Shown: positions 1-64,000 of the stretch, piece after piece
Position numbering within the stretch: the stretch's first letter is position 1
Layout: each line of letters opens with the position of its first letter
Source of the DNA: Tetracentron sinense
Lineage: Eukaryota; Streptophyta; Magnoliopsida; Trochodendrales; Trochodendraceae
Direction: 5' to 3'
Length of the DNA stretch: 64,000 nucleotides
Assembly: GCA_015143295.1 (NCBI GenBank)
Contig: CM026552.1
Coordinates: 60,940,944-61,004,943 of the forward strand
Program-made: the position numbers and the translations under genes
The notes under the pieces: generated by a model
What the model saw: the letters and a program-made list of their open reading frames with translations, nothing else
What the model was told of the DNA's origin: nothing
Databases searched by the model: none

Positions 1-235
1 GCATCCAAGCCTGGCTGAGAAAGAGATCGTACAAAGCAAATAGAGATCAACAGACACTTCATCAGAGAACAGACAATTTCTCAAAATTTGTGTTTACTAT
101 CTGGTACATCAAGAAACCAACTTGTTGATATTCTGACAAAAGATGTTGCCAAGTGTAGACAACCTTAAAATTGGTTCTTAGCAAGCTAGGCACGATAGAT
201 ATCTATGCAAACTTGAAGAGGAGTGTTGAGATCAA
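1..235 (+). mobile_element. Ty1/copia 3' end remnant (RNase H tail and polypurine tract)
   Basis: The translated strand resembles the last part of copia polyproteins: a histidine-rich RNase H tail, a stretch like QLVDILTKD, and the closing SKLGTIDIYA motif. A purine-rich tract follows near 213-233, as expected just before a 3' LTR. No clear LTR follows; the sequence runs into a GATATC-rich repeat. It is an old broken fragment cut by the window edge, on the strand opposite to STI. Confidence 0.72.
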
Positions 236-240
236 GGTTC

Positions 241-740
241 AAAAAAGTGACAATATCGGTGATATATCACCGATATTTATCGATATCGGTAGTCGACGAC
301 ACATCTACATGTTGTTTAAATTTTTTTACACCATATCGAGGATATATCGCCGATATCGACCGGCTTTTTTTTTTAAAGGCTTTGGCCTTTGGATATGAGA
401 TTGAAGCACTATCTTATTTACATAAAATATCATTTACCATTTACTTAAGATATTTATATATAAATAAGGTTATACTCCTATTTGAATTTAATAAAAAAAT
501 ATCTTAGATCCAAATTCCTAAAGAATAAAAAGTCAGCTTTTGAGTTCAAGAATAAAATTCACTTTTAGCGCCTTTCTGAGAATTTTAACTTTCAAATGCT
601 AAGGATTTCTCAAATCTTAAAATTTCATAAATTCTACCATATCAAAACATTATTAAAACCCAAAATCCGATGAAAAAAGTCATATATTAAGTCTTCAAAA
701 TACTTTCTATTGGGTCTATTAACATACTTCGGATCCCACA
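241..740 (+). repeat. GATATC-rich dispersed repeat, copy 1
   Basis: The repeat opens with many GATATC/CGATAT palindromes (251-357). An AT-rich body follows that matches 6255-6770 in the same order and orientation, including shared blocks such as TTTACATAAAATA, CTACCATATCAAAACATTA and TTAAGTCTTCAAAATA. I see no coding content or clear terminal repeats. The class is unknown; it could be a non-autonomous transposon or a satellite-like dispersed repeat. Confidence 0.6.
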
Positions 741-2019
741 CCATTCTTATAAGTAAATAGATTTGATCAATTATGGATACTGTTGGATAGTCCTCAATAA
801 GGGCTTTCCAACTGACCTATTTTTGCCAATGAAGAGGTGCATAAAGTGAAAGTTATGGACCTTTAATAAGAAAAGGATCTATATAATTTTGGAAAGCTGA
901 ACTTAATTTTGGGAGCTCGAGACACTCATAAAACTTGAAATATTGGAATATAAGGTATTAGTTACACAGTTAAATGAACTTTAGAAATAGATAGATATAA
1001 TGTAAAATTTTCTTATTGCATAACCTAACATGGTTTTAATATAAGTTAGAAAACAGGATTACCTCTTGATATATAAAGTTGAATAATTTCACACATAACT
1101 CATAAGTAACATTGAACGAGAACATTCAAAAATACAATTCTTGTTTTAACCAATTTAAAACCTTAAAATATAGTAAGATTGATAATGTGAGGATGGAAAA
1201 AAAAATTAAACTCGGGTTAAGCCACCACATGAGTTTTCTTTGTAAAGCCATAGCCCAATGATACTTTAATTAACTTAGAACAGGAGTCCAAGCCGTTGGC
1301 TTGGGGATACATGCCATTCCCCTTTTCTCGACATCTGGTCCCTGATGTGAACCTTGGAGCCATGCAATGAGTTATAACAACGTTGGGGAGCCTTTGAGTC
1401 AATTTTCTTCTAACATATTCTGCAAGTAAAGAGTTTCTGACTTATTTGTTATTTCTCAAGTTAATTTAGAATAGTTGACACCCACAAGGTCCCAAGTTCA
1501 GGGGCTGCATAGTTAACAAAATAAAGGGAAACAAAGTTCTTCTTGACAATATAATCACTTTAGTAACTACCTGGTATTTATCTGTAACATGTACAGTAAA
1601 AAAAAAAAAACTAAGAGCTAAAACCTGAGGAACTAATCACATACCAAGTACTCATCAATCATCAGCTGACAAATAAAAAATATAAATCTAATTATCAATT
1701 ATGAGCTTGCATTACAGAACTACAACTGCAGCTAAATAGATGCTGCAGCCCTGCAATAAGGTATAAATCTTGAAATTTGTATTCCAAATCGGATCATCAA
1801 AAAATCATCAGTAAGTGTCTTGGGACTTTTTCAATTTGAACTTTTATGCTAAATTACTAAGTATAGGGTTGATTAAATAAGTGATAATGAAGCAAAGTAT
1901 TTACTCTTTAGTCTTTAATACACTTTTCTAAATTTCAATTTTAGTAAAAAAAAATACAGATAAAGCACATATTGTAGCCAAATCATACACGTTATAGCTA
2001 ATATAGTGTAGGGCTTTAC
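741..2019. other. STI intron 3 or gene-downstream sequence, nothing recognised
   Basis: AT-rich sequence with no recognisable gene. The next STI exon, expected to encode a segment like VLVAYIAFGD, was not found on the minus strand here. A 61-codon minus-strand open frame at 1217-1402, preceded by an acceptor-like TTACTTGCAG, matches nothing I know. Confidence 0.4.
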
Positions 2020-2583
2020 CTTCAACTTCAGAGATAGATACAAGCTTCCCATGAGTGCGGAGCAACTGCCTCAATGTCTTTGAATGGCATCTCTCTATAC
2101 ACCTGCCCCAGATATCATCCAACCTATCTGGGCTTATGCATCTGAAGCCCCCATTCCTCGCCATAAAATCATCATGTGAGGCAGCCGAGGCACTAGCCTC
2201 CACAAATCGTCTGTGCGTGGGCCTGGAACCGAAACTGAAACCATCAACCGCCGAGAATGGATCCCCTTGACAGTTGGAATGTCGATTAGCTGCTTTAGGC
2301 ACTGAAGCAGAAGATAATGATTTTCGTGGCGCATGCAAAGCATCACTTTTCTGCTTGTAGGAAGTAGCTTCCCTGGAAGTGCCTGATGGATCTTCCTCAG
2401 TAGTCTTAGAGTTAAGCCTCCTACTGCTGCTCGAATGTGTAGGATCTGAAGAAGGGACAGAACCAAGCTGTAGCAGAGCTGCCGTGAACCACGTCGAACG
2501 CTCACTTGAAACCCTTAACTGTTTTTCGGCTTCCGAAAGAAGCTTCAAAGCCTGCTTTAATCTCTCCAACTCTGTTTCTGTCA
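2020..2583 (-). CDS. STI: STI exon 3
   Basis: 564 bp beginning after acceptor GGCTCTAG and encoding [20 protein letters not shown], a block nearly invariant in STI proteins. The exon continues through a serine-rich linker to a conserved [19 protein letters not shown] segment and SISEVE. It ends in phase 1 at GAAG/GTAAAG. Reading on past the donor gives an unrelated tail that I treat as intron. Confidence 0.88.
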
Positions 2584-5500
2584 CTAGAGCCACCCCAAAA
2601 ATAATTTAATAATAATTATTCTTATTAAAAAAAAAAAAAAGGAAAGGCCAAAAGGTAAGAATAATCAGCATTTTACTAAAATATTTCAGACGTACAGTTA
2701 GATGTGTCTGGGCATATGAGATGAACTAAATTCCACACATCATGGAGGACTTTAGTTGAAGTTGTGTAAATAACTTCGGTAAATGTTATTTATAAGTATA
2801 TCAAGTGTTGGCTTAAGATGACAAGAGTTATCAAACAGTGAATCTAAAGAATCAGATACCATGATGAAAAACATATCACCAAATTTTTGTGTGAGAAAAT
2901 TGTAAAATACATCTAACACCTCCCCTCAATGGGCTCCTCTCTTGTGTACTCCCTCTCTTTCTTCGTGTGCAAGTTTTCTATATGAAATATGAATCGGCCA
3001 CCTCCCCCATTTGCCAACAGATATGTTTTTATAAAAAAAAAAAAGAACTGAAACCGAGGAAGCGAAAGAGCCAGCCGATATATGTATATATAAGAAAAAC
3101 CGAAAGCCTTGACTGGGCGTGTCCTCTTCTTGCTTGGGAATAGGAGGATGTAACTATACTCCATTTTGATAAAGGTTTTGTGAAATCTTCTAGGATGTTA
3201 ATTGGTAAAAGGATTGGAGTTGGTTGTGAATGTATTTACCGAAATAACCCAATCCTTTTTTGGTAAGACCCGCATAGAAATATGCCACTGACGTGGGTAA
3301 AGCTAAAGCAACAATAGTATTTATATCTTTCATAGGCTTATTATTCAACAACAAAGAAAGCACTTTTTCAGTCATTCATATACTATGGGATTTCACTTGG
3401 AAAGAAAATGAACGACGAATGTCCTTCCCAGCTATCTCTATGAGGAAGTCTCGTGCACAGTTCAGCTGTATACCAGTCCATCCTCAATACTAATCATTAG
3501 CTCACATTGGCATAATAGTTCATACAAGCATTTATAGAACTATAGATACAAGTTAGTAAAGATTGAATCATGAGATGAAAACAAATAATTTTACCCTCAT
3601 TTAAGATCTAGCAATCCAGATAAAAAAGAATCTTGAAAGCAACTATTTTAGAAACATGTAAGAACATGGTTTAAAATAGACATGTTTCTTAGGTTCCCTA
3701 CGAAACACTTCCATTTCCATGGGTACTAAAGTGAAACCTACAGGCAACATTAAAATTACATTATTTCCCAATACATTTCCTAATGTTTCATACGAAACAT
3801 TTCCATTTCCATGATACCAACATAAAACCTACCTGAATGGTTTACAAAATCCACGTTTGGTAAACTTTGGTGGAAACATGCCGAATTCATTAGCCGACAA
3901 ATGATATCCACAAGAGTGTAAATAGTACAGGATTTCAGCGTCATTGTAGAACCCCGGATCTTCCATGTAATCCTATGGGTTTTGTTTGAATGAAATGAGG
4001 GCTTGCTTTGAAGTCTATGTGTATATGTTTAAGAGTTTTAGGGTGATTAAAACAAGAGGAAATGGTTCTAAGTGTTTAAGAGTGAGAAAATGGCCAACGA
4101 AGAGAAAAACACACCAGACGGTTGACCGCCCATCCCAACTGGTCGACCGACTGTCTCGAAAAAACTCAAAACATGGGTCTTTACACTACCCGATCGACCA
4201 GCGATCGGCCGCCTAGACCAGCCGATCGACAGACTAATGCCATTTTTGCCTAGCCGACTTCCCAAGATATTTTTGGGGCTATTTTGGGGTTTTGCCAAAC
4301 CCCAAACTCTATAAATAGAGCTCAGTTTGTGGGTTTAGGGTTTACACTTGTTCTAAGAAGATTTTTGAGAGAAAAGACAGGAAAAGCTATGGTTTCAACT
4401 AGGGTTTTGCTAGAAATCAAAGGTGGAGCTTGGTTCTTGCTTCCAAAGGATTTCTCAAGCCTCCTCAATTCTTCTCAACACTTTCTCAAGCTCTAAACTG
4501 CAGGGAATCAATCTTGGAAGGTAGATACAATCTACTAAATGGTTTTGTTATAATTATTTAATTGGAAATGAGATTAAAAGCATGTGTTTTGATGAATTAA
4601 GGTAGATATACTCTACTAAATTGCCTTGTTATGAATTGTTAATAAATATTGGGATTGAAAGCATGTTTTTGATGGATTATTTTTTTTTAATGGAAATTGG
4701 ATTGGATAGCCTATGTTTATGTGTGCTATTGTTATGAAGGAAATGATATGGATATTAACTTGATGCTTGAGGATTTTCTTGCTATCACATTGATCACAAG
4801 TATTATATGAACACATATGCCTTGTTTGAACGAGTTTTGTATAAGTACGAGAAATTGAAAAGAATAGTTTTGTGTTAAAGTAAGATTTTCGATTCAAGCG
4901 TGTCTACCACCTTGCTTGTAAAGTATTGCTCAAAGTTTCGATTCAAGGATGTCTACCACCTTGCTTGTAAAGTATAGCTCAAAGTTTCGATTCAAGGGTG
5001 TTTTACCACCTTGCTTGTAAAGTATTGTTCAAAGTTCGCTCAAGGGTGTATATCACCTTACTTGTAAAGTATGTTTCAAAGTAACTTGAAAAGCATGTTT
5101 AAAATATGATTTCGAAGATTATGCACATGTTAAGTTTCGTGAAAAGATATAATTTCTGCACATTGATTAAAGCATACTTGTCTCGCTTGAACTGCTTTGT
5201 TCTGTCTTGACTTATAAGCATGTTGTTGTTAATATTACGACATTGCTTCTAGAGGTTTGTATATGCTGATTTATGGTGTGATCCTAACACTCTCAAGCAG
5301 GACTTCTCACTCTTTTTGTTATCTCCAGATCAACAGGGATCAATAGCACCATTGTTGGAAAATGGAAATGAGGGGCGAGACAGCAGTTTGGGTCCCTAGA
5401 TTTAGGAGATCTTTGCAAGATTGGGAGGTGAGTTCGTATGTTAGTCGGATGAGTCGCCTAAAGTCGGTAAAGCCAAACCTCAATTCTAGGGATACTCAAG

Positions 5501-8500
5501 TGTGGTCCAGGGATAACAAAGGCCGATTTACTGTTAGATCCTTCTTGCGGGCTTGGAGTGATTTCCCTCACTTACCTTTCCCTTCTGGAGTGGTGTGGCA
5601 TGTGGGCATGTCATCCAAGGTATCCTTTTTTCTATGGACAACTTTTTTGGATATATCTTGGCTACAGATCATCTTCAAAGTACAGATTGGAATCTCTCAA
5701 ATAGATGAGTGATGTGCCTAGTAGCGGAGGAAACGATCGATCACTTACTCTTGCACTGCCCTTTTGCATGTTCACTCTGGAGTTTCTTTCTAGCTCATCT
5801 TATTGTTGCATGGGTTTTTCCCTATTCCTTCTAGAGTTTCATATCTTACTGGCATCCGGGTTGGCTTCGTCCTCTAAATCTTTATTGAGCGCTTCTTCCA
5901 GGGACCATCGCCTGGTCCATCTGGAAAGAGCGTAATAAGCGTATTTTTGACGATAGCAAGTGACCAAGCGGGCTTGTAGGCTACTTGGGGATTGGATCTC
6001 GATCAGGGGGCAGCCAATGGGTGGAAGGTGATAGACTTCCCATCCTAGAGAGTATTGTCTCGTGGGTATATGGTTCCTTGTATATAGTTTCCTTTGGGTA
6101 GATCTTGTAGTTTATTTCTTTTCTTTCGATCGGTTCACTCTTTTTGAATCTCTGTCAATCTGTCTTGTACTGTTTCCTCTTATATATATGATGTTGATTA
6201 CCTATTTAAAAAAAAAACAACTACGAAGAATGGAAAATGTACCTTAGAGTCTCACTAAGGCTTTCTAAGAGTCGATGATATATAGTCGATATCGACAACA
6301 TATGCTGATATCACACCAACCGACACATTTACATGGGGGTATATAAATTTTACACCATATCGCATGATATAGATGATATATTGTCGATATCGACGATATC
6401 GAGCAATATTCTGGGGAATGTTGATTTTTAAGCTATAAAACAGAATCAAATCATATTTACAACTTATTTACATAAAATAAGATATTTATATGTAAATAAA
6501 ATTATACCCCATTTGAATTCAATAAAAATTATCCTAAATTCAAATTCTTGAAGAATAAAAAATCAACTTTCTAGTTTAAGAACAAAATCCGCTTTTTAGC
6601 GAATTTTTCAAATTTTCCAACTTTAAAATTCTAAAGCATTTCTCAAATCTTAAATTTTCATAAATTTTAATTCTACCATATCAAAACATTACTAAAACCC
6701 AAAAATCAAGTGAAAAAGTCTTATATTTTAGTCTTCAAAAATATTTTTATCTATAGAGTCAAAAAGTCAACTAACAATTCAGCAAAAAAGACTTAAATTC
6801 AAGCTTTATAAAAAAAAGTTAAGTATACTATGGGTACCCTCCATTTAAAATATGCTCAAATTTAAATTCCAAAAGATTCATATGAATATCTTTACATGAC
6901 TGTAGGTGTAGCACATCACTACCCACAATTAGGGATGCTTGTGGGTATTGATGCTCAACAGTAAGGGCAACACATTCAGGAGAATATCAGTTGCTAACAG
7001 AGTTACATGTCATTGGGTGCAATACTAACATTACCTTGAGTAGCAACTTCATGAACCTCCTCATCGAAACAAAGATAATGACTTCAAGTTACGTCAGAGC
7101 TCTATGTAGTTATGAGTCATGATGATTTGAGAGTTTTTAAAGGTTATATTGCGATGTCTTTTTATGACTGTAATGTCATATTAAACACTCATTTACGTGA
7201 CATTTGGTGTCACAGTTGCAGACAGTGTATGCTACATTGCTACTTTGCATGATTCTTATATTTGATACTAAACATGCTTTTATTTTGTTTATGTAATGAA
7301 TTATGGTTGTGTATTACTATTTATGCTTTGTTATACATTACCTATAGTTTCATCTTGAATTCCCAACGTTTCCTTAATATTTCCTGCATTTTCTTAAGGA
7401 CCCCAACATTTACGGACTACACACCATACTTTAGTAATGCACTAAAAGAAAATAAAAGGACAACACTGCCCTTCCTCCTCCTTCGTCAAGCGTCTCCAAC
7501 CAGACCTAGCTATCTTTATCTCTATTCGACCAAACTAAAATTCGAGTATCAAGGGAAAGAGCTAACAGCGCAATGTTAGTGTTTTCTTCATCAAGTCAGG
7601 AGCCATAGAATCCTATGGCTTATGAAACTTAAATTGTAGCTCCCTGTTTGTATTGTCCATCAATTCATTTTCATGAGTTCTAGAGTTGGAACCTCCATAC
7701 ATTGCCTCAAAAATCATCATTAAGATGATTCTGAAGTAAATCTAGACAAAACTTGGGAAATTTCTAGAACCCAGATAGAAAAAGATTCAAAAAGAGATCC
7801 TAAAGCAACTTCAGAAAAAAAAAAATAGAGGAAAAACTAGGCAGAAACCACCAATATGAAAGTATAATCGATAATCCTAATTTCATTACATAGAATTAAA
7901 AGGAATTTGTAAATTTTAGATGAGTAAAAACTGTTAAAGCTATCTCTGAAGCAATTTAGTAAGAAAATTGTGATCTCCTTTGGGTCGAGCTGATTGTCAA
8001 ATAAAACCCAAAATTTCAATGAGAATTTCCACAAAAACAAAGGCAAAGAAAAGAGATACAGATTTGAATTTATGTATGGTAGCCATAGAACAATGGAATG
8101 ATAGCGTAGTTTCATTTGCAGTGTTTTATTTACACTTTTTGTTTTACCTTTGGTCGGGGTGAGAGGGCTTATCAGGATCAATCGTCAGGGCCCAGGGGAG
8201 ACAACATGAAGAAGATGGAAAAGTTAAGGGCACTATTGTCCTTTTTCTTTGTATTTGTGTTTAATTAGAATTTAATGATTTATTTTTACAATTTGGTGTA
8301 TAATCAGTAATTATTGATGTGCTCCTAGCACCACCCTTTCTTAATTTTTACAATGTTTCTACGGACTTCCTTAAAACCTTGTGTAAAAATTTGTATTCCA
8401 TATCAAAATGGATCCCAAGACAACACTTGCAAATCCTGAATATTTATTTATTTATTTTGTTTCATTCAGGACTCAAAAAAAATATTATTCAAAAAAAAGG

Positions 8501-8865
8501 AAAAATATGAGACGGTGGATGGCGTATTATGAAAAAATCTGCCATATTTTTCTATTCCATAATCTAATGTTAGTTGAATTATACCGATACATAAAATTTC
8601 AATGTTCAACAAAATCAACGATAGCACTGGTCAAAAGGAGTGAATTAGTGCAAGTCCAAGGCTCTAAAAGAGAGAGGGAAGCCGGAAATAGATAGAAATA
8701 GAGTTTCAAATGGCAAAGGCATGAAGCGAAGTGTTAGGACATCAAAAGCCTAGAGGCGTAAATCTCAAGGTATGAGGTTTAAGCTTCATGATCACTCATC
8801 TTTCCAGTAAAAATTAACTAAAGATGAGAGAAACTGCAAACTAATTCAAAAAAGTAACAGAGGCT

Positions 8866-8914
<49 letters not shown>

Positions 8915-9503
8915 TCAACCATCATATAGAAAAATAAATAAGTTTAGGAGAGGCAAGAAAATGCTGCTATTAAAAATTTACCTTTATGTTCATATCCATA
9001 TTGTAAAACAACCGACACTGACTTTTATGGATAAATCACAACATTGATGTAAGTAGGATATAGTGTTACCTAGGCACTTCAGTTTTCCCAAATTTTGTTG
9101 TGCCGACATCTTGACAAGACACGACACTCAGTTGCACGACACGACACTCCTTGGTACATGCTTATACCGTGTCATGACGATGTCAACATTATGGTTAGGC
9201 ACGTAGTGCTTTAAGTATGTCGTGTCATTTAAAAAACACAATACATATATATATTAGATTGCTAGGAACTTTTTGAGAATTTGTGTAGCCTTTTTGACAA
9301 CATAGAGGTTAACTTACTAGGAGCAGCGGCACCAACGACGATCAATATGTACATCTCTCTCTTGTTTTCTCCTCTCTATTCTCTATATAAGTATTTTCTT
9401 AGAACTTTAGTATGTAATTTTTTTAATAAAATTAGGGACAAGTGGTCTTCCCTCTCTCTATTGTTATTATTATTTTTTCTATATTTTTGAGTTATAACAT
9501 ATT

Positions 9504-9539
<36 letters not shown>

Positions 9540-12500
9540 CATTTTCAGAAATCTACACGGCCGTGTCGCTGTATTGGGATTTTTAGAGCTTGCCGTACTG
9601 AACACCTTTAGACACACTTGGCACCCGTACCACGTGCCTAGGTAACACTTGCAGGATATTCACAAAGTAATAGGGAATAAGATTCCACTAAAAAAAATCG
9701 AAAAAGAACAATAATGTGTCGATTAGATACAAGATGGTTCAAATTATACAAAATAATCTGCACTTTTGTAGTAACAGATAGGGCACCAATAATGATGTAC
9801 AAATAATATAACATGGAGCATTAAAACTGGTTAAACATAGAAAATAGGTCAGACTTTAAAGTTTAAACACTACCTTTAATCAATACTAGAGCTAATTGGA
9901 CGGTCTAATTCGAAAATGATCTATAAGTGATATATAAAGCAAATTATTTTAAGAGAGGCATAAGATTTACTTTTATTCATATACATATGGAAAGACAGGT
10001 GATGAATACTCATCAATTCATGTGACAGATTTTGGATTCCAAGAAATAGCTACAAATAAATATTGAAGTACAGTATATATCGAGGACTCAAATTTTTATG
10101 TTTGCCAAGAAAATCCTGACCATAAAATAAAGGCTCAAAAAAGTTTAAAAACCATAATTACAGCAGACCTAATAGATTAAGTTTTAGATTAAAAAAGGGC
10201 AACGGATTTACTTAGACCTAGCCTCTTTGCCCGATGTATGTCCCCTTTAACTATGGTTAAAATTCACTAACCCTTAGGGTTAAAGAATCTAACCTTGTTT
10301 TCAGAAGAGAAAAACCGTTTTGAGTTAATTTGATGAACTGTATGTGTTCTTACCCTTTCCCCATAAAATAATAAGGTTGAAGAAGGTGTGGGTTTCTTAA
10401 GGGTCAAATGAAACTAAACACCAAAAAAGTGAAATCCAACATAAAGAAGAAAAAAAATCCATGCAATCAAGGAGTAATTTTTTGCTGAGCTGAAAAAGAC
10501 CCGAAAAAAGGAGTGAGAGCGGAAGCTTGAGTGAGAGCCGAGAAAGAGAGTGTGGAGTGGAGTGGAATGAAGAAAGATGAAGAAGAGAACAGGTAAGGAG
10601 AGAGAGAGAGAGAGAGAGGAGGGTGGTTCAGTGGCAGAAGTAAGAAAAAAAACATTTTAACAAAAACATTTACGTTGAGTAAGGAAAGAGTAAAACGAAT
10701 GGACAGCTACCAAGTTGTTATTGGGAAGAAAAAATAAATAGTGAAGATGTTAAGGGCAATGTTGAGAATGTTTTTGTTCAATGTTGACAATGTTTTTGTT
10801 CGGCAGCTGCTATACAACAGCAGCTTAACTGCCTCTTGTAGTATAGGTTATAGATTCCATCCATAATAGAAAACTAACTACAAAAATTCACAAGTTGACT
10901 AACTTTAAAACGACAAATTCCAGCTCATCTGGTTTCCATGGCAAATTGTTAGCATCCCAAGTGAGATCCATCAAATAGTTGTTCTTGGCCCCCTGCATGT
11001 GTGATACTGATACATAGCTGATATTCTTCTTCTAGAAGGTCCATTTCAAGTCTATAATACTTGAACTACAGATCTTAGATCATTCCAGTATACATATTTT
11101 AGATCATTTGTAAATGGGAAGCTGGTTCTATTGGATTAAAAACAGGATAATATAGAAATATAAAGTACTTACAACTTCGCCCACCAAAGAAGGAACCACT
11201 GCACTTTGAATCAACCAAGTGGTAAGTTCCAGCAATAATATCCATAATGAGGCCTGCTAATTGAGACATCAAGGCCATTGGATCAACCCCGGAGTCCATT
11301 AACTCTCTGGCTCTCTTCACTGTTTCTGCAGTGTCTGATGACATGGCCAATTCCAAGAGATCGAGTAATTTCTCATCCGAGACAACCCCAACCTATGAAC
11401 GATAAAGAAACAAATTACGTGAACAAATTTGAACCATTCAACTAAACAAATAAATGATCTAAAGAAGTGTACTGGTTAAGTCTAACTTGCTCATGCTGAT
11501 TACAAATTGATGTTTTCTTCAATCGTACGCAACAAAATTGATCAAACTAAATTAATGATTGAAAATTGTAGCTCAACCAAGCCAACTAATTGAAGCCATG
11601 TTTCAGTTTTTGTCCACAAGTTTCACACCGAGTAGGCTAATAGAATGACTAACTAAAGCTCAACATCAACAGAACAATGACTTCAGACTATAGCCTGAGT
11701 TGAACATTGATGGGTCAAAGACCCACTAGAAGGACTTCGCAATGGGCAATTTATTGGGTAAATGAAATAACAAATGTGTCAAGGTAACATGGGTAGAGCA
11801 AAAACTTACGAGTTCATTTACTAGAGATGCCGTGATTCTTTTTCCTAGCAAGCTCAACTGGTCTAACATAGTTTCCGCATCTCGAAGAGAACCATCTGCA
11901 TTCAAAGCGATGAGATCCAGTGCATCCGAATCAACATCCAGATTCTCACCAGCAGAAATCTTCTTCAACCTGGTTACAATATCGCCATCTTTGATTTTAC
12001 TGAATAGGTATTTCTGACACCGTGATAGTACAGTTCGAGGCACCTTGTCGAGGTCAGTTGTTATGAATATGAAGACAACGTGCAGTGGCGGTTCTTCGAG
12101 AAATTTGAGAAATGCCGACCATGTCTTTGAGGGTAACAAGTGGCACTCATCAATAACAAAGACCTTGTAATGTGAAGAAGACAACGGGCGACCCATTGAC
12201 AGGGATTTCAACAGGTACCTAACTTTATCCATTCCCTTCTTATTGGTGGCATCCACTTCCCTGAGGTCCATGCTCTTACCAGAGATGCAATCAGTGCATT
12301 CCCTGCAGAACCCACAAGGTTTGGTTACTTCAGAAGCCAGGCAATTCAAAGCAGCAGTAAATATCCTGGCTGTTGATGTTTTTCCAGTCCCACGAGGACC
12401 TTGGAAAAGATAGACAGGCGCAATCCTTCCCTTTGAAATGGCATTCATAAGCGACTGAACCACAATATTCTGTCCAATCAATTCATCAAAGAACTTTGGC

Positions 12501-13936
12501 CTATATTTCTGGCTCAAGCTCCTAATGTGGTCCGGCGTCCCTTCCTCGGCAGCTCCTCCTCCTGTTAGAGATACTAGCTCTAACCCTTCTTGACTTCTGC
12601 AGCTCGACGACCATCTCCTTCCATCCAACCGGCTCAAAGCTTCCAAGTCGAGCTCCCCAAAGTTGGTAGAAAGCTCATCATCACTATGCCCAGTTTCAAT
12701 GGAGGACCCTCCTCTGCCATCACAACTGTTAGTCAGCAATGGCAAAAGACCTTGGGTCGATCTGGAAACAAGTTTCCGTTTGTTGGAAACCGATGATGAT
12801 CTACGACGCCTATGATACATTGTCTGGCTTCCGCAAAAAATATTGCTTCCTTTTCTCCTCAAAGTATCGGAAAATGAAGGAGAGTAGCAGCCTGCGCAAC
12901 CCACCCTATGCTTGGGTGTCCTTTTAGACCAATAGCAAGGAATCCCACATCCCTGACGCCCCGGCAGATCTAAGTGATCATCCACTTCATCATCCCCATC
13001 ATTGAAGGAAGCTGTAGTGCCATCCCAAGAACCAACAGTACTGGGGTTTCGGTTTCGATATCTATTGTACGAACTGGTCGATGCTGCTGGTGTACTATAA
13101 GAATAAGAAGAGTCCTCTCTTCGGCTATTCTTCAACAGTTTAGAAGAATGAGACCAATTTCCACATCTGAGCCTGGAAAGCAATGGCGATGGTGCTGAAA
13201 TCCGCCGAAAATCCTCAGAATTGCAGTATTCAGTGTCATCAGATTGCTCCACCAAGCTAATTGAGTCTCCCCTTGAATCTAACGAGATGGATGGAAGATC
13301 CTCCAACATTCGTCTCGAAGTTTTGGAGTTTCTACTGAGGACAATCTGCTGCTGCTGTTGTTGTTGTTGTCTAGAGAGAGTAGCAGAGCTTTTCTTGAAT
13401 TTTTTCCTGAGTGTTGTTGGTCTTCTGAGAGGTGGAGTCCCCAACAACCCCAGATTGGTATCTCTGGCTCTGAAGACCATGATGGGGTGGTGGTGATCCG
13501 CGAGATAAGTGTCGCTCTTGGAACCATCCTTGTGATGGGCATCACTAGAGCTATCTTCACCATCAACGGATGATCCTTCTTCCTGCCCATAGTTATCCAA
13601 TCTTCCTTCACTTGATTTTCCACCGGAGTTCTGATGCCTCCAATTGCAGAGGAACACCTTCTTTTTCCCATTGTTTTCGCCGTCGCTTCTCAGGGGCAAA
13701 AGGGACTGTGGTGAGAGTTCTGAATTTGCGATTGCGTCATTCCTATGATTCCAGCTAGAAGCAGCAGCAGCGGCGGCAGCTACAACTGGTGATCTAGCAG
13801 AACTGAGAGGGGACCTCCATGAAGAAGTAGTCTCTGGATCGCGTAAAACACGCGCAGCCTTGCGAATGGCAGTGAGTTCCTTTTTCCAGTGAAGCTTACT
13901 AGGAGTTGGATGATCAATGCGGGAGGCGCGTGACAT
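2020..13936 (-). CDS. STI: STICHEL, DnaX-like AAA+ protein of trichome branching (C-terminus missing)
   Basis: Three exons, 11810-13936, 11173-11392 and 2020-2583, keep one frame through phase 0 and phase 1 GT-AG junctions and give about 970 residues. Arabidopsis STI has about 1,218, so roughly 250 C-terminal residues are missing. The start chosen is the ATG at 13936, giving [19 protein letters not shown]; family members begin similarly with SKLHLKKELTQIRKA. The frame is open upstream to 14140, but that stretch lacks family similarity and contains an acceptor-like site, so it is probably 5' UTR. Visible parts: basic N-terminus (1-45), alanine and glutamine runs, the conserved [14 protein letters not shown] block, an [13 protein letters not shown] nuclear-signal-like stretch, then the clamp-loader AAA+ region with Walker A GPRGTGKT (about 510), a cysteine cluster [10 protein letters not shown], Walker B VFVIDECH (about 590) and SRCQK (about 637). 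In Arabidopsis STI regulates trichome branch number; a polymerase role is not shown. Confidence 0.93.
3649..3890. repeat. Cluster of GAAACATGT/AATGTTTC inverted motifs
   Basis: GAAACATGT at 3651 pairs with ACATGTTTC at about 3680, and AATGTTTC-ATAC-GAAACATT forms a short perfect hairpin near 3783. A block like ACGAAACA(C/T)TTCCATTTCCATG occurs twice, at about 3700 and 3793. It may be a small non-autonomous DNA element; no TSD was found. Confidence 0.3.
4120..4230 (+). promoter_or_regulatory. Palindromic GATCG/GGTCGACC cluster in LTR F
   Basis: CTGGTCGACCGACTG, CCCGATCGACC, GCGATCGGCC and GCCGATCGAC lie within about 100 bp, some 80 bp upstream of the TATA box. This is a degenerate version of the module seen in seven other LTRs of the window. 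Confidence 0.45.
4890..5090 (+). repeat. Tandem array in LTR F, about 49-bp unit, four copies
   Basis: Units share TTCAAGGATGTCTACCACC followed by TTGCTTGTAAAGTATAGCTC. The last copy is more diverged. The array sits where the A-, C- and E-type LTRs also carry tandem arrays, but the unit sequence is different. Confidence 0.75.
5342..6220 (+). mobile_element. 5'-truncated L1-type LINE, 3' end with zf-RVT region and poly(A)
   Basis: The first 350 bp are open (5362-5712) and read like the end of plant L1 ORF2: [11 protein letters not shown], a [11 protein letters not shown] block, then [11 protein letters not shown], typical of the zf-RVT domain. In other frames there follow [20 protein letters not shown] and [14 protein letters not shown], so the copy carries at least two frameshifts and an in-frame stop before the EETIDHL block. 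A short poly(A) stands at 6210-6220. Everything upstream in ORF2, including the polymerase, is absent. TGGAAAATG occurs near both ends (about 5355 and 6231) and might be part of a TSD, but it is not directly next to the poly(A). Confidence 0.8.
6255..6770 (+). repeat. GATATC-rich dispersed repeat, copy 2
   Basis: Same family as 241-740: a head of GATATC and CGATATCGACGATATCG motifs (6275-6405), then the same AT-rich body. The two copies are clearly diverged, by eye some 15-20 percent with small indels. Confidence 0.6.
7400..8335. mobile_element. Possible degraded MULE-like non-autonomous element
   Basis: AAAAGGACAACACTGCCCTT near 7453 is the inverted counterpart of AAGGGCACTATTGTCCTTTT near 8226. 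Weaker inverted similarity continues outward through an (A/T)ACACCA(T/A)A block at about 7421 and 8297. No TSD could be read and nothing inside is recognisable. It could also be chance similarity of AT-rich sequence. Confidence 0.3.
8869..8913. repeat. (AC)n microsatellite followed by (AT)n
   Basis: About 17 AC units, then about five AT units, within STI intron 2. Confidence 0.95.
9062..9650. mobile_element. MULE-like TIR element, 589 bp, with near-perfect 9-bp TSD
   Basis: The ends carry a perfect 16-bp inverted repeat, AGTGTTACCTAGGCAC at 9062-9077 and its complement at 9634-9649. Flanks are GTAGGATAT (9053-9061) and GCAGGATAT (9651-9659), eight of nine matching, which fits the 9-bp duplications of Mutator-like elements. 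Inside are CACGACACTC-type repeats and an (AT)n run, but no transposase, so it is non-autonomous. Confidence 0.7.
9507..9538. repeat. (AT)n microsatellite
   Basis: About 16 AT units inside the 9062-9650 TIR element. Confidence 0.95.
10597..10619. repeat. (GA)n microsatellite
   Basis: About 11 AG units in a purine-rich stretch of STI intron 2. Confidence 0.9.
10752..10802. repeat. Short tandem duplication, 23-bp unit
   Basis: AATGTTGAGAATGTTTTTGTTC is followed directly by a second copy with one change. It lies in STI intron 2. Confidence 0.7.
11173..11392 (-). CDS. STI: STI exon 2
   Basis: 220 bp encoding the post-ATPase helical segment that begins [20 protein letters not shown] and ends FFGGRS. 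It ends in phase 1 before GTAAGTAC; the split codon restores the family leucine at the start of exon 3. The segment corresponds to the DnaX domain III-like region. Confidence 0.9.
11393..11809 (-). other. STI: STI intron 1
   Basis: A 417-bp intron with donor CTC/GTAAGT and acceptor CATAG/GTTGGG. It is AT-rich and contains no element I can recognise. Confidence 0.88.
11810..13936 (-). CDS. STI: STI exon 1
   Basis: 2127 bp, exactly 709 codons, ending in CTC before GTAAGT (phase 0). It holds the whole N-terminal low-complexity region and the ATPase core. A CAG/CAA run near 13349-13371 encodes eight glutamines, and a GCN run near 13760-13782 encodes seven alanines. Both can be polymorphic in length. 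Confidence 0.9.
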
Positions 13937-14360
13937 TTTCTCTTCCCTGACAACCTTGCGATTTAGAAGAGCGAACAATGCAAGAGCCCCATCCCCCAAA
14001 ATTTCAATCCCAGATCCCAATACTCTCTTACACTCAAGAAATGTCTGAAAATAATACAATGTAGACAAGAAGATTGTTATTAGAATTTTAAGGGAGATGG
14101 GTGAGGCAGGAGATCTTGATTCTTGAGAGAGATCTGCCAAATTATATTACAGAGTGCTGAAATATCTAGGGTTTTTAGTTGGCGCTCCCTCCCTCACCGA
14201 GAAAAAAAATAAAAATAAATCAAAACTCCCTCCAAACCCGCCGAGATTCTCTTTCTTTTTGTGTTTTGTTTTATAGTCCAAATCTTTCTTTTATTCACCT
14301 TAAATTTCTTCATCCTCTTTCTTAGCCCTTTTTCTTTCCTTTTTCTATCCTCTTTTCATA
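13937..14360 (-). promoter_or_regulatory. STI: STI 5' UTR and proximal promoter region
   Basis: Upstream of the chosen start, an acceptor-like TTATTTTCAG (about 14045, minus strand) suggests a 5' UTR intron. Near 14179 there is TTGGCGCT, resembling an E2F core, and pyrimidine-rich tracts on the plus strand follow. The transcription start cannot be placed from sequence alone. Confidence 0.4.
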
Positions 14361-14650
14361 TTAATACTAACGGGTGGCACGTGTGATGCACGTGAGAGCA
14401 AGGGGAAGAAGTTAACCATGATTAATAGGAGTTAAAAGGGACACGGGTTAACCCGTAAGTGAGATTGAACTCTCCCCGAGTTCAATCACAATTGGCTGTA
14501 ATTATATTATTTAAATAGATAGATGAGCAAGGAGTAGTTTGAAAATTAAAGTAAAACATTAAATCAAAATTTTATTTTATATAAGGGTAGTTTAGGAATT
14601 TGGGAAAAATTAGGCTACGCCTGCCTCTCGCATTATAATAGTAAAGAAGA
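14361..14650 (+). repeat. 283-bp tandem repeat, copy 1 (CACGTG-bearing)
   Basis: Begins near TAATACTAACGGGTGGCACG and ends GCATTATAATAGTAAAGA. It contains GCACGTG twice around a short spacer, forming a small palindrome, and an inner block TTGAACTCTCCCCGAGTTCA with its own dyad. The next 280 bp repeat it in the same orientation. Confidence 0.85.
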
Positions 14651-14930
14651 TTACCGTGTGGCACGTGCAATGCACGTGAGAGCGAGAGGAAGGAGTTAAC
14701 CACAATTAATAGGAGTTAAAAGGGACACGTGTTAGCCTGTAGGTGTGATTGAACTCTCCCCGAGTTCAATCACAATTGGCTATAATTCTATTATTTAAAT
14801 AGATAGATGAGCAAGGGGTAGTTTGAGAATTAAGTAAAACCTTAAATCAAAGTTTTGTTTATATAAGGGTAATTTGGGAATTCGAGGAAAATCGGTTATG
14901 CGTGCCTCTCGCATTATAATAGTAAAGATT
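14651..14930 (+). repeat. 283-bp tandem repeat, copy 2
   Basis: Same order of motifs as copy 1, roughly 88-90 percent identical by eye, ending in the identical ATTATAATAGTAAAGA. The hairpin head and short AT-rich tail suggest a small non-autonomous element duplicated in tandem; I cannot assign a class. Confidence 0.85.
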
Positions 14931-15489
14931 TTTAAGTGTATAATTTTTTTAGATTTGAAATATGAATATATGCATAGAAAATAATCCCTTCCCTGTTTAT
15001 CAAAAAAAAAAAAAAAATCCTTCCTCGCGAGAGAAATGTCAACAGTCAAAACTGAGATGTTTCTCTTTTATTATAACTCTTATAGTTAATTTTTTAACCT
15101 AGATTTTTAGTAAAGACCCTGGTTTAAAATATTAATCACAATTAAAATAGGTATGATGTTAGATTTTTTTTTGGGGGGCCGGGGGGGAGACGTTGCTCTC
15201 AGAAGGAGCGGATTAGCGTTCTTTATATACATGCTGATAAGGCATTTAAACAAAAGAAAACCATTAAAAAAAAAAGCATGGAGAAATCAAGGGAATTAAA
15301 AAGCAAGATATGGTCTTAAATAGTAATAATGTTATTCGGAAAATAAAGTCAGGACAAATATATATTTGTTAGGTTTGTTTCAAATCCTTATCCCAAGGGT
15401 GTAAGAAAATTAATTAGATTTAGGTTATAAGTAGAATCTCATAAACTAGTAAGAGGTCTTTTGCTATATTGTCGATCTCAAACCACCAT
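14931..15489. other. Intergenic, nothing recognised
   Basis: AT-rich sequence with a poly(A) run (15002-15017) and a G-rich stretch GGGGGGCCGGGGGGGAGA near 15173. No gene or element was recognised. Confidence 0.5.
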
Positions 15490-16117
15490 AGATATGAACT
15501 AGCAAATGCCCTGTGCATTGCAATGCACGGGTGCATAAAAACAAAATAGAAAATAAAAAACATTTAAAATAATACATGACTTAATGAACAATATTCAAGA
15601 AATAAGGAGAACCATTACTAAATTTTACCTAAAAAATACAACATACTTAAGAAAGTTCATAAACTGAACAAAAATTCATCATTAACTATATAAACTTAAA
15701 GGAGCACATATATTTTTTTATATAAAAAATGGTAAAGTACAAACATTTTTTTTTAAAATCATTTGATCTAAATGTCGTCAAGTTATGTAGGGATTTCTTG
15801 AGTAAGATCCTCAAGTTGGGGTTCAACACAGTCAACTAAAGAGCAGAGAAAGAAACTGAATAAAACTTCGTCATCATATAAATGAACATAGTAAACTTAC
15901 GTTAAAATGAAATATAAAAAATTTAATAATCATCTAATATAAACATAATGTATCAAATTAAAATTTTTTAAAAAAAATCTAATATAGACATAAGAGAATG
16001 AGAAATTCTTAGCGGAAAAGAATAATCCACAATTTTTTTTTAACATCGAAGAATCAAATAAATAGGATAATGAAATAGAAGGAATAAACTACAAAAACTC
16101 AACAAAATTTGAGTATG
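15490..16117. mobile_element. Left part of unclassified element (Helitron-like?) split by the Tat element
   Basis: It starts near a perfect palindrome GTGCATTGCAATGCAC followed by GGG (about 15517-15535), the GTGCATTGCACGGG type of head seen in many plant non-autonomous elements. AT-rich sequence runs up to the ACTAT target site and resumes at 28951. The class is uncertain. Confidence 0.35.
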
Positions 16118-16446
16118 ACTATTGTAAGCACCCCAATTTTGCAACCCTCTAGTCACTTTTCATACCCTTAAAAACCCTTTTAAAAATCCTCTTTTAAAAT
16201 CCTCATTCGGCGTGCTTCAATTTTCAAAAACGGCCCAGAGGTGAAAAATGACCAAAATGCCCCTAGGGTAAAAAATGACCAAAATATCCCTAAAAAGTAC
16301 TGAAAATTTTATATTTTATCTAAAATATTTTTTTAGATGTTATCAATTCAATTTTAACTATTTTCGGGCTCAAAACAGAAAATCGGCTTTTCGACGAATC
16401 AAAAAGCGCCACGTGGCACAAAAATGATTTTTTAAACCCCTAAATA

Positions 16447-16634
16447 GGGGCGCTACTTCAAACAACACCCCCAGAATTACATTTTTTCCCTTGGACTGGT
16501 CAAAACCATGTCAGCATATTTTTTTAATAAAATAAATGGGGCCGCCTCACCCGTTTTGCCGCCTCACTGTTTACCACCGCCCTGCTTTTTGGGGTTTTTA
16601 TCCACAGGGGCACTACTACAAGTAGCGCCCCCCT
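16447..16634 (+). promoter_or_regulatory. GGGGCGCTACT hairpin motifs in 5' LTR
   Basis: Two dyads at 16447-16472 and 16607-16632, each of the form GGGGC(G/A)CTACT, short loop, AGTAGCGCCCC or a degenerate version. The second ends about 15 bp before the TATA box. Confidence 0.7.
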
Positions 16635-16924
16635 GTTTTGAAAACCTATAAATACCCCACCCCATCTCCTTCATTCTCATTCCATTCTCTCTCACTCTTC
16701 TCTCTTTTCTTCTTCAAAACTCTTCGGAGCGCTTCGGATTCCCGATAACGTCGATTGCGAATGGTCGATTCTCGGGACTTCTTTTTAGAAATCTTTTGAG
16801 ATTTTCCGGAAGGTAATTTTTCTCAAAAACTCTATCTTGCTTTGTCTTTTAGTAATTTAAATTAGTTTAACCACTTTTTCAAATTGTTTTTAAATTATTT
16901 AAATACTTAGACTGCTTATCCTAT

Positions 16925-17155
16925 TGAACCCCTGCCTAAATTCCAGTTTAAATATAGTCTCGCCTAGTCGAACATCTGCCCAAATTTCAGATCAAATATA
17001 GCCTCGCCTAGTCGAACCTCTGCCCAAATCCTGATTCAAAACTAGTCTCACCTAGTTGAACCTCTGCCCAAATCCCGGTTCAAAACTAGCCTCGCATAGT
17101 CGAATCCCTGCCCAAATTCCAGTTCAAAACTAGCCTTGTCTAAGTCGAACCTCTG
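16925..17155 (+). repeat. CTAGTCGAACCTCTGCCC tandem array (5' LTR)
   Basis: About five units of 45-50 bp sharing CCTAGTCGAACCTCTGCCCA and TTCAAAACTAGCCTCG. It recurs in the 3' LTR at 27690-27915. Confidence 0.8.
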
Positions 17156-17159
17156 CCCG

Positions 17160-17450
17160 GAAACCCTGATTAAACCCTAGTTAATCCTAATGAAATCCCA
17201 GTTAATCCTGATTAAATCCCAGTTAACCCTAGTTAAACCCTGATTAAACCCCAGTTAATCCTAGTTAAACCCTAGTTAACCCTAGTTAAACCCTGATTAA
17301 ACCCCAGTTAACCCTAGTTAAAGTCTCAGTTAATCCTAGTTAAACCCTAGGTAAACTCCAACTATACCCTACCTAAACCTTAGGCAAACCCTACCTAAAC
17401 CCTAGGTAAACCCTACCTAAACCTTAGGTAAACCTTGGCTAAACCCCCTT
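17160..17450 (+). repeat. Telomere-like CCCTAGTTAAA degenerate array (5' LTR)
   Basis: Dozens of imperfect units such as AACCCTAGTTAAACCCTGA and AACCCTAGGTAAACCCTACC. They resemble but are not the plant telomere repeat CCCTAAA. The array recurs in the 3' LTR at 27925-28215, so it belongs to the LTR. Confidence 0.8.
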
Positions 17451-18213
17451 CCTACCTAGTCAAACCCCTGTTAGAGCCTCGATTCAAACCCTGTTCAGAT
17501 TCCAACCTTTGCTTCTCAGCACGAGCTTAAACTGCCTCATTGCTCCTCAGCACGAGCTTAAAAGGTCATTTCGCTCTCAAATCAGCGAAATCCATCAAAT
17601 CAAATCATCCAACCTTTTGCTCCTCAGCACGAGCTCAAAAGGCAATTTCGCTCCTCAAATAGGAGCAAAAAACCTCAAACCTTTCAATCACCGATAATCC
17701 AAACCATCAAAAACCCTCAAACCTTTCAATCACCCATAATCCAAACCATCAAACAATCAAACCATCAATCGCCTTCCGGAACTACATGTGGCTTGATTCC
17801 ACTAATAGTGGATACGTAGGCAACCCTGATCGGGTTCAGCTCCCCTAGGATAGAATCCCTATTCCGTTTCTATCTTGTCTATCTCAATTCATTTATTTCA
17901 GTTAATATTACATTACTCAACATATAGATCAAATTGCAAACTTCTTTATGGTTTCCTTTATTTGATTCAGACTTACAGAGTAGGTAACCATCTCCGGATA
18001 GGAGTTTAGGAGTGCCTAACACCTTCCCCTAACTCAACTGAATCATTTACCCTGACCTCTGACTTCCAGACTATGCCTTATCTAACTATTTCAGGAACCT
18101 GTTACCCTCAGAATTAGGTAGGTGGCGACTCTCAACTCAATTGCAATTTATCACTTATACCTCATCGGGATCCAACCTAATCGGGAATAGGGGTTAAAAT
18201 TTAGGTACTCATA

Positions 18214-18236
18214 GCTGGCAGCTCTGCTGGGGACTC
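18214..18236 (+). other. Tat element primer-binding region
   Basis: GGCAGCTCTGCTGGGGAC directly follows the 5' LTR and is close to the TGGCGACTCTGCTGGGGA type of plant Tat/Ogre elements. Confidence 0.65.
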
Positions 18237-19189
18237 TGGTTTTCCATACCAGTATTCAAGCCAAAATCTAAGTCTGAATAAAATACCGGAAACCACATCA
18301 GAATTTTTCAATTTCATCTATACGTTATTTCATTCATTTTTAAATTAAAATATCGGACATTTGTTTACAAAACTTAGCAACATGCCTAAGGTTCCATTTT
18401 TATTCGTTGCTTGATTTTGATTCACATTCATATTCATTGCATAATAAAATAAAAACCCTACACCCATCTAGATTGGATCCTGTTAGCTTACAATCGAGGG
18501 ATGGTTATCCCCGATGATGGAGCCCAAAGATCTGTGGAAAGTATTAGTTGTAGACCGAGAGATGGTTATCTCCGGTAAACACGACTGGTCTTTCCCGCTT
18601 GCACCAATCGTCCCTTTTCAGGTATGTTCTATACCGGGGAGTCGCATATATGGTCAAGTATTCCTCAACCTTATAGTCAAAAACCTATATACACCAGCAT
18701 GAGCATGCAGATTATAAAGCACTGTTTGGGCATAAACAAAGAGCTACCCGTCAGGAGGGACAATCTTATCCCTATTCTGCTCTTGGTTCAAGCCGCTCCC
18801 TTATTTCTGCTTAGATATAGGGATTTTCTTATCCCTATACCTAACCTATTTTGGAGTTTGTGTGAGCCCTATTTTATGTTAGATAGGCGTGAACCCTAAC
18901 CCTTCTTAGCTAACTCAACACATGTGTGAGGCTGATACCCTAAATCAAACTGGTCAAGGGGCAACCAACCAACCCACATTAAAATGGGTTGTATGGACTC
19001 TCCTTTTTTTCAGTTTTATCTTAACCCATTTGGCCCTGGTTTCCTACAACCCAGATAAATTAAATAGATTTCTATCCACTCACCCCAATGGGTTACACAC
19101 GTTGAATTAGTTCACCCCTTAAAATGTTAATTCTTTCAATTCTATTCATTCAATTTCATTTCAAATCTCAATTCCTACCATCATCATCA

Positions 19190-19640
19190 ATCTTCTGAGT
19201 TTACATCTAACTCAGGTTTTTTTAGTCAAAATTTATTTAATATTCAATCCATACCAACCCATCCATCTTCCGAGTTACATCTAACTCATGTTTTTTTTAG
19301 TCAAAATTTATTTTGATTAATATCTGATCCATACCATCACCCCTATTCATCATCTGAGTTTCCATCTGACTCAAATTTTTTCTAATCAAAACTCATTTTG
19401 GTTAATTCATATTCAATCCATTTTAATTCATTTCATCACCATTCTTTATCTAAGTTTACATCAAGTTCAGGTATTGCCTTTTTAGTCAAATTTTGTTTTC
19501 ACTAATTCACATTCAATTTATTGCAATTTTATCATCCTCATTTAAATTTATTCTTATTTGTTTCTATCAAGATTCAAATTCTTTTATTGGCATCATCATC
19601 ATCCATCATTTTATTCTGAGTTTAACTCAGTCATTTTTTT
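19190..19640 (+). repeat. Diverged repeats, about 100-bp unit, four to five copies
   Basis: Units carry TCATC(T/C)(T/G)GAGTT, a short run ending ATCTAACTCA, then TTTTTTTAGTCAAAATTTAT. They form part of the non-coding interior of the Tat element. Confidence 0.6.
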
Positions 19641-20249
19641 CAAAATTCAAATTCATTATTGAATTCATCATGTGCATATCTTGATCACATCATCATGCAT
19701 TAGGTCTAGTTAAGTCTGGTCCGTCTACATGCAATATCACATCAGCAACTGGTCCTTCAAATTTGGGTAAACTCATCAAGCCGCAGGGATTCCCCTGACT
19801 ATGAACTAACAATGCTTGCAACTATTCCCAGAAAAAAAATGCCCTAGATTAGCAGATCATAGATCCCAAGGGAGTATCACAGTCGCTTGATTTTGTTACC
19901 CTTTTATTGAAAGATCAGTAAATAGGATCCGGCTCAAGCACATCACTCAGCACCCATATCTTCATCACTGTATAAACATAATGTTGTTCATTTGTATAAA
20001 GGATCCATCAACATGTCTTGCAACACATCTTGTGCATGATCATCATCATCCTGTATATCACTATCTCACATTTTATGCATGCTCCCATCATCTTCTATGT
20101 CATGCATGTCAAGTATCGTCTCTTAGGTTACCATGTCATGACTTACACCATCATTTCATCTTCTTAGTCTCATGCCTAGCATCAACTCGCTCTATGTTCT
20201 CAGTTCTATCCTTCCCAAGTGGCAGATTTAGAGGCAATCATTTGAAGAA

Positions 20250-20725
20250 ATGGAGCGTGACGAAGCATCAAATGATCACAAGGGAATCATAGAAACCTTT
20301 CGTAGGGAAGAGCTCAGAGTCCTTCTAAGTGACGTCGCCTATATTTTGAATGGATTCAAAGAAGTACAGGAGCAAAACCAAAACCAGGTTCTCATACCAC
20401 AACAAGTGCGAACGTTACCCAGAAACTTTACCCCACTACCGTGTAAGCTCAACCAAATTTTGCCCTTACTCATACAGAAAAACCTGGTTTAGCCTCGAGA
20501 CCCTACACCACCACCAACCCGTCCATCACCCGATTTTCGTATGAACCAGTATTGTTCATTCCATCAAGCCATTGGGCATGACATTGACCGATGTATGCTT
20601 TTGAAGCAGTCATCCAAGATTTAATCGATCAGGGCGACATTATAATCAGACCAGATATCATCATTGGAAATGGGTACCCTTTTCACCAAAATAGGTCTAT
20701 CCACCCTACCCAATGAGTTGCCTCT
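20250..20725 (+). pseudogene. Tat-type gag remnant
   Basis: A stretch reading like CSFHQAIGHDIDRC, followed by a leucine/lysine-rich segment, matches the CxFHxxxGHxxxxC pattern near the end of Tat/Ogre gag. The region is broken at several points and no flanking pol was seen. Confidence 0.55.
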
Positions 20726-22830
20726 GTACCATCTAAGCTTCTAAGGTAGAAGAGATGATTGAAGTATCACCAGCAAGCTTGCTACTGCGAGATTGATCAA
20801 ACCATATTTCAAACTTTGTCTGTTCAAATTTCTTTTTGTTTTTTGTTGGCCTTAGTGGTCAAGGATGTCTGTAAAAATTCTCCTTTTTGAGTCAAGTCTT
20901 GTATAGTCATTTTCTATAAAATGGTACTTTTTCCAAACATGACTCAACCTTTTTGCACAAAAAAAAAAGTTCATGATGGTACAACCTAAATCTTCTCAGA
21001 AGAGTTAGTGATTTAAAGCCACCCAAAAAAATATTTCTCATGCTAACTAAGCTTATTGGTCTAATGAGGGATTGCCCAAACATTCACCAAGCCATCCACT
21101 TCAATTTCATTGTACCCAGAGGCGGCATATATCAATGAGCAGAAGAGAGACCTCTCGAAAAGAGACCCTCGACCTCGCTGAGCCAAGCCAAGTAAGAGAA
21201 AGCTCAATGATGACCCTAAGCATGCAAAGATTAGCACCTTGCTAGCCCAAGTGCTAAGAGTGCAATGATACTACCTGCAGTATGTTTGCATGATCTCTTG
21301 AAGCACTTAATTCACTCCACCAATTTCAAGCATCCAACTGTCAATACAAGTAGAGCATTCACTAAGCAGATTGGGGCATCATCGAGATAGACATCTTACA
21401 GTCTAAGACATGGGCAATGCCACCCTTCAAAAGCTTGATCATTCATGCACTGAAGTAATACTATACAGTATGAGAGGTCAGGCTATCAAACCTCAGTAAA
21501 AGGTAGATACTTGTATGAAAAAATTCAGAAGAAGCAGAACAGATTCCAGTGTATCTCAAATAGTTGAGCAACCATATCAGTCAGGGCTACAAGCCAGAGC
21601 ATTAGAGGAAGATGATCCCATCTTCACACAAGAATCATTAGCTCATTCAATACCAGGGGCAAAATATGTCCATTTTTGAAGGCCCATACGGTTAGTCAAA
21701 GATTCTCTGAATACTCTTCGACTTAGCCGCATAGAGGATGAAGACCTCCTAGAGCTTGTCAGCATAGATCAGAACAGAGAAGCACCATGCTCAAGATCTT
21801 GCCAAGAAACTACCTGTACTCTTAGTCTGTTTGGGAAATGAAAGAAGGCCATGTTTGGTACATCATTCCTCCTTATTCGTTATAACCCATTAAATTCACA
21901 TCAATGAAGACCGCTAGTAAGCCCTTTGAGCCTAATAGCCTTTCTTTCATTACACTTTTATACCGAGACACCCTGTGCAAAATGTTTTACGAGCATGAAC
22001 TACGTCATGACCTGATCCTAAAAAGGGTACATAGGCAGCCTGAAAAATAGGTATGGTCAAATCAATCAGCTTTCTTGAGCAAACTAAAGTGTCTTAAAAG
22101 AAAAATCAATCAAAAGCTTAAGGCAAAGGCAAATTTTTTTTTTTTAAAAAAAAGACAAAAGCCAAAGAGAAAATCTCAAAGAAATGCTCAAGAAAGCTCA
22201 AAGGCAGAAAGGGTGTCCCAAATATTCAACCCCCTAGCCTACGTTTTGTCCTATCCTAAGTCCTTGTAGATCCCTTAGAGACTATGAGTATTGGCAGACT
22301 GACTGACAAAAGCTATACATCCTATCTGCAAGGCAATGACAGGAGAGGACAGTTCGACTTAGAAGATCGCAGGCCCAGTGAAAACCAGAAATGGCACTGA
22401 GGCGGAAAAATCATGCGAGCCCAGCCCTGATGTTGTTATCAGGGGCAAGAAAGGGAACAAGAAAATCAACTTCGCAGGCATGAGTGAAAACCGGGAATGG
22501 CCTCATTGCTAAAAAATTATGCGATCCCCAGACTTGGTCATTCTAAAGATAAAAAAGGGAAAAGTTGAACTCTGGTAATAGGATCCTAACAACGATTATC
22601 TCAGATAACATATTTACAAGTAACTCAGACTGAAGAACTCAATGTCGTTTGCAATCCGAAGCCCTTGGCTCCAAGCAAGACCAGATTCAGCATGCAATAA
22701 AGTTAGAATTGAGTGACTATCTTCCTTGGCTGAGCACGGGAGATCAACATTGCTCATTGCTATATCCTTCCATTTGGGGGCAAAGCATTCAATCTTCAGT
22801 AAGGGCAAACCCCCTCACAAACCAACAAAC
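20726..22830 (+). other. Tat element interior without recognisable coding
   Basis: Degraded sequence with scattered short open stretches only. A phrase such as GTTGGCCTTAGTGGTCAAGG near 20840 and an (A)n/(T)n run near 22134 stand out; no protease, RT, RNase H or integrase motif could be read. Confidence 0.5.
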
Positions 22831-22840
22831 AAAGAAAACA

Positions 22841-22952
22841 CTTATTTTGGAAAACTCGAAAGTCATTTGTTTTCAAAAAAGTTTTATTTTAGTTTATATT
22901 TTGGAAAACTCGAAAGTCAGTTGTTTTCAAAACAATTTTATTTTAGTCTATA
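22841..22952 (+). repeat. Tandem duplication, 57-bp unit, two copies
   Basis: TTTTGGAAAACTCGAAAGTC, a short T-rich run and TTTTCAAAA occur twice in a row. Confidence 0.85.
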
Positions 22953-23204
22953 ATCAGTGTCTAATGTGGTTTATGACTTGGTCGAAATCAATCTCACTAT
23001 AGCGAGCTCTCCAACAAGGTAGGCAAAGCTTAGGATCTCAAGTCATCAAGAAGCAAGAGCAAGACTGGATTATAGAGTGAGTCATATTTTTCATATTCAT
23101 TGCATGTCATGCATACGCATATGTCAACTACATCGCACATTACACATGCTTCACAAATCACACACCAGCACACGCACATTCTCACTCATTTTCATTATCT
23201 CTGT

Positions 23205-23590
23205 AAGTCACCTCATTCGGTGTACCCCAGATGCATCATGTTTGATGCATCGCTCTTTGTTAGTTACCCTCATTCGATGCACCCCAGATACATCATGTTT
23301 GATGCGCCGCTCTTTGTTAGCCACCCTCATTCGGGGCACCATCAGATGTATCACGTTTGATGCGTCATTTTTTGTTAGTCACCCTCATTCGGTGTACCCC
23401 CAGATACATCATGTTTGATGTGTCATTCTTTTTTAGCCACCCTCATTCGGTGCACCCCAGATACATCATGTTTGATGCATCACTCTTTATTAGTCACCTC
23501 ATTCAGTGCACCTCCTGTTATATCACATCTGATGCATTGCTCTGTGTTAGCCACCTCATTTGGTGCACCTCTTGATATGTTTTATTCGAC
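23205..23590 (+). repeat. Tandem array 1 of the Tat element, 57-58-bp unit, seven copies
   Basis: Units begin CATTCGGTGCACCCCAGATA and contain CATCATGTTTGATGC (a short dyad) and TTTGTTAGCCACCCT. Starts lie near 23213, 23271, 23328, 23386, 23445, 23502 and 23556. Confidence 0.9.
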
Positions 23591-24130
23591 ACATTCACTG
23601 TGCACATACATTCACAATGTTATCTACACTACATGCTTTCATATAGTTTGTCACACTACGTACACACATTCGCCATGTTAGCTCACTATGCATGCACATT
23701 AAGTAAGTCACACTCTGCACATATATCTACATAGATTAGTTGTATTATGCTTATTTCCACTTAGTTGCACACTGCATAGCCACCACATGTGTTCGCACTA
23801 CACACATACATTTTTTGCTCGCTACGCACGTGCATTCCCAATGTTAGTAACACTACACACACACATTTACATAGCTAGCCACATAGCATTCAAAATGTTA
23901 GTTACTCTCTGTACGCACATTCCACATAGTCAACCACGCTGGACACACATAATCACGATATTAGTTATACTATTCACACACATCGGCACCGCAAACACTC
24001 ACAAAGTAAGTCGCACTCTATGTAGACACATCCACGTAGTTGCACTATGCACTCATATCACACGTAACAAACTACACACATGTCCATTAGCCAAATGAAA
24101 TAAGTGAAGCTGGATTCTCAAAAGGGTCTC
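23591..24130 (+). other. CACA-rich degenerate repeats between arrays
   Basis: Loose repeats such as CACACATTC, GTTAGT(T/C)AC and ACACACATA with no fixed period. No coding content. Confidence 0.5.
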
Positions 24131-24149
24131 TAAGCATCCCATAGAGCTT

Positions 24150-25330
24150 TTTCCGCGCCCCGTACTCATCTCAGCTTTCCGTAAGCATTTTTCGCACTCC
24201 GTGCATATCTCAGCTTTCCGTATGCATTTCCCTGTGCTCCGTGTCATCTCAGCTTTCTGTAAGCATTTCCCCGTGCTCCGTGCGCATCTCAGCTTTCCGT
24301 AAGCATTTCCCCGTGCTCTATGCGCATCTTAGCTTTCCATAAGTATTTTCCTGCCCTCCGTATGCATCTCAGCTTTCCGTAAGCATTTTCCCACACTCCG
24401 TACGCATCTCGGCTTTCCGTAAGCATTTTCCCACGCTCCGTGCGCATCTCAGCTTTCCGTAAGCATTTCCCTGCACTCCGTGCGCATCTCGACTTTCCGT
24501 AAGCATTTTTCCGCACTCCGTGCGCATCTCGGCTTTCCGTAAGTACTTTCCCATGCTCCGTGCACATCTCAGCTTTCCGTAAGCATTTTCCTGCGCTCCA
24601 TGCACATCTCGGCTTTCCGTAAGCATTTTCTTGCACTCCGTTCGCATCTCGGCTTTCCATAAGCCTTTCCCCGCACTCCGTGCGCATCTCAGCTTTCTGT
24701 AAGCATTTTCCCGCGCTCCGTGCGCATCTCGGCTTTCCGTAAGCATTTTCCCACGCTTCGTGCGCATCTCGACTTTCCGTAAGCATTTTCCCACGCTTCG
24801 TACACATCTCGGCTTTCCGTAAACATTTTCCCGTACTCCATGCGCATCTCAGCTTTCCGTAAGTATTTTTTCGCACTCTGTGTGCATCTCAGCTTTCCGT
24901 AAGCATTTTTCCATGCTCCGTGTGCATCTCGGCTTTCCGTAAGTATTTTCCCGTGCTCTGTGTGAATCTCAGCTTTTCGTAAGTATTTTCCTGCGCTCCG
25001 TGTGCATCTCAGCTTTCCGTAAACATTTTACCGCGCTCCGTACGCATCTCAGCTTTCCGTAGGCATTTTTCCACCCTCCATGTGCATCTCAACTTTCTGT
25101 AAGCATTTCCCCGCGCTCCGTGTGCATCTCGGCTTTTCGTAAGCATTTCCTCGCGCTCCGTGCGCATCTTAACTTTCTGTAAGCATTTTCCCGCACTCCG
25201 TGCGCATCTCGGCTTTCCATAAACATTTTCTTGTGCGCATCTCAGCTTTCTGTAAGCATTTTCTCGCGTTCCGTGCACATCTCAACATCCCGTATGCATT
25301 CCCAGCGCTTCGTGCGCATCCCAGTATTCC
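24150..25330 (+). repeat. Tandem array 2 of the Tat element, 40-bp unit, about 29 copies
   Basis: The unit is approximately TCTCAGCTTTCCGTAAGCAT then TTTCCCGCGCTCCGTGCGCA. Three units make 120 bp, so long minus-strand frames with a 40-residue period stay open. Those frames are a by-product of the repeat, not a protein. Confidence 0.93.
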
Positions 25331-25434
25331 GTATGTACACCCCTGGTACCTCAAGTGCGCCATTCTAGCATTCCTGTGCATTGCACAACACCTGCAAACT
25401 AAAATTCATGCACTTCTTGCTCAATCCTATCCGT

Positions 25435-25580
25435 TGACATCGTAATGTGTTGTCATCCACCCCTTTAATCTGGTAGACATCGCCCCGCTTGTCATCGACC
25501 CTTTTAATCTGGTTGACATCGTAATGTGTTGTCATCCACCCTCCCATCACCCATCTAGCAGACATCGGAATGGTTGTCAC
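25435..25580 (+). repeat. GACATCGTAATG short array, about 38-bp unit
   Basis: Three to four imperfect units with TGACATCGTAATGTGTTGTC and ATCCACCCCTTTAATCTGG. Confidence 0.7.
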
Positions 25581-25591
25581 CCATCATTTCA

Positions 25592-26460
25592 ATTTTCAAC
25601 ACTTCAAAATCGATCCCTCCTGTGAAGAGGCTAAAAGCAATATTTCAAAATGGATCCCTCCCGTGAAGAGGTTAAAAGAAACATTTCAAAATCGATCACT
25701 CCTGTGAAGAGGTTAAAAGCAACACTTCAAAGTCGATCCCTCCTATGAAGAGGTTAAAAACAACACTTCAAAATCAATCCCTCCTGTGAAGAGGCTAAAA
25801 GCAACATTTCAAAATCGATCCCTCCTGTGAAGAGGTTAAAAGCAACACTTCAAAATCGATCCCTCATGTGAAGAGGTTAAAAGCAACATTTCAAAATCAA
25901 TCCATCCTGTGAAGAGGTTAAAAGCAACACTTCGAAATCAATCCCTCCTGTGAAGAGGCTAAAAGCAACATTTCAAAATCGATCCCTCCTGTGAAGAGGT
26001 TAAAAGTAACACTTCAAAATCGATCCCTCCTGTGAAGAGGTTAAAAGCAACACTTCAAAATGGATCCCTCTTGTGAAAAGGGTAAAAGCAACACTTCAAA
26101 ATCGATCCCTCCAGTGAAGAGACTAAAAGCAACACTTCAAAATCGATCCCTCCTATGAAGAGGCTAAAAGCAACACTTTAAAATCGATCCCTCTTGTGAA
26201 GAGGCTAAAAGCAACACTTTAAAATCGATCCCTCTTGTAAAGAGGGTAAAAACAACACTTCAAAATCGATCCCTCTTGTGAAGAGGCTAAAAGCAACACT
26301 TCAAGATCGATCCTTCCTGTGAAGAGGCTAAAAGCACATTTCAATCAAGCAATCCCTCATGTGATGAGGCTAAATCCACAATTTAATCAATTAATCCCTC
26401 CTGTGATGAGGCTAAATCCACAATTTAATCAATTAATCCCTCCTGTGATGAGGCTAAACT
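25592..26460 (+). repeat. Tandem array 3 of the Tat element, 41-bp unit, about 18 copies plus a 46-bp variant
   Basis: The main unit has AACACTTCAAAATCGATCCC then TCCTGTGAAGAGGTTAAAAG. The last three copies (about 26340-26460) are a 46-bp variant with GTGATGAGGCTAAATCCACA. Confidence 0.93.
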
Positions 26461-26739
26461 CACATATTTCAATTGTTTCCTCCGAAATGAGGTGAAGAAT
26501 TATCTTTCATTAATCTCGGATGTTTCATCACTAAGGATGAACCATTAATTTCTCCTCTCTATCCCCTAGCAACTGAACAGGTTCTCCCATCAACCCCGTC
26601 CTCTAGGATCTCATTTGTGGCAAACAGTCTAAGCATAATTTAACTTTTCCTTTTTTCTTTTGTCTTCAAACTCACAAGTTTTTTCGCACATGCAAAATTG
26701 AGGTCATATAACCTTTGTCGTTCACATGCCCGCACCCTC

Positions 26740-26756
26740 CGACAAAGAGGGGCAAC
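26740..26756 (+). other. Tat element polypurine tract
   Basis: GACAAAGAGGGGCAAC immediately precedes the TGTAAG start of the 3' LTR. Confidence 0.75.
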
Positions 26757-27187
26757 TGTAAGTACCCCAATGTTGCACCCCTCTAGTCACTTTTCATACC
26801 CTTAAAAACCCTCTTTTAAAATCCTCATTCCGCGTGCTTCGATTTTCAAAAAGGGCCTAGAGGTGAAAAATGACCAAAATACCCTTGGAAAAGTGCTAAA
26901 AAGTTATCATTTTATCCAAAATAATTTTATAAATTTTTTGGTGAATTTTGGCTATTTTTGGGATTAAATTAGACTTAAAATGGTGAAAAATGACCAAAAT
27001 GCCCCTGGAGTACAAAATGAGCAAAATACCCCTAAAAAGTACTGAAAAATTCATATTTTATCTAAAATATTTTTTTGGATTTTATCAGTTCAATTTTAAC
27101 TATTTTCGGCCTCAAAACAGAAAATCGGCTTTTCGATGAATCAAAAAGCGCCACATGGCACAAAAAGATTTTTTAAACCCCTAAATA

Positions 27188-27397
27188 GGGGCGCTACTTC
27201 AAACAGCGCCCCCAGAACATTTTTGCCATTGGACTGGTCAAAACCATGTTGGCATATTTTTTTAATAAAATAAATAGGGGCGCTACTTCAAGTAACGCTC
27301 ACCCAGTTTGCACCTGTTTTGCCGCCTCACTGTTCACCACCGCCCTGCTTTTTGGGGTTTTTATCCATAGGGGCGCTACTAGAAGTAGCGCCCCCCT
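27188..27397 (+). promoter_or_regulatory. Three GGGGCGCTACT hairpin motifs in 3' LTR
   Basis: Dyads at 27188-27213, 27277-27300 and 27370-27394. The last is perfect: 11-bp arms GGGGCGCTACT and AGTAGCGCCCC around a 3-base loop, just before the TATA box CCTATAAATATC. Confidence 0.75.
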
Positions 27398-27689
27398 GTT
27401 TTGAAAACCTATAAATATCTCACACCATCTCCTTTATTATCATTCCATTCTCTCTCATTCTTCTCCCTTTTCTTCTTCAAAACTCCTCGGAGCGCTTCGG
27501 ATTCCTGAGAACGTCGATTGCGAATGGTCGATTCTCGGGACTTCTTTTCAGAAATCTTTTCAAATTTTTCGGAAGGTAATTTTTCTCAAAAACCCTATCT
27601 TGCTTTGTCTTTTAGTAATTTAAATTAGTTTAACCACTTTTACAAATTGTTTTTAAATTATTTAAATGCTTAAACTGCTTATCCTGTCG

Positions 27690-28215
27690 AACCCCTGCCC
27701 GAATTCCAGTTCAAATATAACCTCACCTAGTCGAACCTCTGCCCAAATTCCAGTTCAAATATAGTCTCGCCTAGTCGAATCTCTGCCCAAATCCTGGTTC
27801 AAAACTAGCCTTGCCTAGTCGAACCTCTGCCCAAATCCCGATTCAAAACTAGCCTCGCCTAGTCGAATCCCTGCCCAAATTCTAGTTCAAAATTAGCATT
27901 GTCTAAGTCGAACCTCTGCTTGAAAGCCCTGATTAAACCCCAGCTTAACCCTGATTAAACCCTAGTTAATCCTGATCAAATCCCAGTTAATCTTGATTAA
28001 ATCCCAGTTAACCCTAGTTAAACCCTGATTAAACCCCAGTTAATCCTAGTTAAACCCTAGTTAACCCTAGTTATACCCTGATTAAACCCCAGTTAACCCT
28101 AGTTAAAGTCTCAGTTAATCCTAGTTAAACCCTAGGTAAACTCCAGGTAAACCCTACCTAAACCCTAGGTAAACCCTACCTAAACCCTAGCTTAACCCTA
28201 GCTAAACCCTGGCTA
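27690..28215 (+). repeat. CTAGTCGAAC and CCCTAGTTAAA arrays (3' LTR)
   Basis: Counterparts of 16925-17155 and 17160-17450 in the 5' LTR, with small differences in unit number. Confidence 0.8.
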
Positions 28216-28950
28216 AACCCTTCCTACCTAGTCAAACCCCTATCAGAGCCTCGATTCAAACCCTATTCAGATTCCAACCTTTCGCTCCTCAGTACGAGCT
28301 TAAACTGCCCCATTGCTCCTCAGCACGAGCTTAAAAGGCCATTTCGCTCCAAAATTAGCGAAATCCATCAAATCAAATCATCCAACCTTTCGCTCCTTAG
28401 CACGAGCTTAAAAGGTCATTTCGCTCCTCAAATAGGAGCAAAAACCCTCAAACCTTTCAATCACCCATAATCCAAACCATCAAACAATCAAACCATCAAC
28501 CGGCTTCTGAAACTACGTGCGGCTTGATTCTACCAATAGTGGATACGTAGGCAACCCTGATCGAGTTCAGCTCCCCTAGGATAGAATCCCTATTCCGTTT
28601 CTATCTTGTTTATCTCAATTCATTTATTTGAGTTAATATTACATTGCTCAACATATAGATCAAATTGCAATCTTCTTTATGGTTTTCTTTATTTGATTCA
28701 GACTTAGAGAGTAGGTAACCATCTCCGGATGGGAGTTTAGGGGTGCCTAACACCTTCCCCTAACTCAACTGAATCCTTTACCCTAACGTCTGACTTCCAG
28801 ACTATGCTTTATCCAATTATTTCAGGGACCTATTTCCCTCAGAATTAGGTAGGTGGCGACTCTCAACTCAATTGCAATTTATCGCTTATACTTCCTCGGG
28901 ATGTAACCTAATTGGGAATGGGGGGTTAAAATTCAGGTACTCACAACTAT

Positions 28951-30445
28951 ATATTTATAAAATATGAACATCAAAAAACCTATATGAAAAAAAGTTGAGT
29001 AAAAGTCATTTGTTGAAAACTAAGCCCTTGATGTCAAAAATAACTCCCCGCCACTATTTTGTAAGTTTTATAAAATTGTAAGAAAATTGCCATGGGCCTT
29101 AGCCACAATTGAAAAACCTATATGAAAGGTTAAGAGAAAAAACACTCTCATGTTGGAAACTAAGCCCTTGATGTGAAAAATAAATTCTTACTAATATTTT
29201 AATTTTTTTTTATAAAATCATAAGAAAATTATCGCGGGCCTTAGCCACAATATTAATTAATCGAACAGATATAAAAATTTATTAAAAATAATATAAAAAT
29301 ATTGAAATGAAAGTTTGTTGAGATTGGGAAAATAATACATGTTTTCATCCAAAACTAAAAACACATAAAAAATAGAATTTTTGACATACACTTAGAGGGA
29401 GAGAGAAAGAGATAGTCTCGTGGGATGAAAACTCTCTATTTGTCTCTCTCTCTAAGGAGCATCATCGACTATAAAACCAAATGTCTCAATAATATTTAAT
29501 AATTTTGTAAAATTTTTAAGGACATACCTTGGATTATTTGTGAAAATTGTAGGGAATTACAATTTTGCCTTGGCCACAACATGTATATCTATTAGAACCT
29601 GGCCATCTAAAATATGGGATATAAAATAAAGAAAAAATAAAATGAGATGAATGAGAATATAACTCGATGAGATTAAGAATAATAATTTAATGTTTTACTT
29701 AAAGAAAACATGAAAGATATATTTAATTTCGTCTCATTCGATCAAAGAATCGAAAACATTAAATCAATATTCTGAGTCTTCTTTGTACTGTCATTAACGA
29801 CTACAAATATAATGATTGAGTTTTAAGGTTACCTTCAAGAAAGAGAAGAGGTTATCACTGGGAGAGAGGGGTGAAGAATTTGGAAAGAGAAAATGGGAAG
29901 GAATGAAGTGAATAGTCAGTTTTTATGAGAAGAGAAGTAGTTGAAGAGGAAATGAGAGAGTATGGATAAGAGAAAAGAGAGAGACCAAGAGTGTAATAAA
30001 GACTTTTTTGGGGCTATAATGATGTTAATTTAATTAAGTTGTGTGAGAAAATAGGAAATAATACTTACGTTCTTAGGGAATGTGAGTGATCACAATTACA
30101 AGGGAAAAACGTTTTAAGATTGTAATAATCTTAATTTAACTAAATTGAGAGAGAAAATAAGACGTTCTTAGGGGATATGAGGAATCACAATTAAGAGGAT
30201 AAAATTAATCAATAGACTCATTATTATATGAAAAATAATTATAAATAGACTCATTATATGAATCATTAAATTAGGAGTGGTCCTATATTTAATTTAGAAA
30301 AAATAAAGCTATTAAATATATGATGTGACATCTTTCCATTGGATCAATCAAAGGGTTGTCATGTAAGACGACACATGGAGTCAACCTGAAGGGAGAACCG
30401 AGATATTGAGATATGCCATGTGGCATCAACCATCATATATTAGTA
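28951..30445. mobile_element. Right part of the unclassified element split by the Tat insertion
   Basis: Contains an inner direct repeat of about 130 bp with AACTAAGCCCTTGATGT(C/G)AA and GGGCCTTAGCCACAA (about 29015-29100 and 29155-29250). A purine/pyrimidine hairpin lies at about 29390-29457. Near the end a perfect dyad ATGCCATGTGGCAT is followed by ATATATTAGTATAGATAG. Non-coding; class uncertain. Confidence 0.4.
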
Positions 30446-30539
30446 TAGATAGATAGATGCATAAATCATAAATATACCATATTTTATATGACAATATAGT
30501 ATTGTCCTATATTTTTTTCGGGTATAATGCATCATTTAT

Positions 30540-30655
30540 CAGCAATTAGTCGGTTATGAGTTCGAATCATGTTCAATCGAACCCACAAGTCAACATGTAT
30601 CCTTTTGAATTTCCCTTTAACTATGGTTAAGATTCACTAAACATTAGGATTAAAT
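30540..30655 (+). repeat. Short tail module shared with 10236-10290
   Basis: CCCTTTAACTATGGTTAAGA followed by TTCACTAAACATTAGG closely resembles 10240-10290 inside STI intron 2. A GAGTTCGAATC string near 30558 looks like a tRNA-type B box, so a SINE remnant is possible but unproven. Confidence 0.3.
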
Positions 30656-31909
30656 TGTAGAACCCCGGAACTTTTGTACATGGTTGATGAAAAATACTTT
30701 CATGGCCAAAGGGCCTTCCATATACCTTGAGCTTTTGATTAATGGGAAACAAGGTTGAAAACGCTCAAAGGGGTCTAAGGGTGTTAAACCAAGAGTGTGA
30801 AACACTCTAAATGATCAAAGTATGACCAAAGTTGAAAAAAAGAAAAATGTCTTCACATACCCTCAACTTTAGGGATGCATAGTTTGGTCACCGCTAATCG
30901 GAATTGAGTGATTCTTGAATTTTTGGAAAGATATCGAAATCTCTTCGAGGTTCATGATTATCATTTTTCCATATTTTTAGTTGAAGATAGGTTAAACATT
31001 TGATTTTTCTGAAATTGGGTGTGCTGAAAAATCCGGGTTGCTGAAATCCATTCCAAACCAGCCAGATTTAGAGTCCATTTAGGTAATTAAAAACTCAGAA
31101 TTAGGATTTGTCCATTATATACAAAATTGTTCCCCTTTGAATGAAAATTCTATCACAAGTTTAATCGTTAAAATCCAATAAGCGAGTCAAAAGTTATGGT
31201 CAAAACACCAAAGGGGACAAAGCGGGGTAGCAACCGGTCGACCCAACCTCATTCGGTTGACCGAGTGCAATCTTCGGTTGACCAAATGGCCCAAAATTTG
31301 TATGGGAATTTTTTTCATAGAGCTGATTTCGAACCGGTCGACCGATGGACACCTTCGGTCAACCGAACCTCACACTTTTGGCCTTTTGTTCATTTTAAAG
31401 TCATTTCATTAAGGGTATGTTGGTCTTTGACCACCTCATTGCCCATATATACCCAAATTTCATGGGTTAAGGTTTCATAAACCTTCTAAGACACAATTGG
31501 AGGGATTTTAGAGAGAAGAAGAAGGAAGAACAAGGTTCTTCTAGGGTTTTGGCTTGTTGGGTCTTGAGATCAAGGTGGAAGCTCGACTCTTGCTCCTCAA
31601 AGCTCGAAGTTAACTCTTTCAAGCCTTCTCAACATTTCTCAAAAGAGATTCAAGCTTTGCAAGGTATGTACCTTCTACTACCTAGCTTGGTGATAATTTA
31701 AATATTGAAATGTAGGATTCCAAGCAAGATTTGTTAGTAGAAATTGTAAGTATACCCTTCTAGTTAACCTAGAGATAAACTAGATCCCAAAACCTAGTTT
31801 TCCAAGCTTGAAATGTTGAGATTTCTTCCATGTGTTTCAAATTCCTAAATCTACCATGATTTTCCTAAAAGGTATGAACTATAAAGTGTGATATGGATGT
31901 AATAGGTGA
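30656..31909 (+). mobile_element. LTR family A, 5' part, outermost host of the nest
   Basis: Starts TGTAGAACCCCGGAAC. It contains the palindromic module, TATA box CATATATACC near 31443, a leader with paired CTC/GAG-rich segments, and a donor-like GCAAGGTATGTACC near 31658. At 31910 a family B LTR begins. The rest of LTR A is not seen to the right within the window. Confidence 0.7.
31228..31372 (+). promoter_or_regulatory. Palindromic GGTCGACC module in LTR A
   Basis: ACCGGTCGACC, TCGGTTGACCGA and TCGGTTGACC precede a core AAATTTGTATGGGAATTTTT; CCGGTCGACCGAT and TCGGTCAACCGA follow it. The arrangement matches families C, D, E and R, with GGTCGACC replacing CGATCGATCG. Confidence 0.7.
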
Positions 31910-32571
31910 TGTAATGCCCCAGAATTTTAATATAATAAAATTATGGGTTTATTGGTCCTTAATTGGGGTTAATAAGTTAAGTATTTAATTAAATTGTGAA
32001 AAGTGAGTTTTACTCGAGATTGAGTTGTAACGATCAATCTCAGTATTTCTTCTCAAAAACCCCACACAGTGTGCTGGTCGACTACCGGGACCTTCACCTG
32101 TCGTATTGGTTCCGTCAGGTATCGTCTCGCAGGACCGCAAGGTCATATTTTGTAAGAAAATCAAGAAAACGGGAAATTTCTAGATTTCCAGAAATTAAGT
32201 GGGACTCAATATTTCATGGGGATCCTAATAGAAATCTGTACGGCTGATACCAGCGGGTGTTGGTCGGACGTGGGAACTAACGCCTATCCTTTCGGCAGTT
32301 AGTTATCTTAAACGAAGAAATAGCGGCCTATTTTGAGTCTGAAATAAGGAAATTAGTAGATTTTGCAGTTTTCTTCCGGACAAGAGTGCAGCTGTCAAAA
32401 CTCAGTATTTTTCTCTGAAATTTTTACAGTATGTGTCAAACTACCCCAAGTCCGGTCGCCTGAAGTTTCGTCAAAATCGAACTTCGTTTGATAATGTTTC
32501 GGAGGCCGTAAGTGTAAAGAAATCGGGAATTGAGTCAAAGTCAAAGTGTTGACTTGGTCAACAAGTCATCA
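31910..32571 (+). mobile_element. Family B 5' LTR, first part
   Basis: Starts TGTAATGCCCCAGAATTT and matches the B LTRs at 46298 and 49918, including CACACAGTGTG and GTTGACTTGGTCAAC dyads. It is interrupted at about 32572 by C-type LTR sequence and resumes at 40639. Confidence 0.8.
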
Positions 32572-32574
32572 TTT

Positions 32575-32875
32575 ACAATAACAATTTCATAGGGCTTACA
32601 TCCATTTCCATTATTAAATTCGTTTATTCTTGGTTTAGGCATATTATCAAACATCCGGTGTGCACATTTTTAGTAATTTTTCTTTACCCTTTTTAACGCA
32701 TATTTTCCATCAATCATCATGGTATGTTCGTTATTTATAGAATGCTCATCTGCCGCTTTCCATTTCACACATCACATCCACATCCAACGGCATCCAATCG
32801 CCACAATCCACATCTCATCCACACATTCGAACCTTTTTCTTATCTTGTTTATATTTAGTGAATGTGATATGTGAC
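32575..32875 (-). repeat. Inverted fragment of C-type LTR
   Basis: The complement matches 44396-44680 of the C solo LTR; for example CGGCATCCAATCGCC and CTTATCTTGTTTATATTTAG are the reverse complements of motifs at 44400-44475. The following sequence is again in forward orientation. Confidence 0.75.
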
Positions 32876-33569
32876 CAAATGTTATGTTGATCACCTAAAT
32901 GCTTAAATGTTATACTATGAATTTAAATGTGATGCGATATTCCTCTTGTTACACATGTTCCCATGATTGTTACTATTGGCACGCACGCGAGCATGCATGC
33001 ATGCATGAACCGAGTTTTCAAGAGCATATGCATTAATAAATCAATAAGAAAACATTGCATGTCAAGGAGGTTGGTAGCCCAGGGGTATTCGGGTACTAGC
33101 CTCTAGCTCACAAGAAAACTAAAAATACTACCTGCCAAGGAGGTTGGGAGCCCAGGGGTATTCGGGTACTAGCCTCTGGCTCACAAGAAAACTAAACAAG
33201 AAAACTAAAAGCTACTATATGTCAAGGAGGTTGGTAGCCAAGGGATATTCGGGTACTAGCCTCTGGCTCATAAGAAAACCATATGTCAAGGAGGTTGGCA
33301 GCCCAGGGAGGTTTGGGTGCTAGTCTCTAGCTCACAAGTAAAGGAAAATATCACATGTCAAGGAGGTTGGCAACCCAGGGATGTTCGGGTGCTAGCCTCT
33401 GGCTCACAAGTATACAAGATGATGAAAGGACACGAATGCATGATTTTCACAAGCAAGACCGAGACATGAAATGAGTTTTCAAGCATGAGCTTTATCTGCT
33501 TTTTCGCATTCATGCATGCATGTCATGATAATGATATTGTTCTTGTTCAATACCATTTATCTTATGATG
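32876..33569 (+). mobile_element. C-type LTR fragment, left of SIRE insertion D
   Basis: Forward-oriented C-type LTR sequence with CATGCATGCATG, AAGGAGGTTGGTAGCCCAGG repeats and the region leading to the hairpin. It is split by element D and continues at 40096. Confidence 0.75.
33058..33412 (+). repeat. Tandem array, five units of 60-88 bp
   Basis: Units share CATGTCAAGGAGGTTGG, AGCCCAGGG and GCTAGCCTCTGGCTCACAAG. Homologous to the arrays in the C LTRs at 44895-45178 and 54561-54896. Confidence 0.9.
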
Positions 33570-34039
33570 CTACTTGTAAAGTCCATGTTTTTGTATTGGC
33601 ATATTCTGGTGTCAAAACAAGTGAGTCTAGGTGTCTAGGTGTGTATCTTGTGTCGTTGTCGTCAAGCATTCGCGAACAAGTAAAGTTGAAGACCGTTGAA
33701 GACTCGGGTTGATCATTTCCTTCATAGGATGGTAAGTGACCTAGATACCATACTACCAGAGGTGGGATTTGACCTAGAACAATCCTAACATGATGCCTTA
33801 GGTGGTAAGTGACCTAGAATAACCATACGGACCCTAGGTGATGAGATAAACAGTGCAAAACTTGTTTTAAATTCTGAAAATTTTCAAAAAACCAGGGTTG
33901 CTTGTTTTGAGTGTATCTCACAAACCGTAGCTCAGATTTTACTTCATAATATGTCAAAGCGACCATGTCGAAAAGAGCTACAACTTTTATGAAGGGTGAG
34001 AGACCTAAAAACGAAGTTTGAAATTTAAGTTGGTACCTC

Positions 34040-34195
34040 AAGGTCAACCCTGACCATTTTGGGTCGACCTTGGGTATAGCAAAATTTGTATGGTGTTTTT
34101 TGGCAGAGAGATGAAATAGTGTGGGTCGCCCTGAGGACCACCCGATCGACTGAAAGACACCAACCAGTCGATCGAATGATCCCCATGGGTCGACC
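34040..34195 (+). promoter_or_regulatory. Palindromic module in element D 5' LTR
   Basis: GGTCGACC- and CGATCGA-type motifs flank AAATTTGTATGGTGTTTTTT and CAGAGAGATG, upstream of TATA box TTTATATAGA near 34309. The D 3' LTR repeats it at 39325-39475. Confidence 0.65.
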
Positions 34196-35139
34196 CTGAT
34201 ATGGAGTTTTCATAAAATTCTTTCTAAACCGATTTTTTTTTGACTTTTTTGAGTTTTTAAATAACTTTAGCAACTTCCAAAACTTGGTTTTTGATTCTCT
34301 ATTTATATAGAACCCTTCAACTTCGTAGAGTACAACTTAGGGAGTGTGTGGAGAGGGTTTTTAAGTTCCTCCAGATGTTATAAAACCTATGAAAATTGGT
34401 GCTCTCCTCCCCTTTTGTTAATGCCTTTAAACCTAGAGTTTGCAAGCCTAAAGCTACAATTTTGCTTGTTTGGACTTGTCGTTTGATGTAGTCCATCTAG
34501 GTATTGATTTATATCAAACCATCAACCTGTTCTGGATAGAACACCTTGGTCGGAGTATTCTAGAGCCTTTCCAAAGGAGATCGATCCGAGAAGGATCGTG
34601 GTAGAGTGATTTGGTTGGTGGATTCCGAAGCCGTCATTGACGGAGATCGATCGGAAGATCGTGGACTGTTTTAGAGACACAAAGAGAAGTACAAGCGGTT
34701 ACAGTTGATCACGAGACTTGAGAGTACGTGGTGACTTTTCGAGGCGTGGAGGACTAAGAACTGAAGGATCGTGATGTCGAGTCTGAAGGAGTCAAGTTCG
34801 AGTCTTGTAAGTTCTTGTTTACTTTGTCTTAGTGGATTCTCATGGCTGGACTAGGTCCCGTGGTTTTTCCCGGAAGGGTTTCCACGTAAAAATCCTTGTG
34901 TTGTGGTTTGCTTGGTTTTCCTTATTCCGCACTTAAATTTTATAATCCCTTAACTAAATAACTTTATTGTTAAAATCATAAAAAAGGTTTATAGAATTAT
35001 AGGAAGCCCTAACCATCCCCTCAAACTTGTGACATCCTCAACTTAAACATCAGATTTGAGGTTCATCGAATTTTGATTTTTCAATTGGTATCAGAGCGGG
35101 TTCACTAAATTTTTAGTGTGATCTTGTCTCATATTTTCG

Positions 35140-37040
35140 GTGAATATGAATCTCCAAAAAGAGGGAGGATCCATCTCTTGTCCCCCATTATTTGATGAGA
35201 ATAATTATGCCTATTGGAAAGCTCGAATGAGAACGTTTCTAAAATCATTAGATGAGAGAGTATGGTTCTCTATTGAACAAGATTGGACCCATCCAGCAAA
35301 GACCATAAATGACCAGACCATCCCTAAACCTTCTTCTGAATGGACCAATGTAGAACTTGAGAGTTGTAGATGGAATAGTAAGGGTCTAAATGCAATCTTC
35401 ACTGCTGTCACACTCGAAGAATTTCGACGTATTTCTACATGTGACACTTCGAAGGAGGCATGGGACATTCTTCAAATCACCCATGAAAGGACTACAACTG
35501 TCAAGATCTCCAAACTTCAATTACTGACCTCTAAGTTTAAAAAGTTGATGATGGATGATAATGAAACTTTTGATAGTTTTTATGCTAATCCGAGTGACAT
35601 TGTTAATTCTAGTTTCAATCTAGGGGAAAGAATTCCAGAGTCCAAAATTGTTAGGAAAATTTTGAGATCTCTACCTGAGAGATTTCGATCGAAGGTTACC
35701 GCCATCGAGGAAAGCAAAAATATTGATGCTCTCAAACTTGAAGAGTTAGTTGGTTCTCTCCAAACCTATGAGTTACATCTGAACCCATCTAAAAAACCAA
35801 AATCCATTACCTTGAAGTCCATCAAGGAATCTATAGATGGTTCAGATAGTGACTCTAAGGATGAAGAAGAAGAGTTTGCTTTGTTTGCTAAGAAATTCAA
35901 AATTTTTTTGAAACCGAATAAAAGATTTATCCGAAAGGACAAAAATCTTTTGAAAAGCCCAAGTCCAAGCACCTTGAAAACAAGAAACATTTTAAAAGTG
36001 TGGACAAGAAATCCCAAGGTGTTCAATGCTATAAATGCCAAGGCTACGGCCATATTGCCACTGAGTGCTCTAATAAGAAAAGATTTAAGGGCAAGGCAAG
36101 GGATGACAGTGAATCTGAATTTGAGGAATCAGATAGTTCTTCTTGTGAGGAGACTAGGGGTTATATGGCTTTCACTGCATCCTTATTTGGGATTAAGGAA
36201 CCTTCTTCAAATGTTGTGAGTAACCAACACTGTAGGGATGGTGAGGAGGATGAAGAGAGTCAGAATGACTCAGATTCTGAGGGAGAGCTCGGGGCAGTCT
36301 ATGATGAACTATTTCAGGAATGCCTAAAGCTGAAAAAGGTTCAGTTTTCCATGTTCAAAAAGATCAAATCTATTGAAATAGAAAAAGATGCCTTAGACCA
36401 AGTGGCTTCAGGGTTGAGAGCTCTTGTGTAACAGCTTGAGAAAGAGAAGGCTTCCCTCCTTGCCAAGACTCAACTTCTTGAATCTGATTTGCATGTTTGT
36501 CTTGATGAAAAGACAAGTCTTAAAATCAAGTTGGTTGATCTTGAGCAAAATCAGAGGTGTGGAGATGAGAAGGGAACTCCATCCACCTCGAACACTGAGC
36601 CTGGTGCTAAAAGGCACCCTCCTGCTAAAGGAAAAGACCCTTCTACTTAGAAATTCATTCTTACATGTCATAACTATGGAGTGAAGGGTCATATTAAGCC
36701 TCGATGTCTTAAACTTCGAAGGATGCCCAATCATGGTTTTGGGAACCAACACAACTTTAATGGGAATCTTCAAAGGAGAGTTGAGGTCTTAGTGGAGAAG
36801 TCTAGGAGTTTGTGTGAAGATGTGATGAAGATGGCTCACAACTCTAGACAGTGGCATGGTTATGACGCTCCTCATGCTAGATATAGAGGAGGTAACAGGG
36901 AGAACCAAAATGCCCGCCATAATTCTAGGACTTAATCCTGAAAAAGGAGGAACAGGAGGAAGAGGCAAAAGGTCATACCTACCTCAACTGAAACGGTTAG
37001 AGACCATAGGGTCAATCAAACTTTTAAAACCGTTTGGGTG
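35140..37040 (+). pseudogene. Element D gag region (broken)
   Basis: Begins with the SIRE-type gag start (GGSISCPPLFDENNYAYWKA) and holds the UBN2-like domain, a CCHC knuckle CYKCQGYGHIATEC, an acidic linker, a coiled-coil-like segment and a second knuckle-like CHNYGVKGHIKPRC. It is parallel to the gag of element R. It has several breaks. Confidence 0.8.
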
Positions 37041-38853
37041 AGAAAGGAAGACCTGAAGGGCTTCACTTAGCCCGTGCTTGTCATAGCCTAGGGTGTGTTG
37101 TTAGTGTCTTATCGTGTCCTAGTGCTATGCTATTTGTGTATACTAGTAGTCTTTCTTTTTTTACTAGTGTTTATTTGCTTTGGTATGTTTTTAAGTTTTC
37201 TTTATTTTGAAAAATCCAAAAACATTGAAAAACCATAAAATCCAAAAAGATTTTTTTCATGTTGCCCTTGCTTGACTTGCATGATCTGCATTCCTTGTAT
37301 GATATTTATTTCTATACTTGTCCAGGGTTGAACATGAGTTTGTTGCTGATTGAGGATATGTCACCTTCATAGTCTCTTGGTTAGGCTGAAAATTAGACCG
37401 GTTTTATCTTGAGCAGTTAGAGACTTATTCATGTGTGTATGCTTCACAAATTTCACATGCACTCTGACTGATTCTATTGAGAGGTCTATTTTCCAATCTG
37501 TAGGTGTATGGCTTATCCCAATAGTGTGACCTTGGGTGACCAATCTAGAATGACTATATTGTTAGTCATCCCCATTTTGTGTATCCTCCATGAGCTAAAA
37601 TTGTTGCAATGAAAAGGGCTACCTACTGGGATATTGTGAAAGTCACTATTGGATGCAAACAGTATGAAATGGCTACCTAGGCGGACAGTAGGTATCTATC
37701 TGGGTCACTAGAGTTAAAGCCCCTGCTGCCAATAGCCAGGACTAACTACCCGGATAGTGTGAAAGCCATCATTGCATGAAAAGATATGATCAGATAAAGA
37801 TCATCAAAAAGAAATCTTACAATGTTTGGAGGTATTTGACCAAAAATAAAAGAAAACTAATGAGTCAAATAAAATGGATACAGGAGCACTAAAATGTAAA
37901 AAATCAGCATATCTGGATCTAACTAGGTTTGACTTCTAAGATTTTTGTCTTCAGGAGTCCCCTTAGTGGTTAATGTCATACCCTTGGAAAGGGAGAGAAA
38001 CCTTGATCTAGTATCTTGTCAGACCACCACTACACACAATGCTTCACTTTTGAACTGTTCACTAAATGTGTCTAAGTGAATTGGCTATGCTTTAGCATTC
38101 CATGAGATTTAGTTAGATGGGTATCCTCAGTCGGACTAACTAATCATGTTCTTCATTGGATTTTTAATTTTAAATTACTACTGATTGGAATGTTTTTGAT
38201 GCATGTTTGTGTGGCACATGATATTTTTTGTAATATTTTTTGTGTGTGTTTCTTTCTTTTGGCATGGGCCTTTCTAGCATAGGTGCCATATTTTTGGTGG
38301 TATCCTTGATCTTAGGGGGAGAAGATCAGGGTAAGTTGTTGAGGGGGAGAATGTGCTTGAGTAGTTGAGGGAGAGAATGTGCTTTAAATTTCTATCTTGT
38401 TTCTCGCTCTTTATGTCCCCTCATTGTCTGCATTTGATTGGTTGTACTGTGGTTGCCTTGATATTTCACTTTTGTTAAATTGGTTTATTTTTATTGAATA
38501 TTGGCTTCCTGCCTTCCTTTGGCAATTGTGGCAAAAATGGGGAGAATTTTAGGGTAGTATTTCCCTCGTTCAGTACATTCCTTGCTTTACCTGTGGTTAC
38601 TTATTTTTATATTCCATACATGCTTCACTGGGTGTTTTGTTTATGAGCATGTGTAGATGCAGGGCTGTAGCAGACTGATTTTACTTGATAAGAGCTTAAG
38701 TGTCTTAATTTAAGATGATTTGTCGATTGATGTCATGTAAGAGTGTTGGAGTCATGTAATGTCCTAATTCACTGTTTTGATGTGTTTGGGTGAGTTTGTG
38801 TCAAGTCATGTACTTCAGTTTGGTTTTGCCACGGAATTGCCAAATGGGGAGAT
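37041..38853 (+). other. Element D non-coding interior
   Basis: No pol similarity. It has a repeated theme of CTACCTAGGCGGA/TACTGGGATA(T/G)TGTGAAAG (37560-37770) and G-rich AGGGGGAGAAG/GAGGGAGAGAATGTGC stretches (38310-38380), typical of sequence just before a SIRE 3' LTR. Confidence 0.5.
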
Positions 38854-39324
38854 TGTTAAGTCCATATTTTTGTATTGGCATATTCTGGTGTCAAAACAAG
38901 TGAGTCTAGGTGTCTAGGTGTGTATCTTGTATCGTTGTCGTCAAGCATTCGCGAACAAGTGAAGTTGAAGACGGTTGAAGACTCGGGTTGATCATTTCCT
39001 TCATTGGATGGTAAGTGACCTAGATACCATACTACCAGAGGTGGGATTTGACCTAGAACTATCCTAACATGATGCCTTAGGTGGTAAGTGACCTAGAATA
39101 ACCATATGGACCCTAGGTGATGAGATAAACAGTGCAAAACTTGTTTTAAATTTTGAAAATTTTCAAAAAACCAGGGTTGCTTGTTTTGAGTGTATCTCAC
39201 AAACCGTAGCTTGAGTTTTACTCCATAATATGTCAAAACGACCATGTCGAAAAGAGCTACAGCTTTTTTGAAGGGTATGAGACCCAAAAATGAAGTTCGA
39301 AATTCGGGTTGGCACCTCAAGGTC

Positions 39325-39475
39325 AACCCTGACCATTTTGGGTCGACCCTGGGTATAGCAACATTTGTATGGTGTTTTTTGGCAGAGAGATAAAATAGTG
39401 TGGGTCGACCCTGAGGACCATCCGGTCGACCAAAAGACACCATCCGGTCGAGTGAATGATCCCCATGGGTCGACC
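39325..39475 (+). promoter_or_regulatory. Palindromic module in element D 3' LTR
   Basis: Second copy of the D module, with GGGTCGACC motifs and CCGGTCGACC around an ACATTTGTATGGTGTTTTTT core. Confidence 0.65.
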
Positions 39476-40095
39476 CTGATATGGAGTTTTCATAAAATTC
39501 TTTCTAAACCGATTTTTTGACTTTTTTGAGTTTGTAAACAACTTTAGCAACTTCCAAAACTTGGTTTTTGATTCTCTATTTATATAGAACCTTTCCATTT
39601 TGTGGAGTACAACTTAGGGAGTGTGTGGATTCCGAAACCGTCATTGACGGAGATCGATCGGAAGATCGTGGACTGTTTTAGAGACACAAAGAGAAGTACA
39701 AGCGGCTGTGGTTGATCACGGGACTTGAGAGTATGAGGTGACTTTTCGAGGCGTGGAGGACTAAGAATTGAAGGATCGTGGTGTCGAGTTCGAATGAGTC
39801 AAGTTCAAGTCTTGTAAGTTCTTGTTTACTTTGTCTTAGTGGATTCTCATGGCTGGACTAGGTCCCGTGGTTTTTCCCGGAAGGGTTTCCACGTAAAAAT
39901 TCTTGTGTTGTGGTTTGCTTGATTTTCCTTATTCCGCACTTAAATTTTATAATCCCTTAACTAAATAACTTTATTGTTAAAATTATAAAAAGGGTTTATA
40001 GAATTATAGGAAGCCCTAACCATCCCCTCAAACTTGTGAGATTCTCAATTCAAACATCAGATTTGAGGTTCACCGAATTTTGATTTTTCACTACT

Positions 40096-40638
40096 ATTGC
40101 TTTCATTCGATACCTTGTATTTTGTTCATTCTTGTTAGGCTTCTATCATTGCTATGGGTTGCTAGTAGTTTGTACTTTCTGAGTATTCCATGCTCAGCCA
40201 TACTTTCATGTCGGCAGGTACTGATGAAGCCCTCGACCCTGAGCCTTGGGTCGAGGAAGAGTACGTAGAGGAGAGGGACCCTTCTATCTCGTTACAGTCT
40301 CAGGCAGATAGAGACCTCGACGTGTGGCCGTACCTCGACTATGGTTGAGGGGAGAGTACGAGAGGGTCCTTTGGTGTATTTTGACATTTTGATAGGTGGG
40401 TCTGTCCATCTTAGAATTTGATATGTATTGTGTATATGTTTCACTTGGAATACTATTTTGGAACTTTAGAAGAAAAGAAAAAGTTAGTTTACACTTCCGT
40501 ATGTATGTTTAGCTTCCGCGCTCTGATTATTATCCTTATTGTATTGTGTTAGCAACGTTTACTTCAGGATAGTTTGACAGGTACGTATAGTTACAGCTAA
40601 AGTATCCCTTAACTCCTAGGGGGTATTTTGGGGCGCGA
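40096..40638 (+). mobile_element. C-type LTR fragment, right of SIRE insertion D
   Basis: Continues the fragment at 32876-33569 and ends TAGGGGGTATTTTGGGGCGC then GATA. It contains the CTGAGTATTCCATGCTCAG hairpin (40174-40192) and the acidic small frame. Confidence 0.8.
40217..40348 (+). other. Acidic 43-codon reading frame in C-type LTR fragment
   Basis: Follows an acceptor-like CATGTCGGCAG. It reads through LDPEPWVEEEYVEER and DLDVWPYLDY to a TGA. Compared with the C LTRs, many of its differences are silent. Confidence 0.55.
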
Positions 40639-42316
40639 TAGTGGTCCCTCTTTGGCTAGGTTCGGAGAGGCGGTATCTATTTTGAGCCCGGGTTCCTCCG
40701 TGACTTATAGTCGGGAGAGTTAGGACGGCATTGGGCCATGGGCTCAAGGTTGGATTGGGGTTTATGGACCCAGTGATATATGTAGTTTACGAACTCAATG
40801 ATGTTACCTTGAGGGGCCATTGGCCTGTGTTGGCATGTATGCACCCAACAGAGGTTGTGATGATATATGATGGTAGCTGTCAGAGGTGTTGTGCCTGAAA
40901 GGATTTGATGTCAGAGGTGTTGTGCCTAGCAGAGGTTAATGTCAGATGTGTTTTGCTTGACAGGATTTGATGTCAGAGGTGTTGTGCCTGACAGGATTTA
41001 ATGTCAGAGGTGTTGTGCCTGACAAGATTTGATGTTAGAGGTTTTTGTCTGGCAGGGTTAAATTTTCAGAGGTGTTTCTTGGTTATCAGATGGGTGTTCC
41101 TGGTACGTCAGATGTGTTGTTCCTGGCAGGTCAGATGTGTTCCTGGTAATCAGATGTGTTTCCTGACAAGGGTGTCATGTCAGAGGTGTTATGCATGACA
41201 GAGTGATATGTCAGATGTGTACCTAATAGACAGGTGTTTCCTGATGGTCAGGTGTTTCCTGGTAGTCAGGTGTTTCCTGTTAGTCAGAGGTGCATCCCTG
41301 GCTTGTCAGATGAGTTTCATTTTCCTGACAGGTTGGATGGGTTTCCTGGCTATTAGATGTGTATCCTGGTTGATCAGATGTGTATCCTGGCAATCAGATG
41401 TATATCCTGATGATCAGATGTGTTTCTTGACAAATGTGGTTGTGTGTGTGCCGGTGTTCCCATAGAGAAAAAATATAAAGTAAGTGTTAGAGGTGTTGTT
41501 CTTGACAGAGTGTGATATGTCAGAGGTGTTGTTCCTGACAGAGTGTGATGTGTCAAAAGTATTGTTCCTGCCAGTTATCAGGTGAAGAGCTGGGTTATGT
41601 GTAGAATATGATGATTTAAGGATTAATTGGGTCGACATACCTAATGATTGGTTATAATCGGGAGAAGTCCCGATTGGTTGATAATTGAGTCTGTGGACTC
41701 ATGGATAGAGGTTGTACACGGGTGAAGGCCTAGTCGATCGAGTCTGTGGACTCAAGGATAAAGTGTGAGCAGTTATCTGAAACAGGAACCTGGTGTCATG
41801 AACAATGAATGGATGAATTTGAAAACTTTGAGCTGGGAATGTCGAATAGGGTGAGATAGCCCCGAGTGACCTCGGGTCACGAATTACGATATTATTATTC
41901 TGCATATTATTATAATATGAGAATTGTATTGTACTACTATATCATTACTGATGAATGTTATTATGTGGAAAATAGTTTAGATGGGCTGTGGATTTTGCTG
42001 GGCTCTATGGCTCACATCTCATTTTATGTCTTCAGATTCTGAAGCGGTTACCGATTGACAAGGAGTTACACTTTAGAGTCTGGAGGTATATCAGTGCAGT
42101 TGTGGCGCCAAAAGTAAAGGTCACTGTAGCTAGTGAGGTAACACATTTGCTTATGATGGGTTTTTGTGATGACCAGTTGTTATTGCTTATGTAAGCTCAT
42201 AAGAAAAGTTAAAAATTCTTGCATTTTCGCGGGTGAAGTCTTCCGCTGTGTGTCATTGATGACTGGGTGTGCGTCTCAGAAGACGACTTCCTTAGGCAAG
42301 GGTTCGGGGCGTCACA
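40639..42316 (+). mobile_element. Family B 5' LTR, second part
   Basis: Resumes B LTR sequence (compare 51330-52671), with CTCCGTGACTTATAGTCGGG, GAGTGACCTCGGGTCAC and TTATTATGTGGAAAATAGTT. It ends GGTTCGGGGCGTCACA. Confidence 0.8.
40860..41580 (+). repeat. GTCAGAGGTGTTGTGCCTGA tandem array, about 30-35-bp unit
   Basis: More than 15 imperfect units of GTCAGAGGTGTTGTGCCTGA with CAGGATTTGAT, shortening towards the right to GTCAGATGTGTTTCCTG. Its position matches the degenerate array of the other B LTR at 51330-51745, but the units differ. Confidence 0.85.
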
Positions 42317-43723
42317 GTTGGTATCAGAGCTAAAAGCAATAACCATCGTAACAAATCGTCTTAATTATAGGGTCTAATTGTATATTAGACTCAATTAGGA
42401 CCATCGTACACTGCTGGTTTCGAATCAAATGATGATTTGAAACCTTGTGTATACTGTTAGGAGTGACACCTGGAGATATAGATCATCTCCAGGAGAGTGT
42501 AAGAGGAAGTCTTACTATGCCAAAAGGGAATTCAACATTATTAGCCTAAGTAGGATAGGTGAGTGAAATATTTTTTGATATCTTTGGATGTCATTTTGAT
42601 TTTGATGTCCCTGTTACGAGATAGTAAAACGTTGTTATTTTCGTAATAGGAATACGATGCCGCTGAGACGAGCCCCTGGAAATACTCTGGTAGGAGCATT
42701 CGAAGCCATCATTGCTCTAACTGAATTGATCTAACGGCAATAGAGTGGTAACCGTGTCTCTATTAACTCAGAACAAGAGCAAGGGAACCTTAGTAAACTT
42801 GAGAAGTTCAAAAAACTTAGACCAAACTCATTCTCTGGTGCCACCGATCCATTAGTGGCCGAAAACTGGATTCAAGAGCTCGAAAAGATATTTCGAGCGA
42901 TGATGTGCCCAGAAGAGGTTAAGTCAGAGTTAGCAATATTCATGTTGGCAGGAGAGGCTGAGCATTGGTGGACGACCGTTGAAAGGATAATTTCAGATGA
43001 TCAAAAGCCCATCTCCTGGGGAAAATTTGTGGAATTGTTTTATCAGAAGTATTTTTTGATCTCCATGAGGAAGACAAAGGAGATGGAATTCCTTCAGCTA
43101 ACTCAAGGCAATATGTCAGTCAGCGAATATGAACAGAAGTTCAACCAGCTCTCCCGATTCGCAAAAAGGCTTGTTGAGGATGAACAATGGAGAGTCGACA
43201 AGTTCGAGGATGGATTGAAGCCAACAATCAAAGGAAAATTGGCAGTTCAAAGGTTTACTTCATTCTCAAAAATTCTAGATAGAGCTCTGAGAATTGAAAA
43301 AGTACATAAAGAACTACAAGAATCGTTGGCCATCAGAGAAAAGAGACCAACTGAAAGACTAATGGAAAAAGAGAGTTCAGAGGATAACAATAAGAAAAGA
43401 AGATTGGAAAATTTTCATAGAGAAAATGCTTCAGAAGGAACAAAAATAACAAATTTTGGGTGTGGTGATTGAGACCAGCGTACTGAAGCTTATAAAGCTA
43501 GGGTTTGCTATCTGTAGCACCCCGGACTTTTTCATCTTTAATGAATGGCACTTTCGTAGCAAATTGGCCGTTTTTGTAGTCTAATAAATAAATAAGGGAG
43601 AAATCGGAAATTCCAAAATGTCAGAAATGTTCGTTTTCGAAAGACGGATCCAACGCAAGTTGAATCGTCGAAATCCGATGAGCGAGTCAAAAGATATGGT
43701 CAAAACAGTCCAAACATACAGAG

Positions 43724-43910
43724 CACCGATCGCTCGGTCCAGTCAGCGATCGATCGGTCCATAACCGATCGATCGGTAGCTATCGCACGGTCAGAAATTT
43801 TTTATGGGGAAATTTTCCAGAGAGTGAGTTTTTGTCCGGTCGATCGGTCATAAACACCGATCGCTCGGTAGGCAACCGATCGATCGGTCATAACAACCGA
43901 TCGCTCGGTC
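43724..43910 (+). promoter_or_regulatory. Palindromic CGATCGATCG module in solo LTR C
   Basis: Seven units of the ACCGATCGATCGGT or ACCGATCGCTCGGT type. The core TTTATGGGGAAATTTTCCAG lies between the first and last groups. Confidence 0.8.
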
Positions 43911-44894
43911 TTCGTGTTTTTCAGAATTTTCATTAAGGGCTTTTTCATCTTTTGGGGGTCAAACCCTTTCTCCTTAAGGCTTGCCCGAGCCTTAGGGCAT
44001 CATTCACTATACTTAGAGAGATTTGGGAGATAAGAGAGAAGAGAAAAGGGTTTCCTAAACCTAGGTTGCTTTTGGAGAAGAAATCAAAGGGGTGAAGACC
44101 CTAGATCGTCCCCAAGCACGTTTTCTTCAAGATTTCAACTCAAGCTCGGGTGGGGTGCATTCTCAAAGCTAGGGCAGCCCTCACTCACGTTTTTGAAAGG
44201 GGTTTCTTCCCCAACTCTAGCTTCTTTCAAGCAAAGGCTTCATCTTTCAAGTTGGAGCTTCAATCAAGGTCCCTACCAAGGATCAAGCCTTGATTCAAGG
44301 TTAGTACACTCTACTAACTTTCTTTAGCAATAGTCTAGATTTTCTATTGTGAAATGTGACTCTTGGTAGTATGTTTTCTTCCTTATAAAATGTATCATCT
44401 TCACTAAATATAAACAAGATAAGAAAAAGGTATGGATGTGTGGATGAGATGTCGATTGAGGCGATTGGATGCCGTATGGATGTTGTGTGATGTGTGAAAT
44501 GGAAAATGGAAGATGGGCACTTTACAAATAACGAATGTACCTTGATGTCTTGATGAAAATACGCACTAAATAAGGGAAATGGAAGGACTAAGAAATGTGG
44601 CCCACCGTGTGTTTGATAAAATGACTAAACAAGGGATAAATGGACTTAATGAAGAAAATGGAAATAGAAATTGTGTAAATTTTCTTAGGAATGATAAATT
44701 GCTCAAATGTGCTATATGTTGCCTAAATTTTCATACCACTATGTTAGGGATTGAAATGCCATATTCATGTGATCCGCCCATCCAAGTATGTCATCATGAT
44801 TTTTCACTATTGACAAGCACACAAGCACGCATGCATGTATGAATTGGGTTTTCCAAGAGTAATTGTGCATAATAAAGCAAACAAGAAAATGAAA

Positions 44895-45178
44895 CATGAC
44901 AAGGAGGTTGGTAGCCCAGGTGAAGGGTACTACTAGCCTCTGGCTCACAAGAGAAATGGAACAAGAACATGACAAGGAGGTTGGTAGCCCAAGGAAGGTT
45001 GGTAGCCCAAGGAAGGGTGCTAGCCTCTGGCTCACAAGAGAAATGAAACTATTACATGACAAGGAGGTTGGTAGCCCAAGGAAGGGTGCTAGCCTCTGGC
45101 TCACAAGAGAAATGGAACAAGAACATGACAAGGAGGTTGGTAGCCTAAGGAAGGGTGCTAGCCTCTGGCTCACAAGTA
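44895..45178 (+). repeat. Tandem array in solo LTR C, about 68-bp unit, four to five copies
   Basis: Units share ACATGACAAGGAGGTTGG, TAGCCCAAGGAAGGGTGC and TAGCCTCTGGCTCACAAG. Long open frames on both strands are by-products of the repeat. Confidence 0.92.
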
Positions 45179-45460
45179 TACAAGTCAAGAACAAATCAAG
45201 ACATGAAATACAAGACAAGACACGACACACATACATGATTTGACCGAGACATGAAAAAGGTTTCCGAGACATGAGTTTTACCGAGGTTTTTGCATTCATA
45301 CACGCATGTCAAGATATGGCTATGCATCTTATGCTTTCACTATTGCTTTAAATTAATATCTTGTATTGGTCACTGTTGTTATGCTTTCGCTATTGTTATG
45401 GTTAGCTAGTAGTTTGTACTCACTGAGTATTCCATGCTCAGCCGTACTTTTATGTCGGTA

Positions 45461-45592
45461 GGTACTGTGGATGTCCTCGACCCCGAGCCTTGGGTCGAGG
45501 AGGAGTATGTAGAGGAGAGGGAGCCACCTATCCCATGGCAGTCTCAGGAGGATGGGGACTTGGATGTGTGGCCATACCTCGACTACTGTTGA
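45461..45592 (+). other. Acidic 43-codon reading frame in solo LTR C
   Basis: Begins GTVDVLDPEPWVEEEYVEER and ends WPYLDYC before TGA. It lies 20 bp after the CTGAGTATTCCATGCTCAG hairpin (45423-45441). Confidence 0.55.
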
Positions 45593-46297
45593 GAGGAGAG
45601 GGTTAGAGAGTTCCTTTTTGTATTTTGATAGGTGGGCATGTCCACCTTTACTTTGATTGTATTTGGTATATGTTAACTTGGAATACTATTTGGAGTTATA
45701 GAAGAAAAGAAAAAGTTGGCTTATGCTTCCGCACTTATGTTTAGTTTCCGCGCTCTGATTATCATTGTATTATATTATGTTTAGCCTCTTGCATTACAGG
45801 ATGGTTTGACAGGTACACGTAGTCACCTCTAAAGTATCCCTTAACTCCTAGGGGGTATTTTGGGGCGCGACACTATCAGTGCGGTAAACTGGGCCACATA
45901 AAAAGGGATTGCCTTGATTTGAAGCAAAATTCAGGCCAGGACAAAAAAGGTCATGTCTTCGTAATGTCACAAGAAGAAGTCTAGCATAATGAGGACATCA
46001 TTAGAGATAGACTTTAGTCACTTTTGTTTTGCCATAGTAGGCATTGTCATGATGTAATTTTTATACGATTTGTAGTTTATCCTTGTTAATATGTATGTAA
46101 AAACTCAAAAGTTTTTTTTTAGAATTGATATATTTTGTAATGTGTTCAAGTACATATGAGAATGGAATGCTACTTGACTAAATAGAACTCTCATAACCTT
46201 ATGGTGAAATTGGCGGTAGGGGATAAGGTACCCTCTACCATTGGAAGATACAAGTTCATCAAATTTCGAGGACAAAATTTCTGTAAGGAGGGGAGAT

Positions 46298-47541
46298 TGT
46301 AACGCTCCAGAATTTTAATATAATAAAATTATGGGTTTATTGGTCCTTAATTAAGGTTAATAGGTTAAGTATTTAATTAAATTGTGAAAAGTGAGTTTTA
46401 CTTGAGATTGAGTTGTAATGATCAAATCTTAGTATTTCTTCTCAAAAACCCCACACAGTGTGTTGGTCAACTACTGGGACCTTCACCTGTCGTATTGGTT
46501 TCGTCAGGTATCGTCTCGCAGGACCGCAGGGTCATATTCTGTAAGAAAATCAAGAAAATGAGAAATTTCCAGATTTTTAGAAATTAAGTGGGACTCAATA
46601 TTTGTGGGGATCCTAATAGAAATCCATGCGGCTGATACCAGCACGTGCCGGTCAGCCGTGGGAACTAACGTCTGTCGTTTCGGCAGTCAGTTATCTCAAA
46701 CGAAGAAACGACGGCCTATTTTGTGTCTGAAATCAGGAAATTAGTGGGTTTTACAGTTTTCTTCCAGACAAAAGTGTAGCTATCAAAACTCAGTATTTTT
46801 CTCTAAAATTTTTACAGTAGGTGTCGAACTACCCCAAGTCCGGTTGCCTGAAGTTTCGTCAAAATCGGACATCGTTTGATAATGTTTCAGAGGCCGTAAG
46901 TACAAATAAATCAGGAATTGAGTAAAATAGTCAAAGTGTTGACTTGGTCAACAAGTCACATCAAGAGAGGTCATGTGCCATGCACATGACCCATGGTCTT
47001 TAAAAGAGGGGCTAGACCTCTTCATTTACACGTTTTGGACAGCAAAGGAGGCTCTGCCCCCATAATTTTTTGGGAGAGAAAGTGAGGAGAGAGAAAGGAA
47101 GAGAGAGAAAGAGGAGAGAGAAAGGAAGAGAGAGAAAGGAAAGGGAGGTCTCCTTGGGATTTTTCAACGTTCCCGACGCATTGGCGATGTCCGATTTTCT
47201 CCCTGATGTCTCGAATGGTGTGTAGAGAGAGAAAGAGAGAATTCAAGAGAGAGAAAGTGGAGGTTAGAGAGAGAAGCGGTTCACCTAGAGGTTTTCCAGC
47301 ATTCTGATTGCATTGGCGATGACCATTTCAACATCTGGAGTCTCAAAAGTCGTGTAGTAGGTAAAATCCCTCTCCATCTATTCTCTTTTCCCTTATTGAA
47401 GCTACTTTATTTATGTGGAATGGTTTGGTGATATTATGTGTGGATGGAAAAAGGTCAGAGACCTTATAAATGATCTGTGGATGGGATGGATGAGAGTGAA
47501 AATGGAGCAGAGGGATGGAGCCTTCGGTTTCGGGCAGTTTC
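46298..47541 (+). mobile_element. Family B 3' LTR, first part
   Basis: Starts TGTAACGCTCCAGAATTT. It matches 31910-32571 at about 95 percent by eye and continues with a purine tract of GAGAGAGAAAG units (47083-47140) near the presumed transcription start. Element E interrupts it at 47542. Confidence 0.8.
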
Positions 47542-47753
47542 TGTAGAGCCCCGGACCTTTTCACATTTAATAAATGACACTTTCATAGCCATTTTGCCGT
47601 TAAAGTAGTATAATTATTAAATAAGGAAGAAATTGAAAATTTTGAAATGTTAAAAATGTTCCTTTTCGAAGTACGAACCCAACGCAAGTTGAATCGTCAA
47701 AATCCGACGAGCGAGTCAAAAGATATGGCCAAAACAGTCTGGACCTGCAGGCA

Positions 47754-47810
47754 ACCGATCGCTCGGTAGGCAACCGATCGATCGGTCATAAACACCGATC
47801 GCTCGGTCCT
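47754..47810 (+). promoter_or_regulatory. Palindromic CGATCGATCG module in LTR E (short form)
   Basis: Three palindromes, ACCGATCGCTCGGT, ACCGATCGATCGGT and ACCGATCGCTCGGT, without the TTTGTATGGGG core. Confidence 0.75.
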
Positions 47811-48714
47811 CGCGTTTTGCAGAATTTTCACTAAGGGCATTTTCGACATTTGGGTGTTATACCCTTTCTTATATAGGATCGCCCGAGCCTTTAGGGCTCA
47901 TTCTCAACACTTAGAAGATTTGGGGGATTAGAAGAGAGGAGAAATGGTTTCCTAAGCTAGGGTTTTGCTTTTGGAGAAGAATCAAAGGGGTTTTGAGACC
48001 CTAGATCACTTCAAGTCCGGCTTTTCTCCAAGATCACGGCTCAAGCACCCGTGGAGAGCGTTCCCCAAGCTAGGGCAGCACCTCACGGTCGTTTTTGGAA
48101 GGGGATTTCTTCCTCACTTGATCAAGGTCGGTACTTCTTGCTACCCTACTAGTTATAGTTCCTTCTTTTCCTTTATTTCTCCTTGTTTTCTTTCATTTAC
48201 ACATGTGCTATGAGATGGATGAGTGTGAATGGCGAATGGAGACGGAATGGGCGATTGGATGCCGTGTGTATGATGTAATGAACAAAAAGGGGAAGGGCAT
48301 TGTACTAATAATAAACATACAAGTATGTTGTGATTGTGAACCCACCTAGAAAAAGCATGATGTAGGTTTAACGAATAATGAACACACCATGTTTGATGAA
48401 ATACCAAGGTGAATAAAGTGAGTTGTAAATTAGGAAATGCATGCCTAATAAATTATGGATATTGCTAGGGCCTATGATAGTGTGTTTTCTTGCTTTCCCT
48501 AAATGATGTGAATATTACATTGCTCAATCATTGATGTTATATGTGTTGTGAATTACCCAAATATCATATTTAAATTTAAAATGCAAGTATGTACACGATT
48601 CCCACGAGCCCGGCATGCATGACATGATTTACCGAGGTTTTCAAGAACATGGTTAGAGGTGGGACATATCCTACGATATGTTTTACCTTGCTTTTCACAA
48701 GAAAACAAGAACCA

Positions 48715-48870
48715 ACATTCCACGAGGGGTCTTCCCTCACTCACAAGTGCATATCATGAAGAAGGGCCTCCCTTCCCTCGCAAGTACATACATATCATGA
48801 AGAAGGGTCTCCCTTCCCTCTCAAGTGCATTGCATAAAGAAGGGTCTCCCTTCCCTCTCAAGGCATCTCT
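48715..48870 (+). repeat. Tandem array in LTR E, about 45-bp unit, four copies
   Basis: Units carry GAAGGGTCTCCCTTCCCTC (a near-perfect dyad) and TCAAGTGCAT. Confidence 0.8.
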
Positions 48871-49240
48871 CAAGCGCATCTCACAAGGATATCTCACAAG
48901 TGTATCTCACAAGTTACATGATCACAAGCAAGCACGCATGACATGACACGTACGACACGCTCGACAAGATCAAGCAAGACAAACGCGACAAGCTTTCAAG
49001 TACGAAAAGATATTTCAAGCCAAGTCAAGTGCACGATGTTTTCAAGAGGTTTTATCGGTTTTCTACGAAATACAAGCATGATTATAAATTGCTTTACTTC
49101 CTTGTATGATATGAATTGTTTCCGTCTAACATATATGAATTGCTCTTGATTTATGTATTGCCATTTTTATGCTATGACTATTGGTTAGCACTTGGTACCC
49201 GTTGAGTATTCCATGCTCAGCCGTACTTCTTATGTCGGCA

Positions 49241-49351
49241 GGTTCTGAGGGAGCTGCTGCTCCATTTGATGTTTGTGCTCCTGGTCCATGGGTGGAAGAG
49301 GAGTACGTCGAGGAGCCTTTAGAGGAACCTCCCGTAGAGGGTTATCAGTAG
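49241..49351 (+). other. Acidic 36-codon reading frame in LTR E, copy 1
   Basis: Starts GSEGAAAPFDVCAPG, continues PWVEEEYVEEPLEEPPVEG and ends before TAG. It shares PWVEEEYVEE with family C, with different codons at several positions. Confidence 0.55.
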
Positions 49352-49611
49352 GTGGTGTTAGATTCTGAGTGGATTAGCTGTGGGTGAGCATGAGTGATTA
49401 TATCCATGTATTTTGGCGGGCGTACCGGCTTTTATGATTGCAAACATGATGAATTATATTGCTTTACTTTATTGTCATGATATGAATCATTCCTGCTTTA
49501 TATGCATGAATTGTTTCCTGCTTTATGTATGCAATACGTATGCTATGATTGTTGGTTAGTGCTTGGTACCCGCTGAGTATTCCATGCTCAGTCGTACTTC
49601 TTATGTCGGCA

Positions 49612-49722
49612 GGTTCTGAGGGAGCTGCTGCTCCATTTGATGTTTGTGCTCCTGGTCCATGGGTGGAGGAGGAGTACGTCGAGGAGCCTTTGGAGGAACC
49701 TCCCGTAGAGGGTTATCAGTAG
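49612..49722 (+). other. Acidic 36-codon reading frame in LTR E, copy 2
   Basis: Same product as copy 1; the nucleotide differences I saw are silent. It ends before TAG. Confidence 0.55.
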
Positions 49723-49917
49723 GTGGTGTTAGATTTTGAGTGGATTAGCTGTGGGTGAGCATGAGTGATTATATCCATGTATTTTGACGGGCATGTCCGC
49801 TCGTTCTTTGTTTTGATTTCTTTGTATTAAACTTGGACCATGTGTATATACTTAGAGGTTGTTAGACTTCCGCTGTGTTTTATAGTTATGTTTCTGCTGT
49901 CATCCTCTATTGTATAT

Positions 49918-52671
49918 TGTAACGACCCGAAATTTTAATATAATAAAATTATGTATTTATGGGTCCTTAATGAAGGTTAATTAGTTAATTATTTGGTAAA
50001 TTAATAAGAAGGGGATTTTGGTCAGGGTTGAAGTGCACCGAGGAAATCTCAGTATCATTTGGCAAAAATCGCACACAGTGTGCTGGTCGACCGCTGGGAC
50101 ACACCCTTCCCGTATCGGTTCCGTCAAGTATCATTTCGCGGGACCGCGGGGCCATTATGTGTGATAAAATTGAGAAAAACGAGAAATTTCCATATTTCCA
50201 GAAATTAAGTGGGACCCAATATCTGTTGGAGATCCTAATACAAATCCGTGCGGTTAGCACTAATGCGTGTCGGTCGGTCGTGGGGACTAATGTCTGTCGT
50301 CACGGCAGTTAGTTATCTCAAACGAAGAAACGGTGGCCTGTTTTGTGTTCGAAATCAGGAAATTAGTGGGTTTTGTAATTTTCTTCCGGACTAAAGTGTA
50401 GCTGTCAAAACTCAGTATTTTTCCCCGAAATTTTTACAGTAGGTGTCGGACTGCTCCAAGTTCGGTCACCTAAAATTTCGTCAAAATCGGATGTCATTAA
50501 GTAGGATTACGGATGCCGTATATGCGAGAAAATACGAAATAATAGTCAAATGGTCAACCCGTTGACTTGGTCAACGGGGACCATTAATGGTGGTCATGTG
50601 CATGGCACATGACCCTTGCATTATAAAAATGGGGGCAGCCCCTTTTATTATCACGTTTTTGCAACAGTGAGGGATTCTTCCACAGCATATTGTAGAGAGA
50701 GAAAGTGAGGAGAGAGAAAGGAAGAGAGAGAAAGAGGAGAGAGAAAGAAGAGAGAAGTGGATCCTTGAGGTTTTTCGACGTCCCCGACGCGTTGGCGGCG
50801 TCCAATTTTCTCTCCGGCGTCTCGTTTTGCATGTAGAGAGAGAGAGAAAAAGGTAGAGAGAGAAAGTTGCATGCGCTCTACCCGGGGTTGATCGTCGTTG
50901 GGAACGCGTTGGTGACATCTGTTTTTGCCTACGAGGCCTCGAAACACGTGAAACAGTAAAACCCCTCTCTTTTCTTCTTATTTTTCCGCTTATTTTGCTA
51001 TATTATTTCATGTGATGTATATGCATGTCTTTTGACGCGAATGAAAAAGGGTCAAAGACCCCTATGTGATGTTGTGATTTTATGTGGTCCCTCGGGGAGC
51101 CCAGATCGGGTCCCGGGTAAATTGTATCGCCACCCTAGAGTGACGAAAAGTTGTTTTGCATGTCTTGTAAGGCTATGGAGACATCAATTAGCCTGAAAAC
51201 TCTCCCTAACGGGACGGTGTGTTACCGGAGTTGGTTCACGGGCGCGAGGCCCAAGTATTTCAGTTAATCAAGCGAGGCTTGGGTTAACTGGGGTTAACTT
51301 GTGGTTAGAAAATCTAACCAGGGTTAAGTATAGTCCGTGGTTCCTCTTTGACTAGGTCAGGAGAGACGGTGCCCAGTAAGGCCCGGGGTTCCTCCGTGAC
51401 TGATAGTCGGGAGATGTCGGTCTGTTTGTCTAGGTCGTCCGTGGTGCCTCTTGGACTAGGTCAGGAGTGGCGGTGTCCTGCATGGCCCGTGGTTCCTCCG
51501 TGACTGGTAGTCAGGAGATGTCGGAGTCCTAGGAAGTTTAAAGTGGCTAAACATCAGATAGTGTATAGTCCGGGGTTCCTCTCTGGGTGGGTTAGAAGAT
51601 GTCGGCACCGTGTCTATTGTGGTCCCTTCTTGGTGGAGCGTCAGGAGATGTCGGCATTGGTATAGATGTCGGGGTTCCTCTGTAGACTAGCCAGAAGATG
51701 ACGGTAGGCAGGTTGGTCGGGGTTCCTTCATAACTGATACCCAGGGCGATGGCGGCGAATACACGGTAGATGTGGCCAGTCAATTGAATGGAAAAATGTT
51801 CTTATTGGGTGAATGCCCATGTTGTGTGTGTAAGCTTCGGATACGAAGTGGTCTGAGTTGGTATACTCAGAGTTGGTGTATTTGTTTGAGTTTGTGGACT
51901 CATAGTTCAGTATGGAATCATCGGATTCCAGGTGAGTTGGGTTGGTATACCCAAGGTTTTGTCATGTTCGGGTGAAAGCCGGAACAGCGTGCGTGAGTCT
52001 AAATGACTCAATGTATTATGGTTATGATTTAGAGACTTTAAGCTAAACATTTGTGGGCTGTGGCCAATTAATAGAGTCTTAGGACTCGAAATGAAACATG
52101 ATTGATGATCGAAACGATAATTTGGTAATATAATACATTCATAACTGAACCTCATAATTAGAAAGTAATGTGAGGTCGGGAACCTCTGTTAGGGTGACGT
52201 AACCCTAAGTGACCTTGGGTCACAATTTATTATATACTGTTCTATTTTACTGTAACATGCAAATTGAACTGCTTATTATATCATTATTGATGCGTGTTAT
52301 TATGTGGAAAATAGTTTAGAATGATTGTGGTTTTATTGGGCTTCATAGCTCACTGACTTTTTGTGTCAGCAGATCTTGGAGCTGCTGATCCGTAAGTGAA
52401 AAATCTATCTGGATATTTTGGAAGCTTGTACAAGTTGTACCTGGCGTGATAGAGACGCCTACTTTTGTAAAACAAACTTGATGTAAATAATACAGGTATA
52501 TGGTTTATATGATGGCTATTGTGATGACAGGTATTATTTGCTTTTTGGGAGCATCTGATAAATGCTTAAATTTCCCGCATTTTTGCGGGTAAAGTCTTCC
52601 GCTTGCATGATTTGACGAACGGACACGCGTCTCGGAACTTGATTCCCTAGGCGCGGGTTCGGGGCGTCACA
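49918..52671 (+). mobile_element. Solo LTR of family B, 2.75 kb, in LTR E
   Basis: Starts TGTAACGACCCGAAATTT, ends CGGGGCGTCACA, with TSD TATAT at 49913-49917 and 52672-52676. Contains the CACACAGTGTG dyad, a purine tract (50693-50760), a long TATA-like TTATAAAAA near 50622, a degenerate tandem array, and an acceptor-like GTGTCAGCAG near 52370 after GGGCTTCATAGCTCAC. Confidence 0.9.
51330..51745 (+). repeat. Degenerate tandem array in solo LTR B, about 50-60-bp unit
   Basis: About seven units built on GGTTCCTC, GACTAGGTCAGGAG and (A/G)TGTCGG. Confidence 0.7.
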
Positions 52672-52780
52672 TATATGCTCTGTGGGTTTTTGCAGGTTGG
52701 TTTGTCAAGCAAGTCATGTAAGCCATGATTAGTCGTCCAAAGTTCACTCTAACTCCTAGGGTGGGTTTTGGGTCGCGACA
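52672..52780 (+). mobile_element. Family E LTR, final part
   Basis: Resumes after the solo B LTR and ends CTAGGGTGGGTTTTGGGTCG then CGACA. Confidence 0.8.
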
Positions 52781-53175
52781 GAAGTGGTATCAGAGCTTAG
52801 GCTTTAGGTCTCTAGGGTCATTTAGAATCTTATACCACGGCTTGACAAGAGCATATGTTAGGAAACAAGTTAGGAAGGAAGTAAGTCGGAAGCGAGTCTG
52901 GTTCCAAGTGTGAGACTAAACTTTAGTCTTAGTCTAAAATGGTTGCTTTAACCAAGTACGGGTCCTAGGTACGCTAGAACACTAAAGTATAAGTATAATG
53001 TGATGAATACTCTGATGACTGGATGTGATGTACATTAGTATTATACAACTAATACAAATTGAATTATTGTGAAATGGCGTCGAAATAAACTGTGGTTTCA
53101 AGTTAGACTCATGTGGTGTTATTATTCTCAGGACTTTAGTCATGAGACGGAACACACGGGGTCGTGGACCACATA
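52781..53175 (+). mobile_element. Element E leader and start of gag
   Basis: PBS TGGTATCAGAGC at 52785-52796, then about 350 bp of leader parallel to the C leader (TTCTCAGGA near the end), then a gag start reading MRRNTRGRG as in element C. A C element is inserted at 53176. Confidence 0.75.
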
Positions 53176-53388
53176 TGTAGCACCCCGGACTTTTTCATCT
53201 TTAATGAATGACACTTTCGTAGCTAATTGGCCATTTTTGTAGTCTAATTAATAAATAAGGGAGAAATCGGAAATTCTGAAATGTCAGAAAATGTTCGTTT
53301 TCGAAAGACGGATCCAACGCAAGTTGAATCGTCGAAATCCGACGAGCGAGTCAAAAGATATGGTCAAAACAGTCCAGACATACAGAGC

Positions 53389-53574
53389 ACCGATCGCTCG
53401 GTCCAGTCAGCGATCGATCGGTCCATAACCGATCGATCGGTAGCTATCGCACGGTCAGAAATTTTGTATGGGGAAATTTTCCAGAGAGTGAGTTTTTGAC
53501 CGGTCGATCGGTCAATAACACCGATCGATCGGTAGGCAACCGATCGATCGGTCATAACCACCGATCGCTCGGTC
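53389..53574 (+). promoter_or_regulatory. Palindromic CGATCGATCG module in element C LTR
   Basis: Seven palindromes (ACCGATCGCTCGGT, GCGATCGATCGGT, ACCGATCGATCGGT, ACCGGTCGATCGGT and repeats) around the core TTTGTATGGGGAAATTTTCC and AGAGAGTGAG. Confidence 0.85.
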
Positions 53575-54560
53575 TTCGTGTTTTTCAGAATTTTCATTAA
53601 GGGCTTTTTCGTCTTTTGGGGGTCAAACCCTTTCTCCTTAAGGCTTGCCCGAGCCTTAGGGCATCATTCACTATACTTAGAGAGATTTGGGAGATAAGAG
53701 AGAAGAGAAAAGGGTTTCCTAAACCTAGGTTGCTTTTGGAGAAGAAATCAAAGGGGTGAAGACCCTAGATCGTCCACAAGCACGTTTTCTTCAAGATTTC
53801 AACTCAAGCTCGGGTGGGGTGCATTCGCAAAGCTAGGGCAGCCCTCACTCACATTTTTGAAATGGATTTCTTCCCCAACTCCAGCTTCTTTCAAGCAAAG
53901 GCTTCATCTTTCAAGTTGGAGCTTCAATCAAGGTTCCTACCAAGGATTCAAGCCTTGATTCAAGGTTAGTACACTCTACTAACTTTCTTTAGCAATAGTC
54001 TAGATTTTCTATTGTGAAATGTGACTCTTGGTAGTATGTTTTCTTCCTTATAAAATGTATCATCTCCACTAAAGATAAACAAGATAAGAAAAATGTATGG
54101 ATGTGTGGATGGGATGTCGATTGAGGCGATTGGATGCCGTATGGATGTTGTGTGATGTGTGAAATGGAAAATGGAAGATGGGCACTTTACAAATAACGAA
54201 TGTACCTTGATGTCTTGATGAAAAATACGCACTAAATAAGGGAAATGGAAGGACTAAGAAATGTTGCCCACCGTGTGTTTGATAAAATGACTAAACAAGG
54301 GATAAATAGACTTAATGAAGAAAATGGAAATAGAAATTGTGTAAATTTTCTTAGGAATGATAAATTGCTCAAATGTTCTATATGTTGCCTAAATTTTCAT
54401 ACCACTATGTTAGGGATTGAAATGCCATATTCATGTGATCCGCCCATCCAAGTATGTCATCATGATTTTCCACTATTGACAAGCACACAAGCACGCATGC
54501 ATGCATGAATTGGGTTTTCCAAGAGTAATTGTGCATAATAAAGCAAACAAGAAAATGAAA

Positions 54561-54896
54561 CATGACAAGGAGGTTGGTAGCCCAGGTGAAGGGTACTACT
54601 AGCCTCTGGCTCACAAGTGAAATGAAACAAGAACATGACAAGGAGGTTGGTAGCCCAAGGAAGAGTGCTAGCCTCTGGCTCACAAGAGAAATGGAACAAG
54701 AACATGACAAGGAGGTTGGTAGCCCAAGGAAGGGTGCTAGCCTCTGGCTCACAAGAGAAATGGAACAAGAACATGACAAGGAGGTTGGTAGCCCAAGGAA
54801 GGGTGCTAGCCTCTGGCTCACAAGAGAAATGGAACAAGAACATGACAAGGAGGTTGGTAGCCTAAGGAAGGGTGCTAGCCTCTGGCTCACAAGTAT
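54561..54896 (+). repeat. Tandem array in element C LTR, about 68-bp unit, five copies
   Basis: Same unit as the solo C LTR array, with one copy more or less and small internal differences. Arrays of this kind vary in copy number between otherwise near-identical LTRs. Confidence 0.92.
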
Positions 54897-55138
54897 ACAA
54901 GTCAAGAACAAATCAAGACATGAAATACAAGACAAGACACGACACACATACATGATTTGACCGAGACACGAAAAAGGTTTCCGAGACATGAGTTTTACCG
55001 AGGTTTTTGCATTCATACACGCATGTCAAGATATGGCTATGTATCTTATGCTTTCACTATTGCTTTAAATTAATATCTTGTATTGCTCACTGTTATTATG
55101 CTTTCGCTATTGTTATGATTAGCTAGTAGTTTGTACTC

Positions 55139-55159
55139 GCTGAGTATTCCATGCTCAGC
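55139..55159 (+). promoter_or_regulatory. Conserved CTGAGTATTCCATGCTCAG hairpin
   Basis: GCTGAG and CTCAGC arms around TATTCCATG, followed 11 bp later by TATGTCGGCAG. The same motif occurs at about 40174, 45423, 49203 and 49574 in LTRs that otherwise differ. Confidence 0.7.
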
Positions 55160-55177
55160 CGTACTTTTATGTCGGCA

Positions 55178-55309
55178 GGTACTGTGGATGTCCTCGACCC
55201 CGAGCCTTGGGTCGAGGAGGAGTATGTAGAGGAGAGGGAGCCACCTATCCCATGGCAGTCTCAGGAGGATGGGGACTTGGATGTGTGGCCATACCTCGAC
55301 TACTGTTGA
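55178..55309 (+). other. Acidic 43-codon reading frame in element C LTR
   Basis: Frame with LDPEPWVEEEYVEER, QSQEDGDLDVWPYLDYC and a TGA stop, directly after the acceptor-like TATGTCGGCAG. Whether it is ever translated is unknown. Confidence 0.55.
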
Positions 55310-55925
55310 GAGGAGAGGGTTCGAGAGTTCCTTTTTGTATTTTGATAGGTGGGCATGTCCACCTTTACTTTGATTGTATTTGGTATATGTTAACTTGGAA
55401 TACTATTTGGAGTTATAGAAGAAAAGAAAAAGTTGGCTTATGCTTCCGCACTTATGTTTAGTTTCCGCGCTCTGATTATCATTGTATTATATTATGTTTA
55501 GCCTCTTGCATTACAGGATGGTTTGACAGGTACACGTAGTCACCTCTAAAGTATCCCTTAACTCCTAGGGGGTATTTTGGGGCGCGACAGAAGTGGTATC
55601 AGAGCTCTAGGCATTAGAGTCCCTAGGGTCACATAGGAATGATACCATGATTGAACTAGGTATTAGAATTACCTTAAAGAGTTGTATTCCAAGTATGGAC
55701 TAACAAGTTAGTCCTAGTCAATAGGTTGAATCTCAACCAAACTTAGAGTCCTACGCTAGGAACACGGATTGTATGTATGATGTTGTGTTGTATACCATGT
55801 GTGTATTAATTGTGTTATGCTTATTAAAATATGTTTGATGAATATGTATTGAGCGAATTACGAAATTTGTACTAAATGCGTATCCAAGTTAGACTCATGT
55901 TGTATTGTCGTTCTCAGGAGAAATC

Positions 55926-57179
55926 ATGAGACGCAATACCCGGGGTCGCGGGTACAACACGAGGGGCAATGGAGGTGATGCTCCATTGGGTGATGATCAA
56001 CCCGACTTTGCCCAAGCATTCGCATCCATAGCCGAGACTTTGGCTATGTCGGCGGCAAGGCAACCGGCCACTCCGCCTAATGCGGCACTTATACCGGCTC
56101 CTCCTAACCGAGCCCAAGCCGGGATAGAAGCTTTTCGGAGGATGAGGCCTCCAACTTTTTGTGGAAGCATTGATCCACTTGTTGCCGAGGGTTGGATCCG
56201 GCAACTTGAGAAGATATTCTTGGTATTGGCACCTACGGAAGTAGAGAGGGTCACATGGGCTGCCTTTATGCTTGAAGGCGAGGCCGACCATTGGTGGAAG
56301 TCTGCACTTCGGACCCGAGAGTTGACCCGGCAAGGCCAGGAATGGACATGGGGAGAATTCTTGGACGTTTTCTACAAGAAATACTTTCCGGTTGGGATGA
56401 AAGAAAAGAAAGAAATTGAATTTATTACCTTGGAGCAAGGTAATATGTCTGTAGCGGCTTACGAAGCCAAGTTCTCAGAGCTATCTCGATTTGCTCCACA
56501 CATGATAGCTACCAAGGCTATGAAGGCCCGGAAATTCGAGAGGGGGTTGAAGGCGTACCTCAAGGATCGTGTCTCAATGTTCCGACATGAGACATATTCA
56601 GAAGTTGTGGACAAGGCATTGTTGGCCGAGTCGAATTCCGAAGAGTTCTTTAAGAGAAGAGGAATAGAGAAGGGACAGTCTAGTAGTTCAGGGGAGAAGA
56701 GAGCTAGGACTATGTCTTATCAGTCCGCAGGGCCGGCTCAGTCACAGAGGATGTACTCGGCACCACAGGCCCCCCGCCCTTTTGCTCCACCGGCTTTTCG
56801 CCCGGCTACCTCGTATGCTTCTCGCCCCGTAGTGACTCAGGCTACGGGTTATACTCCTCCCACTTATTCACATGATGTCTGCACCCTTTGTGGAAGGAGG
56901 CATCCAGTAGGGGAATGTCGGAAGGCTACAGGAGGCTGTTTTCCTTGTGGCGACCAGGGCCACATGATTCGGGATTGTCCCCGACGTCGATTGCCAGCTC
57001 AGTCTTCATGGAGCAGGCCCCCGATTAGGCAGACATCTCAGCCTAGCTCTTCTCAGGCTTCGAGGGCCTCACAGTCTACCCGGCCTCCTCGCCCAGCAAC
57101 TCAGGGTCGAGTTTTTGCTCTATCGGAGAGAGACGCACGTGCATCCGACGATGTCGTGCAAGGTACGCGAGAATTTTGA
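55926..57179 (+). CDS. Element C gag (Ty3/gypsy, looks whole)
   Basis: About 418 codons from MRRNTRGRGYNTRGNGG. The retrotransposon gag domain carries IDPLVAEGWIRQLEKIF, EGEADHWW, FYKKYFPVGMKEKKEIEF and LEQGNMSVAAYEAKFSELSR. A proline/serine-rich linker follows, then CPCG-type cysteines and a CCHC knuckle CFPCGDQGHMIRDC. This pattern suits plant chromoviruses of the Tekay/Del group. Gag forms the virus-like particle. An AT-rich spacer of about 120 bp separates it from the protease-like region. Confidence 0.85.
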   Translation: MRRNTRGRGYNTRGNGGDAPLGDDQPDFAQAFASIAETLAMSAARQPATPPNAALIPAPPNRAQAGIEAFRRMRPPTFCGSIDPLVAEGWIRQLEKIFLVLAPTEVERVTWAAFMLEGEADHWWKSALRTRELTRQGQEWTWGEFLDVFYKKYFPVGMKEKKEIEFITLEQGNMSVAAYEAKFSELSRFAPHMIATKAMKARKFERGLKAYLKDRVSMFRHETYSEVVDKALLAESNSEEFFKRRGIEKGQSSSSGEKRARTMSYQSAGPAQSQRMYSAPQAPRPFAPPAFRPATSYASRPVVTQATGYTPPTYSHDVCTLCGRRHPVGECRKATGGCFPCGDQGHMIRDCPRRRLPAQSSWSRPPIRQTSQPSSSQASRASQSTRPPRPATQGRVFALSERDARASDDVVQGTREF

Positions 57180-57299
57180 GTTTAAGTTGTATAAAATTTC
57201 TATGGTTTATTATATGATTATTTATACTAAGGGTTACCTATGTATGATGCTTGTTGTTGTTTGAAATCTACTAATAGTAGCTACTTAATCGCACAGGCG

Positions 57300-57581
57300 C
57301 TTTATTAGTGAACGAGTGTCTCGCCCGAGTGTTGATCGACACAGAATCCACTCACTCCTTTGTGTCACCTAGTTTCGCGAAGGGATTTTTGACTGAGGCT
57401 ATTCCGTTAGAGCGGGAGTTGACCATTGCAACTCCACTCGGCAAGTCAGTTGATACGGACAAGATATTCAGGGATAGTGTGGTTCAAGTGGGGGAGAATG
57501 AACTGTTAGCCGATCTTATCGTCCTGGATTTCCAAGACTTAGACTTTGACGTCATTCTTGGTATGGATTGGTTGGCAAACC
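57300..57581 (+). pseudogene. Element C protease-like region, cut by LTR insertion
   Basis: Reads like plant gypsy retropepsin: LVNECLARVLIDT, a HSFVS stretch, and the second conserved block DFDVILGMDWL. It ends where an E-type LTR begins at 57582, so the domain and all downstream pol are separated from gag in this copy. Confidence 0.75.
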
Positions 57582-57791
57582 TGTAGAGCCCCGGACCTTT
57601 TCACATTTAATGCACGACACTTTCGTTGCCATCTTGCCTTCAAAGAGGTATAATTAATAAATAAGGAAGAAATTGGAAATTCCGAAACGTCAGAAATGTT
57701 CCTTTTCGAAATACGAACCCAACGCAAGTTGAATCGTCAAAATCCGACGAGCGAGTCAAAAGATCTGGCCAAAACAGTCTGGACCTGCAGG

Positions 57792-57979
57792 CAACCGATC
57801 GCTCGGTCCATTGCAGCGATCGATCGGTCCAAAACCGATCGATCGGAGGCTATCGACTGGTCAAGATTTTTGTATGGGGAAATTTTCCAGAGAGTGAAAT
57901 TTTAACCGATCGCTCGGTTATGAAACCGATCGATCGGTAGGCAACCGATCGATCGGTCATTAACACCGATCGCTCGGTC
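57792..57979 (+). promoter_or_regulatory. Palindromic CGATCGATCG module in LTR E'
   Basis: Seven palindromes around TTTGTATGGGGAAATTTTCC and AGAGAGTGAA. The core is identical to that in element C LTR. Confidence 0.85.
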
Positions 57980-59269
57980 TTCGTGTTTTTGCAGAAATTT
58001 CGGTAAGGGCTTTTTCGTCATTTGGGCATTTCACCCTTCCTTTATAAGCCTTGCACGAGCCTAAGGGTTTCATAAACCCTTAGGGCAGATATTTGAGAGA
58101 GAGTGGGAGAGGAGAAAGGGGTTCTAACCTAGGGTTTCAACTTGAGAGTGAATCAAGGGTTTAAACACCCAAGATCATCCCAAAAGGGCTTGGATTCATC
58201 AAATCCAACCTCAAACTCGTGTGGCATTCCCATTCCAAGCTAGGGCAGCGATCCTACGGCATTTTTGAAAGGGGTTTCTTCCCCAAATCAAGCCTTCTTC
58301 AAGTAAGGGTTCTTCCCTACCATTTGAGGTTCGATTTCAAGGTTTCTTCAAGGTCAAGCCTTGATTTCAAGGTTAGTACACCCTACTAACTACTTTAGTA
58401 ATAACCTAGGTTGTTTTAAAAGCATGTTTGTGGATTTCTTTAGTTTATTCTTTTCTTGTTTTACTTTATTAAATCCCTAAAACAAACAAGATAGAGAGGC
58501 AATCGTGGAGATGAGGCGATTGGATGCCATGTGTTGTGATGGATGTATGTTGGAAAATGGTGGAAGGGTATTGTACTCATAATGAACACACCATGTGTTT
58601 GATGAGATGTTAGAACAAGAAAAATATGCATAAATGAGTATAACAATGTTGAACACCACATGTTTGTTAAAATGCTTGTATGAGAAGTAGTATGTTTAAT
58701 TAAGTCTATAACGTGCATGATTTTGGTATTGTTCCCTAAGAGGTGAAATTGATCAAATGCTCTTTATATTGCTTACATACGCACATGACTATCAATAGAA
58801 AGTGGAAATGCTATATGAAGTCCCAATGGTGAAACGCTTGAATAGGAAAAACATGAATAAAAAGATCTACAATGATGTCAAATGCTAGGTGTTCGTTCAA
58901 ATGCATGAATTAGAATTAGAACCAAGAATATGAAGCATGAATTAGGAAGATTTTCTCAAAGGTGTACCTATGCTAGAACACTCAATATTTTGACTTTAAA
59001 ACTCACATGCCTAGGGGAAATTATAAATCCCGTATGATGTCCCTTTAATTCAGGTTATTATGCTCACAAATTGTCAAGCACACGCACACGCACACGCGCA
59101 TGCACGAACCTATTTAAAAAATATACGTATATGAAACAACAAGAACAAGAATAAGAGAGGCCAAGCATAAGGGATGCTAGTTGCGACGGACTATGAACGG
59201 CAGCTAGACATACCCAATTTCAAGAGAATATGAACTAGTAAAGAACTCGTAAGAACTTGTAAGGACTTG

Positions 59270-59512
59270 AAGGACTCGTAAGAACTTGTAAATTAGTGGG
59301 ACGGCCTGGGGAGCGCCACTAATCATCTGATATTCCCAAGCTACTTTGGGTGGGTGTTTAGTGGGATGGTACAAAAGGCGCCACTAAGGATGAACTTGTA
59401 AGAACTCGTAAGATAGTGGGATGGCCCGGGGAGCGCCACTAACCATCTGATATTCCCAAGCTACTTTGGGTGGGTGTTTAGTGGGATGGTACGAAGGGCG
59501 CCACTAGTGAAT
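59270..59512 (+). repeat. Tandem array in LTR E', about 118-bp unit, two copies
   Basis: Units hold TAGTGGGACGGCCTGGGGAG, CGCCACTAATCATCTGATAT, AAGCTACTTTGGGTGGGTGT and a second GCGCCACTA. Shorter AAGAACT(C/T)GTAAG repeats flank it. Confidence 0.88.
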
Positions 59513-60048
59513 AACTCACAAGAACTTGTATGCTCACAAGAAAGTTATAAGAAGTCGAAAGCTCAGAAGAACTCGTAAGCTCATAAGAAAGGCTATAAGA
59601 ACTCGCATAAGGAACCTACAAGACTTATAAGACATTGAAATATGTATGGTAAAGCATGAAGTTAGAATATGATTTAATTGATTTTGTTCAGGATTATGTA
59701 ATTGTTACCTTGTTTCCTTCCGCACTCTGATTGTAAATCCCTAAATAGGTGTTGGCAAATTCCGTGATCATTAGATAGGTCAGTTGAGTCGAGTCCTCGA
59801 ATCATGTTCAACTTGTCAGAAAAGAAGAGAAGAGCTAAAGCTTAAAGAAGATAGAAGAAAGAGAAGAAAAAGGTTCTACTCCGGATCTAGACAGGTAATG
59901 GACTTAGAGACCCCTACCTAGGTTTGATTTGACTTAGATAACTCTAAAAATACCTAGGAGGATAGATTTAAGCCTACCAAAGTTATTTGATCTTAGTTGA
60001 ATCAAATAAAAATAAAATGAATTAATTTTGGCAAAAATTCTGTCTCAA

Positions 60049-60232
60049 CCGATCGCTCGGTATTGCGACCGATCGATCGGTGGCCTACCGAGCGATCGGT
60101 GGCTATCGACTGAACTAAATATTTGTATGGGGAAAATTTCCAGAGAGATGTTTTAAGACCGAGCGATCGGTCATTAGATCCGATCGATCGGTTGTGAACC
60201 GAGCGATCGGTTGTGAGCACCGATCGATCGGT
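60049..60232 (+). promoter_or_regulatory. Palindromic CGATCGATCG module in copia element R LTR
   Basis: Seven palindromes (ACCGATCGCTCGGT, ACCGATCGATCGGT, ACCGAGCGATCGGT types) around TTTGTATGGGGAAAATTTCC and AGAGAGATG. The TATA box CTATATAAAC follows near 60278. It is almost the same module as in the gypsy LTRs C and E'. Confidence 0.85.
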
Positions 60233-61031
60233 CCCCGTAAAAAGAATTTTTCTTTTTCTGGATTCTTTTTTTAACCCTATATAAACAACTTTTGAGAGAC
60301 CTAATTCGTGTCTTTGATAATTTTTGAAAGAGTAGAGGTCTGAGAAACTCTTCTAGGGTTTTTCTAATTGTTTTTAATTAGATCTTTGTGATCCCTCCTC
60401 TTTCTTAGATCCTAGAGAATGCAAGTATAGATTAAAATCTTTGATCTTGCATTGTGTGATCTCAGATCTGTATGAGATCCCTCTAGGGTTTGAAATTTAC
60501 TAAATTGATTCACAACCCTACACCTTGTGTGTGTGTCCGGTGTTTGATCCGGAGCCTTCGTGGAAGGAGATCGATCGTGTGTGATCGTGGATTTGAAGTT
60601 GCTTGAAAAGATTTGGTCGGTGTGGAACTGAAGCTGCTAAGGCGGAGATCGAACCTGCTGGTTCGTGGAAATCAAGAGTAAGAGTCTATACCTAGGAACA
60701 TTGTTTCTGTTTTGGTAAGGTCTTATTTTGTACTTGATATCTTTTCATAGTGAAGTTTATTGCTGGACAAGGTCCCGTGGTTTTTTCCCGTTAGGGTTTT
60801 CCACGTAAAAATCGTCTGTGTTTGATTTGTGTGGATTGTCTGATTGAGTTAATCATTGATTTTTAAACATATTAATTGAAAAATTAAAATTGGTTAGAAA
60901 TCATTAGATAGACCTATTCACCCCCCCTCTAGGTCTTAGAGATCATTGATCTGGATAAATTTCAATTGGTATCAGAGCTAGTTCACTGATAAGGCTAATC
61001 CCTTAAGTGTGATCCTGTATTATCCGTGATC

Positions 61032-64000
61032 ATGAGTACTCTAAGAGAAGGAGGATCCGTCTCTCGTCCCCCACTTTTTGATGGAAATAATTATGCATAC
61101 TGGAAAGCCAGAATGAGAGCCTTTCTCAAATCAATTGACGAGAGAATTTGGATGTCTATACAGAATGGGTGGACTACGCCCGTAAAAACTGTAGGTGATT
61201 TGACTGTCGTCAAATATTCTGATGAATGGACCAGAGAAGAGCTTGATTCAAGTGGATGGAACACTAAAGGTCTCAATGCTATCTTTACTGCAGTCACTGC
61301 TGAGGAATTCAGACGAATTTCTTCATGTGAAACAGCAAAGGAGGCTTGGGACATTCTTGAAATTACCCATGAGGGTACTACCACTGTTAAAATCTCAAAA
61401 CTCCAAATGTTAACCACCAAATTTGAACATTTAAACATGGACGACAATGACACTTTTGATGAATTCTATGCAAAACTTAGTGACATTGTCAACGCTAGTT
61501 TCAATTTAGGTGAGAAAATATCTGAGTCCAAAATAGTTAGAAAAGTCCTTAGATCTCTCCCAGAGAGATTTCAACCCAAAGTCACTGCAATCGAAGAGAG
61601 TAAAAATGTTGACTCTCTGAAGATTGAGGAATTGGTTGGATCACTCCAAACCTATGAACTCAATCTACGTCCATCCAAGAAGAATAAATCTTTAGCCTTG
61701 AAAACCATCAAGGAAACTTTGGATGAGGATGACAGTGATGGAGAAATGAATGAGGAAGAAATGGCTCTTTTCGTTAAAAAATTTCGAAAATTTTTTAGAA
61801 CGAAAAAGAGGTTTAATCCCAAACAGGGAGGAAAATCTTTTGATAAGTCAAAGTCTAAGCCCTGGGAAAACAAGAAAAATTCCAAAAGTGGCGACAAGAA
61901 ATCCCAAGGTGTTCAATGTTATGAATGCCATGGCTTCGGTCATATTTCACCTAACTGTCCTAACAAGAAGAAGAGTAAGGGCAAGGTGATGAATGCCTGT
62001 TGGGATGACAGTGATTCCGAGAATGAAGAATCGAACAGTTCCTCTTCAAATGAAGATACTGGAAATCATACGGCTTTCACTGTTTCCCTATCTGGGATTC
62101 TTGAGACTACCTCTGCGGTTGATGAAAAGGATAGAAGTGATGAAAGTATTCATACTGAGTCAAGTGATGACTTACAGAAGAGTCAAACTGACTCTGAAAG
62201 TGATGAAGATTTGAAAACAACTTATGATAAGTTGTATGCTGAAAGTTTAAAACTGACTAAAACAAAAATCTCTTTGAGCAAAAAACTCAAATTCATTCAA
62301 AATGAAAGAGATATCTGTAAACTAGTAGCAGAAGAGAAGAGTGCACTAGTTAGTCAGTTGGAAAATGAAAAAGAAGCATTTGTTATAAAAGTTCAATGTC
62401 TTTTGGAAGAGAATGTCTCATTGACTAATGTGGTCAGAAAATTAGAAAATGAAAGAGACACTTCCATGAAAGAAATTGAAGAGTTAAAAACTCTGCAAAT
62501 GGAGCTGGAAACTTTTAAAGTCTCTCTTGTTGATAAGGTGAAATTTCTTGAAAAAGAACACCAAATTACCCTTAAAGACAAGACTGACTTGATTCAGAAG
62601 GTCTATACTCTTGAAAAAGAAGTGAGAATGTTTGGTAACACCAGCTGCCTAGATGAATTAGTCAGAAAGTATGGATCAAATTCTAGTAGATCTGGGATAG
62701 GACATGTTGACACACCAACTGGTCCTTTAGCTGTTGGAACAATGGCTAGTGCAGTGTTTGAGCCAATACATTCTGAATCCAAAGAAAATTTACCTTCTAC
62801 ATCAAGTACTAAGGCTTATACAAATATTGTAAAGCCGAGAAATACAGCTCCTAGAGTGAATGCTTTAAGGAATCAAATTCCAGTTAGAAGAAATCTTCCT
62901 CCTCTACCAAGATTCATACCCACATGTCACTTTTGTGGTGTAAGAGGTCACATTCGACCTAATTGTAATGCATTTAGGAGAGCTCCCCAAAATGGTTCAT
63001 GGAACCAAAATCTGAGTCAAGGGACTCTTCAAAGGCAGATTCAGGTTCTAGCTGAAAAGTCTAGAATGTTGAGCGATGATGTTAACAGAATTGCTCAAAT
63101 CTCTAGGACAAGGACTGGTCAATTTATTCCAAATGATTATTCAAGAGGAAATAATTTGACTTATCACAAAACTAGAACTGAACAAAACAGAAAAAGGTCA
63201 AGGAGGACAAAAAGGAAAAAGGTCTCTACTACACAGATTAATGATCAAAGATCTAAACAAAGTTTAAAGACTGTGTATGTGAGAAAGGAAGACCTTAAGT
63301 GCTTTGTCATTCATACTGCCTTGAAAGCCCAAAACACAGAAATGTGGTACTTCGATAGTGGGTGTTCTCGGCATATGACAGGTAACAAGTCCTTATTTAT
63401 TCAATTTGAGGACTGTCCTGATGGGACTGTTACTTTTGGTGATGGAAGCAAGTCATTAGTCAAAGGAAAGGGAATCATCAATTCACCAGGCATACCTAAA
63501 TTGAAAGATGCCTTGTTTGTTGAAGGACTGAAAGCTAATTTAATTAGCATAAGTCAACTATGTGATGATAATCATGCTGTGCACTTTACCCAAAATAAAT
63601 GCTTAGTCATTAATGGTAAAGGTAAGTGTGTTCTAGAAGGATTGAGAACCACTGACAATTGCTACGGCTTAACTCCCAGTACTATTCCCTCAAATGTCTG
63701 TTATAAGACTAGAATTGAGGAGATTGATTTGTGGCACCGAAGACTAGGTCACATGAACTTCAAAGACCTATGTAAAATCTCTAAGCAAGAGCTTGTGAGA
63801 GGTGTTCCCAAACTAGGAAAGCCTTCTACTGCTGTGTGTGGGCCATGTCAAATTGGTAAACAAATTAGGACCCCACATAAGAAGACTTCAAGTATTGCTA
63901 CTTCATATCCACTGGAATTAATTCATATGGACCTTATGGGTCCTACAAGAACTGAAAGTCTAGGTGGAAAGCGATACATCCTAGTCATGGTTGATGATTT
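61032..64000 (+). CDS. Element R gag-pol (open to window edge)
   Basis: From ATG at 61032 (MSTLREGGSVSRPPLFDGN) I read an open frame of about 990 codons to the edge. Order: UBN2-type gag, CCHC knuckle CYECHGFGHISPNC (about 297), acidic linker, long coiled coil (about 395-530), second knuckle CHFCGVRGHIRPNC (about 633), basic stretch, protease with WYFDSGCSRHMTG (about 770), and integrase zinc finger LWHRRLGHMN...CGPCQIGK (about 900-940), then the start of the integrase core. Two knuckles and a long coiled coil are typical of SIRE/Maximus. No break is visible in this part. Confidence 0.88.
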   Translation, partial: MSTLREGGSVSRPPLFDGNNYAYWKARMRAFLKSIDERIWMSIQNGWTTPVKTVGDLTVVKYSDEWTREELDSSGWNTKGLNAIFTAVTAEEFRRISSCETAKEAWDILEITHEGTTTVKISKLQMLTTKFEHLNMDDNDTFDEFYAKLSDIVNASFNLGEKISESKIVRKVLRSLPERFQPKVTAIEESKNVDSLKIEELVGSLQTYELNLRPSKKNKSLALKTIKETLDEDDSDGEMNEEEMALFVKKFRKFFRTKKRFNPKQGGKSFDKSKSKPWENKKNSKSGDKKSQGVQCYECHGFGHISPNCPNKKKSKGKVMNACWDDSDSENEESNSSSSNEDTGNHTAFTVSLSGILETTSAVDEKDRSDESIHTESSDDLQKSQTDSESDEDLKTTYDKLYAESLKLTKTKISLSKKLKFIQNERDICKLVAEEKSALVSQLENEKEAFVIKVQCLLEENVSLTNVVRKLENERDTSMKEIEELKTLQMELETFKVSLVDKVKFLEKEHQITLKDKTDLIQKVYTLEKEVRMFGNTSCLDELVRKYGSNSSRSGIGHVDTPTGPLAVGTMASAVFEPIHSESKENLPSTSSTKAYTNIVKPRNTAPRVNALRNQIPVRRNLPPLPRFIPTCHFCGVRGHIRPNCNAFRRAPQNGSWNQNLSQGTLQRQIQVLAEKSRMLSDDVNRIAQISRTRTGQFIPNDYSRGNNLTYHKTRTEQNRKRSRRTKRKKVSTTQINDQRSKQSLKTVYVRKEDLKCFVIHTALKAQNTEMWYFDSGCSRHMTGNKSLFIQFEDCPDGTVTFGDGSKSLVKGKGIINSPGIPKLKDALFVEGLKANLISISQLCDDNHAVHFTQNKCLVINGKGKCVLEGLRTTDNCYGLTPSTIPSNVCYKTRIEEIDLWHRRLGHMNFKDLCKISKQELVRGVPKLGKPSTAVCGPCQIGKQIRTPHKKTSSIATSYPLELIHMDLMGPTRTESLGGKRYILVMVDD

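Follow-up and report, generated by a model that had tools for sequence, protein, structure and literature searches.

The window, which is the whole stretch of 64,000 nucleotides analysed here, contains a Ty1/copia element (R) and the Ty3/gypsy LTRs C1, C2 and E', with all features discussed lying on the forward strand. The 5' LTR of R (59732..60964, ends read directly) starts with TGTAAATCC, ends with TTTCA and is preceded by the target-site duplication CTGAT (59727..59731). The same 5 bp are found after the 3' LTR, which lies beyond the window (locus L009) and is 99.92% identical to the 5' LTR over 1236 aligned bp. The gag-pol reading frame (61032..64000; 989 stop-free codons, open to the window end) has Pfam matches to gag_2, Pol_BBD and gag_pre-integrs, and the domain order of the element (gag_2, gag_pre-integrs, rve, SH3, RVT_2) identifies it as copia, with integrase preceding reverse transcriptase (RT) as in Ty1/copia. 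After pol, a 454-aa stop-to-stop ORF with a match to Transposase_32 (PF20167) may correspond to the env-like ORF of Sireviruses, which not all of them have. A PPT of the Sirevirus kind (AAAGGGGGAGAT) lies at the 3' LTR, with extra copies (AAAAAGGGGGAGAA and GAGGGGGAGAA) upstream in L009, and the poly-C signal known from Sireviruses is found near the LTR 3' end (CACCCCCCCTCTAGG at 60919). R is a Sirevirus-like copia element.

The gypsy LTR C2 (53176..55589) is followed by its own gag (55893..57179; PF03732, Ty3_capsid) and by its protease region (57281..57586; RVP_2), the latter interrupted by the insertion of E'. An internal copy (L085), which is 95.9% identical to positions 55547-57581 of the C2 element, has the Pfam order RVP_2, RVT_1, RNase H, H2C2, rve, that is, the protease, RT, RNase H, integrase order by which C is identified as gypsy. 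A candidate match to the chromodomain of chromoviruses (PF00385, E=2.3e-4) scores 21.4 bits, under the Pfam cutoff of 25.1. E' is a gypsy-type LTR, and of 15 E'-type loci four have a C-like gag just upstream of the LTR.

Sequence in common is not expected between copia and gypsy LTRs. A block of ~186 bp (reported also as ~190 bp) is common to the LTR of R (60047..60233) and to C2 (53389..53574), C1 (43724..43910) and E' (57792..57979), at positions that the first-pass annotation had given correctly, with differences of a few bases at most. Seven dyads, spaced ~20 bp on either side, surround a central core, TTTGTATGG-N11-AGAGAG, which in R lies at 60122..60147 and is preceded, with 9 nt between, by the asymmetric slot-4 motif CTATCGACTG (60103..60112). 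The dyad centres of R and C2 are the same (-67, -47, -28, +43, +64, +83 and +104), and those of E' agree within 1 bp. The exact 20-nt core occurs only twice in the window, in C2 and E', with the variants GGGGAAAATTTCC in R and TTTTTATGG in C1. Among blastn alignments of >60 bp with E up to 1e-5, the R LTR joins C1, C2 and E' within the window only inside 60046-60233, and its direct alignments to the gypsy LTRs have 77–80% identity. Smith-Waterman comparison of the R block, against a null of dinucleotide shuffles, gave z=43 with C2, z=61 with E' and z=4.8 with A; the whole flanks of R gave -0.1 to 0.4 with C2 and E', the 200 bp upstream of the block -0.3 to -0.1, and the 200 bp downstream 2.4 (C2), 0.7 (E') and 3.6 (A). 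This agrees with the earlier observation that the similarity of R and C is confined to the block, and the alignments end near its edges rather than running well beyond them. Alignments of CGATCG-type LTRs across the superfamilies mostly start at -71 to -80 and end at +84 to +116 from the core, with extremes of -93 and +128; the outer dyads form the limits of the block. The block also has the CpG ratio of an island (observed/expected 1.9 in R and 1.8 in C2, by ratio, not CpGplot), with 0.3–0.8 in the rest of the R LTR and 1.51 in the upstream flank of C2, which is itself CpG-rich.

Two dyad types, GTCGAC (CGGTCGACCG) and CGATCG (CGATCGATCG), lie one symmetric transition pair apart, and each is present in both superfamilies. 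Within the window, GTCGAC-type forms with the core were confirmed in the gypsy-type LTR A (31228..31372) and in both LTRs of copia D (5', 34040..34195; 3', 39325..39475; D gag PF14223). As for the shorter or degenerate forms noted previously, LTR E retains three dyads (47754..47810) and is without the core, as if this had been lost by deletion between identical dyads, and in LTR F the dyads are degenerate, with no core seen. The claim that the block always stands upstream of the TATA region holds only in part: a TATA sequence lies downstream of the core in R (TATATAA, +156), D, A, L040, L045, L049, L060, L064, L087 and L089, but a scan for TATA[AT]A at +100..+330 from the core was negative for C2, E' and L044.

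The core pattern has 17,233 matches in the 1.16-Gb genome, compared with 16 for a reversed control, and the asymmetric signature CTATCGACTG-N9-TTTGTATGG has 8144, with 0 for its reversed control. The R block is found at 99–100% identity at 40 places on many contigs. Of the first 30 core matches along contig C1 (L040-L069), 27 lie in superfamily-assigned LTRs, two are unassigned and one is chance-like. A GAC-form pattern has 1364 matches, and the five copies whose LTR flanks were retrieved (L061, L137, L138, L139 and L142) are all R-like. Further loci were picked by block identity, for which they are biased (L010-L039, L070-L084), by eye among the asymmetric-signature matches (L135-L142), or by downstream similarity to L064 (L087-L090). 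The copia label of L049, L064, L087-L090, L137-L139 and L142 denotes LTR similarity to R, in addition to which L049 has an env-like stretch. The core pattern also has 44 matches in viral contigs, which by rough estimate could be chance.

The LTR of R is a mosaic when set beside its copia sisters. Downstream of the block it aligns with all five of L064 and L087-L090 (+144..+223 to +835..+841, 71–75%) and upstream (within -391..-165) with four of them, L088 being the exception; only the upstream matches are independent, because L087-L090 were chosen by downstream similarity to L064. Inside the block, alignment is found only at the core, in L064. The pattern recurs with the R-family copy L139, for which core matches are found in L064, L087 and L088. 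The blocks of the sisters have GTCGAC dyads, the same general plan and the same place in the LTR. The median block identity, inflated by shared dyads, is 0.74 between CGATCG copia and CGATCG gypsy (132 pairs), compared with 0.59 between CGATCG copia and the GTCGAC copia sisters (30 pairs). A break at the left edge occurs within gypsy as well, L075 and L076 having the E' block at 100% and no E' match upstream of -75.

When the asymmetric segment was compared among LTRs, leaving out 12 duplicate or unassigned rows, R-family L139 and the gypsy LTRs L068/L062 were identical at 43/45 nt, and copia L138 and gypsy L135 at 37/38 nt. The N9 between slot 4 and the core varies across gypsy families, yet the same 9 nt are found in L049 (copia) and L136 (gypsy). 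The 45-nt gypsy version occurs twice in one element, 7.5 kb apart, with a gypsy RT between (80% identical to that of C over 233 aa) and an LTR flank 89–94% identical to L040, L041, L043, L062 and L068. Assignment of the L040/L062/L068 group to copia, prompted by a copia pol just 5' of the L068 LTR, was dropped, as this pol match stops close to where the LTR begins and the family element has a gypsy RT. With the slot-4 spacer excluded, the spacers of R in the window match five gypsy rows at 0.28–0.40 (null 0.27, p 0.03–0.51), which is near chance, and the copia sister L064 at 0.44 (p 0.037); the outer spacers of R may be of copia descent.

Phylogenetic analysis of 40 chosen representatives placed the CGATCG-type blocks (6 copia and 22 gypsy rows) in one clade (100/99), with the copia and gypsy blocks as sister clades. 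In a 79-row tree whose bootstrap had not settled, and which was built without duplicates (L002-L008, L061, L012, L074), a chance match (L063), L009 and L085, the CGATCG clade that takes in R and L049 comprises 66 gypsy and 3 copia rows (97/96). With more copia rows this nesting gave way to the sister clades above, and the transfer could have gone in either direction. AU tests on author-chosen sets of 30 and 40 representatives rejected neither a single clade of all copia blocks (p=0.052 and 0.143, respectively) nor the grouping of R with its GTCGAC sisters (p=0.178 and 0.108).

The arrays resemble the RM boxes of Sireviruses, which are palindromic, repeated and CpG-rich, lie in the upper LTR half upstream of TATA, and recur in additional copies before the env-like gene (Bousios et al., 2010, PMC2829016). 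R likewise has clustered dyad boxes upstream of TATA and, in L009, two dyads ~20 bp apart with TATAAAA 5' of the env-like ORF. The Vitis RM box CGGTCGACCG (PMC2829016) is the dyad carried by the GTCGAC-type LTRs here, whereas the CGATCGATCG form, with the inner 10-mer CGA-TCGA-TCG, is without the CGG-CCG signature, and the core that the present arrays bracket is unmentioned in the sections of that paper considered. Those sections describe RM boxes as Sirevirus-specific and absent from classic Ty1/copia; here, however, the same arrays are carried by Ty3/gypsy LTRs, namely C, E' and the L040/L043/L068 family. The LTRs of Del, a gypsy group, similarly have a 5' CpG-rich region, and in the part of the source considered its CpG islands are described as poorly conserved and of variable length, and as missing for the most part from the cluster holding all eudicot Del elements (Cruz et al., 2014, PMC4029996); that text uses neither the word palindrome nor tandem repeat and, unlike the block here, the islands are not tied to copia LTRs in the part considered. 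In grass centromeric retrotransposons, as described in the portion of PMC4079200 drawn on, mosaic LTRs also arise, by recombination between elements, and then amplify, but the partners come from one gypsy lineage rather than from different superfamilies. Within the portion of the CC-licensed PMC literature covered, no report of gypsy carriers, the core or the R mosaic was found. A 2016 Genome Research paper reportedly deals with palindromes of maize Sireviruses.

What has to be explained is a block shared with sharp edges and conserved geometry, mosaic LTRs, and two dyad types in both superfamilies. Judged from sequence comparison, the block was probably transferred between copia and gypsy LTRs as a promoter array of the Sirevirus RM type, a reading in which our confidence was lowered slightly because copia L064 matches the outer spacers of R no worse than gypsy does. 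The block would be a promoter-proximal regulatory cassette, which in copia lies upstream of the TATA box, made of CpG-rich dyad-symmetric boxes placed about two helical turns apart around a core that is conserved. Its spread in this genome would reflect movement of the block or, at a minimum, of its centre together with the dyads, and not whole-LTR descent. LTR transcription may be driven by dimeric host factors that bind to the dyads and the core. For the transfer, template switching in the course of reverse transcription is one conceivable route, and recombination or conversion among nested copies of LTRs is another.

The first-pass annotation had proposed either module exchange or convergence; the confined sharing on which this was based stands. 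Three features favour exchange, namely the segment CTATCGACTG-N9-core, which is asymmetric, the array geometry, which is identical, and the mosaic found within the copia lineage; convergence keeps a lesser likelihood. Parallel evolution from a generic RM-type array that both superfamilies inherited or acquired long ago, with host-factor specificity driving GTCGAC to CGATCG independently, is rather unlikely. It would fit the occurrence of both dyad types in both superfamilies, their difference by one transition pair, the near-chance agreement of R and gypsy spacers outside slot 4, where R and copia L064 agree no worse, and the AU result for copia monophyly; against it stand the near-identity across superfamilies of a non-palindromic segment (43/45 and 37/38 nt), the N9 that differs among gypsy families and is identical in L049 and L136, and the identical register of all seven dyad centres in R and C2. 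The sharp edges might also suggest a separate small transposon inserted into each LTR, but these edges coincide with the dyads, reading them revealed no target-site duplication belonging to the block, a block of similar general plan is present at the same place in the GTCGAC sister LTRs, and 27 of the 30 inspected core matches lie in assigned LTRs, so that this origin was rejected as very improbable. Misassembly or a chimeric contig, for which no supporting point was found, is ruled out by multiplicity (40 places for the R block, 8144 signature copies) and has practically no likelihood, R itself having a target-site duplication and 99.92% identical LTRs.

Beyond transfer of this block, we tentatively raise the possibility that plant copia and gypsy LTR promoters draw on a common exchangeable cassette, in which core and geometry are kept and the letters of the dyads change concurrently in the two superfamilies (GTCGAC to CGATCG), with repeated crossing of the boundary and promoter history uncoupled from element history. 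The shared block points to an ability of such elements to exchange control sequences. If this is true, LTR-based classification can mislead, the same host factors may regulate element classes that are unrelated, and transposons can counter host control by swapping regulatory sequences. The sequences described here are a concrete set for finding the factor behind Sirevirus RM boxes, and the scale of the boundary-crossing cassette is that of >8,000 signature copies.

Similarity between the LTR of the copia element R and gypsy LTRs is confined to the dyad block, as the first-pass annotation had proposed, with all listed blastn alignments of over 60 bp between the R LTR and the gypsy LTRs C1, C2 and E' lying within 60047–60233 (77–80% identity). 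Taken against shuffled controls, the block of R gives z-scores of 43 with C2, 61 with E' and 4.8 with gypsy LTR A; whole flanks give −0.1 to 0.4 with C2 and E', the 200 bp upstream −0.3 to −0.1, and the 200 bp downstream 2.4 with C2, 0.7 with E' and 3.6 with A. The seven dyads of R are centred at −67, −47, −28, +43, +64, +83 and +104 from the core, positions kept exactly in C2 and within 1 bp in E'. In a set of 34 LTRs, 29 of them core matches in order on genome contig C1 and the other five in the window, CGATCG-type LTRs align across superfamilies mostly from −71 to −80 up to +84 to +116, some alignments ending earlier, with extremes of −93 and +128.

The copia element R is young (LTR 59732–60964; TSD CTGAT; LTR pair 99.92% identical) and lies in a window covering positions 60940944–61004943 of genome contig C2 in the 1.16-Gb genome. 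Its gag-pol frame is without a stop from 61032 up to the window end, and the adjoining stretch, L009, starts with a 781-codon frame carrying rve, SH3 and RVT_2. R is Sirevirus-like in having additional PPTs, a run of poly-C close to the end of its LTR, and an env-like ORF preceded by two dyads. This second small group (L009 3470–3720) comprises GAAAAATTTTCAGAG, similar to the core's second half, followed by two dyads about 20 bp apart and TATAAAA, directly 5' of the env-like ORF, and is a possible internal promoter; a small dyad group likewise precedes env in the ENV-containing Sireviruses described in PMC2829016. E' blocks flank R on both sides, 16.5 kb apart, so that R is placed as if inside an E' element.

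C is a gypsy element, in which C2 is the 5' LTR, starting at 53176 and followed by its own gag and protease, and which is cut by E' at about 57581. An internal copy elsewhere (L085) has gypsy domain order and matches a chromodomain weakly, with a score under the Pfam cutoff. The E' blocks (57582–59727; L070–L084) are paired some 5.3–5.4 kb apart, for example on contigs C19 and C22, and a gag-like region is found in 4 of 15 loci, so E' may represent a non-autonomous group derived from gypsy. Two further gypsy LTRs, L014 and L015, are of C type in the 5' flank (96%) and the block, yet their downstream part is nearer to LTR A (83–84%); LTR halves are thus mosaic within gypsy too.

Downstream of the block, R aligns with all five copia sisters (L064, L087–L090; 71–75%), although L087–L090 had been retrieved by this very part, and upstream it aligns with all but L088. 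Within the block, R matches the sisters at the core only, and in L064 only, and its family copy L139 matches at the core only in L064, L087 and L088 (offsets accurate to 1 bp). The sisters' own blocks are arranged in broadly the same way and have GTCGAC dyads. Both dyad types occur in gypsy, with A, L045, L053 and L058 on one side and C, E' and the L040 group on the other. Median block identity is 0.74 (maximum 0.79) between CGATCG copia and CGATCG gypsy, 0.59 between CGATCG and GTCGAC copia, and 0.52 between CGATCG and GTCGAC gypsy; for GTCGAC copia it is 0.56 against CGATCG gypsy and 0.53 against GTCGAC gypsy.

Convergence between copia and gypsy would have to account for an asymmetric segment in which L139 has 43 of 45 nt in common with L068 and L062, the gypsy side being confirmed by an RT, and L138 has 37 of 38 nt in common with L135. 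Together with the seven-dyad register, the single clade of CGATCG blocks (support 100/99) and the mosaic LTRs, these matches favour transfer of the block. With the spacer of slot 4, an asymmetric motif 9 nt before the core, left out, convergence fares better, as the other R spacers are near chance against gypsy (0.28–0.40, five rows) and copia L064 scores 0.44; with slot 4 included, ten CGATCG gypsy rows score 0.41–0.48 (p up to 0.0085) and L064 0.38 (p 0.09). AU tests reject neither a single copia clade (p = 0.052 and 0.143) nor R grouped with its sisters (0.178 and 0.108), which leaves room for a single old cassette entry into copia followed by dyad change, but sharing between the superfamilies is still needed.

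RM boxes are termed Sirevirus-specific where PMC2829016 describes them, and the account of Del gypsy LTRs in PMC4029996 presents CpG islands without such arrays; no report of copia-gypsy sharing was found among openly licensed papers. Dyads 19–21 bp apart, or two helical turns, would place bound dimers on one DNA face on each side of the core. The block had been said always to stand upstream of TATA, which holds for R, L049, L064, L087 and L089 (TATA at +155 or +156), but the scan downstream of the core found none in C2, E' or L044. Identical dyads may also recombine: LTR E resembles the product of a deletion between two dyads, and in gypsy L075 and L076 the array is broken at its left edge (accurate to 1 bp). 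Repeated dyads could thereby guide template switching or conversion.

Genome-wide, TTTGTATGG-N11-ANAGAG occurs at 17,233 sites and the reversed pattern at 16. The first 30 core sites on contig C1 comprise 23 gypsy-type and four copia-type LTRs (L049, L060, L061, L064), labelled mostly by LTR similarity to verified elements rather than by coding sequence, as well as L042 and L067 without superfamily assignment and one chance match (L063). CTATCGACTG-N9-TTTGTATGG occurs at 8144 sites (control 0), 1364 of which have the GAC spacer form of copia R-family copies.

Elsewhere in the window, two adjacent tandem arrays (24125–26470; 24 in-register copies of a 40-bp unit and 18 of a 41-bp unit) are bracketed by a 2-kb repeat pair (16123–18211 and 26757–28943), about 90–93% identical along long parts and containing 44-bp and 11-bp tandem repeats, which may be an older LTR pair. 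STICHEL-like gene pieces (DNA pol III gamma/tau-like AAA domain; PF23007) adjoin the retrotransposon nest on the minus strand (11726–14146 and 1928–2605).
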